A stretch of DNA of 64,000 bases from Haloplanus aerogenes (GCF_003856835.1 NZ_CP034145.1:3038001-3102000), one strand, 5' to 3'; counted from the first letter of the stretch, positions 1-64,000 are shown. Notes: generated from the sequence alone by a model not told the origin. Numbers and translations are program-made.

Positions 1-1219
1 CGACCTCACGGATCTGGCCTCGCAAATCCAAGAGCTGGCTCACTTTCTCAGTTCCAACATCCTGGATACGGGGGATCTCACTCTTACCCTCCAGATTTTC
101 ATCCTCATCCAGGCCCTGCTCAACTTCCTCAAGAAGATCTTTAAGCTCGTGCTCGTGGTCCTCTTCTATCGGCTCACCGCAGATACACTCACCCTCTTCC
201 AAGAGCTCTCGGATGAAGTAGTCCTGAATCCTCGGAGGTAACTTCCCTTTCTCGTGTAACTCGTTGATTTGCTCCAGAGTGAAATCAAGAGCATCGTAAC
301 AGTACACAATAGGAGCTGCCTCCGCCAGGACATCGCCAGATCGATTCTGAAGATTCTCTTTTCTACTGCGGAGATTCTTCAACCGATCCTTCGCCTTGCT
401 ACGCTGCTCCTGTCTACTCCGAATATACTTGTCATCACTATCCTCAAGCTTCGATTCCTTCTGCTTGATCAGCCGCCGCGTCTCCTCAAGGTTAGAAACG
501 ATCTCTTCCTTGTCACCCTCTAAATCCTCAAGTTCGTCTCTCAGCTCGTTCAATTCCTCACGAAGCTCATCTTCCTTCCCGGAGAAATCATCCTTATCCT
601 GTATCTGGTCACGAACTCTCTTCAGGTGGTTCTCCGATCTCTCCAGAAGGTCAATATGCGAGACGTCGACGATACCTTTCTTCACATTCTCCGAATACTC
701 TTCTTCAAAAAACGTGTCAAGCCGTTCACCGTCAAAGAGGTAGTAATCACGGACGTCAACAGGGAGAATCTGGTTTAGGTGAGCGATAGGATCGTCCTTG
801 ATATCCCAATCAGAGCCCTCCTTACGCTGTAGTGTAAGATCGTCAGAAGCGTCGCTAAACTGGTTCTCCCCCTTCTTGACCGTTGTAAAACTCCGCTTGA
901 ACCTGTATTCCGGACTATCTCTGCCAAACCGGACCTCCACATACCCATTAAGCTCTTCACCTTCATCTAGATCTTCCAGCTTGTCTCGATTGCCGTACGG
1001 GTAAACATTCAGTCCTTCTTCTTTCGACTCCTCAAGATGTTCCTCGGTATCGTAAAGACAGAAAGTGATAGCGTTCAGCAGATTTGACTTTCCAGAGCCG
1101 TTCTCTCCCTCTATGACATTGATATTCTTCTTACCATCAGTTTTGAGCTCGATTCGTTGCTTTCCGTGGAATTGTCTGTAGTCCTTCACCTCCACAGAAT
1201 GAATCTGTATCCTACTCAT
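1..1219 (-). CDS. SMC-like AAA ATPase of DndD/SbcC type, partial
   Basis: About 406 residues are visible; no stop occurs before the left edge, so the C-terminal half is missing. The start is ATG at 1217-1219, overlapping the end of the upstream 60-residue gene by 8 nt. The N-terminus reads as an RecF/SMC head: Walker A GENGSGKS at residues 38-45, then YLFDGER near residue 160, a motif typical of DndD-type ATPases. A long charged coiled coil follows and a zinc-hook-like CIC pair lies at residues 345 and 347. The distal head (signature and Walker B) would lie outside the window. Such ATPases act in DNA-linked defence and repair. Translation coupling with the upstream helicase unit suggests one defence operon. 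DndD versus another SMC-like defence ATPase cannot be decided without the neighbours on the left. Confidence 0.85.
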   Translation of the reverse strand, partial: MSRIQIHSVEVKDYRQFHGKQRIELKTDGKKNINVIEGENGSGKSNLLNAITFCLYDTEEHLEESKEEGLNVYPYGNRDKLEDLDEGEELNGYVEVRFGRDSPEYRFKRSFTTVKKGENQFSDASDDLTLQRKEGSDWDIKDDPIAHLNQILPVDVRDYYLFDGERLDTFFEEEYSENVKKGIVDVSHIDLLERSENHLKRVRDQIQDKDDFSGKEDELREELNELRDELEDLEGDKEEIVSNLEETRRLIKQKESKLEDSDDKYIRSRQEQRSKAKDRLKNLRSRKENLQNRSGDVLAEAAPIVYCYDALDFTLEQINELHEKGKLPPRIQDYFIRELLEEGECICGEPIEEDHEHELKDLLEEVEQGLDEDENLEGKSEIPRIQDVGTEKVSQLLDLRGQIREV

Positions 1220-1394
1220 TTTCTGAGACGATGTCGTCGAGCATATCTTTGTAATCGTCGCTGTACCGAGGCATAGGCTGGTCAAGATTATCGCGCTCGA
1301 ACTTCAGAATCTGTTTAATGAACGCTCTCTGATCCTCATCCTCGATTTCGTCGACCTTGTCCGTGATTAGACGGTTGACTTCTGGTTTATCCAT
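1212..1394 (-). CDS. Small acidic protein between helicase and SMC-like ATPase
   Basis: A 60-residue, highly acidic, probably helical protein beginning MDKPEVNRLITDKV. It lies 72 nt downstream of the PLD-helicase gene and overlaps the start of the ATPase gene by 8 nt, so the three are almost certainly cotranscribed. The overlap and the purely haloarchaeal composition support a real gene. I recognise no family. Position suggests a small accessory or linker subunit of the helicase/ATPase system; it is shorter than DndE, the small protein of phosphorothioation operons, and I see no resemblance to it. Confidence 0.6.
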   Translation of the reverse strand: MDKPEVNRLITDKVDEIEDEDQRAFIKQILKFERDNLDQPMPRYSDDYKDMLDDIVSENE

Positions 1395-1466
1395 AATGAG
1401 TCCTGTTTTGTTGTCTGAAATATTCCTTTCAGTTGCTAACTACGCTGATGAGGCAATGATCACACG

Positions 1467-3527
1467 CTACACTTCATATATTGTTCGGACTGTCTCGATG
1501 GCGTTCCGGGCCTCAATTTCGTTGTCAGCATTCGATGCGAACTCATCGAACCTGTCCAGTTCCTTTAACAAAATCTTTTTCTCGATTTCTTTGATATCGG
1601 GATTCAAATCCTCTGACAGGGATGGAACCACAATTATATCATGGATGACTGCTTTCTCCTTTCCCTCATAATGCCGGAGGACGCGCCCTCTCCTCTGGAT
1701 AAATTGCTTGGGATTCCCCGTGCTTGACATTAATATGGCCTCCCGAGTAGATGGCACGTCTACTCCTTCGTCCAGACATTTCATCGCCACCAAGGCGTCA
1801 TAGTTCCCCTTATCGAACTGCTCTAGGAGTTCCGGTCTCTCACTCGGTTTCTCCGCCTGAGTGAACTTATGATGGAAAATACCGTGTTCGTCTAAGATCT
1901 GCTGCGCTTGGTCAATTTGCTCGTCGTTAGTGTAGACCAGGAGATGGTCTGGCTCATCAATCCCTTCTAAAATGTCATGGAGCTTGCTGTACTTGTTCTC
2001 CGCTTTCTTAATCAGATCGGCACGCTCCATCATCATGTTCTCCACGACCTTGTCTTCGACATCGTCACTGGCTGCCATCCACCCCAAGTCACTGCTTATC
2101 TCCTCATACTCGTGCAGCTCCTCCGGAGTCATCTCCACGAAATACGGTTTATACTCGTACGGCGTCAGATGCTCAGGAATCGCCTCACCCAACGGCAGCT
2201 CATAAACCACGCCGTTGAAATAGTCCATCAGGAAATCCGTACCCTCCTCGTCAAAGTATCTCTGAGGCGTAGCAGAAAGCCCAATACGGTAATTGTAATC
2301 CTCAAGCAATCCTTTCTTCCTCTCCTCAGATCCAGAGCCGTGAACCTCATCAGCAATCAGCAAGCGGTCACAATTCAATTGCTGAATCTCCGACCGGAAG
2401 TGCTCATCTGAAAGAGTATCATGCGTGGTCAGCAGAATAGCGATATCTTGCATTTCAATCCGGATATCATCAAGGACGCGACCCATGTCCGACTTCCAGT
2501 TGGTGTTGACACTCCCGAAGATCATGTAGACCTCTTCATCATACCCCCAGTCCTCCAAGTCGTCTCTCCACTGGAAAGCTAAGTGCGTATTAGGTACCGC
2601 AATGACCACGACCATCGGATGCTCTTGCTTCGCAAAGGTTTGATCCATCGCACCAATAGCGGTGTACGTCTTCCCAGTACCCGTAGCCATCTCGAATAGG
2701 CCGTGCCGACCATTGTACCGCCACTGATTCACCGCTTCCTGCTGGTAGTCGCGCAAAGTAATGTTGTGGTCCCTCGCGCTCATTGGACTACCACCAGATC
2801 TGTCGTTGTCATAAGGAGCATCGTCAGTCTCTCTCAGCTGGACTATATCCTCGCTAACCCCTTCAGGAAGAGAATACACGGAGATATCTTCCTTCTCGTT
2901 ATTCCACAGATCATCAAATCTTTCCTCGTGTTTCCGTATCCTTTCAGCATCGCGCTCACACGCCCAATCGCAGAAAACATCGTACGACTCGTAGTTGTAG
3001 AAGCCCTTCTGACTGTCATTCTGAGAACCGTGAAACGCCATTTTCCCGCCATAGATACCGGTGACAATACCCCACTTATCGTGGAAGTCTCCATAGATAT
3101 TGCGTCCATCCGGAACTGCGAATTTGATTTCCAGAAGACCGTCCGCAATCATCCAAGCAACAGTATTCAAAGTATCTTCCTCAAGCCCCTCCTCTAGCTC
3201 TTCTATCCCCCGCTCAAGCGATTCATAGATAACCTCGTTTCTACGGCCTTCTTCTCCCTTCTTGAAGGCCTCCCAGTCATCCTCCTCCAGTATCGGGCTG
3301 ATAATCCACTTGGCCTTCCCACCATTCGACGCCAACCCAGCAATACCACGAGCAGCGTTCTTCAACCAGCCACTCGTAAAGTATCCGACTCCCCTCTTGT
3401 ACTCAATTGCCCGAGATAGAATAGGATTGTAGAAGTCGTGTATGAAATCAGTCTCTGAGGTCTCAATGACTGGTGGGAGCTCTAACTCGTCAAGTCTCTC
3501 CCCAACGGTGTTACCTGATACAGTCAC
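1467..3527 (-). CDS. PLD-nuclease/superfamily 2 helicase fusion
   Basis: 686 residues from a GTG start with an AGGGGT sequence upstream. The N-terminal third is a phospholipase-D-like nuclease domain: GVGYFTSGWL near residues 47-55, the catalytic HDK at 149-151 and HGSQND near 166. A DEAD/DEAH-type helicase follows: Q-like region at about 255-265, Walker A ATGTGKT at 281-287, ADEVH as motif II, LSATP as motif III and QRRGRVLR as motif VI near the C-terminus. The architecture is that of restriction-type helicases that load or process foreign DNA, including those linked to phosphorothioate-based restriction. It heads the minus-strand unit with the small protein and the SMC-like ATPase. Nuclease plus translocase is clear; the DNA mark or signal that it reads is not. 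Confidence 0.9.
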   Translation of the reverse strand: MTVSGNTVGERLDELELPPVIETSETDFIHDFYNPILSRAIEYKRGVGYFTSGWLKNAARGIAGLASNGGKAKWIISPILEEDDWEAFKKGEEGRRNEVIYESLERGIEELEEGLEEDTLNTVAWMIADGLLEIKFAVPDGRNIYGDFHDKWGIVTGIYGGKMAFHGSQNDSQKGFYNYESYDVFCDWACERDAERIRKHEERFDDLWNNEKEDISVYSLPEGVSEDIVQLRETDDAPYDNDRSGGSPMSARDHNITLRDYQQEAVNQWRYNGRHGLFEMATGTGKTYTAIGAMDQTFAKQEHPMVVVIAVPNTHLAFQWRDDLEDWGYDEEVYMIFGSVNTNWKSDMGRVLDDIRIEMQDIAILLTTHDTLSDEHFRSEIQQLNCDRLLIADEVHGSGSEERKKGLLEDYNYRIGLSATPQRYFDEEGTDFLMDYFNGVVYELPLGEAIPEHLTPYEYKPYFVEMTPEELHEYEEISSDLGWMAASDDVEDKVVENMMMERADLIKKAENKYSKLHDILEGIDEPDHLLVYTNDEQIDQAQQILDEHGIFHHKFTQAEKPSERPELLEQFDKGNYDALVAMKCLDEGVDVPSTREAILMSSTGNPKQFIQRRGRVLRHYEGKEKAVIHDIIVVPSLSEDLNPDIKEIEKKILLKELDRFDEFASNADNEIEARNAIETVRTIYEV

Positions 3528-3617
3528 TTGTGATACCCCTGGTAGTACTAACCTTGCACCGAGGTCTGTATAAATCCACGGTGGGGTCAGGAACGCAAGA
3601 CTCTCTACCTACAAACT

Positions 3618-3992
3618 TCAGAGATACTCGTCCGGCTCCGGATAATACAGATCCGCGTCCGGGAACTCTTCCTCGAACACGTTGATCCACGTCCTGTATT
3701 CCTCATCAACCAAAGACTTTGCGTCCAGCTCGTCGTACTCAAAGTTCACGACGCCGTCGAAGTCAAAACTGTAGTCAGCACTTCCTTCTACACACTCCAA
3801 TGGCCGGCCGTGGACGTGCATCTGAAACACTTCATCATCCAACCTACTGTCTGGGTCTCCCAGGTACTCGTACTTCTTCAGCCACGGAGCCAGCATGATC
3901 ACCTTCTCCTCGAAATTAGCCAGCTCCTCCCAGTTCTCAATACGCCGGACAGCGTCAACAGCGAAAGGCGAATCCTGGCTCTCAGCGATCAA
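3618..3992 (-). CDS. Hypothetical acidic protein
   Basis: 124 residues, rich in Glu, Asp, Tyr and Trp, with no recognisable domain or signal. The reading frame opens with TTG directly after a stop codon and contains no ATG before an internal Met near residue 33, so either TTG is the start or the gene has lost its 5' end. It ends 91 nt upstream of the helicase start and on the same strand, so it could be the first gene of that unit. No function can be assigned. Confidence 0.45.
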   Translation of the reverse strand: MIAESQDSPFAVDAVRRIENWEELANFEEKVIMLAPWLKKYEYLGDPDSRLDDEVFQMHVHGRPLECVEGSADYSFDFDGVVNFEYDELDAKSLVDEEYRTWINVFEEEFPDADLYYPEPDEYL

Positions 3993-4020
3993 CTATCACC
4001 CCCGTTTTCCTTTCGGAAAC

Positions 4021-4311
4021 CATTCTGATCATCGAGACTTCGGTGATGTGGCCGCAGTCGCTACAGAGAACCTACGTACTGTTTCTTGGGTCACCACCAG
4101 CGACGTCGAACACATGGAGAACACCTGAGATATCGACTGCCACGGGCTCTTCAAAGAACTCGAAAAAGCCGAGGTCTACAGGAATGAACACAGCCCAGAG
4201 ACCGGAGTGCTTCAGATGCCGGAACGAGTCAAAGAAGAACACGGCCTACTCGAAGACGATGACCCAGAAGGAGAGGAAGAGACGGAACAGGTCGGGCTCA
4301 CTGAGTTCTGA
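4021..4311 (+). pseudogene. Decayed gene fragment with in-frame stop
   Basis: Reading frame 1 has typical haloarchaeal coding character: about 35 codons up to a TGA at 4126-4128, then 60 codons ending in a very acidic tail (EGEEETEQVGLTEF) and a stop at 4309. No start codon or ribosome site supports the second part alone. The simplest reading is one gene interrupted by a nonsense mutation and truncated at its 5' end, where it meets the minus-strand hypothetical gene. The family is not recognised. The alternative is a short unannotated peptide, which I consider less likely. Confidence 0.35.
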
Positions 4312-4326
4312 ACTCGTTGTACGTGA

Positions 4327-5031
4327 CTAAGGTACGTTCAGAGAGGGCAGGTCAAGCAAACAGACTGAATCGTACTCGTCTGACTTCTGAAGCGAGGTGA
4401 ACTCCGATCTTAGCGTCACCTCAACCCCGCCACTCGGATCGTCGTCCACCTTGAGCACTAACCAGCTCTTACTGTAATCATTTGGCAGATCGATATTCAG
4501 GGAGTCATCCACGACGGAGGTATCTCCCTGCTGCTTCTGCAACACATACCCTCCACGATCTACAGCGAAGCCCGTCTGATCGTACTGGTTTGGAGGGAAC
4601 CAAGTAATCGGGATATTGCGGTTCCCCTGGAGATGTGTCCCGTTGTCGATGTGATACCGGTACTCCATCTTGTCCGGGAGAAGAACTTGTACAGGGGAAT
4701 CCAATGATCCCAGAACCGTCTTCGTCAGACTCGGAGAAAACTCATTGCTGCCAACCTGCTCCCTTGCATCGTGCTCTTGTTCAAACCAGTTCAACAGTTT
4801 TGACTGCTCGAAAGACGTGATCTCATTGACTACAGGCTTCACGTTGTGATGGGCAATACCCGCGCTGAAATCCTGAACCTTCAGCTTGGCACTTCGCTCC
4901 CGTGTCTTAGTCGGCAGATTCGCGGAACCGTACTCCCTAACGGAGTTCGCTTCTCCGAGAAGCGTGTTCTCGTTATAAAAGTCGAAAACACCTTCAACGA
5001 AATCCTCTACATTGTTTTGGGTCAACTGCAT
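4327..5031 (-). CDS. Hypothetical protein in defence island
   Basis: 234 residues starting MQLTQNNVEDFVEG, soluble, without signal peptide or membrane segment. The C-terminal half looks beta-rich (alternating hydrophobic strands such as SWLVLKVDDD and GVEVTLRSEFTS). No known family is recognised. It is transcribed divergently from the next plus-strand pair, with only 74 nt between the starts, in the GC-poor segment rich in defence-type genes. Codon use is less GC-biased than that of the genes to the right of 9.5 kb. Confidence 0.65.
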   Translation of the reverse strand: MQLTQNNVEDFVEGVFDFYNENTLLGEANSVREYGSANLPTKTRERSAKLKVQDFSAGIAHHNVKPVVNEITSFEQSKLLNWFEQEHDAREQVGSNEFSPSLTKTVLGSLDSPVQVLLPDKMEYRYHIDNGTHLQGNRNIPITWFPPNQYDQTGFAVDRGGYVLQKQQGDTSVVDDSLNIDLPNDYSKSWLVLKVDDDPSGGVEVTLRSEFTSLQKSDEYDSVCLLDLPSLNVP

Positions 5032-5105
5032 ACGTTATTAGAAACAGGAGATTATCGTAAAACCTCATGTAGACTCTAAATCTGGGAAAATACTTTGACA
5101 TCAAC

Positions 5106-5633
5106 ATGAGACTATCCTCTATGTCAACCGACTCCCTGACTTTCCTCGAAACGGTCACGGAGATTAGCGACGACCGACGGATAACTCAGGAGCGTATTCA
5201 GAACTTGCTTGAGGGCCTCGGTTTCGACCCTGAATCCGCCGACTACAACGTGGCTATGGAAGACAGGGTTCCGCCTACGGCTGGAGAGGCCATGATGTCG
5301 AAAAGGGCAGAACCACACGAGTGTCGACTGATCATCGATGCCATCATCCGCGAAACTCTATCCCACCCTGCACTGGCAGTTTATTCGCCTAAAACAGAAG
5401 ACATGGATCAGATGGGGATCACTCCGAGTGAAGAGTCAGATGAGATTGGACGTGAATCAACCGCGTCTCTATGGCTACACATGGCTTCCGAGGTTTCAAA
5501 AGCTCAGTGGACTCTTCTTGTCTCCCCAGTGATTATTTCGATAACGGGATCCGACTCAGATAATCAGCACTTCCACACCCAAAACTTCGATCAGGAAGAC
5601 GCCCAAGAAATCATTGACACAATTACTGGCTAA
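5106..5633 (+). CDS. Hypothetical protein paired with zinc-finger protein
   Basis: 175 residues from the ATG at 5106; an equally possible start is the ATG at 5121 (MSTDSLTF), giving 170 residues. The protein is soluble and mixed alpha/beta; the segment RLIIDAIIRETLSH looks helical and TLLVSPVIISITG beta. No family is recognised. It is followed after only 2 nt by the zinc-finger gene, so the two form a tight bicistron. The pair lies in the GC-poor island. Confidence 0.6.
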   Translation: MRLSSMSTDSLTFLETVTEISDDRRITQERIQNLLEGLGFDPESADYNVAMEDRVPPTAGEAMMSKRAEPHECRLIIDAIIRETLSHPALAVYSPKTEDMDQMGITPSEESDEIGRESTASLWLHMASEVSKAQWTLLVSPVIISITGSDSDNQHFHTQNFDQEDAQEIIDTITG

Positions 5634-5635
5634 TC

Positions 5636-5839
5636 ATGACCAACACGAACTACGCTCCAGGCCCTATCAAGTGCAGAGAATGCGGTGAAGAGTTTGAGAC
5701 AATTGAGAAGGGCCACTTACAGAGCGAAAACTGCACCGGAGAAGTAGATGACGTCGAGGAATATCGGTCGAAATACCCTGACGCACCTACCCGGACCACA
5801 GAGATGAGGGACAAGATCGTCGACAGCCTGAAGGGCTGA
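5636..5839 (+). CDS. Ros/MucR-like zinc-finger protein
   Basis: 67 residues. One zinc finger is visible: CRECG at residues 13-17, then a His in GHLQ and a Cys in ENC, followed by EEYRSKYPDAP. The Cys-pair, His and the trailing EYxxKYPDAP match the small finger found in Ros/MucR-type regulators and in phage-encoded homing endonucleases and DNA-binding accessory proteins. A DNA-binding role is inferred. The start ATG follows the stop of the 175-residue gene by 2 nt, implying coupled translation. Confidence 0.6.
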   Translation: MTNTNYAPGPIKCRECGEEFETIEKGHLQSENCTGEVDDVEEYRSKYPDAPTRTTEMRDKIVDSLKG

Positions 5840-5982
5840 ACCACCACTTACGCCCGTTTCGACAATATCGAGAAAACTACCCGAAATACAGCATACAAGA
5901 CCCTGGCGATTCCAAGGATTACTCCGGCTATCCAGGCTGCCAGCCAACCATACCGCTTCTTCTCCTCACTGACTATGGAAAA

Positions 5983-6462
5983 TCACCTTTTCAACCGATG
6001 AACTCCGCCATGCCGACCTACATCATGCCCAAGATTCTCCTCAACGTGCTCCTCCCAGCCAATATCCTTCTCCGCCAAAACAGCACGACGATCACTCCAC
6101 GACAGACCGCCTTCAGCACTCCCCAACCCATCCCGGCGAACTAACTCACGACTCCAACACTTATGAGGCCGAACATCACCTGTATCCTCGGATTTACCGA
6201 AGCCGCGGCCCAATAAATCAGAAGCTGAGACCATCGACAGATTCAGAGGAATGTCACTCTTCCGGACCACGGCCCTTCCGACGTCAGTCACTGCGTAGTT
6301 GACCGCGTTATCCGGATGGTCTGGGATCTTCTTCAGGAAGCGCTGCACACAGTGGTTCTTTTTCGGAATCCCACGTTTCTGGCCAGATAAGCCCTTGAGA
6401 CGTCGTCGAACGGTGCGAGCAGAGAACTCAGCGTCAGTATATTCGGTAAGGTGCTCCGCCAT
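5983..6462 (-). pseudogene. Truncated winged-helix DNA-binding protein
   Basis: The frame encodes 159 residues from an internal ATG, but coding similarity continues upstream (LKEVANRWSANR) to a TGA without any start codon, so the 5' end seems lost. The N-terminal part has a helix-turn-helix look (AEFSARTVRRRLKGL) and a winged-helix wing pattern (NYAVTDVGRAVV). The C-terminal 40 residues, rich in Gly, His and Arg, look unlike a native haloarchaeal tail and may be read out of frame. I treat it as a decayed transcriptional-regulator-type gene; a short functional protein is possible. Confidence 0.4.
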
Positions 6463-6650
6463 CCGGTTGGCACTCCACCTGTTGGCGACCTCCTTCAGGT
6501 TGAGTCAGATTGCGTCGGCAGATCTGTGATTCAAGACCACCCTGTAACTTCACCCGGTTTTCCGCATTGTACTTCAAAATGTGTGACAGCCTATTTTAAA
6601 ATATCAACACGGTCCGACCAAGCATCAGCCACAGTTCTGAACTCAATCAA

Positions 6651-6657
6651 TTATATC
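6651..6657 (+). promoter_or_regulatory. TATA box of the CARF-PIN/ATPase pair
   Basis: TTATATC lies 26 bp upstream of the ATG at 6683, the spacing expected when transcription begins at or a few bases before the start codon. No Shine-Dalgarno sequence precedes the ATG, which fits a leaderless transcript. Confidence 0.6.
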
Positions 6658-6682
6658 TGGTATCGCTTCATCTCGCTATACA

Positions 6683-8236
6683 ATGGCTGATACTTGGATC
6701 GGCGTTACGGATAGCCGACCCATCCCCCTACTGAACTCGCTTGTAGCATCGATTGAGAGCGGCTACACACCGGAAGATATCCTCGTCTTCGTACCTCAGA
6801 ACGACAAGGACGTACTTCCCACCATCCGGCAGCTTGTCGAAAACGTCTGCAAAGAATACAATGTAGACGCCGAAGTCAAACTTTCCACAACACCCAGCGT
6901 CAACAAGCCGAAAGACCTCTCACAGCACGTCTTAGAGACTTTGCAAGAATACGAGGGCACGAACGCGGTCAGCATCTCAAGCGGCTCACGGCTTCTCAAC
7001 GCCTGTCTTATCGGAGCCAGCAACCAGATGGAGCGATTCAAACTCGACCATCTCTACACCTTGGAAGGCCCCAATCAAGCTAACCTGGAGTCCACCATTT
7101 ACCCGATGATTCCACGGCCCGAGATGGATCTCATAGACTATCAAAAGAACTCTGCATTGGAACTCACTGGTCCAGGAGATCACGGCAATACTGACGGTGT
7201 CTACAAGATCTCTCGCAAGCAGCTGCCTCTCCTCTTCAACGCACTCTACAGCACCGGGAACCCGGTTATTTCTGTAGATCATAAATCCAGTATCCTTTCT
7301 ACCCTCTACGAGATCCAGCTGGACCGAGGCACTCCTGCTTCCATCCGATTCACAAGCGATGTCAACCAGTACCAGGAAGACAGATCCGAGGTAGGTCGGC
7401 GTCACGGAGGACAAGCAGAATCAGAAATCCCGGATCACCGGGCCTTCATTGGTGCGTTCACTTCCAGCGTATTAGAGTTCGATAACCAGGACGAGATTTC
7501 GGACTTCATCGACCCATACAGAAACCGACGATTAGAACATGGGAACGCTGAATCCCTCGCAGTCTTCGACACCAACCTGATTCAGTACTGGCCTGCTCAC
7601 CAGCTGGGTGTTGCCCCTGAGCAAGAACAGGGTTTGAATGGATACGCCGTTGTCACCGGGGTTCGGGACGAACTGATGAATTACGATGGTGACGAGAAAA
7701 TCAACAAAACCCGGCAACTCGAAGACGCCTTCGGGAAGGAATACAGGGAACTTCGTAACCAATTGAAAAAGACACCACGGCAGCTCCGGCTCGGTAGACA
7801 GTACTTCAGCCGACTCCAACGCGAACTCTACACAGAGAAGATTCAGTCCGAGATGGAGGACAACAATATCACCGCTGCCTGCGAAGAAGTCCACCAAACC
7901 GGTGGCTTTGATCTCCTGCTATTCAGCAACGACTCAGGCTTCATCTCCACAGCCAGGGATCGTGGACTCCCCTCAGTACTCGTCGATTTCCCTCAAACCC
8001 TGCCACGGAAGAAGGATGTCACATGGGAAGACGCATCTACCGCTCTCTACCTCCACGCCGTCCAATTCGGCATTTTGAAGCTTCCGAAAATCGACCTGTA
8101 CGGCGTATGGCCGCGAAAACGGCCCGAAGACTGGGATACTGAAAAGCTTGCAGTCAGATGCCGCAGCCCGGTCGTGGCCAAACAACTCAACCGTTACCAG
8201 AACATCCTCGACGCATCTCCAGGAGAAAGCCAGTAA
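6683..8236 (+). CDS. CARF-like/PIN-domain ribonuclease fusion
   Basis: 517 residues. Residues 1-135 show a Rossmann-like pattern seen in CARF sensor domains: a first strand and loop WIGVTDSRP, strand DILVFVPQ at 32-39, a strand and nucleotide-loop segment SISSGSRLLNA at 97-107 where CARF proteins have their TGG-type loop, then a helix and strand DHLYTLE. Residues 290-430 are a PIN nuclease with the acidic triad visible: D296 in VFDTN, E330 in RDELMN and D417 in SNDSGF. The 120 residues between are unassigned. CARF domains bind cyclic oligonucleotides and switch on an attached effector; PIN domains cut RNA. The inference is a signal-activated RNase. The next gene, 77 nt downstream, is a compact ATPase. 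The PIN assignment is firm, the CARF assignment moderate. Confidence 0.72.
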   Translation: MADTWIGVTDSRPIPLLNSLVASIESGYTPEDILVFVPQNDKDVLPTIRQLVENVCKEYNVDAEVKLSTTPSVNKPKDLSQHVLETLQEYEGTNAVSISSGSRLLNACLIGASNQMERFKLDHLYTLEGPNQANLESTIYPMIPRPEMDLIDYQKNSALELTGPGDHGNTDGVYKISRKQLPLLFNALYSTGNPVISVDHKSSILSTLYEIQLDRGTPASIRFTSDVNQYQEDRSEVGRRHGGQAESEIPDHRAFIGAFTSSVLEFDNQDEISDFIDPYRNRRLEHGNAESLAVFDTNLIQYWPAHQLGVAPEQEQGLNGYAVVTGVRDELMNYDGDEKINKTRQLEDAFGKEYRELRNQLKKTPRQLRLGRQYFSRLQRELYTEKIQSEMEDNNITAACEEVHQTGGFDLLLFSNDSGFISTARDRGLPSVLVDFPQTLPRKKDVTWEDASTALYLHAVQFGILKLPKIDLYGVWPRKRPEDWDTEKLAVRCRSPVVAKQLNRYQNILDASPGESQ

Positions 8237-8313
8237 ACCCTCTGAGAAGCTGTGTGGATCGGTGTACCATGGCCCAGTAACATTGATTACACCCCGGCCC
8301 GACATTTCCAGTA

Positions 8314-9321
8314 GTGGTTATTCGTATTGAGTCTCTCACTGTAGAGAACCTGCGATGCTTCCGTGGCGAGCACCAGCTGGATCTCGGCCGAAGCGACGAA
8401 CCCAGCATCGACGTGGTGTTCGGCTCCAACGGCTTGGGCAAAACCACGTTAGCCGATTCTATTCAACTCTGCCTTACTGGGGAGTTCGATGACGAAGCCC
8501 CTCTGGTAACCTACGAACTGGTGGACGAACTCTCCCCTGGAGAGGAAGTCTCCGCAAAAGTCTCGGCCGTGATCTCTGACAGCGAACTCGGTCGACGATT
8601 CCGATTCACCCGAAAGTTCCAGACGTCCGAGACTCGCCGGGGACCGGTTAACTCCGTAGACTCGCTTCAAGTAGAAGAAGAGGAAAACGGTGACTGGGTC
8701 AGCACCAGCTCGTCGGAAGCGATAAACACGGTGTTCCCGCTTCCGGCGTTCAAGTTTTCCAAGCTGGACGCCGAATCCTCTGTCGGGGTTGACGACCCGT
8801 GGGGCGGCACCAGTTGGAGCGAACTTGTCGAAGCCGTAGGTGAAGCAGCGGCCCAGCAGTCGGCAGCACGCGGCACCGAACTTCCCGAGTTCTTCGCCAA
8901 CAACTACGATCTCGGTGACGAGATGATCCGCCGGATCAACGACGTGCTTCCGAAGCTGGATGAACGTGACCTGTACGAAGTAGAGGAGCGGCAGGACGGG
9001 CTTGTGGCTCGCCGGAAAGAAGATAACTCTCCGGCAGAGATGGCTCACCTCTCTGCAGGAGGGCAGCTGATTATCTCACACGCAGCAGCGTTGGTTGCCG
9101 GCGAGGTCATGCCTGCGACTCCTCCGCTAATCGGAGATACGATGTTCGGTCGTGTGGACCGTCCTACCCGCGAGCGGATGTTCGAGGTCATCAAGCAGGC
9201 TGATCGGCAGGTCCTGCTGTTCTCCTTCGACGCTGAACTGGAGGGCTTCGATATTTCTCCCATGTTCAAACTTGAGCAGGCTGGAGAAGGGAGAGAGAGC
9301 AGGATAGCTTCTGTGAACTAG
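8314..9321 (+). CDS. Compact SMC/DndD-like ATPase without coiled coil
   Basis: 335 residues from a GTG start. Walker A GSNGLGKTT spans residues 37-45; the ABC-type signature LSAGGQL is at 246-252 and Walker B PLIGDTMFGRVD at 271-282. The last resembles the PLVIDTPLGRLD of DndD-type proteins. Only about 200 residues separate Walker A from the signature, so the hundreds of residues of coiled coil and zinc hook usual in SMC, RecN or DndD are missing: this is a head-only ATPase. It follows the CARF-PIN gene on the same strand by 77 nt. A role in sensing DNA or gating the nuclease is inferred from context only. GTG was chosen because the fold begins immediately after it. Confidence 0.8.
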   Translation: MVIRIESLTVENLRCFRGEHQLDLGRSDEPSIDVVFGSNGLGKTTLADSIQLCLTGEFDDEAPLVTYELVDELSPGEEVSAKVSAVISDSELGRRFRFTRKFQTSETRRGPVNSVDSLQVEEEENGDWVSTSSSEAINTVFPLPAFKFSKLDAESSVGVDDPWGGTSWSELVEAVGEAAAQQSAARGTELPEFFANNYDLGDEMIRRINDVLPKLDERDLYEVEERQDGLVARRKEDNSPAEMAHLSAGGQLIISHAAALVAGEVMPATPPLIGDTMFGRVDRPTRERMFEVIKQADRQVLLFSFDAELEGFDISPMFKLEQAGEGRESRIASVN

Positions 9322-9581
9322 CTGGAGATTTCATTTTCTTTCATTAAATTGCCATCCATGTTAACTAGTACCAAAAAATAATAGTTGCTAGAGAATTTAG
9401 TGTGTTATATGCCGGGTAGAGTCCCGGTGATAAAATGTCAGAGTGCCGAGGCCGCTATTTTTGACGGTAGACGGCGTCTCTAAGGGCATCTAGCTGTGGC
9501 CACGGTTGACATAGGCCCCGGTCAGATTCTCATCGGGCCGGCAGACACGGATTTATGAACGTTGTCGAGTAATCATACTGC
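9322..9581. other. AT-rich intergenic segment at the island edge
   Basis: 260 bp with no credible gene. It contains a small hairpin (CCGGG at 9412-9416 and CCCGG at 9423-9427) and the first copy of the 13-bp direct repeat (9441-9453). Base composition changes from AT-rich to the GC-rich level of the rest of the window inside this segment, so it probably marks the boundary of the acquired region. Confidence 0.5.
9441..9453 (+). repeat. 13-bp direct repeat, left copy
   Basis: GAGTGCCGAGGCC. An identical copy lies at 10176-10188, so the pair brackets the antitoxin/toxin-remnant module. Each copy is preceded by a short hairpin. Chance cannot be excluded at this length. Confidence 0.4.
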
Positions 9582-9833
9582 ATGGCCGCCGAAATCTCCG
9601 ACCGGGTTCGAGAAATCGCCGAGGCTCGCGGCCTCCCCGAGTCCGAAGTATTCGAGCAAGCTCTCGAACGCGGTCTCGAAGACCTCTGGGAGGACCTCGT
9701 TCTCGCTCGGTATCTCGACGGCGAACTCGACCGCGAGGAGGCCATCGAACGTGTCGGTCGGACGAAAGTCGAACGGGCAAAACGAGAGCGTGAGGCAGTC
9801 GAGGAAGACGTCGACTGGGGCCTGAGCGCGTGA
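9582..9833 (+). CDS. VapB-type antitoxin
   Basis: 83 residues, acidic and helical. The N-terminus (ISDRVREIAEARGLPESEVFEQALERG) has the ribbon-helix-helix-like or short helical pattern of antitoxins that pair with PIN toxins, and the protein ends in the charged tail usual for the toxin-neutralising part. Its TGA overlaps the GTG of the next frame, the normal arrangement of vapBC operons. Antitoxins bind the toxin and the operon promoter. The partner toxin is truncated here, so the antitoxin may now be an orphan. Confidence 0.65.
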   Translation: MAAEISDRVREIAEARGLPESEVFEQALERGLEDLWEDLVLARYLDGELDREEAIERVGRTKVERAKREREAVEEDVDWGLSA

Positions 9834-10114
9834 CGCTTGCGGCTGTCTCGGACGCCGGAGAACGCGCCGCAATTGCGGTCGCGGAAGAGCGGGGAGTCGT
9901 TCTCCTGACCGATGACCTCGCCGCCAGAGAGGCAGCATCCGACGTGGGCGTCGAAGTACGCGGTTCTATCGGCGTCATCGCGCTCGGTTACGGCCGCGGA
10001 TTGCTCAATAGAGACGAAGCGGCATCGCGTATGCGAGCACTCCAGCGTGAGACGAGTCTCTTCGTGACCGAGGCGGTCGTGGAGCGCGGCATCCGGATGC
10101 TGGACGAACAGTAA
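9830..10114 (+). pseudogene. VapC/DUF3368-like PIN toxin lacking its N-terminal half
   Basis: 94 residues that align only with the C-terminal part of DUF3368-type PIN toxins: the GERAAIAVA helix, LLTDDLAAREAA with the last acidic residues, GSIGVI and the terminal helices. The first strand with its catalytic Asp and the following 50-60 residues are absent; the GTG that overlaps the antitoxin stop leads directly into the middle of the fold. An internal deletion that removed the toxin's 5' part while keeping the operon junction is the simplest explanation. Nuclease activity is not expected. Confidence 0.6.
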
Positions 10115-10144
10115 CGGAACGAGCGGACGCTATAGGCGCGCTAA

Positions 10145-10170
10145 TCACAATCACTATGGATAGATTGTGA
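10145..10170. repeat. Inverted repeat between convergent genes
   Basis: TCACAATC at 10145-10152 and GATTGTGA at 10163-10170 form perfect 8-bp arms around a 10-nt loop. It lies between the toxin remnant and the end of the convergent gene, directly before the right copy of the 13-bp repeat. A bidirectional terminator or a recombination-associated site are both possible. Confidence 0.4.
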
Positions 10171-10175
10171 GTCGC

Positions 10176-10188
10176 GAGTGCCGAGGCC
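10176..10188 (+). repeat. 13-bp direct repeat, right copy
   Basis: GAGTGCCGAGGCC, identical to 9441-9453. It lies immediately after the inverted repeat. Confidence 0.4.
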
Positions 10189-10211
10189 ACGCTTTCGTAC
10201 CGACGCCGAAG

Positions 10212-10688
10212 TCACAACACACCGACGACGGCGATGGCGAAGTCGGCGGCGTCTCTGAGGACGGGAATCAGCTCCCGGAACCGCTCTTTCCGCTTCTCCC
10301 AAGTTAGTTTTCGGAGGGCGTTCGCCTCCATCGAGGCGGCCATCAGCGTCTTCGTCACCGCCTCGACTTCCTCGGCGCCGTCGAGGTGTCCCAGTCGAAA
10401 GATGATTGCTTGGTCGCCCTCCCGAACGTCGTTCGGATGCTTCTCCAGAACCAGAAGCCAGGGCATGTAGACGGGATCCCAGTCGAGACCGAGCGACTCC
10501 ACCAGATCACGCTGGGCTTGCGTATTCCGCGCACGGAGATACAGGAGTGATTCGACCTCACCGAAGTCGTGGAACGCCGCGTTCAGTACGTCACCGACCT
10601 CGTCGTCGGTGCCGTTGCCGATCTCCGCGATGAACAGCTCGAACCCGTTCTCCACCCCCCTGAAGTCCCAGTCCGAGATTGCGGCCAT
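10212..10688 (-). CDS. Hypothetical soluble protein
   Basis: 158 residues starting MAAISDWDF, with aromatic and acidic composition typical of haloarchaeal cytosolic proteins. The middle contains PVYMPWLLVLEKHPNDV and a strand QAIIFRLGHLDG; the C-terminus is helical. No signal, membrane segment or known catalytic motif is visible and the family is not recognised. It is convergent with the toxin remnant and stands alone between the island edge and the GIY-YIG-like gene. Confidence 0.65.
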   Translation of the reverse strand: MAAISDWDFRGVENGFELFIAEIGNGTDDEVGDVLNAAFHDFGEVESLLYLRARNTQAQRDLVESLGLDWDPVYMPWLLVLEKHPNDVREGDQAIIFRLGHLDGAEEVEAVTKTLMAASMEANALRKLTWEKRKERFRELIPVLRDAADFAIAVVGVL

Positions 10689-10797
10689 TCCTCGATGTTA
10701 GATGTCATATGTCTTAACTCTAGGCAAGGTCAGTACGCCAGTTCGTGGGCGGCGGCGGGACGAACGGGACGGCGCCGCTCTACCGCCGACCGCTGGC

Positions 10798-11529
10798 TCA
10801 CTCCGGCGGCGTCGTCTCCGCGACCGCCTGCTCCAGTCGATCCAGAAAGTCGGGGTCGTACGTCTCGTCGACGTGGTCGACGTTCCACAGCCCCGACTCC
10901 CGAATCGCCCGGCTCCGACTGTATCGGCCGAGCCACCCGTCGGCCCGCGGATCGACCGTGGATGTGCCGACGTTGCTGAGGAGGGCGATGGCGTTGCGTT
11001 CGACGTACACTCGGTCGCTGTCGGGACCCGGTTCGTCGTCGAGGGCGATCCAGAGGAAGGGCTGTTCCCGGAGGTACGCGCTCACGCGCCGTTCGAGGAT
11101 GTACTCCTCGTCGCGGACGGTCGAGCGGTCGCGGTCGATACTCGACCACCGCGCGTTCCAGTCGGGGTAGTCGTCGTGGAGGGCGTGTTTCTCGATGATC
11201 GCTTCGCCGACGCGCTTGCGGTAGACCGAGCCGCGGTGGTTGCCGCCGTGGGGATGGGCGGAACTCCCGCTGCCGGTGCCGTAGTGCTGTTTCAGTCGAT
11301 CCCAGAGTGACGTGCTGCTTCCGGCGGAGACAGCGTGAGTCCCGACGCGGGTGACGCGCAACTGCTCGGTCGCGTCACGCGTCTCCCCCGGTTCGAGGAA
11401 GACGTAGACGCCACGGTCGGGCCAGTCCATGTAGCCCGTGCAGTTCTTGAGTTTTCGCGGGCCACCGACACGCTGCCTCAACGTATCGAGTAGCCGATAG
11501 AAACGGTCGAGGTCGTCCCGTCGAGCCAT
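10798..11529 (-). CDS. GIY-YIG-like nuclease-fold protein
   Basis: 243 residues. The start at 11529 (MARRDDLD) is preferred over a GTG upstream because an AGGGGA site precedes it. The N-terminal half has the GIY-YIG layout: GVYVFLEPGE, then RVTRVGTHAV, LWDRLKQHYG and a GGNHRGSVYRKRVG segment. Such proteins usually use Tyr, Arg and a distal Glu for phosphodiester cleavage; the Glu may be E in VGEAIIEKH. The C-terminal half (ending near SGLWNVDHVDE) is an added domain with an aromatic core. A DNA-processing or defence role is inferred from the fold only. Confidence 0.6.
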   Translation of the reverse strand: MARRDDLDRFYRLLDTLRQRVGGPRKLKNCTGYMDWPDRGVYVFLEPGETRDATEQLRVTRVGTHAVSAGSSTSLWDRLKQHYGTGSGSSAHPHGGNHRGSVYRKRVGEAIIEKHALHDDYPDWNARWSSIDRDRSTVRDEEYILERRVSAYLREQPFLWIALDDEPGPDSDRVYVERNAIALLSNVGTSTVDPRADGWLGRYSRSRAIRESGLWNVDHVDETYDPDFLDRLEQAVAETTPPE

Positions 11530-11575
11530 CGTCCCCTGATCCACTGCTGCACACAAAGGGTTTGGTACACGATCA

Positions 11576-11681
11576 GAGGTCGAGGCTACCTGCCCGAGCT
11601 GTGGCCTCGCCTACCACGACGCCGACGCGTCACAGGGCCTACGGCCACGTCATCTACTGGGAGTTCGCCTCGCGGGAGTAA
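11576..11681 (+). pseudogene. Frameshifted zinc-ribbon fragment
   Basis: Frame 2 reads EVEATCPSCGLAYHDADASQ from 11576, and a shift near 11635 into frame 3 continues as AYGHVIYWEFASRE before TAA at 11679-11681. The two parts together look like the C-terminal end of a haloarchaeal protein with a CPSCG knuckle. No 5' portion is present. This is a relic of a lost gene, visible only by joining frames. Confidence 0.4.
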
Positions 11682-11831
11682 ACCGGCGGACTCGTCGGAA
11701 GTGACGGGTGTTCGTGACTGGTCAGGCATCGAAAGGCGTAGAAACCGACAGGATAGAACAAATATACACAAATTCCCACTTTACCAGTGTATTCGTCTTC
11801 CAAGATGCGGTGCGAGAAAACGAATACGCAA

Positions 11832-11838
11832 CCCTTAA
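11832..11838 (+). promoter_or_regulatory. TATA-like box upstream of cspA
   Basis: CCCTTAA (within ACCCTTAACC) lies 28 bp upstream of the ATG at 11867, a spacing compatible with a leaderless or near-leaderless cold-shock transcript. Confidence 0.4.
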
Positions 11839-11866
11839 CCGTGTACCCGGACTCGATCCATTTGCA

Positions 11867-12061
11867 ATGGCAAACGGTAAGGTTGATTTCTTCAACGACA
11901 CTGGCGGCTACGGTTTCATCGACACTGAGGATGCTGACGACGACGTATTCTTCCACATGGAGGACGTTGGCGGTGAGGATCTGACGGAAGGGACCGAGAT
12001 CGAATTCGACATCGAACAGGCCCCCAAGGGCCCGCGCGCGACGAACGTCACGCGCGTTTAA
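11867..12061 (+). CDS. cspA: Cold-shock domain protein
   Basis: 64 residues, the usual length of a single cold-shock domain. The RNP1-type motif is GGYGFID at about residues 12-18 and RNP2 is DVFFHM near 26-31; the C-terminal strand carries GPRATNV. These proteins bind single-stranded RNA and DNA and prevent unwanted RNA structure. The frame is open for another 53 codons upstream, but the domain begins at MANGKVDFF, and a TATA-like element lies 28 bp before that ATG. It is monocistronic, with a clear terminator after it. Acidic residues replace the basic surface seen in bacteria, as expected in a high-salt cytoplasm. Confidence 0.95.
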   Translation: MANGKVDFFNDTGGYGFIDTEDADDDVFFHMEDVGGEDLTEGTEIEFDIEQAPKGPRATNVTRV

Positions 12062-12073
12062 GAACGGATTTTC

Positions 12074-12105
12074 CGCCGTCTTCGACGGCGACTATCTTCG
12101 TTTTT
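12074..12105 (+). terminator. Terminator of cspA
   Basis: CGCCGTC at 12074-12080 and GACGGCG at 12084-12090 form a 7-bp stem with a TTC loop, followed by a GTTTTT tract ending near 12105. Confidence 0.65.
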
Positions 12106-12158
12106 CCGACACCCACGACCGAGAGCGGCCGCGACGGCGCGGACGCCGACGAGCGGCG

Positions 12159-13766
12159 TCACCGACCGGCTTCGACGAGTCGCGACCGTGCGGGGAGTCG
12201 CACGGCCCGCGCCGGAGTCTCGGGGTCCGTCACGTTCGTCCGCTGGACGACGTAGCGCTGGCCGACCATCGGGTCGAGGAGGGCGTCGACGGGCGCCTGG
12301 TCGTCGCGCAGGATGGGCACGTCGTCGGTCGGTGGGGGCGGGCGAGACATCTCGATGGCTGCAGTGAGGTCGATTCCGATCTCCCGGCGGTCGTTCCGGC
12401 GGAGTAACTCCCGAGGCGAGAGCCGTTCGGATCGCTTCGTGGCGACGACTTCGACGTTCTGGACGACGCTCCCGCTCGCGGTGGGGAAGGTGTAGACCTG
12501 CGGGAAGGCTTGGGCTATCGTCTTGTACTCGGCGCGGTAGAACTTCGAGGCCGGGCCGCTCGGCGCGGAGATGAGGTTGGCGAAGAGGACGCCATCCTCG
12601 TCCAGTCGCGACTCGGCGAGGCGCATGAACTCGACGGTCGTGAGCTGGAAGGGCACCTTGTCTTTCTTGTAGGCGTCGAGGACGATCAGATCGTAGGTGT
12701 GGTTCGTCTTCTGGAGGAACTGCCGGCCGCCGGTGTTGTAGACGTTCAACCGGTCGGACTCTTCCAGCCGGAAGTAGCGTTTCGCGGTCCGGATCACCTC
12801 GGGGTCGAGTTCGGCCACGTCGACGGTGACGTTGTACTCGGACGCGAAGTGTTTCGGGCCGGTGAAGCCGCCGCCGCCGACGAACAGCACCCGGTCCACG
12901 TCCTCGGTCATGAGCATGGGCAGGTGGAAGTAGCGCGTGTACTCGAAGACGTGGCGATCCGGGTCCGACACGTCCATCGCGCTGTGGGGCTGGCCGTCGA
13001 GATACAGGGTGCGCACGTCACCGACCTGCGTCACTTCGAGTTCCTGATACGGGGTCTGAGTCTGGTAGAGGACGGGGCCGCCGGCGGAGACGCCGAGCGC
13101 GCCGCTGAAGCCCGCGCCGACGACGAGGAGGGCGACGGCGATGCTCGCCAGCGTCGGTTCGTGGCGGTCGTTGCGCCACGTGAGCCAGAGCGCCGTCCCG
13201 ACGAGGAGGAGGCCGAAGCCGACGCCGATGGCCTCGACGCTCAGTTCGGGGATCAACACGAACGTGGTCACGAAGGCGCCGACGATGCTCCCGACGGTGC
13301 CGACGGCGTAGACGTGGCCGGAGGCCGCACCGACCCCCTCCGTCTCCGTGAGTTCGGCGGCGTAGGGGCTGATAAAACCGAGGAGGTAGGTCGGCGGGCC
13401 GAACAGGAGGATGACGGCGGGGAGGGAGGCGAACCGGCTGGGGAGCGGAATCGCTCCGGCCGTCGCCATGAGGATGTCGGAGGCGAACACGACGAGGGCG
13501 ACGTAGGCGGCGGTGCCGAGGAGGAGCCACGCGAGGCGGTCGTCGCTCGCGCGCCCCGCCGCCCGCTTCCCGCCGAGGTGGTAGCCGAGGGAGAGCGCCG
13601 CGAGGAAGACGGCGATGATGCTCCCCCACGTGTAGATGCTGCTCCCGAACTGCGGGGCGACGATCCGACCGGCGAGAATCTCCAGCCCCATGCTGGCGAC
13701 GCCGGAGACGAACACGGCGAGGCCGGGCGGGGAGGGCCGCCACGCGTCGCGCGGGAGGGACGCCAT
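12159..13766 (-). CDS. Membrane-anchored spermidine-synthase-like protein
   Basis: 535 residues. Residues 14-235 form about seven hydrophobic segments, beginning GLAVFVSGVASMGLEIL, the pattern of the transporter-like half of fused MFS/spermidine synthase proteins. The soluble half carries a class I methyltransferase-type fold: VLFVGGGGFTGPKHF for nucleotide binding, VDVAELDPEV with the acidic ribose-binding residue, and DLIVLDAY. The family transfers or binds aminopropyl groups from decarboxylated S-adenosylmethionine, but membrane-fused members are not biochemically settled. It is a single gene with a TATA-like GGCTTAACC about 27 bp upstream. Polyamine versus other alkyl transfer remains open. 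Confidence 0.85.
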   Translation of the reverse strand: MASLPRDAWRPSPPGLAVFVSGVASMGLEILAGRIVAPQFGSSIYTWGSIIAVFLAALSLGYHLGGKRAAGRASDDRLAWLLLGTAAYVALVVFASDILMATAGAIPLPSRFASLPAVILLFGPPTYLLGFISPYAAELTETEGVGAASGHVYAVGTVGSIVGAFVTTFVLIPELSVEAIGVGFGLLLVGTALWLTWRNDRHEPTLASIAVALLVVGAGFSGALGVSAGGPVLYQTQTPYQELEVTQVGDVRTLYLDGQPHSAMDVSDPDRHVFEYTRYFHLPMLMTEDVDRVLFVGGGGFTGPKHFASEYNVTVDVAELDPEVIRTAKRYFRLEESDRLNVYNTGGRQFLQKTNHTYDLIVLDAYKKDKVPFQLTTVEFMRLAESRLDEDGVLFANLISAPSGPASKFYRAEYKTIAQAFPQVYTFPTASGSVVQNVEVVATKRSERLSPRELLRRNDRREIGIDLTAAIEMSRPPPPTDDVPILRDDQAPVDALLDPMVGQRYVVQRTNVTDPETPARAVRLPARSRLVEAGR

Positions 13767-13884
13767 CGAGCGAACAATCGGAGACGGAGGGGTTAAGCCT
13801 TGGCTCGGCAGGTGACGATCCCCCGGAACGGGCCGAACCCGTTCGTGACAAGCCCGATACCGGAAAGCAGAGTGAGTTAGTCAC

Positions 13885-14925
13885 ATGGAATCATTGGATA
13901 TGATACACGACGTGTGTGACTCGACGCTCGACCGACGACGCGTCCTACAGGCTGTAGGGGCGGGCGGCGTCCTCGCGGGGCTCGGCGGCCGCGCGACAGC
14001 ACAGCGCGGCGAGGGACGGGGTGAAGGGAGCAACGCCGGCGTCGACGTGATCGCCAGGCAGGACGAGGGAGTCGTCCACTGGTCGCTTCCGGGGAAGCGC
14101 CGACTGGGACAGACCGTGTTCGGCACGCCGGACCGGCCGCGGGCGACGCTCCAGCCGATTCTCGACCTGCTCGACGATCCCGACGGCCCGGTCGGGACGC
14201 TGTTGCAGGAGTTGCCGATCCTCGTGGGATTACCGCCAGCAGCCCGCGAGACGAACGGGGACGGAACGGCGTACACGCAGACGGCGGTGCCAACGCCGTT
14301 CAGCGACAACGTCGTACGAGTGTCCGGATCGGTGCACGCGACCTACCGAGACCGTCGGCCCTACGACCTGCCCCACTCCTACGGCTCGTCGCCGGACACG
14401 GTGGACGTCGACGTGGAGTTCACCGATCCCAACGGCACCCCCTACACGCTCGACGTTCACCACACCATCCAGCCGCCGATTCCGACGTGGGAGACGGGGG
14501 GAGGTGTGATCACGGACACGTGGATTCACGGCACGACCGGCACGGAGTCGCCGCTGTTGCCGCGAACCTACACCTACGCGGCGTTCTGGGGGATCTGTGA
14601 CGTAATCGTCGAGGGCGACGTGGTCGACGAGAACAAGGTGATCCACGCGATGACGATCCAGAACATGCGGAGAGCCGACGGGTCGATAGCCCTACAGTCC
14701 GAGATGCCGCTCGCGCCGGACGAGACGTTCAGCGGGCAGGCACACCACACGCAGTTGATCGTGCCGCCGATCACGGTCGGCCCGGACGGTCCGGTTCACG
14801 AGGCGGTCAACACGGCCTACACTCTCCCGAACGGCCACACACAGCCGTTCATCCACCTCACGTTCGAGGAAGACACGATCGTCAAGGCACCGTTCGCGAG
14901 GTGGGAGTTCCCCGAGAAGGAGTAG
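13885..14925 (+). CDS. Tat-exported hypothetical protein
   Basis: 346 residues. A twin-arginine signal is clear: DRRRVLQAVGAGGVLAGLGG at residues 16-35, followed by a probable cleavage after RATAQ. No lipobox Cys is present, so the mature protein should be soluble outside the cell or held by interactions. The remainder is beta-rich with many Thr, Pro and Gly (for example VRVSGSVHATY and DVDVEFTDPNGTPY), giving an extracellular look. No enzyme motif is recognised. The gene is divergent from the spermidine-synthase-like gene with 118 bp between them. Confidence 0.75.
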   Translation: MESLDMIHDVCDSTLDRRRVLQAVGAGGVLAGLGGRATAQRGEGRGEGSNAGVDVIARQDEGVVHWSLPGKRRLGQTVFGTPDRPRATLQPILDLLDDPDGPVGTLLQELPILVGLPPAARETNGDGTAYTQTAVPTPFSDNVVRVSGSVHATYRDRRPYDLPHSYGSSPDTVDVDVEFTDPNGTPYTLDVHHTIQPPIPTWETGGGVITDTWIHGTTGTESPLLPRTYTYAAFWGICDVIVEGDVVDENKVIHAMTIQNMRRADGSIALQSEMPLAPDETFSGQAHHTQLIVPPITVGPDGPVHEAVNTAYTLPNGHTQPFIHLTFEEDTIVKAPFARWEFPEKE

Positions 14926-14961
14926 GAGTTATCCGGCGGACCTGCGTAGCGCCGACGACCG

Positions 14962-15549
14962 ATGGCCTGTAAGGTCGAACGGGTGTGCGAGCGCCGCGGC
15001 CTGCCGACGCTCACGGAGCGACTGGCCGAGCGCCGGACCGAGACGGACGCCAGCCTCCGCGCCCTCGAACGCTTCTTCAACCGCGAGGTGCTCGCGGCGG
15101 CGATGCGGGCGGCCGGGATGGAACTGCTCGAAGACGAGGCCGCGAACGTCTACCGCCTCCTCACCGACGAGGACGTGAGCCACGCCGCGCGCACGGAGGC
15201 GCGGGACCGCCTGACCCGCGCCGGGGTCGACGTCGACGCCGTCGAGCAAGATTTCGTCACGTACGGCACGATCCGCACCCACCTCCGGGAGTGTGCCGGC
15301 ATCGAGACGGGACGGGCGTCGACGGTCGACGCGGCGGCGGTGCGCGACACCGTCTTCAAACTCGTCGGGCGGACCGAGGCGGTGACCGAACGGGAACTGG
15401 CGCGGCTGGCCGACCGCGAGGACTTCGACGCGGGCGACCTGACGGTGTCGCTGACTGCCCGCGTCGCCTGCGAGACCTGCGGTGAGGAGTACGGCCTTCG
15501 CCGCTTGCTCGAACGCGGCGGCTGTGGGTGTGGGGAGTCACAAACGTAA
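14962..15549 (+). CDS. rdfA: Rod-determining factor RdfA
   Basis: 195 residues with the features of RdfA, the factor needed for rod shape in Haloferax: N-terminal KVERVCERRGLP, LTERLAERRTETD, the central LERFFNREVLAAAMRAAG and the C-terminal zinc-knuckle CETCGEEYGLRRLLERGGCGCG. The gene lies 64 nt upstream of the SMC-related gene, the conserved partner arrangement for this family. A regulatory or scaffolding role in cell-shape transition is known for Haloferax; the biochemical action is not. Identification rests on overall sequence pattern plus the neighbour. Confidence 0.85.
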   Translation: MACKVERVCERRGLPTLTERLAERRTETDASLRALERFFNREVLAAAMRAAGMELLEDEAANVYRLLTDEDVSHAARTEARDRLTRAGVDVDAVEQDFVTYGTIRTHLRECAGIETGRASTVDAAAVRDTVFKLVGRTEAVTERELARLADREDFDAGDLTVSLTARVACETCGEEYGLRRLLERGGCGCGESQT

Positions 15550-15613
15550 TAGTCCCGCCCCGACGTACGAGGAGTACGCTCGTCCGACCGGGTAGCGGTC
15601 GGATACGGATACG

Positions 15614-17551
15614 ATGACACACAACGAGACGAACGGTGAGCGCGAGAACGGAGACGAGTCCCTGACGCTCGACGTCCGAAACGTCGGCGGGATCGAGCAG
15701 GCGTCGGTGACGCTCGATCCCGGCGTGACGATCGTCGCCGGCGAGAACGCCTCGAACAAGTCGTCGCTGCTGGGGAGTCTCGGGGGCGTCCTCGGCGGTC
15801 CCCACCCGCCGCTCCGGGGCGGCGCCGACAGGGGGTCGGTCACGCTCGCGTTCGACGGCGACCGCTTCGACCTCGACCTGATACGGCGGGACGGGGAGAC
15901 GGTCGTCGCGGATGCGACACCGTACACGACGGCGACGACACTCGTCGACCTGTTCGTCTCCCTCGGTGAGGAGAACCCGATCCGCCGGGCCGTCGTCGAC
16001 AGCGGCGACCTTCACGAACTGCTTATGCGGCCGGTCGATACGGCAGCGATCGAAGCCGAGATCGAACGCCTGCAGAATCGACGCGAGGAGATCGACGAGC
16101 GGATCGAGGAACTCGACGCGACCGTCGAGGATCTCCCCGAACTGGAGGTGCGAGCGCGGCAGTTGGCCGAACGGCAGGCGGACGTGGCGGACCGCCTCGA
16201 ATCGAAACGGGCGGCGATCACGGAGGCGGACTACCGGGACGCCGCCGAGGCGACTCAGGACCTCCTCGACGACCTCGAAGCGGCGCGGTCGGAGCGCGAC
16301 CAGCTCCGCGACCGGCGGGACACCAAGCGTCGCGCCGTCGACTCGTTGCGCGACGACCTCGAAGGCGTCGACGAGCGCCTGACCGACCTGAGCGGCGAGG
16401 CAGAGTTGGAGAGCGTCGACGACCGCATCGAACAGGTCGACGCGGAACTGACGCGCCTCCGGGATCGGAAGGGCCGTCTCGACGAGACGATCAACGCCCT
16501 GAGCCCCATCGTGGAGTTGAACCAGCAGTTTCTCGCGGACGCTCGGCTCCCGTCGACGTTCGACGCGGACGGTGTGGTCGACGATCTCCACCCCGGTTCG
16601 GGGTCGATCACCTGCTGGACCTGCGGCCAGTCGGTCGATCGGGCGGAGATCAAATCGCAGGTCGAAGCGGTCGAGGCGATCCTGCAGGAGAAACGGCGGG
16701 AGCGCACGACCGTCGAGGCACGGATCGAGGAGCGGAAGAAAGAACGGGCGACACTCGACGCCCGACGCGACGAGTACGACGACCTCGTGGCGCGACGGCG
16801 ACAGCTCGAACGCGAAATCGAGGAGCGCGAGCGCACGCTGGCCGACCTCGACTCGCGCATCGACGAGGTAGGGAAGCGGATCGAGCGGCTGGAGGCCGAA
16901 CTGGCGGAGACGGACGCGGCCGACGCTCTCGTCGACCGGCACCGCGAAGTGAGCGATCTGGAGTACGAACGCGGCCGGCTCGAACGCGAACTGTCGGACG
17001 TGGAGGAGCGAATCGAGGCGGCCGAGGCGGCGAAGGCCGAACGGGAGACGCTCCGGGAGGAGCGCGCCGAGGTGACGAGCGAACTCGCGGAGCGCCGCGA
17101 CCGCGTCGAGCGGATCGAGCGCGAGACGGTCGAGACGGTCAACGAGTGCATGGCTCGCGTCCTCGACCGCCTCGGATACCGCGCCGTCGAACGCGTCTGG
17201 ATCGAGCGTCGAGAGGAGGCGGACGGGACGGTCTTCGACCTGCAGGTGGTGCGGACGGCGGACGACGGGACGGTCTACCGCGCGGCGGTCGACACCCTCA
17301 GCAAGAGCGAGCGCGAGGTGGTGGGACTGGTCATCGCGCTCGCCGGGTACCTCGTCTACGACGTGGCGGAGACGGTGCCCGTCGTCGTCGTCGACGCCAT
17401 CGAGATGCTGGACGCCGAGCGCATCCACGGGCTGCTCGATTTCTTCGACGAACACGCGCGGTACGTCGTGGCGGCGGTCCTGCCGGAGGAGGCCGAACGG
17501 TTGCGGAAGCGGTTCGACACGGTCGAACTGGCGGCCGTCGAAGCCGCGTGA
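15614..17551 (+). CDS. sph: Archaea-specific SMC-related protein
   Basis: 645 residues. An SMC-like head at the N-terminus has an atypical P-loop, GENASNKSS near residues 42-50, in which Asn replaces the Gly before the Lys; related haloarchaeal proteins share this Asn-rich form. Long charged coiled coils run from about 135 to 300 and 350 to 500, separated by a zinc-hook-like CWTCG near 335. The C-terminal head contains SKSEREVVGLVIALAGY as signature and VPVVVVDAIEML as Walker B. The protein is expected to form a dimer that acts on chromosomal DNA or the cell-shape apparatus with RdfA. It is the second gene of the rdfA unit. Confidence 0.9.
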   Translation: MTHNETNGERENGDESLTLDVRNVGGIEQASVTLDPGVTIVAGENASNKSSLLGSLGGVLGGPHPPLRGGADRGSVTLAFDGDRFDLDLIRRDGETVVADATPYTTATTLVDLFVSLGEENPIRRAVVDSGDLHELLMRPVDTAAIEAEIERLQNRREEIDERIEELDATVEDLPELEVRARQLAERQADVADRLESKRAAITEADYRDAAEATQDLLDDLEAARSERDQLRDRRDTKRRAVDSLRDDLEGVDERLTDLSGEAELESVDDRIEQVDAELTRLRDRKGRLDETINALSPIVELNQQFLADARLPSTFDADGVVDDLHPGSGSITCWTCGQSVDRAEIKSQVEAVEAILQEKRRERTTVEARIEERKKERATLDARRDEYDDLVARRRQLEREIEERERTLADLDSRIDEVGKRIERLEAELAETDAADALVDRHREVSDLEYERGRLERELSDVEERIEAAEAAKAERETLREERAEVTSELAERRDRVERIERETVETVNECMARVLDRLGYRAVERVWIERREEADGTVFDLQVVRTADDGTVYRAAVDTLSKSEREVVGLVIALAGYLVYDVAETVPVVVVDAIEMLDAERIHGLLDFFDEHARYVVAAVLPEEAERLRKRFDTVELAAVEAA

Positions 17552-17616
17552 ACACACCCCAGCCACAGCTCGAAATCCGGCGACTTATACCGTCGAACGG
17601 CCTACGACCAGCATCG

Positions 17617-17865
17617 ATGCCGACAGTGAAACGAACGCCGGGACCGGCGGCGCAGCACGCCTTCCGCCTCGGTATGCTCGCCGCCGTCGTCGGCGGCCTC
17701 ACCGTCCTCGCCGCGCTCTATCTGCACGGCGTCCTCACGACGGCGACGGCGCTGTACGTGTTGTTCGCGCTGTTTCCCGTCTATCTCGTCTTCGCCGCCT
17801 CCGCGCTCAGCGTCTGGCTCGGCTACGACAAGGACGTGACGGATCTGCGACCGGTCTACCGCTAG
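17617..17865 (+). CDS. Small two-helix membrane protein
   Basis: 82 residues with two hydrophobic segments (about 17-37 and 43-67) and a charged C-terminus DKDVTDLRPVYR. The start ATG at 17617 is supported by a TATA-like CTTATAC 27 bp upstream, although the frame is open much further back within the SMC-related gene. No family with known function is recognised. It converges on the BCCT gene with a 4-nt overlap at the stop codons. Confidence 0.7.
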   Translation: MPTVKRTPGPAAQHAFRLGMLAAVVGGLTVLAALYLHGVLTTATALYVLFALFPVYLVFAASALSVWLGYDKDVTDLRPVYR

Positions 17866-19712
17866 TCGTCGCGGCGGGACTGGCGGCGCCCGGCGGCCCG
17901 CATCCGCCCGACGAGCGTCGGTCGCTCGCGCTCCCGGTCCCGCTCGTGTCGCCGGAAGGCGAGGGTAAGCCCGACCAGCGCGACCAGCGACAGCACCGCG
18001 AACGGACCGCCGGTCAGCACCGCGGCGACCTGCAGGGATTCGCCGCCGCCGACGAGTAACACGGCGCCGGCGACGAGGCCCTGGAGGATTCCCCAGAAGA
18101 CGATGCTCCCGGTGGTCGGCGCGACGCCCCGCTCGGTCGCCAGAATCGACACCACGAGCGTCGACGTGTCGGCCGAGGTGACGATGAAGACGACGATGAG
18201 CGCGAGAAAGCAGAAGAGGAGGAGACGAGAGAGCGGCAGGGCAGCGAGGATCGGAAAGCCCGCGACGGCCTCGGTGCCGCCGGCGGCGTCGATGGCGGCG
18301 AGCACGTCGACGCGGCCGGAGCGCTGGAGGGCGAGCGCGGTGCCGCCGAACAGGAGGTGCCAGCAGACGGAGGCGGCAGCGGTGGCGACGACGCCGGTGA
18401 ACACGACGGTCCGTACTCGCCGCCCCTTCGACAGCGCCGCGAGGAAGAGGCCGGCGAAAGGCGCCCACGAGAACCACCACGACCAGTTCCAGACGGTCCA
18501 GTCGGCGGCCCACGCCACATCGGGGGTGAGGCTCATCGACGCGAAGTCGGCAGCGTAGCGTCCGAGAGCGGCGGTGCTGGCATCGAAGACGTACCCACGG
18601 GGGCCGACGAGAACGAGGAGGAGGGCAAAGAGGGCAAAGAGGGCGAGGTTGACGCCGGCGATGCGTCGGATGCCGCGCTGGACGCCGCTCTCGGCGGAGA
18701 TGCTGTAGATGAGGACGAGGCCGGCGACGAAGAGGAGCGCGCCGGTGCTACCGAAGGTGACGCCCCACTGGAAGTTGATGCCCGCGAGGAACTGTTCGCC
18801 GACGAAGGCGACGGAGGTGGCGACGCCGCCGATGGTGGCGAAGATGGCGAGGACGTCGACGAGTTTGGCGAGCGGCCCGTCGAGGCCGTCGACGCCGAGG
18901 AATGGGGTGAGGATGGTCGACACCCGGAGTGGCGCGCCGTGCTGGTGGGTGAAGTAGGCGATGGGGAGGCCGACGACGAGGTAGGCGCTCCACGCCGACA
19001 CCCCCCAGTGGAAACTCGCGTAGGTCAGCGCGACGACGGCGGCGGCCGGTGAGTGTGGGGCGACGCCCGACGTAGGTGGTGGCGAGCCGTAGTGAAAGAG
19101 CGACTCCGCGGGTCCCCAGAAGACGATGCCCGCGGCGATGCCGGCGGTGAAGACCATGGCGAAGTAGGTCGGGTAGGTGTAGTCGGGGTCGGCGTCGGGA
19201 CCGCCGAGCCTGATCGACCCCCACGGGCCGACGAGAAGGAAGAACGCGTAGCCGACGGAGAGGAACATGGCGCCGAGGAAGAGCCAGTCGAACTGCCGGA
19301 AGAGGATGTCGCGGGCGACGGTGACCGCGGTACCGACGCGAGCAGGGGCGAGGAGATGGGCGGTGAAGAAGCCGGCGAGGACGACGACGGGGACACCGAA
19401 AGTAAGGGGGTCCTGCCGGACGAGAAAGCCGCCGACCCAGTTGCGCCAGGAGAGGTGTCGGACCCGGAGCAGATACGGCGCCCCGGGACCGTCGTCGCCG
19501 TCGGACCGGTCGACCGGGAGGAGCGCGAGGTAGGCGAGGCCGGTGCCGAAAAACAGGAGCGAGAGGACGAGCCACCCCCGACCGGAGACGACGGAGCCGA
19601 CGATAGCCGGGAAGAAGAAGCCGGAGACGACGACGACGCCGGAGAGCGCACACACCGGGAGCAGCGCCGAGCGGGCGAGTCGCTCCAGCACGCTCGTGGT
19701 GTGTGAGACCAT
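17862..19712 (-). CDS. BCCT-family betaine/carnitine/choline-type transporter
   Basis: 616 residues with 12 predicted membrane segments. The family signature is seen as GIAAGIVFWGPAESLFHY, SAWSAYLVVGLPIAYF and the Trp-rich WNWSWWFSWAPFAGLF before the SKGRRVRT loop. BCCT carriers move quaternary ammonium compounds, often with Na+. Two features differ from the second BCCT gene in the window: an N-terminal extension with two extra hydrophobic stretches before the core, and a short basic C-terminal tail in place of a long acidic one. It stands apart from the catabolic genes, so osmoprotectant uptake is the likelier role. Confidence 0.9.
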   Translation of the reverse strand: MVSHTTSVLERLARSALLPVCALSGVVVVSGFFFPAIVGSVVSGRGWLVLSLLFFGTGLAYLALLPVDRSDGDDGPGAPYLLRVRHLSWRNWVGGFLVRQDPLTFGVPVVVLAGFFTAHLLAPARVGTAVTVARDILFRQFDWLFLGAMFLSVGYAFFLLVGPWGSIRLGGPDADPDYTYPTYFAMVFTAGIAAGIVFWGPAESLFHYGSPPPTSGVAPHSPAAAVVALTYASFHWGVSAWSAYLVVGLPIAYFTHQHGAPLRVSTILTPFLGVDGLDGPLAKLVDVLAIFATIGGVATSVAFVGEQFLAGINFQWGVTFGSTGALLFVAGLVLIYSISAESGVQRGIRRIAGVNLALFALFALLLVLVGPRGYVFDASTAALGRYAADFASMSLTPDVAWAADWTVWNWSWWFSWAPFAGLFLAALSKGRRVRTVVFTGVVATAAASVCWHLLFGGTALALQRSGRVDVLAAIDAAGGTEAVAGFPILAALPLSRLLLFCFLALIVVFIVTSADTSTLVVSILATERGVAPTTGSIVFWGILQGLVAGAVLLVGGGESLQVAAVLTGGPFAVLSLVALVGLTLAFRRHERDRERERPTLVGRMRAAGRRQSRRDD

Positions 19713-19793
19713 GGGACATATGTCGGACGGAAAATGTATAGGTGTGTCGTCGCGCCCGCTCCTTTTTGTCGCTGCCGTGCGAATCGCTCACAC

Positions 19794-21017
19794 GTGGCGA
19801 CCGACTCCCCCGAACCGCCGAGCGACACGGCGCTCGACGAACTGTTCCACCAGCCGGAGACAGTCCCGCTCGTGTACTGGCGGGCGTTCTCCGGCGCGCG
19901 GACGACGGTCCTGCTGGCAGGGACAGCGGCCGCGCTGGCCTTCGTCGCCGGGCTCTCCCACCTCAGTCAGGGGGGAATCACCCCGACCGGACCGCTCGCG
20001 GGCGTCGTCCCGCCGGCACTGGTCGACGTGGTACCGCTCGCGAGCATCCTCGTCGCCTTCCTGCTGACGGGTGTCGCGGTCGGATTACGGAGTCGGTACC
20101 GGCTCGCCTGGTACGGCGCGCTGGCGTGCTTTCCGCTCCTGCTCGGCCTGCCGCTGGTGACGGGGTCGGCCAGCGACGCCATTCCCGCGCTCGTCGGGGG
20201 GGTCGGGCTGGGGTCGGTGATCGTGAACCGGACGGGGTTCGACCGCGCGGTCGATCTGACACCGTTTCAGACCACGGCCCTGCTGGCGTTCGTGGCGGTG
20301 CAGGTGTACGGTACCGTCGGGACCTACGCCATGCGCGACAATTTCGTCGGCGTCGACAGCCTGACCGACGCGTTCTACTACATCGTGGTGACGGGGACGA
20401 CTGTCGGTTACGGCGACGCGACGCCGACGACACAGGCGACGAAACTGTTCACGCTCTCGGTTATCGTCCTCGGAACGGGCGCGTTCACCGTCGCGACGGG
20501 GTCGTTGCTCGTGCCACTCCTCGAATCGCGCATCTCCAGCGCCTTCGGAACCATGACAGCCTCGGAACTCACACTGCTCGAGGATCACGTGTTGGTCCTG
20601 GGCCACGGCGAACTGACGGAACCGCTTCTGGACGAACTCGCGGCGGCGACGGACGTGGTGGTCGTGACGCCGGACACCGACGCCGCGTCGGCGCTCGACG
20701 ACCGCGAGGGCGTGAACGTGTTGACGGCCGATCCGACCGACGAGGGTCCCCTGCTCGACGCCCGGATCGACGCGGCCCGGGGCGTGGTCGTCGCGACGGA
20801 CGACGACGCCACGGACGCACTGGCGGTGGTCGCGGCCCGACAGGCCAACCCGGACGTGCGGATCGTCGCGGCAGCAACCGACCAGCGCCACGTCGACAAA
20901 CTCGAAGCCGTCGGGGCCGACGCGGTCATCAGCCCCGCAGTCATCGGCGGGCGTCTGCTCGGGCGGTCGGTGTTGGGCGAGCGAGAAGATTCCCTCGCCG
21001 GCCTGTTGGACGGCTAG
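19794..21017 (+). CDS. Potassium channel with RCK/TrkA-N domain
   Basis: 407 residues from GTG at 19794; the frame continues upstream, but the preceding residues are Cys/Arg-rich and atypical. Several membrane helices are followed by the selectivity filter TTVGYGD at residues 202-208 in the pore loop YYIVVTGTTVGYGDATP. A cytosolic TrkA-N Rossmann domain begins near 262 with DHVLVLGHGELTEPLL and continues to about 395. Ligand or nucleotide binding to the RCK domain gates K+ flow in this family. The nucleotide loop reads GHGELT in place of the canonical GxGxxG. It diverges from the BCCT gene across a short shared promoter region. Confidence 0.9.
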   Translation: MATDSPEPPSDTALDELFHQPETVPLVYWRAFSGARTTVLLAGTAAALAFVAGLSHLSQGGITPTGPLAGVVPPALVDVVPLASILVAFLLTGVAVGLRSRYRLAWYGALACFPLLLGLPLVTGSASDAIPALVGGVGLGSVIVNRTGFDRAVDLTPFQTTALLAFVAVQVYGTVGTYAMRDNFVGVDSLTDAFYYIVVTGTTVGYGDATPTTQATKLFTLSVIVLGTGAFTVATGSLLVPLLESRISSAFGTMTASELTLLEDHVLVLGHGELTEPLLDELAAATDVVVVTPDTDAASALDDREGVNVLTADPTDEGPLLDARIDAARGVVVATDDDATDALAVVAARQANPDVRIVAAATDQRHVDKLEAVGADAVISPAVIGGRLLGRSVLGEREDSLAGLLDG

Positions 21018-21084
21018 CGGGCGGGCGCCGGCCCCCAACTTATTTGCTCCCATCAGGAGAACGACCTGTAAGGGACGCAGAGAC

Positions 21085-21525
21085 ATGTACGACAGTATCC
21101 TCATTCCGTTCGACGGTAGTGACGAGGCAGAGAAGGGCGCCAACCACGGTCTCGGGCTTGCGGAGACGTGTGGGGCGACGGTTCACGCGCTCTACGTCAT
21201 CGACCTTCCGGGTGCCCCGCGGACGGTGTACCTCCGGGACGACGAGGACGAGATGCGCGAGCGATACCGCGAGTACGGCGAGGAAGTGACGAACGAGATC
21301 AAAGAACGGGCGGAAGATCGGGGACTCGAGTGCGTCACGGCGATCAGGAGCGGATCGCCCGGCGAGGAGATCGTCGACTACGCCAAAGACGAGGGCGTCG
21401 ACGCCATCGTCCTCGGAAGTGCGTACCGGGGGAAACTGGGGGCGCTGCTCGGGAGCACGGCGGAGAAAGTCGTCCGCACCGCGGAAGTGCCGGTCGTCAC
21501 GGTGCGCGAGCAGATGAACGATTAG
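21085..21525 (+). CDS. Universal stress protein (UspA family)
   Basis: 146 residues, the usual length of one Usp domain. The start strand MYDSILIPFDGSDEA and the C-terminal ATP-binding loop VLGSAYRGKLGALLGSTAEKV (GSxxxGxxGxxxGS) match ATP-binding members. Usp proteins act as cytosolic stress-response or ligand-binding regulators. It follows the K+ channel by 67 bp and may be cotranscribed. It converges with the small membrane protein gene with a 4-nt overlap. Confidence 0.92.
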   Translation: MYDSILIPFDGSDEAEKGANHGLGLAETCGATVHALYVIDLPGAPRTVYLRDDEDEMRERYREYGEEVTNEIKERAEDRGLECVTAIRSGSPGEEIVDYAKDEGVDAIVLGSAYRGKLGALLGSTAEKVVRTAEVPVVTVREQMND

Positions 21526-21689
21526 GCGAAGTCCCCGCGGCGCCAGCGCTCCCGCATGTAGATGAGGATGCTGGCGCCGAGGAAGGTGAGGCCGGCGAGG
21601 CTGAGTCGCCCCGCCGCCATCAGCCACAGGGCGACGGCGAACGCCACGACGATCAGGAGCGCCAGCAGTGTGGGGACGGTCTCGGGCAT
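21522..21689 (-). CDS. Small membrane protein
   Basis: 55 residues starting MPETVPTLLALL. Two hydrophobic segments cover nearly the whole protein and it ends with RERWRRGDFA, placing a basic tail in the cytoplasm. The ATG at 21687-21689 was chosen because the upstream continuation of the frame lacks haloarchaeal composition. Comparable tiny membrane proteins are common in haloarchaea but their function is not known. Confidence 0.6.
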   Translation of the reverse strand: MPETVPTLLALLIVVAFAVALWLMAAGRLSLAGLTFLGASILIYMRERWRRGDFA

Positions 21690-21814
21690 GGAACGTGTCG
21701 TCTCCACACGCCGGAGGATGAAAAGTCCGACCCGTCGTACGGTCGGCTGGAAGTCGATCGAACGATTCGCCACTCGGAGTAGCGAATCGCTCGAACCAGT
21801 CACAGCCGACCGGA

Positions 21815-22285
21815 TCAGTAGAAGTGCTTGAACTCCCAGTGGTACTGGCAGTTTTCGCACGTCGCCCACTCGGGAACGTCGAAGGCCCTCGGGTGGCGCT
21901 GGCCGTGTTGCATGCGAGTGCGACAGATGGGACAGGTGAGCGCGAGGAGTTCCAGATCGGTGAACCGCTCGGGCGGGAGGTCGGTCCGACAGTCCGGGCA
22001 GTCGATCGGGTCGTGGGGACCGGCCTGTACGATCTCCGAGGCACACTCCGGACACCGGAGCGTCGCCGGCGGCCGGTACGCCCAGCCAGTGTCACCGTCG
22101 ATGGTGGTGGTGTGGATCTCGACGCTCGACAGCCGGAACTTGTTGGGGCCGTCCTTGGAGCGAAGCGGCGCGATCAGCCGTTCGAGCACCCATCGGAGCG
22201 CGCCAACGATCCACCGGAACGCGGCGAGCAACCGGCTACCGGACGAACCGAGGATCGTCGGGAGACCGTGGGAATCGTCGGCCAC
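21815..22285 (-). CDS. Multi-zinc-ribbon protein
   Basis: 156 residues. After an amphipathic, partly hydrophobic N-terminus (LAAFRWIVGALRWVLERL) come four Cys pairs: CPEC near 86, CPDC near 103, CPIC near 126 and CENC near 150. They form two rubredoxin-like zinc ribbons. Zinc ribbons of this kind mediate protein or nucleic-acid contacts; no enzyme motif is present. The N-terminal segment could attach it to the membrane. The family is not otherwise recognised. Confidence 0.7.
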   Translation of the reverse strand: MADDSHGLPTILGSSGSRLLAAFRWIVGALRWVLERLIAPLRSKDGPNKFRLSSVEIHTTTIDGDTGWAYRPPATLRCPECASEIVQAGPHDPIDCPDCRTDLPPERFTDLELLALTCPICRTRMQHGQRHPRAFDVPEWATCENCQYHWEFKHFY

Positions 22286-22361
22286 AGCTACTCGTCAGGG
22301 AGTGAACAGCATAAATCCTCGTCGGGGACGGACTTTTCTGCCCACCCGCGAAAGGAAGGTC

Positions 22362-22949
22362 GTGTCACACCTGCGCCGACAGTCGGGACCGGGACGGCCG
22401 TCACGGGCCGCCGCAGCCGCCTTCGTCCCGCTCCAGTGGGGGCTCGGCCCGGCGGACGTGACGGGCGTCCCCGGGCGAGCGGTCGCGTCGTTCCTGCTCG
22501 TGTTGAGCGTCGCCGGCGTCGTTCGCTACTGGCGGGCGGGGATGCTGGCGCGGGCGGTCGACGCGACGCTCGATCGGCCGCTCCGCGCCCCGCTCTACGG
22601 GGTGGCGACGGCCGTCCTCGGCTGGCTCGTAGTGGCGTACGCCTTCGGGCAGGCGCTCCGTCTCGGCGGCCGCGTCGGGCAGGTAGCCGTGGCGCTCGGT
22701 GTCGGCGTCGCGCTCCTCGCCGGCGGATTCGGGTTCGTCGTCGTCGGAACAGGGGTGACGGCGGCCCTCGGCGACCGGCGCCCGTGGGCCGGGCCGCTGG
22801 TCGGCGCGAGCATCAGCGCAGTCGTGCTCCTAGCGCTGCCGACTCTGGCCGGCACGCTCGTCTGGGTGCTCGTCGCCGCCACGGGACTCGGCGGCGTGGC
22901 GCGCCGGTGGCTACACGCCTCGCAGTCGGTGGAAACGACAAAGGAGTGA
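22362..22949 (+). CDS. Hypothetical membrane protein
   Basis: 195 residues from GTG at 22362, with AAGGAAGG just upstream as a good ribosome site; a longer open frame exists but lacks membrane or acidic character. Five or so hydrophobic segments are visible, including ASFLLVLSVAGVV, VATAVLGWLVVAY and VALGVGVALLAGG. A cytosolic basic C-terminal tail contains RRWLHASQSVETTKE. No known transporter motif is seen. It converges with the second BCCT gene. Confidence 0.65.
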   Translation: MSHLRRQSGPGRPSRAAAAAFVPLQWGLGPADVTGVPGRAVASFLLVLSVAGVVRYWRAGMLARAVDATLDRPLRAPLYGVATAVLGWLVVAYAFGQALRLGGRVGQVAVALGVGVALLAGGFGFVVVGTGVTAALGDRRPWAGPLVGASISAVVLLALPTLAGTLVWVLVAATGLGGVARRWLHASQSVETTKE

Positions 22950-22967
22950 AAGCGCATCGTGAATCCC

Positions 22968-22985
22968 CGCCGGAACGGTCCGGCG
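22968..22985. terminator. Hairpin between convergent genes
   Basis: CGCCGGA at 22968-22974 and TCCGGCG at 22979-22985 make a 7-bp stem with an ACGG loop, located between the ends of the two converging genes. There is no T-run, so a terminator role is only suggested by position. Confidence 0.3.
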
Positions 22986-23003
22986 AGAGGGAGCTACCCC
23001 CTA

Positions 23004-24755
23004 TCAGTCGCTGCTGGCCGCGTCGTCGCTCTCCCTGATGTCCGTCACCATCTCGTCGCCGGCCGTCACCACGTCGACGCTCTCGCGTTCCGAGAGCTCC
23101 TGGATGGTTTCGGCGAACTCCTCGGATTCGAGGATTTCGTACTCGTTGCTGAGTCCCAGATAGACGGTGTAACACATCAGACAGAGGATGACGGCGAAGG
23201 GGAGGCCGGTGGTGATGGCGGCCGTCTGCAGGGCGGTGAGGCCGCCGCCCCAGAGCAGGATGGCCGCGACGCCGCCCTCGGTGACGGCCCAGAAGATGCG
23301 CTGGGCGCGGGGCACGTCGTGTTTCCCGCCGGAGGTCAGGTGATCGACGACGAGCGATCCGGAGTCGGAGGAGGTGACGAAGAAGGTGATCACCAGGAGC
23401 GTCGCGAGGATGCCCGAGAGGGCGCCGAGCGGGAACTGTTCGAGCATGGCGAACATGGCGACGGTCTGCCCGAGTTCGTTGTACGTCGCGAGCGCCGCGC
23501 CGTTGCCCTGCAGCGAGTTGAACAGGGCGCTCCCACCGAAGGTGGACAGCCAGATGGTGGAGAACATCGCCGGGAGGACGAGGACGCCCATGACGAACTG
23601 GCGGATGGTACGGCCCTTCGAGATGCGGGCGATGAACATCCCGACGAAGGGTGACCACGCGATCCACCACCCCCAGTAGAAGACGGTCCAGGCGGTGACC
23701 GTACTGCCGCCGGGCGCGAGGGTACCCCGGAAGAAGCCGAGCGCGAGGATGTTGTTGAAGTAGACGCCGAGACCCTCGACCCACGACCCGAGGATGAACA
23801 CTGTCGGCCCCACGATCAGGAGGAAGCCGAGCAGGGTAAACATCAGGTAGAGGTTGATCGTGCTGAGGCGCTTGACCCCGCCGTCGAGACCGGCCGCAAC
23901 CGAGAGCGTCGCGATCCCGGTGATGCCCGCGATGAGGAGCACCTGGACGAAGGAGTTCGTCGGGACGCTGGCGATGCCGAGGAGGTCGCCGCCGACGTAC
24001 GAAATCCCCTGATTCACCTGCGCCACGCCGAGGCCGAGCGAGGTGGCGAGACCGAACAGCGTCGCGAACACCGTCACGAGGTCGATGAGGTGCCCCGGCC
24101 AGCCGTAGATGCGGTCCCCGAGCAGGGGCCAGAAGATCGACCGGAAAGTGAGCGGGAGGCCACGATTGAAGGAGAAGAAGGCGAGACCGAGACCGACGAG
24201 GCCGTAGACGGCCCACGGGTGGAATCCCCAGTGGAAGAACGTCTGTGCCATCGCCGCCGACGCCGCCGCCCCAGTTTCGGCCTCGGCTCCGAAGAAGCCG
24301 GGGACGTTCTGGAAGTAGTACAGCGGTTCGGAGACGCTGAAGAACATGAGGCCGATCCCCATGCCGGCACTGAACAGCATCGCCATCCACGAGAAGTCGC
24401 TGAACTCCTTTTCCGCCTCGACACCGCCGATCTTGATCTTGCCGTACTTGCTGAACGCGAAGAACAGGAGGACGACGATGAAGATGTTCACCGCCAGCAG
24501 GTAGAACCAGCCGAAGTTTTCGCCGATGAAGTTGAACAGCGCAGTGTACACCGAGGACGCTTGATCGCCGAGTACGACCGTGATGGCGATGAAGAGCGCG
24601 ATGAGAACGAGCGCCACCGGGAAAACGACCGGGTGGATGTCGAAGCCGAACCGCTGGATGTTGGTGTCACCGGGTTCGCGGTCCGACTCCGGGTGGAACA
24701 GCTCTACCTGTAACCCTTCGGACATCTCCCCAGTCGTGTCGTCTGATTCAGCCAT
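23004..24755 (-). CDS. BCCT-family transporter of the methylamine-catabolic block
   Basis: 583 residues, 12 membrane helices. Family motifs are GMGIGLMFFSVSEPLYYF near residues 129-146, HWGFHPWAVYGLVG, and YWGWWIAWSPFVGMFIARISKG. The N-terminal 40 residues and the C-terminal 60 residues are acidic cytosolic extensions; in BetP-like carriers such tails sense osmotic state. The gene is downstream of the dimethylglycine-dehydrogenase-like gene on the same strand but has its own TATA box and a structured leader of about 150 nt. Import of glycine betaine or a related compound as substrate for the neighbouring enzymes is the natural inference. Confidence 0.92.
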   Translation of the reverse strand: MAESDDTTGEMSEGLQVELFHPESDREPGDTNIQRFGFDIHPVVFPVALVLIALFIAITVVLGDQASSVYTALFNFIGENFGWFYLLAVNIFIVVLLFFAFSKYGKIKIGGVEAEKEFSDFSWMAMLFSAGMGIGLMFFSVSEPLYYFQNVPGFFGAEAETGAAASAAMAQTFFHWGFHPWAVYGLVGLGLAFFSFNRGLPLTFRSIFWPLLGDRIYGWPGHLIDLVTVFATLFGLATSLGLGVAQVNQGISYVGGDLLGIASVPTNSFVQVLLIAGITGIATLSVAAGLDGGVKRLSTINLYLMFTLLGFLLIVGPTVFILGSWVEGLGVYFNNILALGFFRGTLAPGGSTVTAWTVFYWGWWIAWSPFVGMFIARISKGRTIRQFVMGVLVLPAMFSTIWLSTFGGSALFNSLQGNGAALATYNELGQTVAMFAMLEQFPLGALSGILATLLVITFFVTSSDSGSLVVDHLTSGGKHDVPRAQRIFWAVTEGGVAAILLWGGGLTALQTAAITTGLPFAVILCLMCYTVYLGLSNEYEILESEEFAETIQELSERESVDVVTAGDEMVTDIRESDDAASSD

Positions 24756-24848
24756 ACTGTTCCTCCGTCCGGCGAGTGCCGGTCGTGTGTTGTCGGTGGG
24801 TCATATGCGTGTCTGGATGTCGGTCGTCGGTCGGTTCGTCGCCTGCGT

Positions 24849-24900
24849 GGCGGCTATCAGTCGATGCTGCCATGAGCATGGATAGCCGCCCCCATGGCAG
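24849..24900 (-). promoter_or_regulatory. Interleaved inverted repeats in the BCCT leader
   Basis: Two perfect inverted repeats interlock: GGCGGCTATC at 24849-24858 pairs with GATAGCCGCC at 24881-24890, and CTGCCATG at 24867-24874 pairs with CATGGCAG at 24893-24900. The arms alternate, so they form either a pseudoknot or two mutually exclusive hairpins. They fall in the predicted 5' untranslated region, about 95-145 nt before the BCCT start codon. A riboregulatory or protein-binding role is inferred. Confidence 0.5.
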
Positions 24901-24930
24901 AGAGCCACATAGAGACTACTCGTTGTGTCA

Positions 24931-24938
24931 GATAAAGT
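24931..24938 (-). promoter_or_regulatory. TATA box of the BCCT gene
   Basis: On the minus strand the sequence reads ACTTTATC, about 175 bp upstream of the start codon. Transcription would begin near 24905, leaving a leader of about 150 nt, which is unusually long for a haloarchaeal gene. Confidence 0.45.
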
Positions 24939-24968
24939 TTGGTGTTTTTCTGGAAGCTGTTCTGACGA

Positions 24969-27569
24969 CTACCGCAGAATCTTCTCCCGACCGGGGTCGA
25001 ACAGCGGTTCGTCGCGCACGGTAGCGTCGTACGTCTCGCCCTCACACAGGATCTGCACGTCGGTACCCGCGTCGGCGTACTCGCTGGGGAGGTAGGCGTA
25101 GGCGATGGACTCGCCGACGCTGTAGCCGTAGTCGCCGGCGACGACGTAGCCGAGCGCTTCGTCGCCGTCACCGGCCTCGCCGGTTGCTCGAGGCGTCTCC
25201 GACGCCTCGCCATCTAGAACCGGCCGCCCGCCGAAGATCACGTCCGTCGAGTCGTCGAGCGTGAGCGGCGTGAGTCGGCTGTCGGGGCCCGACGCCTGCA
25301 CCTCGGCCAGCGCCTCGCGGCCGACGAAGTCGGTGTCCATGTCGACGGCGAAATCGAGGCCGGCGGCGACAGGGTTGGCGTCGGTGTCGATGTCCGTCCC
25401 CCACAGCCGGTAGCCTTTCTCCAGTCGCATCGACTCCAGCGCGCCGCCACCCATCGGCCGCACGTCGAGGTCCTGCCCCGCCTCCCAGAGGGTGTCCCAG
25501 AGACGCGACCCGTACTCCGTCGGCGCCCACAGCTCCCAGCCGAGTTCGCCGACGTAGGAGACACGCAGCGCGAGGACGGGCACGTCGCCGACGTAGATGC
25601 GCTTCGCGCTGAAGTAGGGGAAGCCCTCCGCGGACACGTCGGCGTCGGTGACGCGCTGGAGGAGGAGTCGGGACTTCGGCCCCCAGAGCCCGATAGTCGA
25701 CCGAGCACCCTCCTCGACGACCACCGACACCGTCTCCGGGGCATGGCGCTCCAGCCAGCCGCCGTGGATGCCCGGCGAGTTGCCGCCGCCGGTCGTCACC
25801 ACGAACTCCTCCGGGCCGAGGCGAACGACGGTCACGTCCGCCAAGACGTTCCCGCCCTCGTTACAGAGCAGGGAGTAGCGGATGCGACCCGGTTCGATAT
25901 CCACGTCGTTCGTACACATCCGCTGGAGGAAGTCGGCGGCGCCCGCACCCTCGACGCGGATGGAGCTGAACGAGGTCATGTCGAACATGGAGACGTGCTC
26001 GCGGGTGTGGAGGTGTTCGGCACCCTCGATGGGCGAGCGGTTGACGCCCTGCCAGCCCTCCTGATCCGGAATCTCGCCGGCGTAGCGCTCCACGAGATCC
26101 GCGTTGGAGTCGTACCACTGCGGCGCCTCCCAGCCGCCGGATTGGTAGAACTCCGCGCCGAGGTCGGCCTGTTGCTGGTAGAAGGGACTCCGTCGGAGGG
26201 CGCGGTGGTCGTCGGGTTGCCAGCGGGGTTCGACGATGCTGTACACCTGCCGGTAGCGCGTCGCCCCGCGGTCGACGAAGTAGTCCTTGCTCCCGGCGTG
26301 GGGTTCGAACCGGTTCACGTGGATGCCACCGGTCTCGACCGGCCCCGAGGGGAGTTTCGGGACGCCCGTCTCCATCCACTCCGCGAGGATCTTCCCGTAG
26401 CCGCCGGAGTGAGTCCACCAGATGGCGAGCGCGGTCCACAGGTCGTCCACGGCGTGCGTCTCGCCGAGCACCGGCATCCCGTCGGGCGTGAACACGAAGA
26501 TGCCGTTCTCCGTCGCCTCGAACTCCTTGCCCTCCGTGACGGGGAGGAGTTCTTCGAACGCCCGTTTCGGCGCCTTGTCGCGGTCTGGGTGGGTCGCGCG
26601 CTCCCAGTGCTCGTCGGTGAAGTCACGAACCGACGCCTGCCGGTGCTCGGTGTTCCCACCCATCGCGTCGGGGTCGACCGTCAGCGACTCGTGGTTGTAG
26701 GAGCCGAGACCGATGGACTCGCCGTGGGTGCGGAAGTAGAGGGAGTTGTCCTGATCGCGACCCACCGGGCGGGTCGGCGCTCGGCCCATGGCGTCGGCGA
26801 TGCGGCTGTCACCCGGCACTTCCATGTCGCCGGTGTCGACGCGGCGGTTCGGGTCGGCGTCCGCCAGTTCGGCAAGCGGTTCCGTGACGGCGTACTGGTG
26901 TTCGACGGGTGCGATGGGCAGGTCGAGGCCCGCAAGCTTGCCGGTCTGGTAGCCCCAGTTGTTCGTCGCGATCACGCACCGGTCACACTCGATGCGACCG
27001 CGGTCGGTGTCGACGGCCGTCACCGTGCCGCCAGCGGTGTCGAAATCCGTGACCGACGTGTGGCCGTAGAAGTCGGCGTTCGACTCCTCGATGTACCACT
27101 GGAGGGCAGCGACACCGTCCACCCGACCGTCGGTGGGGGAGTAGTAGCCACCCAGAATCTCGTCTTCGTTCACCAGCGGCAGGTAGTCGGTCACCTCCTC
27201 GGGCGAGAGGAGTTGCGCGTCGGGGAGGCCGTAGGCGGTGGCGTGTTCGACGCGGCGCTGGAGGAAGTCCATCCGCTCCTCGGAGCGGGCGACTTCGATG
27301 CCGCCCACTTCGTCGTACACCCCGGCGTCATCGAGGAGCCGACTCGTGTAGTGAGCCGTCTTCGTCATGAGTTTCGACGGCGAGGTCTGGAACATGATGC
27401 CCGGCGCGTGGGTCGACGACCCGCCGGTGACGGGCAGTGGACCCTGGTCGACGACGACGATATCCTCCGCGCCCAGTTCCGAGAGGTGGTAGGCGACGCT
27501 ACAGCCGACGGCACCCGCGCCGACGACGACCGTCTCGGCGGACGCGGGGAGCGTGCTATCCGTGCTCAT
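24969..27569 (-). CDS. Dimethylglycine/sarcosine dehydrogenase-like FAD-GcvT fusion
   Basis: 866 residues. Residues 10-45 form the FAD-binding Rossmann motif VVVGAGAVGCSVAYHL; the His in GGSSTHAPG near residue 52 matches the residue that links FAD covalently in dimethylglycine dehydrogenase. The DAO domain continues to about 430. The C-terminal half is a GcvT/aminomethyltransferase fold, with VSYVGELGWELW and GGGALESMRLEKGYRLWG as folate-binding elements. Such enzymes oxidise an N-methyl group and pass formaldehyde-level carbon to tetrahydrofolate. It follows the sarcosine-oxidase-like gene by 56 nt in one operon. Dimethylglycine is the likely substrate, sarcosine an alternative. Confidence 0.88.
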   Translation of the reverse strand: MSTDSTLPASAETVVVGAGAVGCSVAYHLSELGAEDIVVVDQGPLPVTGGSSTHAPGIMFQTSPSKLMTKTAHYTSRLLDDAGVYDEVGGIEVARSEERMDFLQRRVEHATAYGLPDAQLLSPEEVTDYLPLVNEDEILGGYYSPTDGRVDGVAALQWYIEESNADFYGHTSVTDFDTAGGTVTAVDTDRGRIECDRCVIATNNWGYQTGKLAGLDLPIAPVEHQYAVTEPLAELADADPNRRVDTGDMEVPGDSRIADAMGRAPTRPVGRDQDNSLYFRTHGESIGLGSYNHESLTVDPDAMGGNTEHRQASVRDFTDEHWERATHPDRDKAPKRAFEELLPVTEGKEFEATENGIFVFTPDGMPVLGETHAVDDLWTALAIWWTHSGGYGKILAEWMETGVPKLPSGPVETGGIHVNRFEPHAGSKDYFVDRGATRYRQVYSIVEPRWQPDDHRALRRSPFYQQQADLGAEFYQSGGWEAPQWYDSNADLVERYAGEIPDQEGWQGVNRSPIEGAEHLHTREHVSMFDMTSFSSIRVEGAGAADFLQRMCTNDVDIEPGRIRYSLLCNEGGNVLADVTVVRLGPEEFVVTTGGGNSPGIHGGWLERHAPETVSVVVEEGARSTIGLWGPKSRLLLQRVTDADVSAEGFPYFSAKRIYVGDVPVLALRVSYVGELGWELWAPTEYGSRLWDTLWEAGQDLDVRPMGGGALESMRLEKGYRLWGTDIDTDANPVAAGLDFAVDMDTDFVGREALAEVQASGPDSRLTPLTLDDSTDVIFGGRPVLDGEASETPRATGEAGDGDEALGYVVAGDYGYSVGESIAYAYLPSEYADAGTDVQILCEGETYDATVRDEPLFDPGREKILR

Positions 27570-27625
27570 GGGGAAGGAATCGGGCCGAACACGGCAAAAA
27601 CCTCGGGGTGGTTCACCTGCGACCT

Positions 27626-28765
27626 TTAAAAGCGGTCGAGGCCGAACATCTCGATGGGGTGGTCGGTCTCGCCGTCGTCGGCGAGGTCGGCCAGAATCTC
27701 GCCGATGACGGTGGCGAACTTGAAGCCGTGTCCGGAGAACCCCGCGCCGACGACGACCTGCGGGTGGTCGGGCAGCGTGTCGAGGATGAAGTGCTCGTCG
27801 GGCGAATTGGTGAACATACAGGTGGCGAGCCGCATCGTCGGCCCCGCGGCCTCGGGGAAGTACTTCTCCGTGAAGTCACGCAGGAGCACCTCGTCGGCGG
27901 GGCCGGGGTCGGTGTCGTAGTGGTCGGGGTCGACCGACTCGTCGAGGTGGTGGTACTTGCCAAGCTTGAACCCGGGCACGTCGTAGATGGGCAGGCCGTA
28001 GAACCGCCCCTCGGGCGTCTCGATGTTCCACACCGGCAGTTGCTCGGGTTCGTACAGCGAGGGCGTCTCGGGCTGGAACCACGCGAGCACCTGTCGCTCG
28101 GGGACGGCGAGGCCGTCCAGCGCGTCCGCGAGTTTGTAGTTCCACGCGCCCGCCGCGAGGACGAGCGTGTCGGCCTCGTACGTGTCCTTGTCCGTCCAGA
28201 CGCGGACGCCGCCGTCGGGCGTCTCGGCCCAGTCGTGGACGCCCTCTCGGGCGCGAATCTCGGCGCCTGCCGCCTGCGCCAACTCGGTGTGGCCGACGAT
28301 TGCCTGCTCCGGGACGACGAACCCGCCGTCCTCCTGATAGAGCGCGCGGTACTCGTCGGGGAGATTGTACCCGGGGAACCGCTCGTTCAGTTCCGCGCCC
28401 GTCAGTACCTCGTGCGGGATGTCGTGTTCCTTACAGGAGCGCAGCGACCCCTCGAAGACGATGTTCCCCTGCGGGCCGGCGTCGATGGAGCCGGTGCGGT
28501 GGATCACCGGCCGCCCCGTCTCGTCGGCCAGGTCGTCCCAGAGTTCGTACGCCCGCTCGATCAACGGAATGTACGAGGGGTGTTCGTAGTACGCCCGTCG
28601 GATAATGCGCGTGATGCCGTGGGAGGAACCCTGCGTGTGCGGGATGTCGAACCGCTCCAGTCCCAGTACGTCGACTCCGCGGTCGGCGAGGTGGTACGCA
28701 GTCGCACTCCCCATGCCGCCGACGCCGACGACGATGGCGTCGCGTCGCTCGTCGCTCGAACTCAT
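27626..28765 (-). CDS. solA: Monomeric sarcosine oxidase/N-methyltryptophan oxidase-like flavoprotein
   Basis: 379 residues, the normal length of monomeric sarcosine oxidases. The N-terminus is VVGVGGMGSATAYHLADRG for FAD binding, followed by TQGSSHGITRIIRRAYYEH. The Cys in CMFTNSPDEHF near residue 312 matches the covalent flavin attachment site of this family. It oxidises secondary N-methyl amines to the primary amine with formaldehyde and H2O2. It is the first gene of the minus-strand operon, and a dyad with a TATA region separates it from the divergent methyltransferase gene. Substrate among sarcosine, N-methyl amino acids and related amines cannot be fixed by sequence. Confidence 0.88.
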   Translation of the reverse strand: MSSSDERRDAIVVGVGGMGSATAYHLADRGVDVLGLERFDIPHTQGSSHGITRIIRRAYYEHPSYIPLIERAYELWDDLADETGRPVIHRTGSIDAGPQGNIVFEGSLRSCKEHDIPHEVLTGAELNERFPGYNLPDEYRALYQEDGGFVVPEQAIVGHTELAQAAGAEIRAREGVHDWAETPDGGVRVWTDKDTYEADTLVLAAGAWNYKLADALDGLAVPERQVLAWFQPETPSLYEPEQLPVWNIETPEGRFYGLPIYDVPGFKLGKYHHLDESVDPDHYDTDPGPADEVLLRDFTEKYFPEAAGPTMRLATCMFTNSPDEHFILDTLPDHPQVVVGAGFSGHGFKFATVIGEILADLADDGETDHPIEMFGLDRF

Positions 28766-28842
28766 AGCGCTCCGTTCGACGGGGAGGATATTGATGCTTG
28801 GGTCGTCAGGACGCCGTCAGGAGCGCCGCAGTGGGCGAATTC

Positions 28843-28866
28843 TTTAACAACACTATTGCTGTTAAA
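28843..28866. promoter_or_regulatory. Candidate operator between divergent catabolic operons
   Basis: TTTAACA at 28843-28849 and TGTTAAA at 28860-28866 form a 7-bp dyad with a 10-nt spacer. It lies 25 bp upstream of the TATA box of the methyltransferase gene and 78 bp from the start of the sarcosine-oxidase-like gene, a position suited to control both operons. Confidence 0.5.
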
Positions 28867-28890
28867 ACGCTGGTCGATTCGGCGTTCCCT

Positions 28891-28898
28891 CTTATACG
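28891..28898 (+). promoter_or_regulatory. TATA box of the methyltransferase/MetF operon
   Basis: CTTATACG is preceded by a purine-poor CCCT. Transcription should begin near 28920, which excludes the GTG at 28911 and supports the ATG at 28953 as the start. Confidence 0.6.
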
Positions 28899-28952
28899 TC
28901 CGAAATAGTTGTGGTCCAGTCTTATGTGGATAGGGAGCGATGTTCACTGTCG

Positions 28953-30332
28953 ATGGCAAACAACGAACCACCGGCGCTCGACGACCACCCGAACCACCCG
29001 GATATCGACCAGTCGGACCGTGTACTGCCCCGCAACCTGCGCCAGAGCGGCGACCCTGGCATCGAGATGCTCGTCTCGACGCGCGTGCGCAAATCCCCCT
29101 TCTTCCACAAGTCGTTCAACGAGGAGGGTGCGTGGCGCTGTACCGTCTACAACCGAGTCTACCACCCACGGGGGCTGGTCGAACCGGAAGATGGCGGCGC
29201 GATGAAGGAGTACGAGGCGCTGACGGAGAGCGTGACGCTGTGGGACGTGGCGGTCGAACGCCAGATTCGCGTGAAGGGTCCGGACGCGGAGGCGCTCACC
29301 AACTACGTCATCACGCGGGACGCTACGCAGATCGAGCCGATGCACGGCAAGTACGTCATCCTCTGTAACGAGGACGGCGGCATCCTGAACGACCCGGTCC
29401 TCCTGCGCGTCGCGGAGGACGAGTTCTGGTTCTCCATCTCCGACTCGACGCTCATGCAGTGGCTGCAGGGCGTCAACGTCGGTATGGACTTCGACGTGGA
29501 GATCGACGAGATCGACGTGGCGCCGATGCAGATTCAGGGCCCACTCTCCGAGGACGTGATGGTCGAAGTCGTCGGCGAGGAAGTGAGCGACATCCCCTAC
29601 TACGGCCTGATGGACGCGGAGATCAACGGCTGTGACGTGCTGGTGAGCCAGACCGGCTTCTCCGGCGAGAAAGGCTTCGAGGTCTACGTCAAGGACGCGA
29701 GCAAGAACGCCGAAGCCGTCTGGGACCCGGTGATGGAGACGGTGAAAGCCCACGGCGGCCGCCAGATCGCGCCCGGTCACCACCGCCGGATCGCGGCCGG
29801 CATCCTCTCGTGGGGCCAGGACATGGACCACGAGACCTCGCCGTTCCAGGTCAACCTCGGCTACCAGGTGCCCGACGACAAGGAGGGCGACTACATCGGC
29901 AAGGAGGCGCTGGAAGAGCAGAAGGCGCAGATCGAGAACGGCGAGTATCCGTTCAACCTGAAACTCGTCGGGCTGAAGATCGCGGGCGAACCGATCCGCG
30001 ACTACGCGCCCGACTTCTGGATCATCTCCGACCCCGAGACGGGCAAGGAGTGTGGCTACATGACCTCGCCGTGGTGGAATCCGGAGCTCGAGACGAACAT
30101 CGGCCTCGGCTTCGTCCCGGCGGAGAAACTGGAGGCGGAGACGGACGCCCTGCTGAACGACGAAATCTACGAACACGACCTCGATCTGGAGTTCCAGGTC
30201 CACCTGCCCGACGAGTACGCCGAGGATGACGGCGAACCGGCCTTCGCGACGGTCGCGGAGGTGCCCTTCAAGGAGTCGGTCAACCCGAGCGCTCGCGAAC
30301 AGGCGAAGCTGAACGCCCGGCACGAGGACTAA
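28953..30332 (+). CDS. GcvT/DmdA-like aminomethyltransferase
   Basis: 459 residues from ATG 28953 (MANNEPPALDDH). The fold is that of the glycine-cleavage T protein and DMSP demethylase: LWDVAVERQIRVKGPDAEAL near 100-120, YVILCNEDGGILNDPVLLRV, and SQTGFSGEKGFEVYV. These enzymes move a methyl or methylene group from an amine or sulfonium to tetrahydrofolate. Compared with GcvT (about 370 residues), it has an N-terminal extension of 60 residues and a longer C-terminus, closer to DmdA-like members. The MetF-like gene follows after 46 nt. Demethylation of a betaine or DMSP is likely; which of these is unknown. Confidence 0.85.
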   Translation: MANNEPPALDDHPNHPDIDQSDRVLPRNLRQSGDPGIEMLVSTRVRKSPFFHKSFNEEGAWRCTVYNRVYHPRGLVEPEDGGAMKEYEALTESVTLWDVAVERQIRVKGPDAEALTNYVITRDATQIEPMHGKYVILCNEDGGILNDPVLLRVAEDEFWFSISDSTLMQWLQGVNVGMDFDVEIDEIDVAPMQIQGPLSEDVMVEVVGEEVSDIPYYGLMDAEINGCDVLVSQTGFSGEKGFEVYVKDASKNAEAVWDPVMETVKAHGGRQIAPGHHRRIAAGILSWGQDMDHETSPFQVNLGYQVPDDKEGDYIGKEALEEQKAQIENGEYPFNLKLVGLKIAGEPIRDYAPDFWIISDPETGKECGYMTSPWWNPELETNIGLGFVPAEKLEAETDALLNDEIYEHDLDLEFQVHLPDEYAEDDGEPAFATVAEVPFKESVNPSAREQAKLNARHED

Positions 30333-30378
30333 GAGCTAACCGCCGCGAGGCCTTAGGACGGCCGACACTGCCCACGAC

Positions 30379-31233
30379 ATGTCACTCACGAGATCGAAAC
30401 CCGCCGACGGCGTCGCGAACCTGCTCAGCGAGCCACGCTTCGAACTGATGCCGTTCGACAGCTTCGAGGAACAGATGGAACAACTACCGGACGGCGCCGA
30501 AATCGCCGTCACGGCCTCGCCGCAACTGGGCCTCGACGCGACGGTCGAGTGGTCCGAGAAGGCGGCCGCCCGCGGTTACGAACCCATCCCGCACGTCGCG
30601 GCGCGCTACGTCGAGGACCGAGACCACCTCGACGACATCGCTACCCAACTGACCGAGGCGGGCGTCACCGACATCTTCGTCCCGGGCGGTGACCGCGAGG
30701 ACCCCGTCGGCGAGTTCGAATCCGCCTACGAACTCCTCGTCGCGCTCGACGACAGCGGCCACGAGTTCGCGGACGTGGGCATCACCGGCTACCCCGAAGG
30801 CCACGACTTCCTCGACGACCGGACGCTCGCGGACGCGATGGCGAAGAAGGCGCCCTACGCCACCTACATCACGACCCAGCTCTGTTACGATCCCGACGCC
30901 GTCACGGCGTGGATCGAACGGATTCGTGACCGCGGGATCGACCTCCCCATCGAGGTGGGGATTCCGGGCGTGATGAAGTACCAGCGCCTGCTCAACATCT
31001 CGCAGAAAGTGGGCGTCGGCGACTCGATCCGGTTCCTCCGGAAGACGAGCGGTATCGTCGGCTTCGTGCGCCAACTCGTCGGCTCGCGCGGGAAGTACGA
31101 ACCCGACGCGCTCGTCGACGGCCTCGCACCCTACGCCGACGACCCGGAGTACGCGATTCGTGGCCTCCACATCTACACCTTCAACCAGGTGGCCGACACC
31201 GAAGCGTGGCGTCGCGGGCGGCTGGACGGGTAG
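30379..31233 (+). CDS. metF: Methylenetetrahydrofolate reductase family protein
   Basis: 284 residues forming a beta8/alpha8 barrel. Recognisable segments are EIAVTASPQLGLDATVEW, ADVGITGYPEGH and TYITTQLCYDPDAVTAWI, the last corresponding to the conserved QxxFD-type flavin/folate region in which Leu-Cys-Tyr-Asp is seen here. MetF interconverts methylene- and methyl-tetrahydrofolate. Linked to the methyltransferase gene it would oxidise or recycle methyl groups released from the substrate. The 284 residues are close to the bacterial length; no regulatory C-terminus is present. Confidence 0.85.
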   Translation: MSLTRSKPADGVANLLSEPRFELMPFDSFEEQMEQLPDGAEIAVTASPQLGLDATVEWSEKAAARGYEPIPHVAARYVEDRDHLDDIATQLTEAGVTDIFVPGGDREDPVGEFESAYELLVALDDSGHEFADVGITGYPEGHDFLDDRTLADAMAKKAPYATYITTQLCYDPDAVTAWIERIRDRGIDLPIEVGIPGVMKYQRLLNISQKVGVGDSIRFLRKTSGIVGFVRQLVGSRGKYEPDALVDGLAPYADDPEYAIRGLHIYTFNQVADTEAWRRGRLDG

Positions 31234-31576
31234 CGACCCGACCGACCCAATTCGTCGCCGGTTTCGCGCGTTTTCAGTCGATCCACCAGCCGATTCGTCT
31301 CGTAACGCGGTGTCCGTGCGGCGCGCTCCGGGACGACCACGTCGCCGCGGTTCAATGTATATTTTTCGAGTATTATTGATATCATAGAATAATTCGACAT
31401 CTACAGACGAATCTCGGGGTGATTCTAGGCATTTCAGCGCGTTCACTCCCTATTTCTACGTTGAAGACAGCCATAATTCGATTTCGAGGCGTAATTTTCG
31501 CGTAACAGGCCGATTATGGCAACCCGGCATATCTGACAATTTTCAGAATGATAGTCGAATATATCGAATTACAGAC
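31234..31576. other. AT-rich intergenic region
   Basis: 343 bp without a credible gene on either strand. From 31,350 onwards it is strikingly AT-rich, with TATA-like stretches such as GTATATTTTTCGAG near 31,356 and GAATATATCGAATT near 31,556. No long inverted repeat was found. It holds the ends of the MetF-like and HalOD1 genes, which converge, so two terminators are expected here. It may also be a relic of an insertion. Confidence 0.5.
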
Positions 31577-31867
31577 TCATTCGTCGTCGGTCGTTTCACG
31601 CAGGAACACGGCACCGGTGCTGCGGACGACGACGACGTAGCCGCCGTAGGTGAAGGTGAGACAGCCGGCGGCGGTGGGGCGGTCGGCGTCCGTCTCCCAC
31701 AGTGTATCGAGCGCCGCGACGTTGATCCGCGTGTCGAGTGGCGGGAGGTCGGCCGGCGCGGTGTCGGTGAGCGAGGCGACAGCGTCGACGAGGGTGTCGC
31801 TCAGCGGGCCGTCGCCATCGTGGTGAACGTGGTGGACCTCTCCTCGACCCGCGATAGCAGTACCCAT
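31577..31867 (-). CDS. HalOD1 output-domain protein
   Basis: 96 residues from ATG 31867; a GTG 45 nt further upstream would add 15 residues without domain content. The HalOD1 pattern is visible: LSDTLVDAVASLTD, LPPLDTRINVAALDTL and the C-terminal strands TFTYGGYVVVVRSTGAVFL. HalOD1 is a haloarchaeal output domain often attached to response regulators; here it stands alone. It lies upstream of no clear partner, 103 bp from the HTH regulator gene on the same strand. A signalling role is inferred from the domain only. Confidence 0.8.
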   Translation of the reverse strand: MGTAIAGRGEVHHVHHDGDGPLSDTLVDAVASLTDTAPADLPPLDTRINVAALDTLWETDADRPTAAGCLTFTYGGYVVVVRSTGAVFLRETTDDE

Positions 31868-31970
31868 GGGTGAGGGTCGGAGGGAATCGGGTTGGGTTGT
31901 CGGGTGTCTCACCTGAGGTATTTATTACAGGGAGAAGCGTTCGGCTGGATTCCCGGGCGGTGGGAACCTC

Positions 31971-32618
31971 TCACTCGTCCTCGATGAGCGTCCGTTCGAT
32001 GAGTCGGGACGTACCCCGACGGATGCGTCCGCCGACGGCGGTGGGCGAGATGCCGAGGTCCTCGGCGAGCGCCTGTAGCGACGTGCCACGGGGTTCCTCG
32101 AAGTAGCCCGCCTCGTAGGCGGTCACGAGGGCGTCGTGCTGAGCGTCGGTGAGGCCCACCCGGTCGTCGACCGAGAACTCGTCGAGGGAGTAGATGTGTC
32201 CGAGATCGAACGCGATGTCCTCGCGGTCGCAGTAGTCCCAGAGCGTGCTGAGCGTCTCGCGGTCGGGGAGTTGCATTCGCACGGACCACCCCCGGTCCGT
32301 ACTCTCGGCTTCGAGCATCAGCCCACCCATCTCCGTCGTGGTCGGGGAGATGAGTTTCGTGCCCGACGTGTGGCCGAGGCGGTAGATGCGCGTCGTCGAC
32401 GCCTCGGCGACGAGCATCCGTTCGTCGACGGTGTGGTCGCGTTCGAGGGCGGCCTCGAACGCGGGGAACGAATCGGATTCGACGAGGAAGAAGAACATTC
32501 CCGTCTCCGGGTCGGTCGCCGTATGGGAGACCACCTGGATCGACGCGTCGGTCGATTCGATGGTGGGCGTCAACGCGAGGTCCGGGTGAGTGAGTTCCGC
32601 GACGGCGATGAGACTCAT
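31971..32618 (-). CDS. Bacterio-opsin activator-type HTH regulator
   Basis: 215 residues from ATG 32618, with GGGAGGT immediately upstream as ribosome site; a longer frame upstream is Arg/Pro-rich and not real. The N-terminal 150 residues are the Bat-type sensor-like region (ESTDASIQVVSHTATDPETG). The C-terminus has the HTH_10 signature: LTDAQHDALVTAYEAGYFEEPR then LQALAEDLGISPTAVGGRIRRG with the recognition helix. This class regulates transcription in response to redox, light or metabolites. The target is not evident; it sits beside HalOD1 and FAH-type genes. Confidence 0.88.
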   Translation of the reverse strand: MSLIAVAELTHPDLALTPTIESTDASIQVVSHTATDPETGMFFFLVESDSFPAFEAALERDHTVDERMLVAEASTTRIYRLGHTSGTKLISPTTTEMGGLMLEAESTDRGWSVRMQLPDRETLSTLWDYCDREDIAFDLGHIYSLDEFSVDDRVGLTDAQHDALVTAYEAGYFEEPRGTSLQALAEDLGISPTAVGGRIRRGTSRLIERTLIEDE

Positions 32619-32799
32619 GGATACCTCCCGACGGCGGGGCGGTCGTCGACGGGCGGTCGAACCGGGGGGACGGTGTGCCCGTTCATGACCACTGCGCTGG
32701 GGCGAATGGACTTTATCGTTTGGGCTACGCTCCGACACGCCGTCCGTCGTCGCGACGAGCGGAAAGCTGGTCGTCGCTCGCGAGTGTCGACCGGACTGG

Positions 32800-33684
32800 C
32801 TACCGATGGCGACAAGGGTTGGTGAGTTCACCGACACCCTCGATGCCGACGGTCACGTGGTCGCCATCGTCGAGACTGACCGGCGGATCGCGTGACGTGC
32901 CGACGCCGGGCGGCGTCCCAGTGAAGATGAGGTCACCTGGTTTGAGCGTGAAGGCTCGACTACAGAACGAGACGAGTTCGTCGAGACCGAAGATGAAATT
33001 CGCCGTCGTGGAGTCCTGTAGCCGTTCCCCGTCGACTTCGGCCCAGATGTCGAGGTCGTGAGGGTCGTCCACGTCGTCTAGCGTCACCAGGTCCGGGCCG
33101 GTCGGGGCGAACGTATCGAGGGTCTTGCCACGGACCCACTGGCCGTCGCGTTGCTGGAGGTCACGCGCCGTCACGTCGTTGCCGACGGTGACCCCGGCGA
33201 TGTGATCCCACGCGTCCTCGGCCGCCACGTCGCGGGCCTCACGTCCCACGACGATGACGAGTTCCGCTTCGTAGTCGACCTCGGTGGTGTACGTCGGGTC
33301 CCAGACGATTTCGTCGCCGGGACCCGTGATCGCCGTCGGGAACTTCGAGAAGAGAACCGGTTCCTCCGGAATGTCGAGGTCGAGTTCCCGTGCGTGGTCC
33401 TCGTAATTCAGCCCCACGCAGACGACCTTCTCGGGATCGGTCACCGGCGCGTGCCGAGTCAGATCGTCGAGGGGTTCCTGCGCCACCTCCTGTTCGGTCG
33501 CGTACTCGACCGCCAGCGACGCCTTCTCCGCCCAGTTCCACTGATCGAGCAGCGTCGACAGTCGCCGTGGAACGTCGATGCCGGCGGCGTGGCCCGCGGC
33601 TGGCAAGTCGATCACGGTATCGTCCATCACTGCGCCACACCACGGCCGCTCCGACGCCGTCGTACTGAACTGACCCAAGCGCAT
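32800..33684 (-). CDS. Fumarylacetoacetate hydrolase family protein
   Basis: 294 residues; the start MRLGQF at 33684 matches the family N-terminus, and a TATA-like CTTATGTA lies 24 bp upstream, so the mRNA is probably leaderless. The catalytic region reads VCVGLNYEDHARELD, the metal-binding Glu is in EVDYEAELVIVVG, and GVTVGNDVTARDLQ and KPGDLIFTGTPPGVG follow. The family hydrolyses or dehydrates 2-keto acids, including 2-keto-3-deoxy-pentonate in haloarchaea. A divergent SDR gene and nearby lactonase-like gene fit a sugar-acid or aromatic pathway, but the substrate is undetermined. Confidence 0.9.
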   Translation of the reverse strand: MRLGQFSTTASERPWCGAVMDDTVIDLPAAGHAAGIDVPRRLSTLLDQWNWAEKASLAVEYATEQEVAQEPLDDLTRHAPVTDPEKVVCVGLNYEDHARELDLDIPEEPVLFSKFPTAITGPGDEIVWDPTYTTEVDYEAELVIVVGREARDVAAEDAWDHIAGVTVGNDVTARDLQQRDGQWVRGKTLDTFAPTGPDLVTLDDVDDPHDLDIWAEVDGERLQDSTTANFIFGLDELVSFCSRAFTLKPGDLIFTGTPPGVGTSRDPPVSLDDGDHVTVGIEGVGELTNPCRHR

Positions 33685-33788
33685 CGGGCGTAGTAGTCCA
33701 TCCCGATACATAAGTCCCAGCGGCGGGTGATGTCGAGCGGATTTCCGGCTCCGGTGCCTCTTTGCCGCCCCGCGTGGCACGTCAGCAC

Positions 33789-34577
33789 ATGGATCTCGGA
33801 CTCGACGGCAACGCGGCACTCGTATCGGCCTCCAGCAGTGGTCTCGGGAAGGCGTCGGCGGCGGCGCTCGCTGCCGAGGGCGCGAACGTCGTCGTCAACG
33901 GGCGCGACCAGGAGCGTCTCGACGCGGCGGTGGCGGAGATTCGCGAGGAGGCGACGGGCGAGGTGGTCGGCGTGCAGGGCGACCTCACCGACCCCGACGA
34001 CGTGACGAACCTCGTCGAACGGACGGTCGAGGAGTTCGGTGGCCTCGACCACCTCGTCACCAGCGCCGGCGGCCCGCCGAGCGGCCCCTTCCTCGACACC
34101 ACCGACGAGGACTGGTACGAGGCGTACGACCTGCTAGTGATGAGCGTCGTCCGCCTCGTGCGCGAGGCGGCGCCCCACCTGCAGGACGGCGGCGGCACCA
34201 TCGTCAACATCACGTCCGGGAGTGTCAAGGAGGCCATCGACGGTCTCGTGCTCTCGAACTCGGTGCGGATGGCCGTCGTCGGACTGGAGAAGACGCTCTC
34301 GGAGGAACTCGCGCCGGACGTGCGCGCGAACACGGTCCTCCCGGGCACCCACGAGACGCCGCGAATCGAGGAACTCGTCGAACAGGGCGTCGAACGCGGC
34401 GACTACCCCGACTACGAGACAGGGGTGGCCGAGTGGAGCGCCGGCAACCCGGCCGAGCGGATCGGTCAGCCCGAGGAGTTCGGCGACGTGGTCGCGTTCC
34501 TCTCGTCCGAACGGGCGAGTTACGTCAACGGCGCCGCCGTCCCCGTCGACGGCGGCGACCACGCCTCGAACCTGTAG
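33789..34577 (+). CDS. Short-chain dehydrogenase with atypical active site
   Basis: 262 residues from ATG 33789. The nucleotide loop is SASSSGLGKASA near residues 13-24 and the fold is complete to PVDGGDHAS. The usual YxxxK catalytic pair is not present: at the expected place the sequence is LSNSVRMAVVGL, so Ser and Arg take the positions of Tyr and Lys. A recognised subgroup of SDR proteins shares this change and lacks a defined reaction. The gene is divergent from the FAH-family gene with 104 bp between starts. Confidence 0.85.
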   Translation: MDLGLDGNAALVSASSSGLGKASAAALAAEGANVVVNGRDQERLDAAVAEIREEATGEVVGVQGDLTDPDDVTNLVERTVEEFGGLDHLVTSAGGPPSGPFLDTTDEDWYEAYDLLVMSVVRLVREAAPHLQDGGGTIVNITSGSVKEAIDGLVLSNSVRMAVVGLEKTLSEELAPDVRANTVLPGTHETPRIEELVEQGVERGDYPDYETGVAEWSAGNPAERIGQPEEFGDVVAFLSSERASYVNGAAVPVDGGDHASNL

Positions 34578-34630
34578 CGGAAAAGTCGCGGGGGTTTATG
34601 TAGCATCCATCGTACCTCCCTGCAACTCGC

Positions 34631-35707
34631 ATGGTGCTCGGACTGTCGGGAGAACTGGTCTCGGTCGTGTTGTTCCTGGTGGGCGTCGTCATCGTCATCG
34701 TGAGCGTCGAGACGTTCATCGAGGCGGTGGCGGAGGGCGCGCTCGCGCTCGGCGTCTCGGGCTTTTTCCTCACCGTCGTCCTCGCCGGCACCGACCTGGA
34801 GAACGTCATTCTCGGCATCGCGGCGGCGTACGACCAGTTGCCCGATCTGGCGCTCGGCACGGTCTTCGGTGAGGCGCTGTTCATCCTCGGCGCCGCCGTC
34901 GGCCTCGCTGGCGTCCTCGTCCCCTTCGAGACGGACGTGCCCCGGAACTATCTGGGCCTGATGCTCCTCGCCCCGTTCCTCTTTTTCGGCCTCGCCCTCG
35001 ACGGCACGCTCTCCCGGTTCGACGGCATCGTCCTCACCGCGACGTTCGTCCCCTACCTCGCCATCATCTACACGCTCGAACGCTACACCGACACCCGCTA
35101 CCTCTCGGCGGAGGAGGTCGAGATCATGGAAGAGGAGCGGGAAGCGGCCGAAGCCGAGGCGGAAGGGAAGGAAGGAGAAGTGGAGGACGAGTGGTTCGAC
35201 CTCGACCTCGATCTGGATCTCGACGTCGACGACTTCGTGGAGGAACGTGTCCCCGAACGCTACGAGGGGCCGGCCTTCCTCGCCATCGCCATCGTCGCCG
35301 CCATCGGCATGACTATCGGCTCGGAACTCGCCGTCGAGGGGGCGAAGGAACTCCTCGCGCTCCTGGGAGTCACCGGCCTCGCCTTCGGCGCGACGGTGAT
35401 GAGCTTCATCGCCTCGCTGGAGGAACTGTTCCTGACGGTCGAACCCGTCCGGCAGGGGCGACCCCACATCGGTGTCGGCAACGTCGTCGGGAGCATGCTC
35501 TTTTTCGTCAGCGCGAACGCGGGCCTGATCGCGATGGTCCACCCGCTGAACACGGCGGGCATGGTCGTCACCGTCCACTGGCCCTTCTTCTTCGGGACGA
35601 TGCTCGTCGTCGCCGCCGCGTTCTACCGCGGGAAAGTGGGCCGCCCGACCGGCATCCTCCTCCTCGGGATGTACGCCGCCTACTGGGTCGCGAACTACGC
35701 GATTTAA
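34631..35707 (+). CDS. Sodium/calcium exchanger family (CaCA) protein
   Basis: 358 residues, about ten membrane helices in two halves. The alpha-repeat-like regions are VVLAGTDLENVILGI and GATVMSFIASLEELFLTVEP; the second half ends VGNVVGSMLFFVSANAGL. A cytosolic loop of about 50 acidic residues near 160-205 (EREAAEAEAEGKEGE, DLDLDLDLDVDD) separates the halves and could bind cations. The family exchanges Ca2+ against Na+ or H+. It is the first of three related genes within 5 kb. The usual GNxxxS/T Glu is seen as SLEEL. Confidence 0.85.
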   Translation: MVLGLSGELVSVVLFLVGVVIVIVSVETFIEAVAEGALALGVSGFFLTVVLAGTDLENVILGIAAAYDQLPDLALGTVFGEALFILGAAVGLAGVLVPFETDVPRNYLGLMLLAPFLFFGLALDGTLSRFDGIVLTATFVPYLAIIYTLERYTDTRYLSAEEVEIMEEEREAAEAEAEGKEGEVEDEWFDLDLDLDLDVDDFVEERVPERYEGPAFLAIAIVAAIGMTIGSELAVEGAKELLALLGVTGLAFGATVMSFIASLEELFLTVEPVRQGRPHIGVGNVVGSMLFFVSANAGLIAMVHPLNTAGMVVTVHWPFFFGTMLVVAAAFYRGKVGRPTGILLLGMYAAYWVANYAI

Positions 35708-36804
35708 CGACCCACCGTCACCGGCGCGAGGCTCTCGAACCGGAACAGCCTGAACGGGTGGTACGACTCCTCCTCGCCCCGGTTGAACGGGGGCGCGCGA
35801 TGGAGTTGCGTCACGGTGAAGTAGATGTGTCCGTCCGGCCCACAGCAGAAGCCGTCGGGCCAGAGGAACTGCTCGTCGTCCCTGGCGATCACCTCGTACT
35901 CGCCGGACGGCCGCGTCACCCCGATGGCGTTGTTCGTCATGTCCGTGATGTAGACGTTCCCCGCCGTGTCGACGGTGATGCCGTCACAGACTTCCTTGTC
36001 GCCGTAGCGTTCGATCCGGTCGTCGAGGTCGGCGTCGGAAAGCGACTCGTCGAGCAGATCCGCGGCGCGAATCCGGTAGACGCTCTCGGTCGTGATCCCG
36101 CAGTAGTAGACCCACTCGAAGGCGGGGTCGATGGTGATACCGTCGAGGCCGGCGCGGATGGGTTCGTACTCCCCCTTGCTGTTCTCCTGCACGACTGGTT
36201 CGCCCTCCATCACTGGCGTGACGCCGTCCTCGGGGAGAACGCTCGGGTGGTCCTCGATGACGCGGCGGGTGCGTCCCGTCTCCAGATCGAGGGCGACGAC
36301 AGCCGGCTTCCCGTCGGCGCTCGGCTCGTCGCTCAACCCCAGATCCGCGATGTAGATGGCGTTGCGCACCGCGTCGTACGCGAAATCCTGCATAAAGGAG
36401 AGGTCGGTCGTCGCGTGCGCGGGAATGTGGTCGACGCGGTGGAGGCGGTCGGCCGTCGTATCCCACGAGACGAGTTTGGGCCGGTGGCCCGCCTCGGGGT
36501 CGCCGATGTCGAGGATGCGGACCATCCCGTCGGGGTCGGCCCGCAGGCCGATCAGCGAGGAGATGCCGACGCCGTCCTCGTCGGGGGGCGTACTCCACGC
36601 CTCGTTCGGGAAGGGGCGGACCTCCCCGTCGTCGACGTACTCGACGACGCGATACTCCGGCGGGTCGCCGTACGGGAACGGGTGATTGCTGACGATGAGT
36701 CGGCCGTCGGGCGTCATCGCCGGGTTGCCGGCGCGGGTGTCGAACTCGGCGTAGCGTTCGGTTTCGACCTCGGTGCCGCCGTCCGTGTGCGGTGTCTCTG
36801 GCAT
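35704..36804 (-). CDS. SMP-30/major-royal-jelly-like beta-propeller protein
   Basis: 366 residues from ATG 36804; a TATATGG box lies about 58 bp upstream and the longer frame upstream is Arg-rich noise. Propeller-blade repeats such as GNPAMTPDGRLIVSNHPF, NAIYIADLGLSDEP and GNVYITDMTNNAIGV are spread through the protein, and DGITVD segments recur. No signal peptide is present, so it is cytosolic. SMP-30 relatives hydrolyse lactones using a metal; royal-jelly relatives bind ligands. Convergent with the first CaCA gene, with a 4-nt stop overlap. Confidence 0.75.
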   Translation of the reverse strand: MPETPHTDGGTEVETERYAEFDTRAGNPAMTPDGRLIVSNHPFPYGDPPEYRVVEYVDDGEVRPFPNEAWSTPPDEDGVGISSLIGLRADPDGMVRILDIGDPEAGHRPKLVSWDTTADRLHRVDHIPAHATTDLSFMQDFAYDAVRNAIYIADLGLSDEPSADGKPAVVALDLETGRTRRVIEDHPSVLPEDGVTPVMEGEPVVQENSKGEYEPIRAGLDGITIDPAFEWVYYCGITTESVYRIRAADLLDESLSDADLDDRIERYGDKEVCDGITVDTAGNVYITDMTNNAIGVTRPSGEYEVIARDDEQFLWPDGFCCGPDGHIYFTVTQLHRAPPFNRGEEESYHPFRLFRFESLAPVTVGR

Positions 36805-36884
36805 GGGTACGTTCCCCGCCGGACGAACCAGCGCGGGTGATCGGACGTGTTGGCGGCCGATCCATATAGAACCCTGCCGTGACC

Positions 36885-38108
36885 TTACTCGCCGACGGGC
36901 ACGCCGCTGAACATGACGAGCGCGATGACCCAGTAGGCGACGTAGAGGCCGCCGAGGACGAGGCCGTGCCACTGCTTCATCTCCTTCGTGTAGAAGAAGT
37001 AGGCGGCCAGCGCGGTCATGAGGATCATCATCGGCAGGTGGAAGGTGAGCACGGTCGGGGAGATGGTCACCTCACTGAGGAACATGATGACGCCGATGTT
37101 GCCGGTGACGGAGAACAGGACGCTCCCGATGACGTTGCCGACGCCGATTTCGGGGAAGCCCCGGCGGACCGGTTCGAGCGTCAGCATTATGTCCTCGAAC
37201 GTGAGGATCAGGGTGAGGAACGTGGCGCCGAAGACCGTCTCGGAGATGCCGAAGCCCTCGATGACGACTTCCGACCCGCCTTCGAGGAGCATCGCGGCGA
37301 AGACGATGCCGGCGAGAGCGACGACGGAGAGGCCGAGCCAGACGAGTCCGGAGTTGGCGAGGTTGCCGAGGATGCGCTCCTCCGGAATCTCTTCGAGGGC
37401 GTCGGGCCGAGCCATCCCGCCGTCGGGGCGGAGTTCCTTCCCGAGTTCCGTGTCACGGAACACCGGGATGTCGCGCTGACGCTCGCGGACGATGAAGTAC
37501 GCGAACGCGAAGACGAAGAAGGCGGTGAGAATCAGGCCGTGAATCAGCGTGAGCGTCCCGATCAGGACGAAGGGAACGAGGACGACCGGCGCCAGCGCGA
37601 AGATGACGATGTAGTCGGTCGGCAGATCGACCGGGAACGGGCGGACGATGGCCGCGAGCGCCAGCGTGACGCCGGTGATGGCCAGTCCCGTCCCGAGCGC
37701 CGTTCCGAGCGCCGCCTGCTCCAAGCCGCCGCCCGAGAGCACCAGCGCGAGGATGGTGTCGTCGAACTCGAATCCGGTGAAGACGATGGCGAGTGCGAAC
37801 AGCGAGATTCGCATGTTGATCGACGCGCGGGCGAGGTAGCTGATGAGTTTCTCCGTACAGACAGTGAGAAGGAGGATGCCGCCCAGCAACACGATGACCG
37901 CGCCGATCGTGCCTTGCGCTTCGACGAAGCTAGAGATAGCGCCCTCGATGCCGCCTTCTTCCTCTTCTTCCTCGCCCGCTTCCTGCGCGACGACCGTATC
38001 GATCGGCCCGGTCACGCCGAGGTCGGCGGCGACGGCCGAGGCGGCCGGCGACGCGAGAAGCAGTGAGAGGAGCAACACGCCAGCGACGATGCGTCCGTGA
38101 GATGGCAT
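36885..38108 (-). CDS. CaCA-family exchanger with signal peptide
   Basis: 407 residues from ATG 38108, with GGTATAAGC about 27 bp upstream suggesting a leaderless mRNA. An N-terminal hydrophobic signal (IVAGVLLLSLLLASPAASA) is followed by an acidic external segment QEAGEEEEEEGG. Eleven or so membrane helices follow with alpha repeats FTGFEFDDTILALV and GATFLTLILTFEDIMLTLEP, and IGVGNVIGSVLFSVTGN. The Glu-Asp pair in these repeats replaces the classical GNxxE motif. The divergent neighbour starting at 38338 encodes a relative with the same layout. Confidence 0.85.
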   Translation of the reverse strand: MPSHGRIVAGVLLLSLLLASPAASAVAADLGVTGPIDTVVAQEAGEEEEEEGGIEGAISSFVEAQGTIGAVIVLLGGILLLTVCTEKLISYLARASINMRISLFALAIVFTGFEFDDTILALVLSGGGLEQAALGTALGTGLAITGVTLALAAIVRPFPVDLPTDYIVIFALAPVVLVPFVLIGTLTLIHGLILTAFFVFAFAYFIVRERQRDIPVFRDTELGKELRPDGGMARPDALEEIPEERILGNLANSGLVWLGLSVVALAGIVFAAMLLEGGSEVVIEGFGISETVFGATFLTLILTFEDIMLTLEPVRRGFPEIGVGNVIGSVLFSVTGNIGVIMFLSEVTISPTVLTFHLPMMILMTALAAYFFYTKEMKQWHGLVLGGLYVAYWVIALVMFSGVPVGE

Positions 38109-38172
38109 TCGTCCGTCCGTAGGAATCTGGGGGCTTATACCTCCGTTCTGGGGTACAGCAGTACGACGAACT

Positions 38173-38195
38173 ACCGTACACGAAGTGAGTACGGT
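38173..38195. promoter_or_regulatory. Dyad between two divergent exchanger genes
   Basis: ACCGTAC at 38173-38179 and GTACGGT at 38189-38195 form a perfect 7-bp dyad with a 9-nt spacer in the 229-bp region between the divergent exchanger genes. A further weaker hairpin (CCTCC/GGAGG) lies at 38203-38221. A shared operator is inferred. Confidence 0.4.
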
Positions 38196-38337
38196 GAACG
38201 ATCCTCCACGCGAGACGGAGGTGGCGGATCGCCGCGTCCGACCGTGAGGCCACGGCGAACCGCACATGTATAATCATACAATGTACCGAGCTACACGGAG
38301 AGGGAGACATAAGGCCCCCCACTCGTAACGGCCGTCG

Positions 38338-39498
38338 ATGCGATTCGCGAATCGCCGGTTGGGCGTCGTGTTGGTTGCGCTATTACTGCTTTCGGCTGTC
38401 GGAACGGGACTCGTCACCGCGCAGGAGGAAGGCGGCGAGGAAGGCGAAGAGGGCGAACTACTGGAGGTGTCGGGATGGGCCGCCGTGGCCACGTTGCTCG
38501 TGGGGTCGTTGATCCTGCTGGCGAGTATCGAACTCCTCATTCACGCGCTGATCCGCACGGCGCTCCGGTTCGGCGTCTCGGCGTTCGTGTTGGCCGTCAT
38601 TTTCTCGGGGTGGGAGTTCGACAACGTCGCCTTCGGCCTCTTCACCGGCTTCGCGGAGATGCAGAACGTGGCGTTCGGCCTCGCCATCGGCAACTCGGTG
38701 TCGATTTTCGGCATGACGCTCGCGCTCGGCGCCCTGGCGGTGCCGTTCGTCGTCGACGTGCCGAAAGACTACCTGCTGCTGATGATCGCTTCGCCCATCC
38801 TGTTGATCCCGCCACTACTCTCGGGGTCACTGACGCCGGCGCTCTCGGTCATGTTCATCTTCGTCTACGTGATGATCTTCGGGTACATCCTCTGGCGAGA
38901 GAGCCGGATGGATCGGACGTTCATGGAGTCCGACGAGGTGAAAGAGGTCATCGCGACGGCGGACGGACAGGGTGAGACCGCGGGGGGCCTGCCGTCGTAC
39001 ATTCCCGATCCGATCCGGCGGCTGACCGAGTTCAAGTGGTTCTGGCCCACGATGTTGCTGGTCGGTATCGGCGGCATCGTCGTCGGCGCGGAGGGCGCCG
39101 CCACGGGCGTCGAGGGGATTCAGGGAACGTGGAACCTCACGGGGACGTTCATCGGCGTCACGCTCGTCACCGTGTTGCTCACACTCGACGACCTGCTCCT
39201 GATCATCGAACCGCTCCGACTCGGCTACTACGACGTCGCGGTCGGCGGCGTCATCGGGAGCCTGCTCTTTTTCGTCACCGCCAACGTCGGCATCATCGGA
39301 CTGGTCGGGACCATCCACTTCCGGTGGGAGACGGTCTTCTTCCACCTCCCGTCGCTGTTCGTCTTCGCCGGGCTCTCGGGCTATTTCCTCTGGAAAGGCG
39401 AGATGGGCCGGCGCCACGGGGCGTTACTGCTCGGGATGTATATCGTCTATCTCCTCATCAACATCCGCTACTTCGCGACGCTCCCGGTCGAGGGCTAG
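38338..39498 (+). CDS. CaCA-family exchanger with signal peptide
   Basis: 386 residues. The N-terminus has a signal peptide (RLGVVLVALLLLSAVGTGLV) ending in TAQ and an acidic external stretch EEGGEEGEEGE, as in the divergent relative. Alpha repeats are FSGWEFDNVAFGLF and GVTLVTVLLTLDDLLLIIEP; the terminal half has VGGVIGSLLFFVTANVG. The protein is a third CaCA homologue. A TATA-like CATAAGG about 25 bp before the ATG implies a leaderless transcript. Its stop overlaps the convergent ArsR-type gene by 4 nt. Confidence 0.85.
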   Translation: MRFANRRLGVVLVALLLLSAVGTGLVTAQEEGGEEGEEGELLEVSGWAAVATLLVGSLILLASIELLIHALIRTALRFGVSAFVLAVIFSGWEFDNVAFGLFTGFAEMQNVAFGLAIGNSVSIFGMTLALGALAVPFVVDVPKDYLLLMIASPILLIPPLLSGSLTPALSVMFIFVYVMIFGYILWRESRMDRTFMESDEVKEVIATADGQGETAGGLPSYIPDPIRRLTEFKWFWPTMLLVGIGGIVVGAEGAATGVEGIQGTWNLTGTFIGVTLVTVLLTLDDLLLIIEPLRLGYYDVAVGGVIGSLLFFVTANVGIIGLVGTIHFRWETVFFHLPSLFVFAGLSGYFLWKGEMGRRHGALLLGMYIVYLLINIRYFATLPVEG

Positions 39499-39785
39499 TC
39501 GGCTTCTTCGGCTTCCTCTACGTCGTCGGCGTGCAGGAGAAACATGGGGTCGGGTTCGGGCGACGCCCGGAGTTCGATGTGTTTGGTCAGGCGGTAGTAC
39601 TTCCGTCGGCTGGTCCGGTAGCTCTCGACGATGCCGGCCTCCTCCAGCGTCGAGAGGTGGTGGACGGCCGTCTTGCCGTCCATGCCGACCCGATCCGCGA
39701 GTTCGGAGACGTACCGTGGCTCGGTCGCCAGTTCGCGGATGATCTTCAGCCGCGCCTTGCTCCCAAGAACGTCGAACAGAGACAT
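39495..39785 (-). CDS. ArsR-type winged-helix regulator
   Basis: 96 residues with a textbook ArsR-like fold: FDVLGSKARLKIIRELA, then YVSELADRVGMDGKTAVHHLSTLEEAGIV as the HTH and wing. No Cys or His cluster for metal sensing is visible; the C-terminus is acidic (LHADDVEEAEEAD). The protein probably dimerises and represses a nearby promoter. Its gene converges with the third exchanger and is divergent from the amphi-Trp gene. Confidence 0.88.
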   Translation of the reverse strand: MSLFDVLGSKARLKIIRELATEPRYVSELADRVGMDGKTAVHHLSTLEEAGIVESYRTSRRKYYRLTKHIELRASPEPDPMFLLHADDVEEAEEAD

Positions 39786-39841
39786 CGGTTACCCGGTCTA
39801 GGGACGCACACTATTTTACCCCTCTCCTCTATAGACACCCT

Positions 39842-40132
39842 ATGGCCGACTTGCCGGACGCGAACGGTGGGCAGCGAACCGTCACCGAGGGATATTTCGA
39901 GCGGGAAGTGCGACTCTCCCGGGAATCGACCGCGGCGTTTCTCCGCGATCTCGCCGACCAGATCGAGTCCGAACCGCGCCTGACCATCTCCACCGACGAG
40001 TGGAAGATCCCCTTCGAGTTCGACGAACCCATCGAGGTCGAAGTGGAGTTCGTCGGCGAGACGCACCGCCAGCTAGAACTGGAACTGGAGTTCGAGTGGT
40101 CGCCGCCGGAGGACGAACTGGGCGTGAGTTAA
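39842..40132 (+). CDS. Amphi-Trp domain protein
   Basis: 96 residues. The amphi-Trp signature is clear: STAAFLRDLADQIES as a helix, then DEWKIPFEFDEPIEVEVEF and a final strand LELELEFEW. These small proteins are widespread in haloarchaea and methanogens but their role is unknown. The ATG is 56 bp from the divergent ArsR-type gene, and the two may be coregulated. Confidence 0.85.
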   Translation: MADLPDANGGQRTVTEGYFEREVRLSRESTAAFLRDLADQIESEPRLTISTDEWKIPFEFDEPIEVEVEFVGETHRQLELELEFEWSPPEDELGVS

Positions 40133-40156
40133 GTATATAAACATTTCACCGGAATT

Positions 40157-40164
40157 TTTATACT
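40157..40164 (+). promoter_or_regulatory. TATA box of the ABC importer operon
   Basis: TTTATACT lies 22 bp before the ATG at 40187 in a short AT-rich region, indicating a leaderless or nearly leaderless message. Confidence 0.55.
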
Positions 40165-40186
40165 AACCGTGTCCTGATAGCCGCGC

Positions 40187-41284
40187 ATGGAACGGACAGC
40201 GACGAGACGGGCGTTTCTCGCGGCCACGGGCATGGGGGTAGCTGGACTGGCCGGCTGTCTCGGCGGGACGGGCGGCGGAGCGGGAGGCGACGGCGACACT
40301 GCGTCGCCCACCGGCACGACGACGGGGACGCCGATTCCGGGCGAGTCGTCCCTGCTCCTCAACTGGAAGCCGAGCGGCCTCCACGTCCCCTACTTCGCCG
40401 CGAAGGCGAACGGGTTCTACGAGGAGGAGGGACTGACGCTCGGCGAGATTCAGACGGGCGAGGGGTCGACGTTCTCGGCCAAGCAGGCCGGCCTCGGCAA
40501 CGTCGACTTCGCGGTCACCAGCAGTGATCAGGTGTTGAACGTCAACAGCCGCGACCTCTCGCCGCAGTCGGTGGGCGTCGTGATGCAGAAGAGCCCGGCC
40601 GTGGTGTTCTCCACCCGCGACACCTTCGGGGGCGAACTGACGAGCGTCGACCAGCTTGCGGGCAAGACGGTCGGCACCGGCCCGGGAATGGTCCGGATGC
40701 TCACGACGCTCCTGCTGGAGGAGGCGGGCGTCCGCGAGGACGTGGAGATGGTCGACACCGGCTACGACACGGTCCAGCAGCTCCTCTCGGGCGAAATCGA
40801 CGCCGCTGGCGGCGTCTTCGGCGACGCCATCAGCGCCGAGGCGCAGGACTACACCGTCGACAGCATTCCGGTGGGGAACACCATCCCCTCCTACGGACAC
40901 GTGATCGCCGTGAACCGGGAGTGGGCCGGGAACAACTCGCCGGCCGTGCGCGCGTTCCTCCGGGCGACCGCCCGCGGGGCGGCGTGGGCCCAGCAACGCC
41001 CCGGCGAGGCGACGGACCTCCTGATCGACGCCAACGGCGTCCTCGAGGAGTCACGCGACCAGCAGCGTCGGAAGTGGGAGACGATGGCCGCGGAGTTCAT
41101 GACCGGCGACGCGGTGGCCGAACACGGCTGGGGGTGGAGTCGAAGTGAACCGTGGCAGGTCGTCCACGACGCCCTCGCGGGCGCCGACGCCCTCGGCGGC
41201 GAGGTCGACCCCGCCTCGGTCTGGACCAACGAGTATCTGGACACCGACTACCGCTTCGTGGGCTCCTACACCGACATCGTCTGA
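40187..41284 (+). CDS. ABC substrate-binding lipoprotein, NMT1/THI5-like
   Basis: 365 residues. A Tat lipoprotein signal is present: TRRAFLAATGMGVAGLAGC with the lipid-anchored Cys at residue 24, followed by a Gly/Thr-rich linker. The ligand-binding fold begins LLNWKPSGLHVPYFAAKANGFY and continues with GKTVGTGPGMVRMLTTLLLEEAG. The family binds thiamine-precursor pyrimidines, sulfonates, taurine or similar small anions or aromatics. The permease gene overlaps its stop by 1 nt, so it is the receptor of this importer. The LNWxPxG motif recurs in two signal-less proteins in the window. Confidence 0.92.
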   Translation: MERTATRRAFLAATGMGVAGLAGCLGGTGGGAGGDGDTASPTGTTTGTPIPGESSLLLNWKPSGLHVPYFAAKANGFYEEEGLTLGEIQTGEGSTFSAKQAGLGNVDFAVTSSDQVLNVNSRDLSPQSVGVVMQKSPAVVFSTRDTFGGELTSVDQLAGKTVGTGPGMVRMLTTLLLEEAGVREDVEMVDTGYDTVQQLLSGEIDAAGGVFGDAISAEAQDYTVDSIPVGNTIPSYGHVIAVNREWAGNNSPAVRAFLRATARGAAWAQQRPGEATDLLIDANGVLEESRDQQRRKWETMAAEFMTGDAVAEHGWGWSRSEPWQVVHDALAGADALGGEVDPASVWTNEYLDTDYRFVGSYTDIV

Positions 41285-42087
41285 TGGCAACGAGTGACCG
41301 ACGACTGACGACGGTCGAAACGCCCGCCGTAAGCGGCCGGGCCGTCCGGGCAGTCGTCGGCCACGTCTGGCCGCCGGTCGTCGTCGCCGCCCTCGTCGTC
41401 ACCGGCTGGCAGTGGTTCGTGACGGCGACGGGCGTTCCCGAGGTCATCCTGCCCGCACCCGGCGACGTGGTGACGGCGGGGCTGGCGGCGCAGGACACCC
41501 TCCTCGCCGCCGCAGCGACGACCGCACTGACGGCAACGGTCGGGCTACTGGGCGGCGTCGTCGTCGGCCTCACCCTCGCCTTCGCGATGGTGGGGTCACG
41601 GACCGCCTCGGCCATCTTCCACCCCTACCTGATCGCCCTCCGCATCGCGCCGCTGATCGCCATCGCACCGCTCGTCTTCCTCTGGATCGGTGACGGCGTC
41701 CTCGCGCGGGCGACGCTCGTGGCGACGATGACCGTCTTCCCCGTCGCCATCGCGTCGGTCGACGGCCTCCGGGCGGTGCCGGAGGAGTACACCGACCTCG
41801 CGCGGTCGGTGCGGGCACCGTCGGCGCGGGTCTTCCTCCGAATTCGCATCCCGGCCGCCGCGCCGAGCGTCTTCGCGGGCGTGAAACTCGGGGCGGCGCT
41901 CGCCGTCGTCGGCACCGTCGTCGCGGAATTTCTCACCCTCCAGTCGGGGCTGGGCTACCAGTTGTTCCACGCCGCGGAGTATCTCCGGACCAGTACGACC
42001 TTCGCGGCACTGGTCGTCCTCACGGCGCTCGGTCTCTGTTTCTACCTGATTCCTGCGGCCGTGGAGCGTCGGCTGGACTGGGGGTAA
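41284..42087 (+). CDS. ABC importer permease (SsuC/ThiX-like)
   Basis: 267 residues from ATG 41284, which shares one base with the TGA of the binding-protein gene. Six membrane helices, with the EAA loop as EEYTDLARSVRAPSARVFLRI and then PAAAPSVFAGVKLGAALAVVG. This loop contacts the ATPase. There is no ATPase gene on this strand; the nearest is on the opposite strand 835 bp away. The gene converges with a second permease gene with only 5 nt between the stops. Confidence 0.92.
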   Translation: MATSDRRLTTVETPAVSGRAVRAVVGHVWPPVVVAALVVTGWQWFVTATGVPEVILPAPGDVVTAGLAAQDTLLAAAATTALTATVGLLGGVVVGLTLAFAMVGSRTASAIFHPYLIALRIAPLIAIAPLVFLWIGDGVLARATLVATMTVFPVAIASVDGLRAVPEEYTDLARSVRAPSARVFLRIRIPAAAPSVFAGVKLGAALAVVGTVVAEFLTLQSGLGYQLFHAAEYLRTSTTFAALVVLTALGLCFYLIPAAVERRLDWG

Positions 42088-42092
42088 CTCCG

Positions 42093-42878
42093 CTAGTCCC
42101 ACGCGACGGCACGGTAACACAGCGCCACGCCGCCGTAGAGACAGAGGCCCACACAGAGCAGGACAGTCAGCGCGGCGAGCATCACGTCCACCTGGACGTT
42201 CTCGGAGGCGACGAGGATCAGCGAGCCGAGGCCGTCGTTCGAGAGGATCCACTCGGCGACGACGGCGCCGACGACGGCCAGCGTGACCGACTGTTTCACG
42301 CCCGCGAACACGTCGGGGAGGGCGTGGGGGAGGCGGACGTGGAGGAACGTCTGGACGGCGCCGGCGTCGACCGACCGGAGCAAGTCGAGGTGGGACTCGG
42401 GCGTGCGATCCAGCCCCGCCGCCGTCCCGACGACGACGGGGAAGAAGACGATGAGCGCGACGAAGAGGATGGCCGTCTCGAAGCCGACGCCGAAGTAGAT
42501 GAGGAAGATGGGCGCGACGGCGATTTTCGGGAGGACGCGCGCGGCGACGAGGTAGGGGTAGATGGCGCGTTTGAGCAGGGGCACCGCCCAGACGAGGAGC
42601 GCGAGCGAGAAGCCGACGGCGATGCCGGCGGCGCCGCCGACGAGGATCTTGCGGAGTGTCTCGACGGCGTTCGTCAGGTAGAGGTCGGGGTTGCCGACGA
42701 GGCGGGCGGCCACGGCGGCAGGCGACGGGAGGAGAAAGGGTGGAATGGCGAGGGCGACGGTGAGCGCCCACCAGACGGCGACGGCGCCGATCAGCGCCGA
42801 CAGCGGGAGAACGATTCCGGGAAACGGCACCCGCTCCGCGACGCTCATAGTCGTGAGCCGATGCCGGGCGTTCGCCAT
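42093..42878 (-). CDS. ABC importer permease (SsuC/ThiX-like), second copy
   Basis: 261 residues from ATG 42878; ATG 42848 (MSVAERV) is an alternative that removes 10 residues. Six membrane helices; the EAA loop is PESHLDLLRSVDAGAVQTFLHV followed by PHALPDVFAGVKQSVTLAVVG. It differs substantially from the plus-strand permease, so it is a paralogue from an older duplication or a separate system. It follows the ATPase gene by 43 nt in the minus-strand operon. Confidence 0.9.
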   Translation of the reverse strand: MANARHRLTTMSVAERVPFPGIVLPLSALIGAVAVWWALTVALAIPPFLLPSPAAVAARLVGNPDLYLTNAVETLRKILVGGAAGIAVGFSLALLVWAVPLLKRAIYPYLVAARVLPKIAVAPIFLIYFGVGFETAILFVALIVFFPVVVGTAAGLDRTPESHLDLLRSVDAGAVQTFLHVRLPHALPDVFAGVKQSVTLAVVGAVVAEWILSNDGLGSLILVASENVQVDVMLAALTVLLCVGLCLYGGVALCYRAVAWD

Positions 42879-42921
42879 GACGGTCCGGCGAACGGTCGAC
42901 GAACGGGGGCGACGCGCTCGA

Positions 42922-43698
42922 TCATGCGTCGTCGTGGAGCGCGCCGCGCACCTGTGCGACCTGCCGGCCGAACGCCTCCGACCCGAACACCGACTCGTCT
43001 CGCGGGCGCGGGAGGTCGATGTCGAACTCCGCGACGATGCGGCCGGGGTCGCCGTTGCCCGTCGCGGCGTGGCCGTCGGCCGGGGCACCGGCGACGACGA
43101 GACAGCGGTCGCCGAGGAAGACGGCCTCGGGAACGCTGTGGGTGACGAAGACGACAGTCTTGCGGTTCTCACGCCACAGGCGGAGGATCTCGACGCTCAT
43201 CTCGTCGCGGGTGATCTCGTCGAGTTCCCCGAAGGGTTCGTCCATGAGCAACACGTCGGCGCCGAGGTGGATGGCGCGGGCGATGGCGACCCGCTGTTTC
43301 ATGCCGCCGGAGAGTTCGGCGGGACGGGCGTCCTCGAACCCGTCGAGGCCGGTCGTCGCCAGCAACTCGCGCGCGCCGGCGGGATCGGAATCCTTGCCCG
43401 CCATCCGCCGGAGGAAGGTGACGTTCTCCAGCGCCGACTTCCACGGGAGGAGAGTGTGATCCTGGAAGACGAACCCGAGGCGGGCGTCGGCCTGCGCGAC
43501 TTCGGGCGGGTCGCCGTCGATGCTGACCCGGCCGGTCGTCGGTGACTCTAGGCCGCCGATGGTTCGCAAGAGCGTGGTCTTGCCACACCCGGACGGACCG
43601 ACGATGGTGACGAACTCGCCGTCCGCGATGTCGAGCGACACGTCGTCGAGCGCCCGGAGGTCGCCGTAACTGACGGAGAGGTTCTCGACCCGAATCAT
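42922..43698 (-). CDS. ABC importer ATPase (SsuB/ThiZ-like)
   Basis: 258 residues from ATG 43698, overlapping the upstream regulator's stop by 4 nt. Walker A GPSGCGKTT near residues 35-43, Q-loop FVFQDHTLLPW, signature LSGGMKQR, Walker B LLMDEPFGELD and the switch His in VFVTHSVPEA are all intact. It is the only ATPase in this locus and so probably energises both permeases. The sequence is typical of nitrate/sulfonate/taurine/thiamine-precursor importers. Confidence 0.95.
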   Translation of the reverse strand: MIRVENLSVSYGDLRALDDVSLDIADGEFVTIVGPSGCGKTTLLRTIGGLESPTTGRVSIDGDPPEVAQADARLGFVFQDHTLLPWKSALENVTFLRRMAGKDSDPAGARELLATTGLDGFEDARPAELSGGMKQRVAIARAIHLGADVLLMDEPFGELDEITRDEMSVEILRLWRENRKTVVFVTHSVPEAVFLGDRCLVVAGAPADGHAATGNGDPGRIVAEFDIDLPRPRDESVFGSEAFGRQVAQVRGALHDDA

Positions 43699-44975
43699 CG
43701 CTGGTCGATGGCCGCGGCCTGTTCGAGTGCGACGCGGAGCCGCTCCCACGTCTCGGCTGAGTGCCACCCCCAACCGTTCTTCTCGACGGCGTCGCCGCCA
43801 GCGAAGCGGTCGAACGCGCCCTCCAGCTTGCGGCGCTCGTCGGCGACGGGCTCGTCGCTGTGGCCGGCGACGGTCGTCGCCGCCGCTTCGGGGTCGTTTC
43901 GGGCGTCGGCCCAGCCGGCCATCGCGCCTTCGAGGAAACCCCGGAGCGCGTCGGGACGCTCCCGGAGCGTCTCGCGGCGGACGACGAAGGCGGGGCCGGG
44001 GACGGGGAAGTGGTCGGCGAGCAGCACCGAGTCCACGTCGTAGCCCGCGGCCTCCAGTTCGAGGGGGTCGGTGAAGACGCCGGTCGCCACGTCCGCGTCG
44101 CCGTCGAGCAACGCCTCGCGTTCCTCGCCGTCGGCACGGACGACGGTCACGTCGTCGACGACGCCGGCTTGGGCGAGAAAGAGCCGGCCGAGGGCGCCCG
44201 TCTCGGAGCCGGCGGGCATCGCCACGCGCCTGCCGCGCACGTCTTCGACGCTGCGGAGCGGGCCGCCGAAGGCCGACCGGGTCGTGTAGAGGACGACCAT
44301 CGCGCGCTGGTAGTAGAGCGCGAGGGGGACGACATCCTCGCCACCCGCGTGTGCGCGAAGAAGCGTGGCGGCGCCGGTGAGCCCCACGTCCACGTCGCCG
44401 TCGGCGACGGCGGAGAGGGCGGCCCGGGAGCCGCGACAGCCCGTGAGCGTCACGTCGACGCCGTGGTCGGCGTAGGTGCCGGCGAAAAGGGGCGCGTGGA
44501 GCCCGTTGGGCTCCCAGTTCAGGCCGACGTCGACGGCGCCGGCGTCGCGGTCGGGTGGGGTGGGGCCGGTTGTGTCGACGGCGATGTCGTCGCCGAGCGT
44601 CGAGGCAACCGTGGCCGCCTGATCGAGCAACGCTTCGGAGTGTCGAGCGCGCACGCGAGAAACGGTACGGTCGTGGCCGGCGGCGGCGCGCCAGCCTTTC
44701 GGCGGGCGGCCGGGCGCCTCGCTGTCGACGGTCGTCTCGACGACGAGCCCCAGATCCGTGAGCGTTCCCAGCACGTCCGAGACGCGGCCACGGCCGAGGT
44801 CGACGCCGACGCGAACGGCGAGACGCGACGCCGCCTCGCCGGAAAAGCGGTCGGACTCCTCGCGGCCGACCAGATAGGCGAGGACGCGCGCAGCCTCGCG
44901 GTCGAGACCCGTGGCGAACGCCTCGACCGTCCGTTCGTCCTCGTCACCGAGGATGGGGAACTCTCGAACTCGCAC
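43695..44975 (-). CDS. HTH regulator fused to NMT1/THI5-like ligand-binding domain
   Basis: 426 residues from GTG 44975, with a strong TATA (TTTATATAT at 44997-45005) 22 bp upstream, so the mRNA is leaderless. Residues 1-110 form a DNA-binding winged-helix region: DREAARVLAYLVGREES and VSDVLGTLTDLGLVVETT. From about residue 150 a substrate-binding fold begins with VGLNWEPNGLHAPLFAG and ends AVEKNGWGWHSAETWERL. No signal peptide is present, so the binding domain is inside the cell. The gene heads the ATPase/permease operon. It would sense the imported ligand and control the transporter; a helper enzyme is a less likely alternative. Confidence 0.8.
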   Translation of the reverse strand: MRVREFPILGDEDERTVEAFATGLDREAARVLAYLVGREESDRFSGEAASRLAVRVGVDLGRGRVSDVLGTLTDLGLVVETTVDSEAPGRPPKGWRAAAGHDRTVSRVRARHSEALLDQAATVASTLGDDIAVDTTGPTPPDRDAGAVDVGLNWEPNGLHAPLFAGTYADHGVDVTLTGCRGSRAALSAVADGDVDVGLTGAATLLRAHAGGEDVVPLALYYQRAMVVLYTTRSAFGGPLRSVEDVRGRRVAMPAGSETGALGRLFLAQAGVVDDVTVVRADGEEREALLDGDADVATGVFTDPLELEAAGYDVDSVLLADHFPVPGPAFVVRRETLRERPDALRGFLEGAMAGWADARNDPEAAATTVAGHSDEPVADERRKLEGAFDRFAGGDAVEKNGWGWHSAETWERLRVALEQAAAIDQR

Positions 44976-45117
44976 GTCCCTACCTTGGCCCCTCGGGATA
45001 TATAAACTGCGTGCGGCCGCTGGCTGATACGTTGAATATCGTATACGTTCGGCCGTGTGTGGGAGTGCCTGACGCAAATTCATCAGCTTTAAGAGTTGGA
45101 AACCAAAGTTCGTGCCG

Positions 45118-45666
45118 ATGGTCTCAAAGCAGCCGAAGAAGTTCCTGTCGCGGCGAAAATTCGCAGCCACGTTCAGCGGTGCCGTTCTCGCTGGACTCGC
45201 GGGCTGTTCCGGTGGTAACGGTGGCGGCAACGGTGGCGAAGACGGTGGCGAGGCTACAGCGACGGCGACCGCCACGGATACGCCCGAACCGACGGCGACA
45301 GCGACGGCAACTCCCACGTCGACGCCGACCGAAGAGGCCGACGCGACGATTACGGTCGGCCCGGGCGGCAGCCTCGAATTCGATCCGGAGACCACGGCAA
45401 TTTCGCAGGGCGACACGGTTGAGTTCGTCTTCGACTCCGGCGGTCACAACGTCTCCGGTCACCCCGACGCCCATCCCAAAGTCTCTCTCCCCGAGGGTGC
45501 CGAACCGTTCGCGAGCTACGACATCTCCGGCGACGACATCAACCACATCTCGCTCAACAAGGCCGGATCGACGTACCGACACACGTTCGAGACGACCGGC
45601 GAGTACACCTACGTCTGTGTCCCCCACGCAGCGTCGGGCATGATCGGTCATCTGACCGTCCGATAA
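45118..45666 (+). CDS. Halocyanin-like blue copper lipoprotein
   Basis: 182 residues from ATG 45118; a GTG 6 nt earlier is possible. A Tat signal with lipobox is present (SRRKFAATFSGAVLAGLAGC), then a Gly/Asn and Thr/Pro/Glu-rich linker. The cupredoxin domain contains the copper ligands His in GGHNVSG, Cys in YVCVPH, the following His and Met in SGMIGH. These proteins carry electrons at the outer face of the membrane. It precedes the PQQ-dehydrogenase operon by 165 bp and could be its electron acceptor. Confidence 0.92.
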   Translation: MVSKQPKKFLSRRKFAATFSGAVLAGLAGCSGGNGGGNGGEDGGEATATATATDTPEPTATATATPTSTPTEEADATITVGPGGSLEFDPETTAISQGDTVEFVFDSGGHNVSGHPDAHPKVSLPEGAEPFASYDISGDDINHISLNKAGSTYRHTFETTGEYTYVCVPHAASGMIGHLTVR

Positions 45667-45768
45667 CCCGAACAAATTCGACAACGGCGGTTAGACGCCC
45701 CCATTCTCGTGCCTACGACGTTTAACCCTATAGAACCTTATACACTCAAATTTAATTAACGTGTTCAA

Positions 45769-45786
45769 TTGTGAAATATATCACAA
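45769..45786. promoter_or_regulatory. Dyad operator candidate of the PQQ operon
   Basis: TTGTGA at 45769-45774 and TCACAA at 45781-45786 form perfect 6-bp arms around a 6-nt AT spacer. The dyad ends 2 bp before the TATA element, so a protein bound here could block or recruit TBP/TFB. Confidence 0.55.
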
Positions 45787-45788
45787 AG

Positions 45789-45797
45789 TTAAATATA
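45789..45797 (+). promoter_or_regulatory. TATA box of the PQQ operon
   Basis: TTAAATATA lies 34 bp before the ATG at 45832; GGAG at 45819-45822 provides a ribosome site, giving a short leader. Confidence 0.6.
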
Positions 45798-45831
45798 GAC
45801 AATTCCTACGCTACGTACGGAGTGGTATGGC

Positions 45832-46749
45832 ATGTCGCAATATGTAAACGGAATGCCCCAGATCGACCAAGAGGATCGACGGCAGTTCCTCAAGGTCGTC
45901 GGGTTGACCGGCGCAGTGGCAGCAGGCAGCGAGTTCACCCTGAGCGATCTCAGGGGCGAAGTAGAAGGGGAAGCGGCGGGGGAACTCGCCGCCATGGGCG
46001 AAGCGATTCGCAGCGACCTCGTCGGCACGCTCGACGCGGGTCTGCTCGGTAGCGAGCTCGCCTCCCTCGAAGGTCAGATCGAACGCCTCCCCGAACTGCG
46101 GGCGATGGGCGTTCCGGCCGAAGACAGTACAGAGTATCAGACGCTCGCCGAGCCCGGCTGGGCGATCCACGAGCATCTCGTCGAAGTCGGCTTCTTCGAG
46201 AGCGTCGAGGAGCACCTGCCGGAGTTCACGCCCGAGCACATCGGGGCGACGGCGCGCGAGTTCATCAACACGGCGGCGCTCGCGTCCGCGCTCGCCGAAC
46301 TCGGCTACAGTGAAGAAGAGCTGACGTCGACGGTCGTCAACGTCGTCAACAACAAGGAACGCCTGGCCATGTGGGTGCCGACGAAGAACATCCCGGCCGG
46401 CGTCGAAGGGTTCGACCCCGCGAACATCGCCCCGCTCCACCAGCGAGCGTCGGCCGGTGTTCTGCTGTGGACGGACTACCTCGACACGTACCTCTGGCAG
46501 AACGAGGTGCTCCTGACGGACACGATCCTCGACAACAACTACGGCGACCTCAAGCAGATGTACGCCGGCCTGCACCTGCTCGCGAACGCGGCCGAAGACC
46601 TCGCGGGTTCGCAGGAACTCAGCGACGCGCAGCTCACGGCTGCGCTGTCCGCCGGCGCCGCGATGATGATCGTCGGACAGGAAGACCTGACGAACGACGT
46701 GATGCGCATCACGGACGAAATGCGCGCCCCGCGCACGGGAGGTGCGTAA
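45832..46749 (+). CDS. Tat-signal accessory subunit of the PQQ dehydrogenase
   Basis: 305 residues. A twin-arginine signal is visible at residues 15-33 (DRRQFLKVVGLTGAVAAGS). The mature part is almost entirely helical and acidic, with no cofactor motif, heme CxxCH or metal cluster. The gene lies 3 nt before the PQQ-dehydrogenase gene, whose product has no export signal. By analogy with the Tat-signal small subunit of gluconate 2-dehydrogenase, this protein could carry the dehydrogenase across the membrane as a folded complex. This is an inference; no family was recognised. Confidence 0.7.
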   Translation: MSQYVNGMPQIDQEDRRQFLKVVGLTGAVAAGSEFTLSDLRGEVEGEAAGELAAMGEAIRSDLVGTLDAGLLGSELASLEGQIERLPELRAMGVPAEDSTEYQTLAEPGWAIHEHLVEVGFFESVEEHLPEFTPEHIGATAREFINTAALASALAELGYSEEELTSTVVNVVNNKERLAMWVPTKNIPAGVEGFDPANIAPLHQRASAGVLLWTDYLDTYLWQNEVLLTDTILDNNYGDLKQMYAGLHLLANAAEDLAGSQELSDAQLTAALSAGAAMMIVGQEDLTNDVMRITDEMRAPRTGGA

Positions 46750-46752
46750 TTC

Positions 46753-48486
46753 ATGGCGACTATCCACCAGGCTTTCGACAAGGACCCGGCAGCAGAAGCA
46801 GCAGCGAACATCGAGATGGTGGAGGTGGAAGACGGGTACACGCTGACGAACGTACCCGACGAGTCCATCACCGCTCAGTTCGATATTGACCAGATCCCCC
46901 AGAAGAACGTCACCCAGGAGATGCGTGAGGCCTCCGCGAAGGAGGACCCCACGTCCTGGCTGATGTACGGTGGCGGCTATCAGCAGCAGCGCCATACCTC
47001 GGCCGACGTCATCACGAAGGACAACGTCGGCGACCTCGAACTCGAGTATCTGGTGCAGAGCGGCGTCGCCTCCAGTATGGAGGGTGTCCCGATCGTCGTG
47101 CCCGGCGACCCGCCGGTCATGTACCAGACGAACGGGCCGAACCACGCGAAGGCGATCAACGCCCGCACCGGTGAGACCCTCTGGAGTTACACGTACGCGA
47201 ACCCGCAGGGCCTGCTTCTCTGCTGTGACGCGAACAACCGTGGCTTCGCTGTCCACGGCAACAAGGTCTACATGACCACCCTCGACTCCGGTGTCGTGGC
47301 GCTCAACCGCTACACCGGCGAAGAGGAATGGTACACCTCGACCGGTGACCACGAGATCGGTTACTCCGCGACCTGGGCCCCCATCGTCCACGAGGGCAAG
47401 GTCATCACCGGCTCCGCCGGTGGCGAGTACGGTGTCAGCGGGTTCGTCACCGCCCTCAACCCGGACAACGGGAACGAGATCTGGAAGACGAACACGACGC
47501 CCCCGGAGGAGTGGGCCGGCGATTCCCACGAACACGGTGCCGGTACCGTGTGGATGACGCCGACGCTCGACCCCGACAGCGGCATGATCCACGCGCCGGT
47601 CGGTAACCCCGGTCCGGACTTCGACGGCACGGTCCGTCCGGGTCCGAACCGCTACACCATCGGGACGCTGACCCTCAGCGCCGACGATGGCTCCGTCCAG
47701 TGGCACTACGGCGAGTCGCCCCACGACGTGTGGGACTACGACTCCTCGGCGCCCAAGATCCGTGTCAACGACATGGACATGGGCGACGGCACGCGCGACG
47801 TCGTCCTCAGTCCCGGCAAGACGGCCTGGGTCTACACGATGGACGCCGGCAACGGCCGGCTCCTCGAGCGCTCCCAGGAGACGACCCAGCACATCAACAT
47901 GTGGAAGATGGTCCCGCACGTCGACGAGGACCGTCGGGTCGCCTTCGTCCCCGGTGCGCACGGTGGCAACGACTGGCAGCCCCCGTCCTACAACCCCGAG
48001 ACGGGGCTCATGTACATGAACCAGAACAACGCGCCTCACGAGATCTTCTGGGAAGAGGCGCAGTACGAAGCCGGCCAGACCTACTGGGGCGGCGGCCTGA
48101 ACGACTGGCCGGACGTCACCGAGCCGCAGGGCTGGAACGGCAACCTCAGCGCCATCGTCGCCGTCGACCCGGTCACCGGAGAACGGGTCTGGCGCGACTG
48201 GATCTCCTCGGACGCCACCAGCGACTACCTCTGGGGCGGCTCCATCACGACTGCGACCGGCATCACCTTCGCTGGCCTCCAGACCGGCCACCTCGTCGCC
48301 TACGACGGCGAAACGGGTGACCGTCTCTGGCAGTTCCAGCTCGGTGCGCCGATCTGCTCGTCGCTCTCCAGCTGGTACGACCCCGGCGAGGGCAAGCAGT
48401 ACGTCGCCGTGCAGGTCGGTGGCTCCGGTTGGCTCCACGGCGGTCGCCGTGGCTCCACCGTCGCCGTCTTCGGCCTCAGCGAGTAA
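46753..48486 (+). CDS. PQQ-dependent alcohol dehydrogenase, lanthanide-type signature
   Basis: 577 residues, the usual size of quinoprotein alcohol dehydrogenases, with eight-bladed propeller W-motifs throughout. The vicinal disulfide is C157-C158; the active site shows E225 in SAGGEYGV, N285 in VGNPGP and catalytic D328 in WDYDSS. D330, two residues after D328, is the extra Asp that binds lanthanides in XoxF, ExaF and PedH enzymes; calcium enzymes lack it. There is no heme domain and no signal peptide at the N-terminus. Oxidation of an alcohol outside the cytoplasm with electrons passed to the neighbouring cupredoxins is the likely role; the substrate is unknown. Confidence 0.9.
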   Translation: MATIHQAFDKDPAAEAAANIEMVEVEDGYTLTNVPDESITAQFDIDQIPQKNVTQEMREASAKEDPTSWLMYGGGYQQQRHTSADVITKDNVGDLELEYLVQSGVASSMEGVPIVVPGDPPVMYQTNGPNHAKAINARTGETLWSYTYANPQGLLLCCDANNRGFAVHGNKVYMTTLDSGVVALNRYTGEEEWYTSTGDHEIGYSATWAPIVHEGKVITGSAGGEYGVSGFVTALNPDNGNEIWKTNTTPPEEWAGDSHEHGAGTVWMTPTLDPDSGMIHAPVGNPGPDFDGTVRPGPNRYTIGTLTLSADDGSVQWHYGESPHDVWDYDSSAPKIRVNDMDMGDGTRDVVLSPGKTAWVYTMDAGNGRLLERSQETTQHINMWKMVPHVDEDRRVAFVPGAHGGNDWQPPSYNPETGLMYMNQNNAPHEIFWEEAQYEAGQTYWGGGLNDWPDVTEPQGWNGNLSAIVAVDPVTGERVWRDWISSDATSDYLWGGSITTATGITFAGLQTGHLVAYDGETGDRLWQFQLGAPICSSLSSWYDPGEGKQYVAVQVGGSGWLHGGRRGSTVAVFGLSE

Positions 48487-48497
48487 TCCGACGACCG

Positions 48498-48513
48498 ATT
48501 TCTCCATTTTTTC
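48498..48513 (+). terminator. T-rich terminator after the PQQ operon
   Basis: A run of six T within CCATTTTTTCG lies 20-25 nt after the dehydrogenase stop, the type of U-tract at which archaeal RNA polymerase stops. No strong hairpin precedes it. Confidence 0.45.
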
Positions 48514-48606
48514 GCGACCCGATAGCGACGCGTCACGGTGCTGTGATAGTCGTTCTCAGGGGGAGTATCCCCTAATTTTATTTAATGCGGGATACACGGA
48601 ACGGGT

Positions 48607-49233
48607 ATGGCGACGCGAAGAAAATTCCTGATCGGTGCTGCGGCAGCGACGACCGGACTTGCTGGCGCCGCGGGATCGGCAACTGCACAGGTAGACACGA
48701 CGTTCGAACTCGAACTGACACAGCAAGGCTTCCTCGGCCGGGCACCCTCCAGTATCGCCGGTACGACGAACCCGACACTGGAAGTCGAAGCTGGGACCCG
48801 GTATGCGATCCAGTGGACGAACAGCTACAACCCCGAGAGCGAGGGACTGCCGGCGCGGCACAACCTCGTCATCACGACCGACGACGGAGTCGTCCGACGT
48901 GGCGAGTACGTCTTCGAGACGGGACAGACTCGGACGGTACGCTTCACGGCCAACTCCGGCCTCTCCGAGTACTTCTGTGAAGAACACATGGACGAAGGCG
49001 GCGAGTTCTCGGTTAGTGGCGGCGCGACGGCGACGCCGACGGACACCCCCGAGCCGACGGCGACGGATACGCCGATGGACGGCGACGGCGACGGCGGTGA
49101 CGGCGGCGACGGCGGTGACGGCGACGGCGGCGGCGAGACCAACGGCGGCGGCCCCGGCTTCGGCGTCGGTGCGGCCGTGACCGCCATCGGTGCGGCAGCC
49201 TACGGCGCGCTGCGGAAGAAGAGCGACGAGTAA
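48607..49233 (+). CDS. Cupredoxin with Tat signal and PGF-CTERM anchor
   Basis: 208 residues. The N-terminus is a Tat signal (TRRKFLIGAAAATTGLAGAAG). The core has copper-type ligands: His in ARHNLVI, Cys in EYFCEEH, the following His, and Met in HMDEGG. A Thr/Pro/Asp/Gly linker leads to a C-terminal PGFGVGAAV segment, helix and basic tail RKK: the PGF-CTERM signal processed by archaeosortase A, which attaches proteins to lipid at the cell surface. A TATA-like TTTATTTAA lies 23 bp before the ATG. It is a second candidate electron acceptor for the PQQ dehydrogenase. Confidence 0.85.
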   Translation: MATRRKFLIGAAAATTGLAGAAGSATAQVDTTFELELTQQGFLGRAPSSIAGTTNPTLEVEAGTRYAIQWTNSYNPESEGLPARHNLVITTDDGVVRRGEYVFETGQTRTVRFTANSGLSEYFCEEHMDEGGEFSVSGGATATPTDTPEPTATDTPMDGDGDGGDGGDGGDGDGGGETNGGGPGFGVGAAVTAIGAAAYGALRKKSDE

Positions 49234-49288
49234 CGTCGGCTCCAGCGGCACACAGCTTTTTTCGAGGTGTGCGCCTAACCGAGGAGCG

Positions 49289-50050
49289 ATGCGTCTCGAA
49301 TCAGTCGGTGACCACCTGCGCCGTCCGGAGTATACGGGGGAGAATCGGTGTCTCCCGTGTACCGTCGTGAACGTCTGTCTCGCACTCGTCGCCGCTGCTG
49401 CCGCCACGGTCCTACTCGGCCCGCTCGGCGGCTTCCTCGTCCTCACCGGCGGACTGGGGTCGATCTACTTCCGAGGCTACCTCGTGCCCGGAACGCCGAC
49501 GCTCACGATGCACTATTTCCCGCCGTGGCTCCTCGAACTGTTCGGGAAGGAACTCGAACTGCGGGACACGCTCACGCCGATCGAGGGCGTGGCCGTCCGG
49601 GCAACGCCCGAAGGCGAGCGGCTGATCGGGTCGTTCGCCTCGGCGTGGGACGATCGGATCGAGTCCATGCGCGCCGAAGGCGTCTCGGAGGAAGACGTGG
49701 CGACGCTGCTCGGCGTCGAGGAGGCGTCGAACGTCGGCGAGGCGGCCTACGTCGTCGACCAGGGCCTCAGACAGTGGCTCTCGGAATCGGCGCTTCTGGC
49801 CGACGCCGCGGCCGCAGCGGTCCTCGAAGCGCGTGGCGGTGAGGCGTGGGCGTCGCTCGATCCGGACGAACGGGTAGCGACGCTGCGTGACCTGCGAAAA
49901 CATCTCGATTACTGCCCGCTCTGTGACGGTCCCCTCGACAACGAGGAGACCGAAACCATCGAAACCTGTTGTACCGAATCCGAACGGGTGTTGATGGCGA
50001 CGTGCGAGAACTGTGACGTTCGCCTGATCGAGGATCTGGACGAGCGATAA
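49289..50050 (+). CDS. Membrane-anchored zinc-ribbon protein
   Basis: 253 residues from ATG 49289 with GAGGAG upstream. An N-terminal Cys pair (CLPC) is followed by a long hydrophobic region of two helices (VVNVCLALVAAAAATVLLG and GGFLVLTGGLGSIY). The rest is cytosolic and helical and ends with a zinc ribbon formed by CPLC near 212 and CENC near 241, with an extra CC pair. No known catalytic motif is present. It follows the cupredoxin gene on the same strand but is probably a separate function. Confidence 0.7.
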   Translation: MRLESVGDHLRRPEYTGENRCLPCTVVNVCLALVAAAAATVLLGPLGGFLVLTGGLGSIYFRGYLVPGTPTLTMHYFPPWLLELFGKELELRDTLTPIEGVAVRATPEGERLIGSFASAWDDRIESMRAEGVSEEDVATLLGVEEASNVGEAAYVVDQGLRQWLSESALLADAAAAAVLEARGGEAWASLDPDERVATLRDLRKHLDYCPLCDGPLDNEETETIETCCTESERVLMATCENCDVRLIEDLDER

Positions 50051-50063
50051 CGCGGCGGCCGCG

Positions 50064-52181
50064 CTAGTCGTCGGCCGGGGCGTCGGGTTCGACCGAGACC
50101 TCGATTTCTGCGGCGGCGGCCTTGTACTCGGGAATCTTCGCGCGCTCGTCGAGCACGTCGTTGGTCAGGCGGTTGCCCGCGGCGTCGGCGAAGTGCGGGG
50201 TCGTCCACACGGTGCCTTCCTTGATGTCCTCGGTGACGCGAGCCTCGACTTCGATCTCGCCGCGCCGGGATTTGAGTGTCACGTAGTCACCGTCCTCGAT
50301 GCCGTAGTTCTCGGCGTCGTTCGGGTGAACGTCGACGAAGTTCTCGGGTTCGACGCGGTTGAGCGTCGCGGACCGACGGCTCATCGTCCCCGTGTTGTAG
50401 TGTTCGATGATCCGACCCGTGGTGAGGATGAGCGGGTACTCGTCGTCCGGCGTCTCCTTGGGTGGCTGGTGACGCACGCCCTCGATCTGTCCGAGGCCGC
50501 TCTCGGTAGTGAAGCCGTCCTCGTAGAGGTACGGGTCGCCCTCGTCGCCGGGTTCGTAGCAGGGCCAGTGGACACCCTCCTCGCCGAGGACGTCGTAGGT
50601 CATGCCGTGGAAGATGGGCGCGACCTGCCGGAGTTCCTCGAACACGTCCTCGGGACCCTCGAAGTCGAAGCTCCCGTCGCCGAACAGGCGGTTGCCCACG
50701 TCACACAGGATTTCGAGGTCGTCTTTCGTGTTCGGGTGAACCTTGTCGACGCCGCGCATCCGCTGGGTACGGCGGTCCGTGTTGACGACGGTGCCGTCGC
50801 GTTCCGCCCACGAGGTGGCGGGCAGAATCACGTCGGCGTACTCGGCGGTTTCGGTCTTGTAGATGTCCTGAACCACCATGAAGTCGAGTTCTTCGAGCCG
50901 CTTCTCGACCTGGTTGGTGTCGGGTTCGCTCATCACGGGGTTCTCGCCCATGATGTAGAGGCCGTAGATCGTGTTCCCGATTTCGTGGGACATCTCGACG
51001 TTGGTGAGGCCGGGTTCCGACGGAATCTCGAAGTCCCAGACCTCCTCGACGTCGGCGCGAACCTCGGGATCGGACACGTCGCGGTAGCCGGGGAGGACGT
51101 TCGGCATCGCGCCCACGTCGGACGCACCCTGCACGTTGTTCTGGCCGCGGAGCGGGTTGACACCCGTGCCCGGGCGGCCGAGGTTGCCGGTGATGAGCGC
51201 GAGGTTGATCTCGTTCTGGACGTTGTCGACGCCGCAGGTGTGCTGGCTCATCCCCATGCCGGTGAAGATGGCGGCGTTGTTCGCCTTCGCGTACTTCTCG
51301 GCGGCGAGTTCGATGTCTTCGAGAGGGACGCCGCACTCCTCGGCGGCTTCTTCCTTGTCGAAGTCCTCCAGCGTCTCTTTCAGGTGTTCGAAGCCTTCCG
51401 TGCGCTCCGCGATGAACTCCTCGTCGACCCAGTCGTTCTCGAGGATGGTCTTGAGGACGATGTTGAGCAGCGGAATGTCCGTCCCCGGCTCCAGCTGGAG
51501 ATGCATGTGGCGGTCGGTTTCCGTGATTTCGAACGACCGCGTCGTCTTGTTGGCGTGGGGATCGACCTGAATGACGGTCGCTCCCTCGAGGACTGCCTGC
51601 CGGAAGTACTGGCTGTTGGCGATGGGGTGCTGTTCGCCCGGGTTGGCACCCTGAATCCAGAACACGTCCGCCGCCTCCTCCAGATCCTCCATGCTGTTGG
51701 TCATCGCGCCCTCGCCGAGGCTGTTCTTGAGGGCGTACACCGTCGACGAGTGGCACATCCGCGTACAGGTGTCGACGCTGTTGGTACCGTAGCGACGGGC
51801 GAGTTTCTGGATGAGGTAGTTCTCCTCGTTCATGGCCTTCGAACAGCCGTAGAAGCCCATCGCCTGCGCACTGAACTCGTCGCGGATGCGCTCCATGTTG
51901 TCGACGATCAGGTCGTAGGCTTCGTCCCAGGTGGCCTCGCGAAGTTCGCCGTCGTCGTCACGGATCAGCGGGTCCGTCAACCGGTCCTCGTGGTTTACCG
52001 ACTGCGTCGCCGCCCCGCCCTTGATACAGATGCTCCCTTCGTTGACCGGCGCGTCGCCCCACGGCCGGAAGTTGACTTCACCGTCCTCGTCCTGTGTAAT
52101 TTGGATGCCGCACCCGACCCCACAGTACGGACAGATCGTCTTTTTCGGCCCGCCTGATTCGTCGCTGGATTCGGATGACAT
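50064..52181 (-). CDS. fdhF: Formate dehydrogenase-like molybdopterin oxidoreductase
   Basis: 705 residues, typical of single-subunit FdhF catalytic chains. The N-terminal [4Fe-4S] motif is CPYCGVGCG, closed by Cys in GSICIKGG. The molybdenum ligand is a Cys in TCTRMCHSS near residue 141; no selenocysteine is used. The dinucleotide-binding segments GANPGEQHPIANS and GENPVMSEP, and the C-terminal TTGRIIEHYNTGTMSRR domain, are intact. There is no Tat signal, so the enzyme acts in the cytoplasm. Neither a beta subunit nor fdhD is adjacent. Formate oxidation is the family assignment; another substrate is possible. Confidence 0.88.
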   Translation of the reverse strand: MSSESSDESGGPKKTICPYCGVGCGIQITQDEDGEVNFRPWGDAPVNEGSICIKGGAATQSVNHEDRLTDPLIRDDDGELREATWDEAYDLIVDNMERIRDEFSAQAMGFYGCSKAMNEENYLIQKLARRYGTNSVDTCTRMCHSSTVYALKNSLGEGAMTNSMEDLEEAADVFWIQGANPGEQHPIANSQYFRQAVLEGATVIQVDPHANKTTRSFEITETDRHMHLQLEPGTDIPLLNIVLKTILENDWVDEEFIAERTEGFEHLKETLEDFDKEEAAEECGVPLEDIELAAEKYAKANNAAIFTGMGMSQHTCGVDNVQNEINLALITGNLGRPGTGVNPLRGQNNVQGASDVGAMPNVLPGYRDVSDPEVRADVEEVWDFEIPSEPGLTNVEMSHEIGNTIYGLYIMGENPVMSEPDTNQVEKRLEELDFMVVQDIYKTETAEYADVILPATSWAERDGTVVNTDRRTQRMRGVDKVHPNTKDDLEILCDVGNRLFGDGSFDFEGPEDVFEELRQVAPIFHGMTYDVLGEEGVHWPCYEPGDEGDPYLYEDGFTTESGLGQIEGVRHQPPKETPDDEYPLILTTGRIIEHYNTGTMSRRSATLNRVEPENFVDVHPNDAENYGIEDGDYVTLKSRRGEIEVEARVTEDIKEGTVWTTPHFADAAGNRLTNDVLDERAKIPEYKAAAAEIEVSVEPDAPADD

Positions 52182-52323
52182 TGTATGTAAAAATCAAGAT
52201 GGTGAACCATCAATGTTGTCATCCAGTACCGTGCGAAACGCCGCCATCGGGGGCTTAAAGTGCCGATTCAGGCAAATGACGCCGTAGGGAAACGTTCACC
52301 CATCGGCGGGTGGATGAGTAGAT

Positions 52324-52920
52324 ATGACCGGTTACGAAGCTTTGGGTGACGGGGGAAACGAAACCACAACCGACCTCACTCGCGAGCGGATCGACGTGCT
52401 CTCGGACGAATACGAAGCGCGCGAACCGTTCGATTTAGTAGAGCGAGAGCACACCGAGACGCTCCCGCGCGCGTTCGCGGCCGGTGACTTCGGCCGCCGC
52501 GACGCCGAGTGGGTGGTCCAGTGGTACTTCCGACGAGGAACCGTCTCGGACAGGGAACGGCGTGAGGCCGAGGAGCGCTTCCTCGACAACGACTACGAGG
52601 AGATGGTCGACGCCATCCAGGGGGCCGCGACGGCCGACACACTCGACGAACAACTCGGGGCGTTGACGACGCTGACCGGCGTCGACGTGCCCGTCGCCTC
52701 GGCGTTTCTGGCCTACAGCCACCCCGAGGAGTACGTCGCCGTCGGTGAGCGGGAGTGGGCGGCGCTGGCCGCGGCGGACGAACTGGACGAGCCGTATCCG
52801 GAGACGGTGACACCGGCCGCGTATCGGCAGTACATCCGGGCCGTCCGGTCTGTCGCGGAGCGAACCGGCCACGACTGCTGGACGGTGTACCGGGCGCTGT
52901 GGCGAGTCGGCGCCGATTAA
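52324..52920 (+). CDS. Hypothetical protein with helix-hairpin-helix-like region
   Basis: 198 residues, acidic and nearly all helical. The segment LTTLTGVDVPVASAFLAYSHPEEY near residues 120-142 resembles a helix-hairpin-helix followed by the Asp/Glu region of DNA glycosylase relatives, but no catalytic Lys or Asp is obvious. The gene is divergent from fdhF (142 bp between starts) and its stop overlaps the convergent binding-protein gene by 4 nt. DNA binding is plausible; a glycosylase is not supported. Confidence 0.6.
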   Translation: MTGYEALGDGGNETTTDLTRERIDVLSDEYEAREPFDLVEREHTETLPRAFAAGDFGRRDAEWVVQWYFRRGTVSDRERREAEERFLDNDYEEMVDAIQGAATADTLDEQLGALTTLTGVDVPVASAFLAYSHPEEYVAVGEREWAALAAADELDEPYPETVTPAAYRQYIRAVRSVAERTGHDCWTVYRALWRVGAD

Positions 52921-53885
52921 CGACCGATCCGCTCGGCGTAGTTCGCGATCACCGGATCGGAGTCGTCGACGTACTCGTTCGTCCACGCCGCGTCGGGGTC
53001 GACCGGCGACTCGAGCAGATCCGTCTCGGCGAGCATCTCGGCCAGATTCTCCCAGCGCTGCCCGTCGTGGTGGCCCCAGCCAGCTTCGCGGACGAACTCC
53101 GTGAACTGGAGATCCTCGGCGGAGGCGAGGAACTTCATGTGTTCGACCTCGCGGTTGTGTTCGAGCTGGGCGTTGCGAGCGATGAGCGCGTCGACGGCGC
53201 GGTCGGGGTCGTTGGTCGCGAGCTCCCACCCGCGAGCCGTCGCCCGCAGGAACGAGCGGACCGTCTCGGGGTTCGACTCGGCGAAGTCCGGGTTGGTGAC
53301 GACGGCCATCCCGTACACGTCGAGGTAGTCGCCGATCAGGAGTTCGTCGGCCGTACGGTCGTACTCGCGTTCGAGTTCCTTGCCGTTGGTGACGACGCCC
53401 ACCGCGGCGTCGACGTCGCCGTCGAGCACCAGATGCTCGACGCGGTGGTGCGTGTGCTTCTGCACGTCCCGGACCTCCACCTTGTCGCGGATGCCCCGGT
53501 CCTCCAGTAGCTGGAGGGTGAGGATGCGGGTCTTGGTGGCCGAGGGGGCGACCGTCCGACCCCGAAGCTGTTCGGGCTCGGTGAACGCCTCGCCGAACAC
53601 GTCGCGGAGGGTGTAGATGGTCGCCGGCGTCTTCTGGCTGACCGCGGCGACGGCCAGCGGTTCGAGTCCCTGACTCCGCACCGAGAGGACGGCACTACCG
53701 CCGGCGAGGCCGAGGTCGCTTCTCCCTTTCGCGGTCTGTTCGGCGGCGAAGGGCGAGCCGTGCCCCTCGACGAATTCGACTTCGAGGCCCTCGTCGGCGT
53801 AGAAACCCTCCTCTCGCGCGAGGAAGTACGGTGCTTGGAAGCCGTTCGGTTCCCAGTTCAGCTGGAAAGTGACAGTGTCGGTCAT
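52917..53885 (-). CDS. Signal-less NMT1/THI5-like binding-fold protein
   Basis: 322 residues starting MTDTVTFQLNWEPNGFQAP. The whole periplasmic-binding fold is present (YFLAREEGFYADEGLEVEFV, then LRGRTVAPSATKTRI and PDFAESNPETVRSFLRATARG), but no signal peptide or lipobox precedes it: the first strand begins at residue 5. It is therefore cytosolic. It shares the LNWEPNG ligand-site motif with the HTH fusion regulator and the exported receptor of the ABC locus. It is the last of four such genes in a row. It may be an enzyme of the THI5 or dihydroxyphthalate-decarboxylase kind, or an intracellular ligand carrier. Confidence 0.8.
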   Translation of the reverse strand: MTDTVTFQLNWEPNGFQAPYFLAREEGFYADEGLEVEFVEGHGSPFAAEQTAKGRSDLGLAGGSAVLSVRSQGLEPLAVAAVSQKTPATIYTLRDVFGEAFTEPEQLRGRTVAPSATKTRILTLQLLEDRGIRDKVEVRDVQKHTHHRVEHLVLDGDVDAAVGVVTNGKELEREYDRTADELLIGDYLDVYGMAVVTNPDFAESNPETVRSFLRATARGWELATNDPDRAVDALIARNAQLEHNREVEHMKFLASAEDLQFTEFVREAGWGHHDGQRWENLAEMLAETDLLESPVDPDAAWTNEYVDDSDPVIANYAERIGR

Positions 53886-54874
53886 GGATCGGTGTTGAAG
53901 GTGCCTTCAGGAATCTCTTCGACGCCGAGTGCCTCGGCGCCAGCGACGGATTTCAGGTGGTCGAACAGTCGGTACATCCCGTCGACGCTCTCCTCGTCCC
54001 AGTCGCGGACGACCATGTCGCGCCAGCCGTCACGGACGGCGCGCATCACGTTGGGGTCGTCGTACGTCATCAGTTTCTCGCTGATTTCCTCCCAGATTTC
54101 GTCGTCCTCGACGAGTTTGTCGACGGCGTCGCGGTAGGCGTCCGCGAACGCCCGGACGGTCTCGGTCTGGTCGTCGAGATAGTCGCCGCTGGTGAGGAAG
54201 GCCGCGATGGGGAGTTTGTTGTCCGTCTCGGAGAGTCGCTGGACCAGTTCGGAGACGGGCAGGACGTTCTCGTAGGGGCCCGTCTCGGTGATTTCGGGGA
54301 TGATCTGCCAGAACTGGAAGCCCGCATCGACCTCTCCCTCGCGGATCATCCGCGTGAGTTCCACCTTCGAGCCCGCTTCGACGGGCGTCGCCGTCTCGTC
54401 GGGATCGAAGTCGTGGTACTCTCGGCAGGCCGCCCGCGTCAGAATCCAGTTCTTGTCCAGACGGCGGACGACGCCGATACGCTTGCCCGACAGATCCTCC
54501 AGCCCGTCGATATCCGAATCCTCGGGCGCGACGAGGCCGCCCACGGTCCGCCCGTACGGGTGGAAGGCGACGATGTCGGCGCCCTCGGCGCGTTCCCGGG
54601 CGATGGAGATGTAGTCGATGTCGATCAGGTCGGCGTGACCCTCCTGCAACTGGGCCTCGACCGTCTCGATGCCGTCCTCCAGTGCGTCGGAGACGAGTTG
54701 CACGTCGAGGTGGAACCCGTGGTCGCGGTCGAAGCCGAACCGCTTGATCGTGTAGAGCAGGTAGCGCGGACTCCCGTTGTGCTCGAAGCGGGCACGCATC
54801 ACCGGCAGGTCGCCCGGATCGTCGTGGTACTCGTCGAGGGCGGCCTGTTGAACGTCGACGTGATCCCGGTTCAT
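53882..54874 (-). CDS. Signal-less binding-fold protein, tandem paralogue A
   Basis: 330 residues from MNRDHVDVQQ; its stop overlaps the next gene by 4 nt. The fold is of the substrate-binding type: RARFEHNGSPRYLLYTIKRFGF, GRTVGGLVAPEDSDIDGLEDLSGKR split over two strands, and DAGFQFWQIIPEITETGPY. No export signal is present. It is closely similar along its whole length to the gene at 55068-56054, so the pair arose by tandem duplication. Conserved cores (HPYGRTVGGLVAPED, RLDKNWILTRAACR) in both copies suggest the same ligand site. No ABC permease or ATPase is adjacent. Confidence 0.8.
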   Translation of the reverse strand: MNRDHVDVQQAALDEYHDDPGDLPVMRARFEHNGSPRYLLYTIKRFGFDRDHGFHLDVQLVSDALEDGIETVEAQLQEGHADLIDIDYISIARERAEGADIVAFHPYGRTVGGLVAPEDSDIDGLEDLSGKRIGVVRRLDKNWILTRAACREYHDFDPDETATPVEAGSKVELTRMIREGEVDAGFQFWQIIPEITETGPYENVLPVSELVQRLSETDNKLPIAAFLTSGDYLDDQTETVRAFADAYRDAVDKLVEDDEIWEEISEKLMTYDDPNVMRAVRDGWRDMVVRDWDEESVDGMYRLFDHLKSVAGAEALGVEEIPEGTFNTDP

Positions 54875-55067
54875 CGGTCCCCGCAAACGCACACAGTCGT
54901 CCGTCGCGTCGACTCGGAGCCGTCACGTCCGGCGTCGCTCTCGGGGGTCGCCCGACAGCGCGCCACGATGGTCTCGTCGGTCGGCATACCCGCAGGGTAC
55001 GACTGTACCGTGATAAAATTTCCTTGGGAAGGTTCATAAGTCCGATTCGCGGACGACGGGGCCACGC

Positions 55068-56054
55068 TCACGGGTCGAGCCAAAACGTTCCGTCGGGTAT
55101 CGTCTCGACGCCGAGGGCGTCGGCGCCGGCGACGGCGTGCAGGTGATCGAACAGTCGGCGCATTCCGGCGATCGTCTCCGCGCCCCACTCGGTGACGACC
55201 ATCTCCCGCCAGCCCGTGGTGACGGCGCTCGCGACGGTGGCGTCCGGCAGTAGTCGGCGGCTGATGTCGTCCCAGATGTCGTCTCTCGTCAGGAGGTGGT
55301 CGACTGCATCCTGCGCGGCGGCGGCGAAGCCCCGCACCGCCTCGGGGTGAGCGTCGAGGTAGGAGTCGCCAGTGACGAACGTCGCGATGGGGAGTTTGTC
55401 GTCGGTGCCGGCGAGTCGCTGGACCAGATCCGACACCGGGAGTACTTCGACGAACCGGCCGGTCTCGGTGAGTTCGGGCACGAGCGGCCAGAACTGGAAG
55501 CCGGCGTCGACCTCGCCTCCCCGGATCAGCCGCGTGAGGTCGTCGCGGGAGTCGGCCTCGACGAGCGTCGCCGTCTCCGCGGGGTCGAAGTCGTGGAACT
55601 TCCGGCAAGCCGCCCGCGTCAAAATCCAGTTCTTGTCGAGCCGACGGGTCACGCCGAGGCGGTGGCCCGAGAGATCAGCCAGTCCCTCGATGGCCGTGTC
55701 CTCGGGTGCGACGAGGCCGCCCACGGTCCGCCCGTAGGGGTGGAACGCGACGATGTTCGCGCCCGCCGCGCGTTCCCGGGCGACGGAGATGTAGTCGGTG
55801 TCGACGAGGTCGGTGTCGCCCTCGTCGAGGCGGTGGCGAATGGTCTCCATGCCGCTCTCGAGTTCGTCGGTGACCAGTTGGACGTCGAGGTGGAAGCCGT
55901 GGCGGTGGTCGAGATCCAACCGCTTGATCGCGTAGAGCAGGAAGCGCGGGCTCCCGTTGTACTCGAAGCGGGCACGCATCACCGGCAGGTCGCCGGGGTC
56001 GTCGTGGTGTGCGTCGAAAGCGGCCTGCTGAGCGTCGACGTGGTCTCGGTTCAT
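55068..56054 (-). CDS. Signal-less binding-fold protein, tandem paralogue B
   Basis: 328 residues, start MNRDHVDAQQ, directly abutting the stop of the upstream gene (next base). The segments HPYGRTVGGLVAPED, RLDKNWILTRAACR, FQFWPLVPELTETGRF and GTFWLDP parallel paralogue A, while the linkers differ. It also lacks an export signal. A 193-bp gap separates it from copy A; that gap contains AT-rich GATAAAATTTCC near 55,012 and so may carry a separate promoter for the downstream pair. Confidence 0.8.
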   Translation of the reverse strand: MNRDHVDAQQAAFDAHHDDPGDLPVMRARFEYNGSPRFLLYAIKRLDLDHRHGFHLDVQLVTDELESGMETIRHRLDEGDTDLVDTDYISVARERAAGANIVAFHPYGRTVGGLVAPEDTAIEGLADLSGHRLGVTRRLDKNWILTRAACRKFHDFDPAETATLVEADSRDDLTRLIRGGEVDAGFQFWPLVPELTETGRFVEVLPVSDLVQRLAGTDDKLPIATFVTGDSYLDAHPEAVRGFAAAAQDAVDHLLTRDDIWDDISRRLLPDATVASAVTTGWREMVVTEWGAETIAGMRRLFDHLHAVAGADALGVETIPDGTFWLDP

Positions 56055-56951
56055 TCACCGCAACGGCGAGACGATGGCGTCGATGTCGGCGTCGCCGTCG
56101 ATCAACTGCCGCCGTTTCATCCAGTCGAGGTGGTAGTCGAGGTCGTCGCGGTCCGCGAGTTCCGGCACCTCGTACTCGGGCACGTCGATAGCGGCGCGGA
56201 CGGCGTCGGCGTCCACGTCCTCGAAGAGATCCGGCGCGACGGCCTCGTCCTTCCAGAGCATGTCGAGGTACTGGTCGCGGTAGGCGTCGGGATCGGCGTT
56301 GATTTCCTCGACGGCACGGCGGTACGCGCGCATGAACGCGTCGAGCGTCTCGCCCTCCAGCGCCTCCGCGCCGACGACGCCCATGTGATTCTCGAATTCC
56401 AGCACTTTCTCGAAGCCGAGGTGTTCGGCGAGGGTGATGTGCGGGTCGAGGAGCGTGACAGCCTCGACGTCGCCGTCCCGGAGCGCGCGGAGGCGGTCGG
56501 TTGGCATCCCGTGACCCTCGATGACCACCTCGTCTTCGTCCATGTGCTCTTCGAGCGCTCGGATGGCCGTGTACTCCTGTCCCGTCCGTCGGTTGACGCC
56601 GACGGGAACGTTCGCCAGATCGGACGGCTCCTCGATATCCGAGTCGGGGCGGACGAACACCGCGTACGGCTGGTCCGCGAAGGTGCCCTTGGCGACGATG
56701 CGGCCGTCGTCGAACTCCCACGTCCGCTTCAGACTCTCCCACTTGCAGATGGGGTAGAGGTCCACGTCGTTGTCGCCGGTCAGCGTCTCCTCCGCCGGAA
56801 TGTACTTGTTCGTCACGCAGGTCCGGTCCCGCTCGATCAACTCGACGTCGAGCCCTTCGTCGGCGAAGTAGCCACGCTCCGCGGCGACGCGCTGGGGCAG
56901 CATGAACGAGAAGGGTAGGTGGAACACCCTGATCGTCTCAGTTGCGGACAT
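56055..56951 (-). CDS. Signal-less NMT1/THI5-like protein, first of the run
   Basis: 298 residues from ATG 56951; a TATA (TTTTATAC at 56975-56982) 24 bp upstream gives a leaderless start. The fold begins at residue 6 (IRVFHLPFSFMLPQRVAAERGYF), so there is no signal peptide. The pocket region has RDRTCVTNKYIPAEE and DLYPICKWESLKR, with two Cys that are not seen in the other three. It heads the operon of four binding-fold genes and is divergent from the cupin gene. An intracellular enzyme such as a decarboxylase or pyrimidine-forming THI5 type is as likely as a binding protein. Confidence 0.8.
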   Translation of the reverse strand: MSATETIRVFHLPFSFMLPQRVAAERGYFADEGLDVELIERDRTCVTNKYIPAEETLTGDNDVDLYPICKWESLKRTWEFDDGRIVAKGTFADQPYAVFVRPDSDIEEPSDLANVPVGVNRRTGQEYTAIRALEEHMDEDEVVIEGHGMPTDRLRALRDGDVEAVTLLDPHITLAEHLGFEKVLEFENHMGVVGAEALEGETLDAFMRAYRRAVEEINADPDAYRDQYLDMLWKDEAVAPDLFEDVDADAVRAAIDVPEYEVPELADRDDLDYHLDWMKRRQLIDGDADIDAIVSPLR

Positions 56952-56974
56952 ACGACGTGGATACGACCATATGA

Positions 56975-57005
56975 GTATAAAAGTTCCTCAGAAACCTTTA
57001 TTAAT
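56975..57005. promoter_or_regulatory. Back-to-back divergent promoters
   Basis: A minus-strand TATA (TTTTATAC, 56975-56982) serves the binding-fold operon and a plus-strand TATA (CTTTATTAAT, 56996-57005) serves the cupin. Only 13 bp separate them, so factors bound here should affect both units. Confidence 0.6.
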
Positions 57006-57039
57006 AGCCCACAGTATCGACTGCGTGGGGACAGATCGA

Positions 57040-57381
57040 ATGAGGCGGATCAACGACGAGCGGGCAGACGACGAACAGGTCGCGGACGGCGTGTATCTCG
57101 CCGACCTCGCGGCTGGTGAGCGCGCGTCGATGAAACACTGGCGAGTCGAACCGGGAGCCACGCTCCCCGTCCACCGGCACGACAACGAGCAGATCGGTTA
57201 CATGATTCGGGGGACACTCACGGCGATCACGGAAAACGAGGAGATCACGCTCCGCCCGGGCGATTCGTACCTGTTCAAATCTGGCGAACTCCACGGTGCC
57301 GAAAACCGCGGCGACGAGCCCGCAGTCGGCATCGGCGTCCTCTCGCCGCCTCGTTCCGATCCGGACTGGAAGCAGTCGTAA
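57040..57381 (+). CDS. Cupin-domain protein
   Basis: 113 residues from ATG 57040. The two cupin motifs are intact: PVHRHDNEQIGYMIRG and PGDSYLFKSGELHGAENRG, with His and Glu/Gln for metal binding. Small cupins act as isomerases, dioxygenases or as sensors. The divergent promoter shared with the four binding-fold genes suggests a common pathway. No further domain is present. Length and motif order are normal for single-domain cupins. Confidence 0.88.
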   Translation: MRRINDERADDEQVADGVYLADLAAGERASMKHWRVEPGATLPVHRHDNEQIGYMIRGTLTAITENEEITLRPGDSYLFKSGELHGAENRGDEPAVGIGVLSPPRSDPDWKQS

Positions 57382-57479
57382 CGACCGGTCCGGCGAGAAT
57401 CGCTGAACAGTTACGATACTCCCGAACCATACCACTCCCACACCGTTACTCACGACCGACGAGCCGGTCACAGCGCGCG

Positions 57480-57582
57480 ACCGGTACCGTCCCGTCTCGT
57501 CCCCGTTCCATCCTCGCCGCTCGTAGTAGGCGTCGAGCGCGTCGTCGACGCACTCGGCATAGTTCCGGTCCGTGGGCGGTAG
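57480..57582 (-). pseudogene. Remnant of an aldehyde ferredoxin oxidoreductase C-terminus
   Basis: One minus-strand frame reads NYAECVDDALDAYYERRGWN and then GDETG after a stop codon. The pattern (LDxYYxxRGW followed by a short acidic tail) is that of the C-terminal end of tungsten/molybdenum aldehyde ferredoxin oxidoreductases. No further part of the gene remains. The assignment rests on about 25 residues. Confidence 0.3.
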
Positions 57583-57617
57583 TCACATACGTTCGGGGCG
57601 GGTAGTCGCGGAGGCGC

Positions 57618-58832
57618 ATGGACGCGAACGACCGCGGGTTGGTGAAGTTCACCGCACTCGCTCACGCCCTCTTTCACACCTACGAGCTGTCGATCCCGCT
57701 GTTCATCGGCGTCTGGATGGCAGAGTTCGACGCCTCGGCGGCGCTCGTCGGGACGGTCGTCGGCGCGGGCTACGCCCTCGTCGGCCTCGGGGCACCCGTC
57801 AGCGGTGTCCTCTCGGATCGGCTCGGCTCCCGCCGACTCATCACCCTCTCGGTCGTCGGCATGGGGGGAGGATTCGCGCTCGTGAGCCTCGCCGACGGCG
57901 TGTTCGTCCTCGGGGTCGCGGTGGTGGTGTGGGGCGCGTTCGCCAGCCTCTATCATCCGGCCGGACTCTCGCTCATCAGCCGCTCCGCGGACGCACGGGG
58001 GAGCGTCTTCGCGTACCACGGCGCCGGCGGCAACGTCGGCACCGCGTTCGGCCCGCTGGCGACCGTGGTACTCCTGCTGACGGTCGAGTGGCAACTCGCG
58101 GTCGGACTGCTGGCCCTGCCCGCGTTCGCCGCGGCGCTGGTCGGACTGCGGATCGAGTTCGACGCCGCTGGCGGCAACAGCGATGGCGATGGCGGCGGGA
58201 CGACAGAGACCCTCGGCACCGAACTGCGGCGGACGGTCGCCGAATCGCGGGCGCTGTTCGGCGCCGCCTTCACCGTCGCGTTCGTCGCCGTCCTCCTGTA
58301 CGGGACGTACTACCGCGGACTGCTCACCTTCCTCCCCGACGTGCTCGCCGAGTCGCCGTCGCTCGTCCCCGTCGAACTGTTCGGCTACGACGTCGACCCC
58401 GCACAGTACGTCTACACGGGGCTGCTGACCGTCGGTATCGGCGGGCAGTACGCCGGCGGCCGACTCACCGACCGCGTCCCCAGTACGACTGCGTTCGTCG
58501 CCGCCTTCGCCGTGCTGGCCGGCCTCGCGTTCGCCTTCCCAGTAGTGCGAACACTGGGGGTGGTCCCGCTCGTCGGCGTCTGTCTCGCGCTCGGGTTCGT
58601 CGTGTACGGCACCGCACCGATCTATCAGGTCGTCATCGCGGAACACGCCGCGGACGACGCGCACGGCCGCTCCTACGGCTTCACCTACCTCGCGATGTTC
58701 GGCGTCGGCGCGGCCGGCGCGTCCGTAGCCGGTGTCGTCCTCACGCACGCCACCAGCGCCATCCTGTTTGCAGTGTTGGGACTCGTCGCGGCCATCGGCT
58801 GTGGCGTCGTGGTCTGGCTCCGTCGCCTGTAG
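57618..58832 (+). CDS. Major facilitator superfamily transporter
   Basis: 404 residues with 12 hydrophobic segments. The MFS loop signature between helices 2 and 3 is GAPVSGVLSDRLGSRRLIT; helix 4 region is WGAFASLYHPAGLSLISR and the central acidic loop is GGNSDGDGGGTTE. The YHPAG motif with GNVG downstream is shared by fosmidomycin-resistance-type and cyanate-type carriers. The substrate is unknown. It stands in one direction with the cupin and VOC genes but has its own upstream region of 236 bp. Confidence 0.88.
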   Translation: MDANDRGLVKFTALAHALFHTYELSIPLFIGVWMAEFDASAALVGTVVGAGYALVGLGAPVSGVLSDRLGSRRLITLSVVGMGGGFALVSLADGVFVLGVAVVVWGAFASLYHPAGLSLISRSADARGSVFAYHGAGGNVGTAFGPLATVVLLLTVEWQLAVGLLALPAFAAALVGLRIEFDAAGGNSDGDGGGTTETLGTELRRTVAESRALFGAAFTVAFVAVLLYGTYYRGLLTFLPDVLAESPSLVPVELFGYDVDPAQYVYTGLLTVGIGGQYAGGRLTDRVPSTTAFVAAFAVLAGLAFAFPVVRTLGVVPLVGVCLALGFVVYGTAPIYQVVIAEHAADDAHGRSYGFTYLAMFGVGAAGASVAGVVLTHATSAILFAVLGLVAAIGCGVVVWLRRL

Positions 58833-58899
58833 CCGGTTGGAGACTGTCGACCCGCGGCGACGGGGAAACCTATATCGGTCGGCACTCGCCAGTAGTGGC

Positions 58900-59331
58900 A
58901 TGGACGCCGTCGATCACATCAACATCGACGTGGACGACCTCGACGCCGCGTACGAGTTCTACCGGGACGTACTCGACCTCGACCTCCTCCGCCCGCCGGA
59001 GGATTTCAAAGGCGCGCACGTCATGTTCGAGACGGGCGCAGGGACGGTCGTCACGCTGATGGAGACGGGTCGCGCCGAGAAGTGGGACGAGGAAGGGCTG
59101 GATCACCCGCTCGACAAGGCCCACATCGCCTTCGAGACGGATCGCGACACCTATCAGTCCCTAATGGCCCACCTGGAGGGCCAGTTTCCGAAACAGGGGC
59201 CCTACGACTGGGGCGAGTTCGAGGGCTTCTACTTTCTCGATCCCTCGGGGAACCTGCTCGAAATCATCACGTACGATCCGGCGCCAGCGGACCGGGAGCG
59301 GCGGCTGATGGACCACGACGACGTGGAGTAG
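58900..59331 (+). CDS. VOC-superfamily (glyoxalase-like) protein
   Basis: 143 residues from ATG 58900; CCTATATCGG 24-30 bp upstream indicates a leaderless mRNA. The fold is a single glyoxalase/bleomycin-type domain: DHINIDVDDLDAAYEFYRDVL, HIAFETDRDTYQSLM and FYFLDPSGNLLEIITYD, with metal ligands His near 6, His near 76 and Glu near 127. Such proteins are lyases, isomerases or dioxygenases. It follows the MFS carrier by 67 bp. No specific reaction can be assigned. Confidence 0.88.
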   Translation: MDAVDHINIDVDDLDAAYEFYRDVLDLDLLRPPEDFKGAHVMFETGAGTVVTLMETGRAEKWDEEGLDHPLDKAHIAFETDRDTYQSLMAHLEGQFPKQGPYDWGEFEGFYFLDPSGNLLEIITYDPAPADRERRLMDHDDVE

Positions 59332-59416
59332 CGACGCCGGCGCTACGTCGACCGGTGTGTGACGCCCGCACGAGGCGGTACGCTAATATGTGCATAGGTA
59401 GCACACGTGGCACACC

Positions 59417-60004
59417 ATGAGCGGAATCCCGGGCTACGACTTCGGCGACGAGTCCGTGCCAGACGCGCCGATCAGCATGGCCGAGTTCGAGCGGTTGAAA
59501 GACACGGTGATGTGGTCCGACGAGGATGACGAGTATCTCCGGATGGCGGGGGAGACGCTCGAACCACAGGTCGACGACATGCTCGACCGGTGGCTCGGCT
59601 TCCTCTCCACCTTCGAGTTCATGAACGACTACCGGCGGGACGTGGATACGGGCGAACTGATCGAGGAGTACGGCGACCGCTCACGGCCGCGATACGGGCA
59701 GTGGATACGGGACACCTGTGACACGCCGTACGACGAGGACTGGCTCGACTACCAGTTCGAAATCGGGCGGCGACACCACCGCACGAAGAAAAACGAGACG
59801 GACGACGTGAACGCGGCGCCCCACATCAACCTCCGGCACATCACGCCGCTGATCTACCTCCACACCGCCACGGTTCGGGAGTTCCTGCAAAACGGCGACC
59901 ACACCGAGGAAGAGATCGACAAGATGTACCAGGCGTGGTTCAAGTCGGTGGTGCTGCAGGTGACGCTGTGGAGCTATCCGTACACGAAAGAGGGGGACTG
60001 GTGA
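59417..60004 (+). CDS. Protoglobin
   Basis: 195 residues, the normal length of a single-domain protoglobin. The N-terminus IPGYDFG is the family hallmark, and WLDYQFEIGRRHHRTKK carries the proximal heme His. The helices MLDRWLGFLSTF and FLQNGDHTEEEIDKMYQAWFKS complete the globin fold. Protoglobins bind O2, CO and NO; a signalling domain is absent, so gas sensing through partners, or detoxification, are possible. It is monocistronic. Confidence 0.9.
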   Translation: MSGIPGYDFGDESVPDAPISMAEFERLKDTVMWSDEDDEYLRMAGETLEPQVDDMLDRWLGFLSTFEFMNDYRRDVDTGELIEEYGDRSRPRYGQWIRDTCDTPYDEDWLDYQFEIGRRHHRTKKNETDDVNAAPHINLRHITPLIYLHTATVREFLQNGDHTEEEIDKMYQAWFKSVVLQVTLWSYPYTKEGDW

Positions 60005-60045
60005 GGCGGGGCGGCGCGGCGTAACGGACGCCAATCAGCGGTGAC

Positions 60046-60168
60046 GACGAGTATCAGTCGTCCTCGACTCGCGCTTCTTCGAACCGGAGTCGACGAGTAT
60101 CAGTCGTCCTCGACTCGCGCTTCTTCGAACCGGAGTCGACGAGTTCAGTCGTCCTCGACTCGCGCTTC
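60046..60168. repeat. 46-bp tandem repeat overlapping the end of a dehydrogenase gene
   Basis: Two full copies begin at 60046 and 60092 and a partial third at 60138, each starting GACGAGT and containing CAGTCGTCCTCGACTCGCGCTTC. The third copy includes the last codons and stop of the minus-strand dehydrogenase gene (ending RVEDD). The repeat therefore grew by duplication of the gene's own 3' end. Confidence 0.85.
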
Positions 60169-61047
60169 GACCCCCGCCATATCCTCGATGACCTGCATCA
60201 CGCCGGAGTTGTCGTCCTTGCCGCGGCCGGTCGCGACCATCGACTTGTACATCTCGTGGACGAGTTCGGTCTGGGGCATCGGCGACTGGTAGGCCTCGCC
60301 GGCATCGGTGGCGATGCGGAGGTCCTTGTACTGGTAGTCGGCGAAGAAACCGGGTTCGAAGTCGCCCTGAATCATGCTGGGCGCGCGGTTGTCGAGCGTC
60401 CAGCAACCGGCGGCGCCGCCGCTGATCGCGTCGACGACGGCTTCCAGATCGGCGTCGGCCTGATACGCGAAGACCAGCGCCTCGCTGACGGCCTGCATCG
60501 TCCCCGCGACGACGATCTGGTTACAGGCTTTGGTGACCTGGCCCGCGCCGTTGTCGCCGCAGTACGTGATCGTCTCGCCCATCACGTCGAGGATCGGCCG
60601 GACCTTCTCGAGGACGTCCTCGTCGCCGCCGACCATGATGGAGAGCGACGCCTCGATCGCGCCCTCCTCACCGCCGCTGATCGGCGCGTCGAGCATGTTC
60701 GCACCGCGCTCGCGAACCTCCTCGGCGAGGTCCTCGGTCACTATCGGCGAGATGGTGGAGTTGTCGATGACCACGTCGCCCTCGCTCAGACCGGCGAGGA
60801 CGCCGTCCTCCCGGCGCATGACCTCCGCCACCACGTCGTGGTCCGGCAGACACATGATCGTCACGTCGGCGCGTTCGGCCGCCTCCTTCGGCGTCTCGGC
60901 CGCCTCACCGCCCGCCTCGACGTGTTCATCAACCGGTTCCTGGGAGCGGTTGTGACCGATCACGGTGTACCCCGCATCGAGCAGGTTCTTCGCCATCGGT
61001 CCGCCCATGATGCCGAGTCCGACGAATGCGATTGTCTCGTCTGCCAT
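60145..61047 (-). CDS. garR: Beta-hydroxyacid dehydrogenase (tartronate semialdehyde reductase/3-hydroxyisobutyrate dehydrogenase type)
   Basis: 300 residues from ATG 61047. The NAD(P) loop is IAFVGLGIMGGPMAKNLL; the substrate-binding signature is MLDAPISGGEEGA, and the catalytic Lys lies in GQVTKACNQIV. The family reduces tartronate semialdehyde or oxidises 3-hydroxyisobutyrate. The second NRS after the loop (GHNRS) predicts preference for NADP. Tandem 46-bp repeats follow its stop codon. Substrate assignment between the two family types is uncertain. Confidence 0.9.
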   Translation of the reverse strand: MADETIAFVGLGIMGGPMAKNLLDAGYTVIGHNRSQEPVDEHVEAGGEAAETPKEAAERADVTIMCLPDHDVVAEVMRREDGVLAGLSEGDVVIDNSTISPIVTEDLAEEVRERGANMLDAPISGGEEGAIEASLSIMVGGDEDVLEKVRPILDVMGETITYCGDNGAGQVTKACNQIVVAGTMQAVSEALVFAYQADADLEAVVDAISGGAAGCWTLDNRAPSMIQGDFEPGFFADYQYKDLRIATDAGEAYQSPMPQTELVHEMYKSMVATGRGKDDNSGVMQVIEDMAGVEARVEDD

Positions 61048-61141
61048 ATCCAGTTCACTCCGCTCGGCCGACATAAAAGAGTCGGAACCGGGAATCGGCT
61101 TCGGGGACCGTTTGATGGGGGCTGGTGGCGAACGGGTGTCC

Positions 61142-61678
61142 ATGACCGACGCCGATTCGACCACCGACACGACCCAACCCGCCAGCGACGACGCCGTCGA
61201 ACGACGCCTCGGCCGTCGCCTGCGGGAGCGCGAGGAGACTCTCGCCGTCGCCGAATCGCTCACTGGCGGCCTCGTCGGCTCACTGCTGACCGACGTGCCC
61301 GGCTCCAGCGACTACTTCGACCGCAGCGTCGTCGCCTACTCGAACGACGCCAAACTCGACTGTCTCGGCGTCACTCGGGAGTCGCTGGACGACCACGGCG
61401 CCGTCTCCGCCCCCGTCGCCCGCGAGATGGCTCGGGGCGTCCGCGACGACGCCGAGGCGACATGGGGCGTCTCGACCACCGGCATCGCCGGGCCGTCCGG
61501 TGGTACGGACGAAAAGCCAGTCGGCCTCGTCTTCGTCGGCGTCGCCTACGCCGCCCCGTGGGGCACTGGTGACTCCTTCGTCCACGCCGAACGCCGCGTC
61601 TTCGACGGCGACCGCTGGACCGTCAAACGCGAGAGCGCGCGGTGGGCGCTCCGGACGCTCGATGCCGCGCTGGACTAG
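61142..61678 (+). CDS. cinA: CinA-type nicotinamide-nucleotide amidohydrolase
   Basis: 178 residues from ATG 61142, equal to the C-terminal domain of CinA without the N-terminal MoaB-like part. Landmarks are LAVAESLTGGLVGSLLTDVPGSSDYF, GVSTTGIAGPSGG and PVGLVFVGV. The enzyme hydrolyses nicotinamide mononucleotide to nicotinate mononucleotide in NAD recycling. The single-domain form is common in archaea. Its stop overlaps the convergent ychF gene by 4 nt. Confidence 0.9.
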   Translation: MTDADSTTDTTQPASDDAVERRLGRRLREREETLAVAESLTGGLVGSLLTDVPGSSDYFDRSVVAYSNDAKLDCLGVTRESLDDHGAVSAPVAREMARGVRDDAEATWGVSTTGIAGPSGGTDEKPVGLVFVGVAYAAPWGTGDSFVHAERRVFDGDRWTVKRESARWALRTLDAALD

Positions 61679-62865
61679 TTCGTCGTCACCAGTTCGACCA
61701 CGTCCCGGTCGTCGAGTTCGTGGCCCCCGCCGATCTGTCGCGACGACCGGCAGTCGATGCCGTGGAGCAACCCGTCGCCCAGATCCGTGTGGATGTGGTT
61801 CGCGAAATCCTCGGTCGTCGACCCGGCCGGCAGGAGGAAGCAGTCGCGGAATCGCCCTTTCTCGCTCGTCGATCCGTCGTCGCTCCCGGGGAACACTGCG
61901 ATGAGGTCGAGTGCGTCGAACAGCGCCGCCTCCAGCGACGACTGGACACCCGTCCCACCGTGTTCGTCGAGGAGGGAGCGAATCTGCTCTAACCCGGCCG
62001 CCTGCTCCTCGCTCACGTCGTCGACGAGGTCGAAGTCGTCGGCGCCGGGCGTGTAGTCGATCCGTCCTGCCTCGTCGGCGGCCTTCAGCGCTTTCTCCGC
62101 GTGGGCGCTCGCCGGGACGATCGGGAGGTGGTCGTAGGCGGGGTCGGCCGCGATGTCCGCGAAGTTCTCGGCCGCCGCGGGGTCGTCGATCTTGTTCGCC
62201 GCGATCACCATCGGCTTCGTGCGCTTGCGAATCTCGCGGGCCAGCGACTCCCGATCCGCCTCGTCCCACGTCGACGGGTCGAGGTCGAGGCCCTCAGAAA
62301 GGATGATCTGCTTGATCTCGTCCTCGTTCGTCCGGAACGCGCTCATCTGTTCGGCCAAATCGGCCTCGATGCTTGCGTCCGCGCCGTGATACTTCGACTC
62401 GAAGCGCTCGATCCCCTTCTCCAGAATCCCCAGATACCACATGTCGAGTTCGTTCTCGAGGAAGTCGATGTCGTCGCGAGGGTCGTGGCCCTCCGTGGGT
62501 TCGCCTTCGAGGTCCGTCTTCCCCGAGAAGTCGACGACGTGGACCAGCACGTCCGCCTCGTTGAGGTCGCTCAGGAACTGGTTGCCCAGCCCCTTCCCCT
62601 CGTGAGCGCCGGGGATGAGACCGGCCACGTCGACGAGTTGGACGGGAACGAATCGCGTCCCGTCGTCGCAGTAGCCCACGCTCGGCGTGCACGTCTCGTC
62701 GAACTCCGGGGCCGCACACGCGACGCGGACGTACGCCTCGCCGACGCTCGGGTCGATAGTGGTGAAGGGATACGCGCCCTCCGGCACGTCGTTCATCGTC
62801 GCCGCGTTGAAGAAAGTCGACTTGCCCACCGAGGGCTTGCCGACGAGTCCGATGGCATAGCTCAT
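61675..62865 (-). CDS. ychF: YchF-type translation-associated GTPase/ATPase
   Basis: 396 residues from ATG 62865 (MSYAIGLVGKPS). P-loop GKPSVGKST at residues 8-16, G3 DVAGLIPGAHEGKGLGNQ, the G4 region reads NKIDD and a TGS domain with a SSRQIGGGHELDDRDVVELV end completes the protein. YchF-type proteins bind ribosomes and hydrolyse nucleotide; in bacteria they prefer ATP. This is a conserved housekeeping gene and supports that this part of the window is core chromosome. Confidence 0.93.
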   Translation of the reverse strand: MSYAIGLVGKPSVGKSTFFNAATMNDVPEGAYPFTTIDPSVGEAYVRVACAAPEFDETCTPSVGYCDDGTRFVPVQLVDVAGLIPGAHEGKGLGNQFLSDLNEADVLVHVVDFSGKTDLEGEPTEGHDPRDDIDFLENELDMWYLGILEKGIERFESKYHGADASIEADLAEQMSAFRTNEDEIKQIILSEGLDLDPSTWDEADRESLAREIRKRTKPMVIAANKIDDPAAAENFADIAADPAYDHLPIVPASAHAEKALKAADEAGRIDYTPGADDFDLVDDVSEEQAAGLEQIRSLLDEHGGTGVQSSLEAALFDALDLIAVFPGSDDGSTSEKGRFRDCFLLPAGSTTEDFANHIHTDLGDGLLHGIDCRSSRQIGGGHELDDRDVVELVTTN

Positions 62866-62973
62866 GGTCACCCTCCACCGTCACCGGGCAAAAACGCCGC
62901 TATCGCGCCGCCGTCTGGCTGTTACTCTCTTTCACACCGACCGGCTTATGCGGCCGGCGGACCGAGCGGGCAC

Positions 62974-63255
62974 ATGGCCGACGACTCCCCCGCGGACACC
63001 TTCGGCGTGAGCATCGGCGTCGACGACGACGCCTTTCGGTTTCTGGTTCACGTTCCCTCCAACCTCGACGCCGCCTGGAGCGACCGCGACGCCTTCCAGC
63101 AACTGGTCGAGCAGGCCGTCTGGGAGCGACTAGATCGGGACCGGACGATCCGGGCCGTCGACCGCGTGGCCGAGACGGGCGAACGGGTCGAACTCGGGAC
63201 GGTGACGCTCCGCCCCGACGGAACCGTCGTCGATCACACCCTCGCAGAACCATGA
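62974..63255 (+). CDS. Hypothetical conserved small protein
   Basis: 93 residues from ATG 62974, with CTTATGC about 26 bp upstream. The protein is acidic, alpha/beta, without signal peptide: FRFLVHVPSNLDAAWSDRD, then helical FQQLVEQAVWERLDRDRTI and beta ERVELGTVTLRPDG. Its stop codon overlaps the next start (ATGA), so both are one operon. Function unknown. Confidence 0.75.
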   Translation: MADDSPADTFGVSIGVDDDAFRFLVHVPSNLDAAWSDRDAFQQLVEQAVWERLDRDRTIRAVDRVAETGERVELGTVTLRPDGTVVDHTLAEP

Positions 63256-63653
63256 CGCTCGCGGCGGTCCGGGCGGCCGCACTCGACCGCGCCCTCGTCG
63301 GCGACGATCCCGAGTCCGCACTCGCGCTCGCGGGCGTCGTCGATAGCGTGATGCTTCGCATCACCGAAAAGAGCGCGATGCCCGGCGCCGCGGACGAAAC
63401 AGCCGATCCGTTCACTGCCGCGATGCTCGCGGTCGGCTGTGTCGGGGCCGCGAGCGGATCAGCCGCGACCGACACGCTCGACGACCGGGCGTGGCGACCC
63501 GGCCACGACGCCGATCCAGCCGCTATCGCCGGCGCGGCCGTCGCCGTCCGTGAACGGGGTGTCGCCGTCGACCGAGCGGCCACCCTCGCCGGCTGCGCGC
63601 CGGCGACGCTCGACGCCGTCGTTGAGAAGCAACGTCGCGAAAAAGAGAACTGA
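63252..63653 (+). CDS. Hypothetical protein coupled to the preceding gene
   Basis: 133 residues, beginning with the ATGA overlap. It is Ala-rich and helical (AAVRAAALDRALVGDD, AALAVGC-like segments, ATLDAVVEKQRREKEN) with no membrane segment or signal. No family with function is recognised. The coupling and coding bias make it a real gene. Confidence 0.7.
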   Translation: MTLAAVRAAALDRALVGDDPESALALAGVVDSVMLRITEKSAMPGAADETADPFTAAMLAVGCVGAASGSAATDTLDDRAWRPGHDADPAAIAGAAVAVRERGVAVDRAATLAGCAPATLDAVVEKQRREKEN

Positions 63654-63660
63654 GTCTCAG

Positions 63661-64000
63661 TTAGCGACCGTTGCCGTTTCCGCCGCCGTTGCCGCCAGCG
63701 TTCCCGCCGCCACTGTTGCCGCCAGCGTTCCCGCCGCCACTGTTGCCGCCAGCGTTCCCGCCGCCACTGTTGCCGCCAGCGTTGTCGCTACCGCCACCGG
63801 CATCGTCGTTGCCGCTACTGCCGGCGTCGTTGTCGCCGGCGTCGTCGTTACCGCCGTCCTGTTCGTCTTCCTCGTCCGACTGCCCGGGAGCCGAGTCGGA
63901 GTTACCCGGCGACTCGTCGCTTTCGTCCTCGGACTGGTCGTCGTCGCTATCCTCGGACTGCCCGGGGGCCGAATCGGAGTTACCCGGTGACTCGTCGCTC
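63661..64000 (-). CDS. C-terminal end of a low-complexity protein, partial
   Basis: A minus-strand frame enters from the right edge and ends with TAA at 63661-63663. The visible 112 residues are all low complexity: two copies of ESPGNSDSAPGQS-type repeats, an acidic Asp/Glu stretch and three NAGGNSGGG units, ending GNGNGR. This is the composition of extracellular stalks or linkers of haloarchaeal surface proteins, but the folded part lies outside the window. There is no C-terminal sorting signal. Confidence 0.7.
   Translation of the reverse strand, partial: SDESPGNSDSAPGQSEDSDDDQSEDESDESPGNSDSAPGQSDEEDEQDGGNDDAGDNDAGSSGNDDAGGGSDNAGGNSGGGNAGGNSGGGNAGGNSGGGNAGGNGGGNGNGR
63700..63780. repeat. 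27-bp tandem repeat, three copies
   Basis: Three consecutive 27-bp units (63700, 63727 and 63754) encode the NAGGNSGGG repeat of the partial gene on the minus strand. The identical DNA copies suggest recent slippage or recombination. Confidence 0.85.

Follow-up and report, generated by a model that had tools for sequence, protein, structure and literature searches.

Two of the proteins described here have as their closest characterized relative PqqT, a periplasmic PQQ-binding protein of Methylorubrum extorquens AM1 (PDB 9b1u, 9b1v, 9ooz). PqqT of M. extorquens binds PQQ at 50 nM (PMC12124388), and replacement of its residue K142 by Asp tunes metal selectivity and binding (PMC12828617). The xoxF gene clusters of Alphaproteobacteria combine XoxF5, a PqqT-like substrate-binding protein (SBP) and the ATPase and permease of an ABC transporter, sometimes along with pqqABCDE. 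To our knowledge, the PQQ dehydrogenases known so far all work outside the cytoplasm, and we know of no demonstration of lanthanide use in Archaea. In the literature available to us, a search on haloarchaeal PQQ or lanthanide alcohol dehydrogenases found nothing relevant. The binding-protein fold is also used inside the cell, both by the HMP-P synthase THI5 and by the NMT1-like regulatory domains of CmpC/NrtC.

We analyzed a 64,000-nt stretch of Haloplanus aerogenes DNA (NZ_CP034145.1:3038001-3102000), hereafter the window, in which an operon of four genes and a divergent cupin gene are located at 52917-57381. The operon lies on the minus strand and is transcribed in the order g4-g3-g2-g1; its genes follow one another directly or with overlaps, save for g3 and g2, which are separated by 193 bp. 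The first gene, g4 (56055..56951), codes for a leaderless NMT1-family protein of 298 aa. It is followed by the tandem paralogs (69%) g3 (55068..56054, 328 aa) and g2 (53882..54874, start ATG at 54874, 330 aa), the latter a leaderless PqqT-family protein, and by g1 (52917..53885), which codes for a leaderless NMT1-family protein of 322 aa. The claim of an earlier note on this DNA that the four adjacent genes share the NMT1/THI5 fold was confirmed: all four ORFs score over the Pfam cut-off for PF09084, g1 with 116 bits and g4 with 45 bits. The cupin gene (57040..57381, plus strand; PF07883, 66 bits) codes for 113 aa. That note took these five genes as the unit, and the operon with its cupin is indeed conserved, but a VOC-family gene at 58900..59331 (plus strand; PF00903), a core member of the cassette in the relatives, had been missed.

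Orthologs of g2 are present in 37 of 293 genomes of the order, corresponding to 14 of 87 genera. Identity of the g2 protein is 89-90% in a second genome of the same genus (G199) and in Haloplanus ruber, and 63-76% outside the genus. The core made up of g4, g2, g1 and the cupin is kept across genera at roughly 64-76% identity, and the cassette proteins are strongly conserved, with a mean column identity of 74-79%. All 20 extended loci include g4-g2-g1 and the divergent cupin; in a second set of loci with named organisms, which overlaps in part with the first, g4, g2 and the cupin are found in 35/35 and g1 in 34/35. The VOC gene, often directly downstream of g1, is present in 19/20 and 33/35 loci, respectively. 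We found g3 only in the Haloplanus group (L042, L069 and L070), of which it is a duplicate of g2. One genome (G252:C1:314239-315021) retains only a remnant of g1, interrupted by a stop, and is devoid of g2, g4 and a close dehydrogenase, an apparent loss of the whole system. The cassette is also found on large haloarchaeal plasmids (Haloterrigena turkmenica pHTUR02, Halomarina and Natrinema; L065, L066 and other plasmid matches), which fits its patchy spread. Public records label the cassette proteins "ABC transporter substrate-binding protein." Several other genes recur next to the cassette: an aldehyde ferredoxin oxidoreductase, an AAA-type ATPase and a DUF4242 protein (L043, L044, L045, L046, L066 and others), an aldehyde dehydrogenase in other loci (L065) and, in some relatives, a formate dehydrogenase alpha subunit, which in the window is encoded at 50064..52181 on the minus strand (TIGR01591, 752 bits, over the cut-off).

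The earlier note had also stated that none of the four proteins carries an export signal. Hydropathy of the N-termini is low, and in the 20 loci that were read the orthologs of g1, g2 and g4 lack a signal-like hydrophobic N-terminus. Their frames start at the conserved core, and in most cases the sequence just before it has in-frame stops or offers no start codon that could be used. Misannotated starts hiding signal peptides were ruled out by these upstream frames in the 20 loci. In contrast, clear signals are present in the Tat-lipoprotein SBP of a nearby ABC system and in the bacterial PqqT relatives. Judged from their sequences, the g1-g4 proteins are predicted to be intracellular in all the relatives inspected.

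The operon and the cupin gene diverge from a region at 56952..57039 which includes back-to-back TATA boxes around an imperfect palindrome, TATAAAA (56976-56982) for g4 and TTTATTA (56997-57003) for the cupin. The shared divergent promoter that had been proposed is thus present, and its two-TATA layout is common to most relatives. When the palindrome was used to scan the relatives' loci, only the g4/cupin promoter was matched, with a matrix so narrow that it missed the window's own site. The cupin probably starts at ATG 57040 rather than at 56902 or 56971, because this position agrees with the starts of its orthologs and because the candidates before it would overlap with g4 or with the promoter.

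A search of PDB sequences returned PqqT as the best solved relative of both g2 (9b1u, E 3.9e-29) and g3 (9b1u, E 5e-20). The AlphaFold model of g2 (pLDDT 89) has PqqT as its top three Foldseek matches (9b1v, 9b1u and 9ooz; E about 2e-24, rmsd 2.1 Å, TM 0.83/0.92), the next family following at E 7e-14. According to their titles, these PqqT entries are crystals with PQQ or with PQQ and Gd3+. In a maximum-likelihood tree, a clade with 100/100 support unites g2 and g3 with PqqT and with seven SBPs from bacteria, and the genes of these seven SBPs are all (7/7) located in PQQ-dehydrogenase or XoxF clusters. The pocket also appears to be kept. With an offset of 27 between the two numberings, derived from PDB chain ranges, PqqT K142 matches K141 of g2, which is invariant, as are W144 and W189; at Y161, the aromatic residue is F188. 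On clade and modeled fold, both proteins can be assigned to the PqqT family, whose size they share, and they are likewise encoded near a gene for a PQQ-dependent dehydrogenase. They differ from PqqT in that they have a hydrophilic N-terminal extension instead of a signal peptide: all the orthologs inspected are leaderless, whereas all the bacterial relatives bear a signal. Identity of g2 to PqqT and its bacterial relatives is only 28-34%, and the ligand of g2 could have shifted from PQQ. Furthermore, the archaeal operon comes with two additional NMT1 proteins, a VOC protein and a cupin, and is not flanked by ABC genes of its own.

The dehydrogenase in question is a leaderless quinoprotein alcohol dehydrogenase (ADH) encoded at 46753..48486 on the plus strand, with CC, GGE, NPG and WDYD (D-x-D) motifs. 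It scores 375 bits with the curated PQQ_enz_alc_DH profile TIGR03075, under the cut-off of 480, and is hence a divergent relative. We aligned it with its haloarchaeal relatives, two XoxF and two other PQQ-ADHs. The GGE, the NPG stretch and the D-x-D pair are kept in all aligned relatives of the ADH, and the vicinal Cys-Cys in all but one divergent paralog (L082); the window's ADH has the XoxF-like set of vicinal Cys-Cys, GGE and D-x-D. The D-x-D pair is the signature of lanthanide enzymes (PMC8546591, PMC11996626). Close homologs of the ADH, defined by 55% identity or more, are present in 30/37 genomes carrying the cassette vs. 5/256 others (Fisher p 4e-29) and, by genus, in 12/14 vs. 2/73 (p 4e-11), p-values that overstate independence, as genomes share ancestry. 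In 12/35 named loci, no more than 10 kb separates the ADH gene from the cassette. The cassette is not strictly dependent on the ADH, since one complete carrier (G051) is devoid of a full-length quinoprotein ADH and five further carriers have only a homolog of 41-46% identity.

No signal peptide was seen on the ADH in the relatives read. Its gene is preceded by that of a partner protein (45832..46749, plus strand), which has a Tat-like N-terminus in Haloplanus and in L082 but not in most relatives. In Haloplanus, a gene for a halocyanin-like blue copper protein (45118-45666, plus strand), a possible electron acceptor that would suit an exported ADH, adjoins the ADH. Taking into account both the Tat-like N-terminus of the partner and this halocyanin gene, the ADH may be exported in Haloplanus: it is either cytoplasmic or, in this genus, possibly carried out by the partner after folding. 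Under either location, PQQ would be needed in the cytoplasm. Downstream of the ADH, at 48607-49233 (plus strand), we observed a gene for a PGF-CTERM surface protein with a Tat-like start, present among the loci compared only in the window and in H. ruber.

When the carriers were searched with curated cut-offs, PqqE was found in 0/28 and PqqC and PqqB each in 0/20, PqqC being detected in a Ruegeria plasmid used as positive control. Canonical PQQ synthesis was thus rejected for these carriers, and PQQ would have to be either imported or made by another route, unless the ligand is something else. Compared with the xoxF clusters, the haloarchaeal loci likewise bring together a PqqT-family protein and a D-x-D quinoprotein ADH. 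However, both the ADH and the binding proteins are leaderless, pqqB, pqqC and pqqE were not found, and the core has a VOC protein and a cupin instead of cytochrome c, XoxJ-like and CXXCW proteins.

The earlier note saw no ABC partner genes. This holds for the immediate neighbors of the operon but not for the window, which has a complete NMT1-type ABC system at 40187-45416, about 9 kb from the operon; such a system also lies near the ADH or the cassette in several other genomes. The importer itself (40187..43698) comprises a Tat-lipoprotein SBP with a PF09084 domain (40187-41284, plus strand), a permease ending at 42087 (plus strand), a second permease starting from 42093 (minus strand) and an ATPase (42922-43698, minus strand). 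An export signal and dedicated ABC genes, which characterize an importer SBP, are found in this separate system with its own Tat SBP and not in g1-g4. Beside the ABC genes, an HTH-like region fused to an NMT1 domain is encoded at 43695-45416 (minus strand). The NMT1 part is conserved as a neighbor in relatives, and the fusion probably acts as a regulator in the cytoplasm, with the binding-protein domain as its sensor.

The conservation of the cassette, the absence of signals, the clade and structure match with PqqT, the co-occurrence with the ADH and the absence of PqqB, PqqC and PqqE led us to propose, with middling confidence, that the operon is an intracellular module which captures and hands over PQQ or a close PQQ-like ligand. 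From these observations we infer the identity of the ligand, its delivery to the ADH, its route of import and the roles of g1, g4, VOC and cupin. g2 and its copy g3, as PqqT-family proteins without an export signal, would hold the cofactor in the cytoplasm, where the leaderless ADH, probably lanthanide- or calcium-dependent, would be synthesized and supplied with it. The remaining members (g1, g4, VOC and cupin) would work on this ligand or the form in which it is imported, or would serve to sense or buffer it. Since none of the PQQ biosynthesis genes searched for was found in these cells, the cofactor would come from outside, with the linked NMT1-type ABC system as a possible route. No other single reading explains g2/g3 and the genomic association as well as PQQ handling does, although it is weakened by the carrier without a full-length ADH and the five with distant homologs only. 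We advance a broader proposal much more tentatively, and rather doubt that it holds in full: haloarchaea would carry out PQQ biochemistry intracellularly, with leaderless carriers of the PqqT type loading a cytoplasmic lanthanide-type quinoprotein ADH with scavenged PQQ, and with g1, g4, VOC and cupin making up a new cytosolic pathway of PQQ salvage or processing. If this were true, PQQ binding and use would shift from the periplasm to the cytoplasm, and the PqqT family, probably along with lanthanide-type alcohol oxidation, would extend to Archaea. It would also provide a ligand hypothesis for proteins of dozens of haloarchaeal genomes that are annotated only as SBPs.

Operon membership is the only link of g1 and g4 to PQQ. 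The view of the earlier note, with the VOC protein included, holds that the four proteins are enzymes built on a binding-protein fold which, together with VOC and cupin, form an intracellular pathway, e.g., one that modifies or degrades an aromatic or heterocyclic compound taken up by the cell. The lack of leaders and the very high conservation agree with it, as do the aldehyde-oxidizing AOR or ALDH genes that often adjoin the cassette. The fold is known to host enzymes, THI5, MqnD and DszB being among the fold matches. Intracellular chemistry is plausible because the cupin and the VOC protein belong to the conserved operon and keep metal-site residues, conserved histidines in an HxH...E/Q...H arrangement in the former and H/H/E in the latter. 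g4, whose AlphaFold2 model (pLDDT 90) has the SBP fold and no close solved relative, has an invariant Cys-Lys-Trp-Glu-Ser (CKWES) stretch in haloarchaea, and its bacterial relatives also look leaderless. g1 is related in sequence to ThiY-type SBPs and to THI5, its nearest solved relatives (PDB 4nmy, 3ix1 and 4h65), and shares with THI5 the fold and the predicted cytoplasmic location. Nevertheless, when its profile was aligned to THI5, neither the active-site lysine nor the histidine nor the CCCFC motif was kept. We take these residues to be catalytic in THI5, and THI5-like catalysis was ruled out for g1 as they are absent. The parallel with THI5 drawn in the note is not supported for g2 and g3 either, which are PqqT relatives, do not look THI5- or decarboxylase-like by their family matches, and keep the PqqT pocket positions. 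Among Pfam and NCBIfam family profiles, neither 4,5-dihydroxyphthalate decarboxylase nor any other enzyme family was matched. The proposed intracellular pathway is supported as to predicted location and operon structure, but a catalytic residue set was shown for none of the four proteins, and calling them enzymes is a guess. PQQ handling fits g2/g3 better; for g1, g4, VOC and cupin an enzymatic role is possible, and we consider the reading for all four rather unlikely.

Less probable still is a role of the proteins in sensing the ligand in the cytoplasm or in regulating the linked ABC importer, in the manner of the NMT1-like domains of CmpC/NrtC. These regulatory domains (CmpBCD/NrtBCD) are among the fold matches of g4, the probable sensor fusion adjoins the ABC genes, and in the tree the nearest relative of g1 is the SBP of this importer. 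Against this, ABC genes are absent from the 10 kb around most cassette loci, it would be unusual for one importer to be served by three separate conserved sensors, and the cassette proteins form a stand-alone operon instead of being fused to an ABC ATPase. That they are ordinary SBPs which are exported by a route that the sequence does not reveal and supply an ABC transporter, as the public annotation and the ABC system in the window might suggest, is highly improbable, since no ortholog inspected carries a signal, yet clear ones are found on the importer's SBP and the bacterial PqqT relatives.

Upstream in the window, at 23004-31233, we noted genes for a BCCT-like transporter, an FAD/GcvT-type dehydrogenase, a sarcosine-oxidase-like protein, a GcvT-like methyltransferase and a MetF-like protein, by eye a likely glycine-betaine demethylation cluster.
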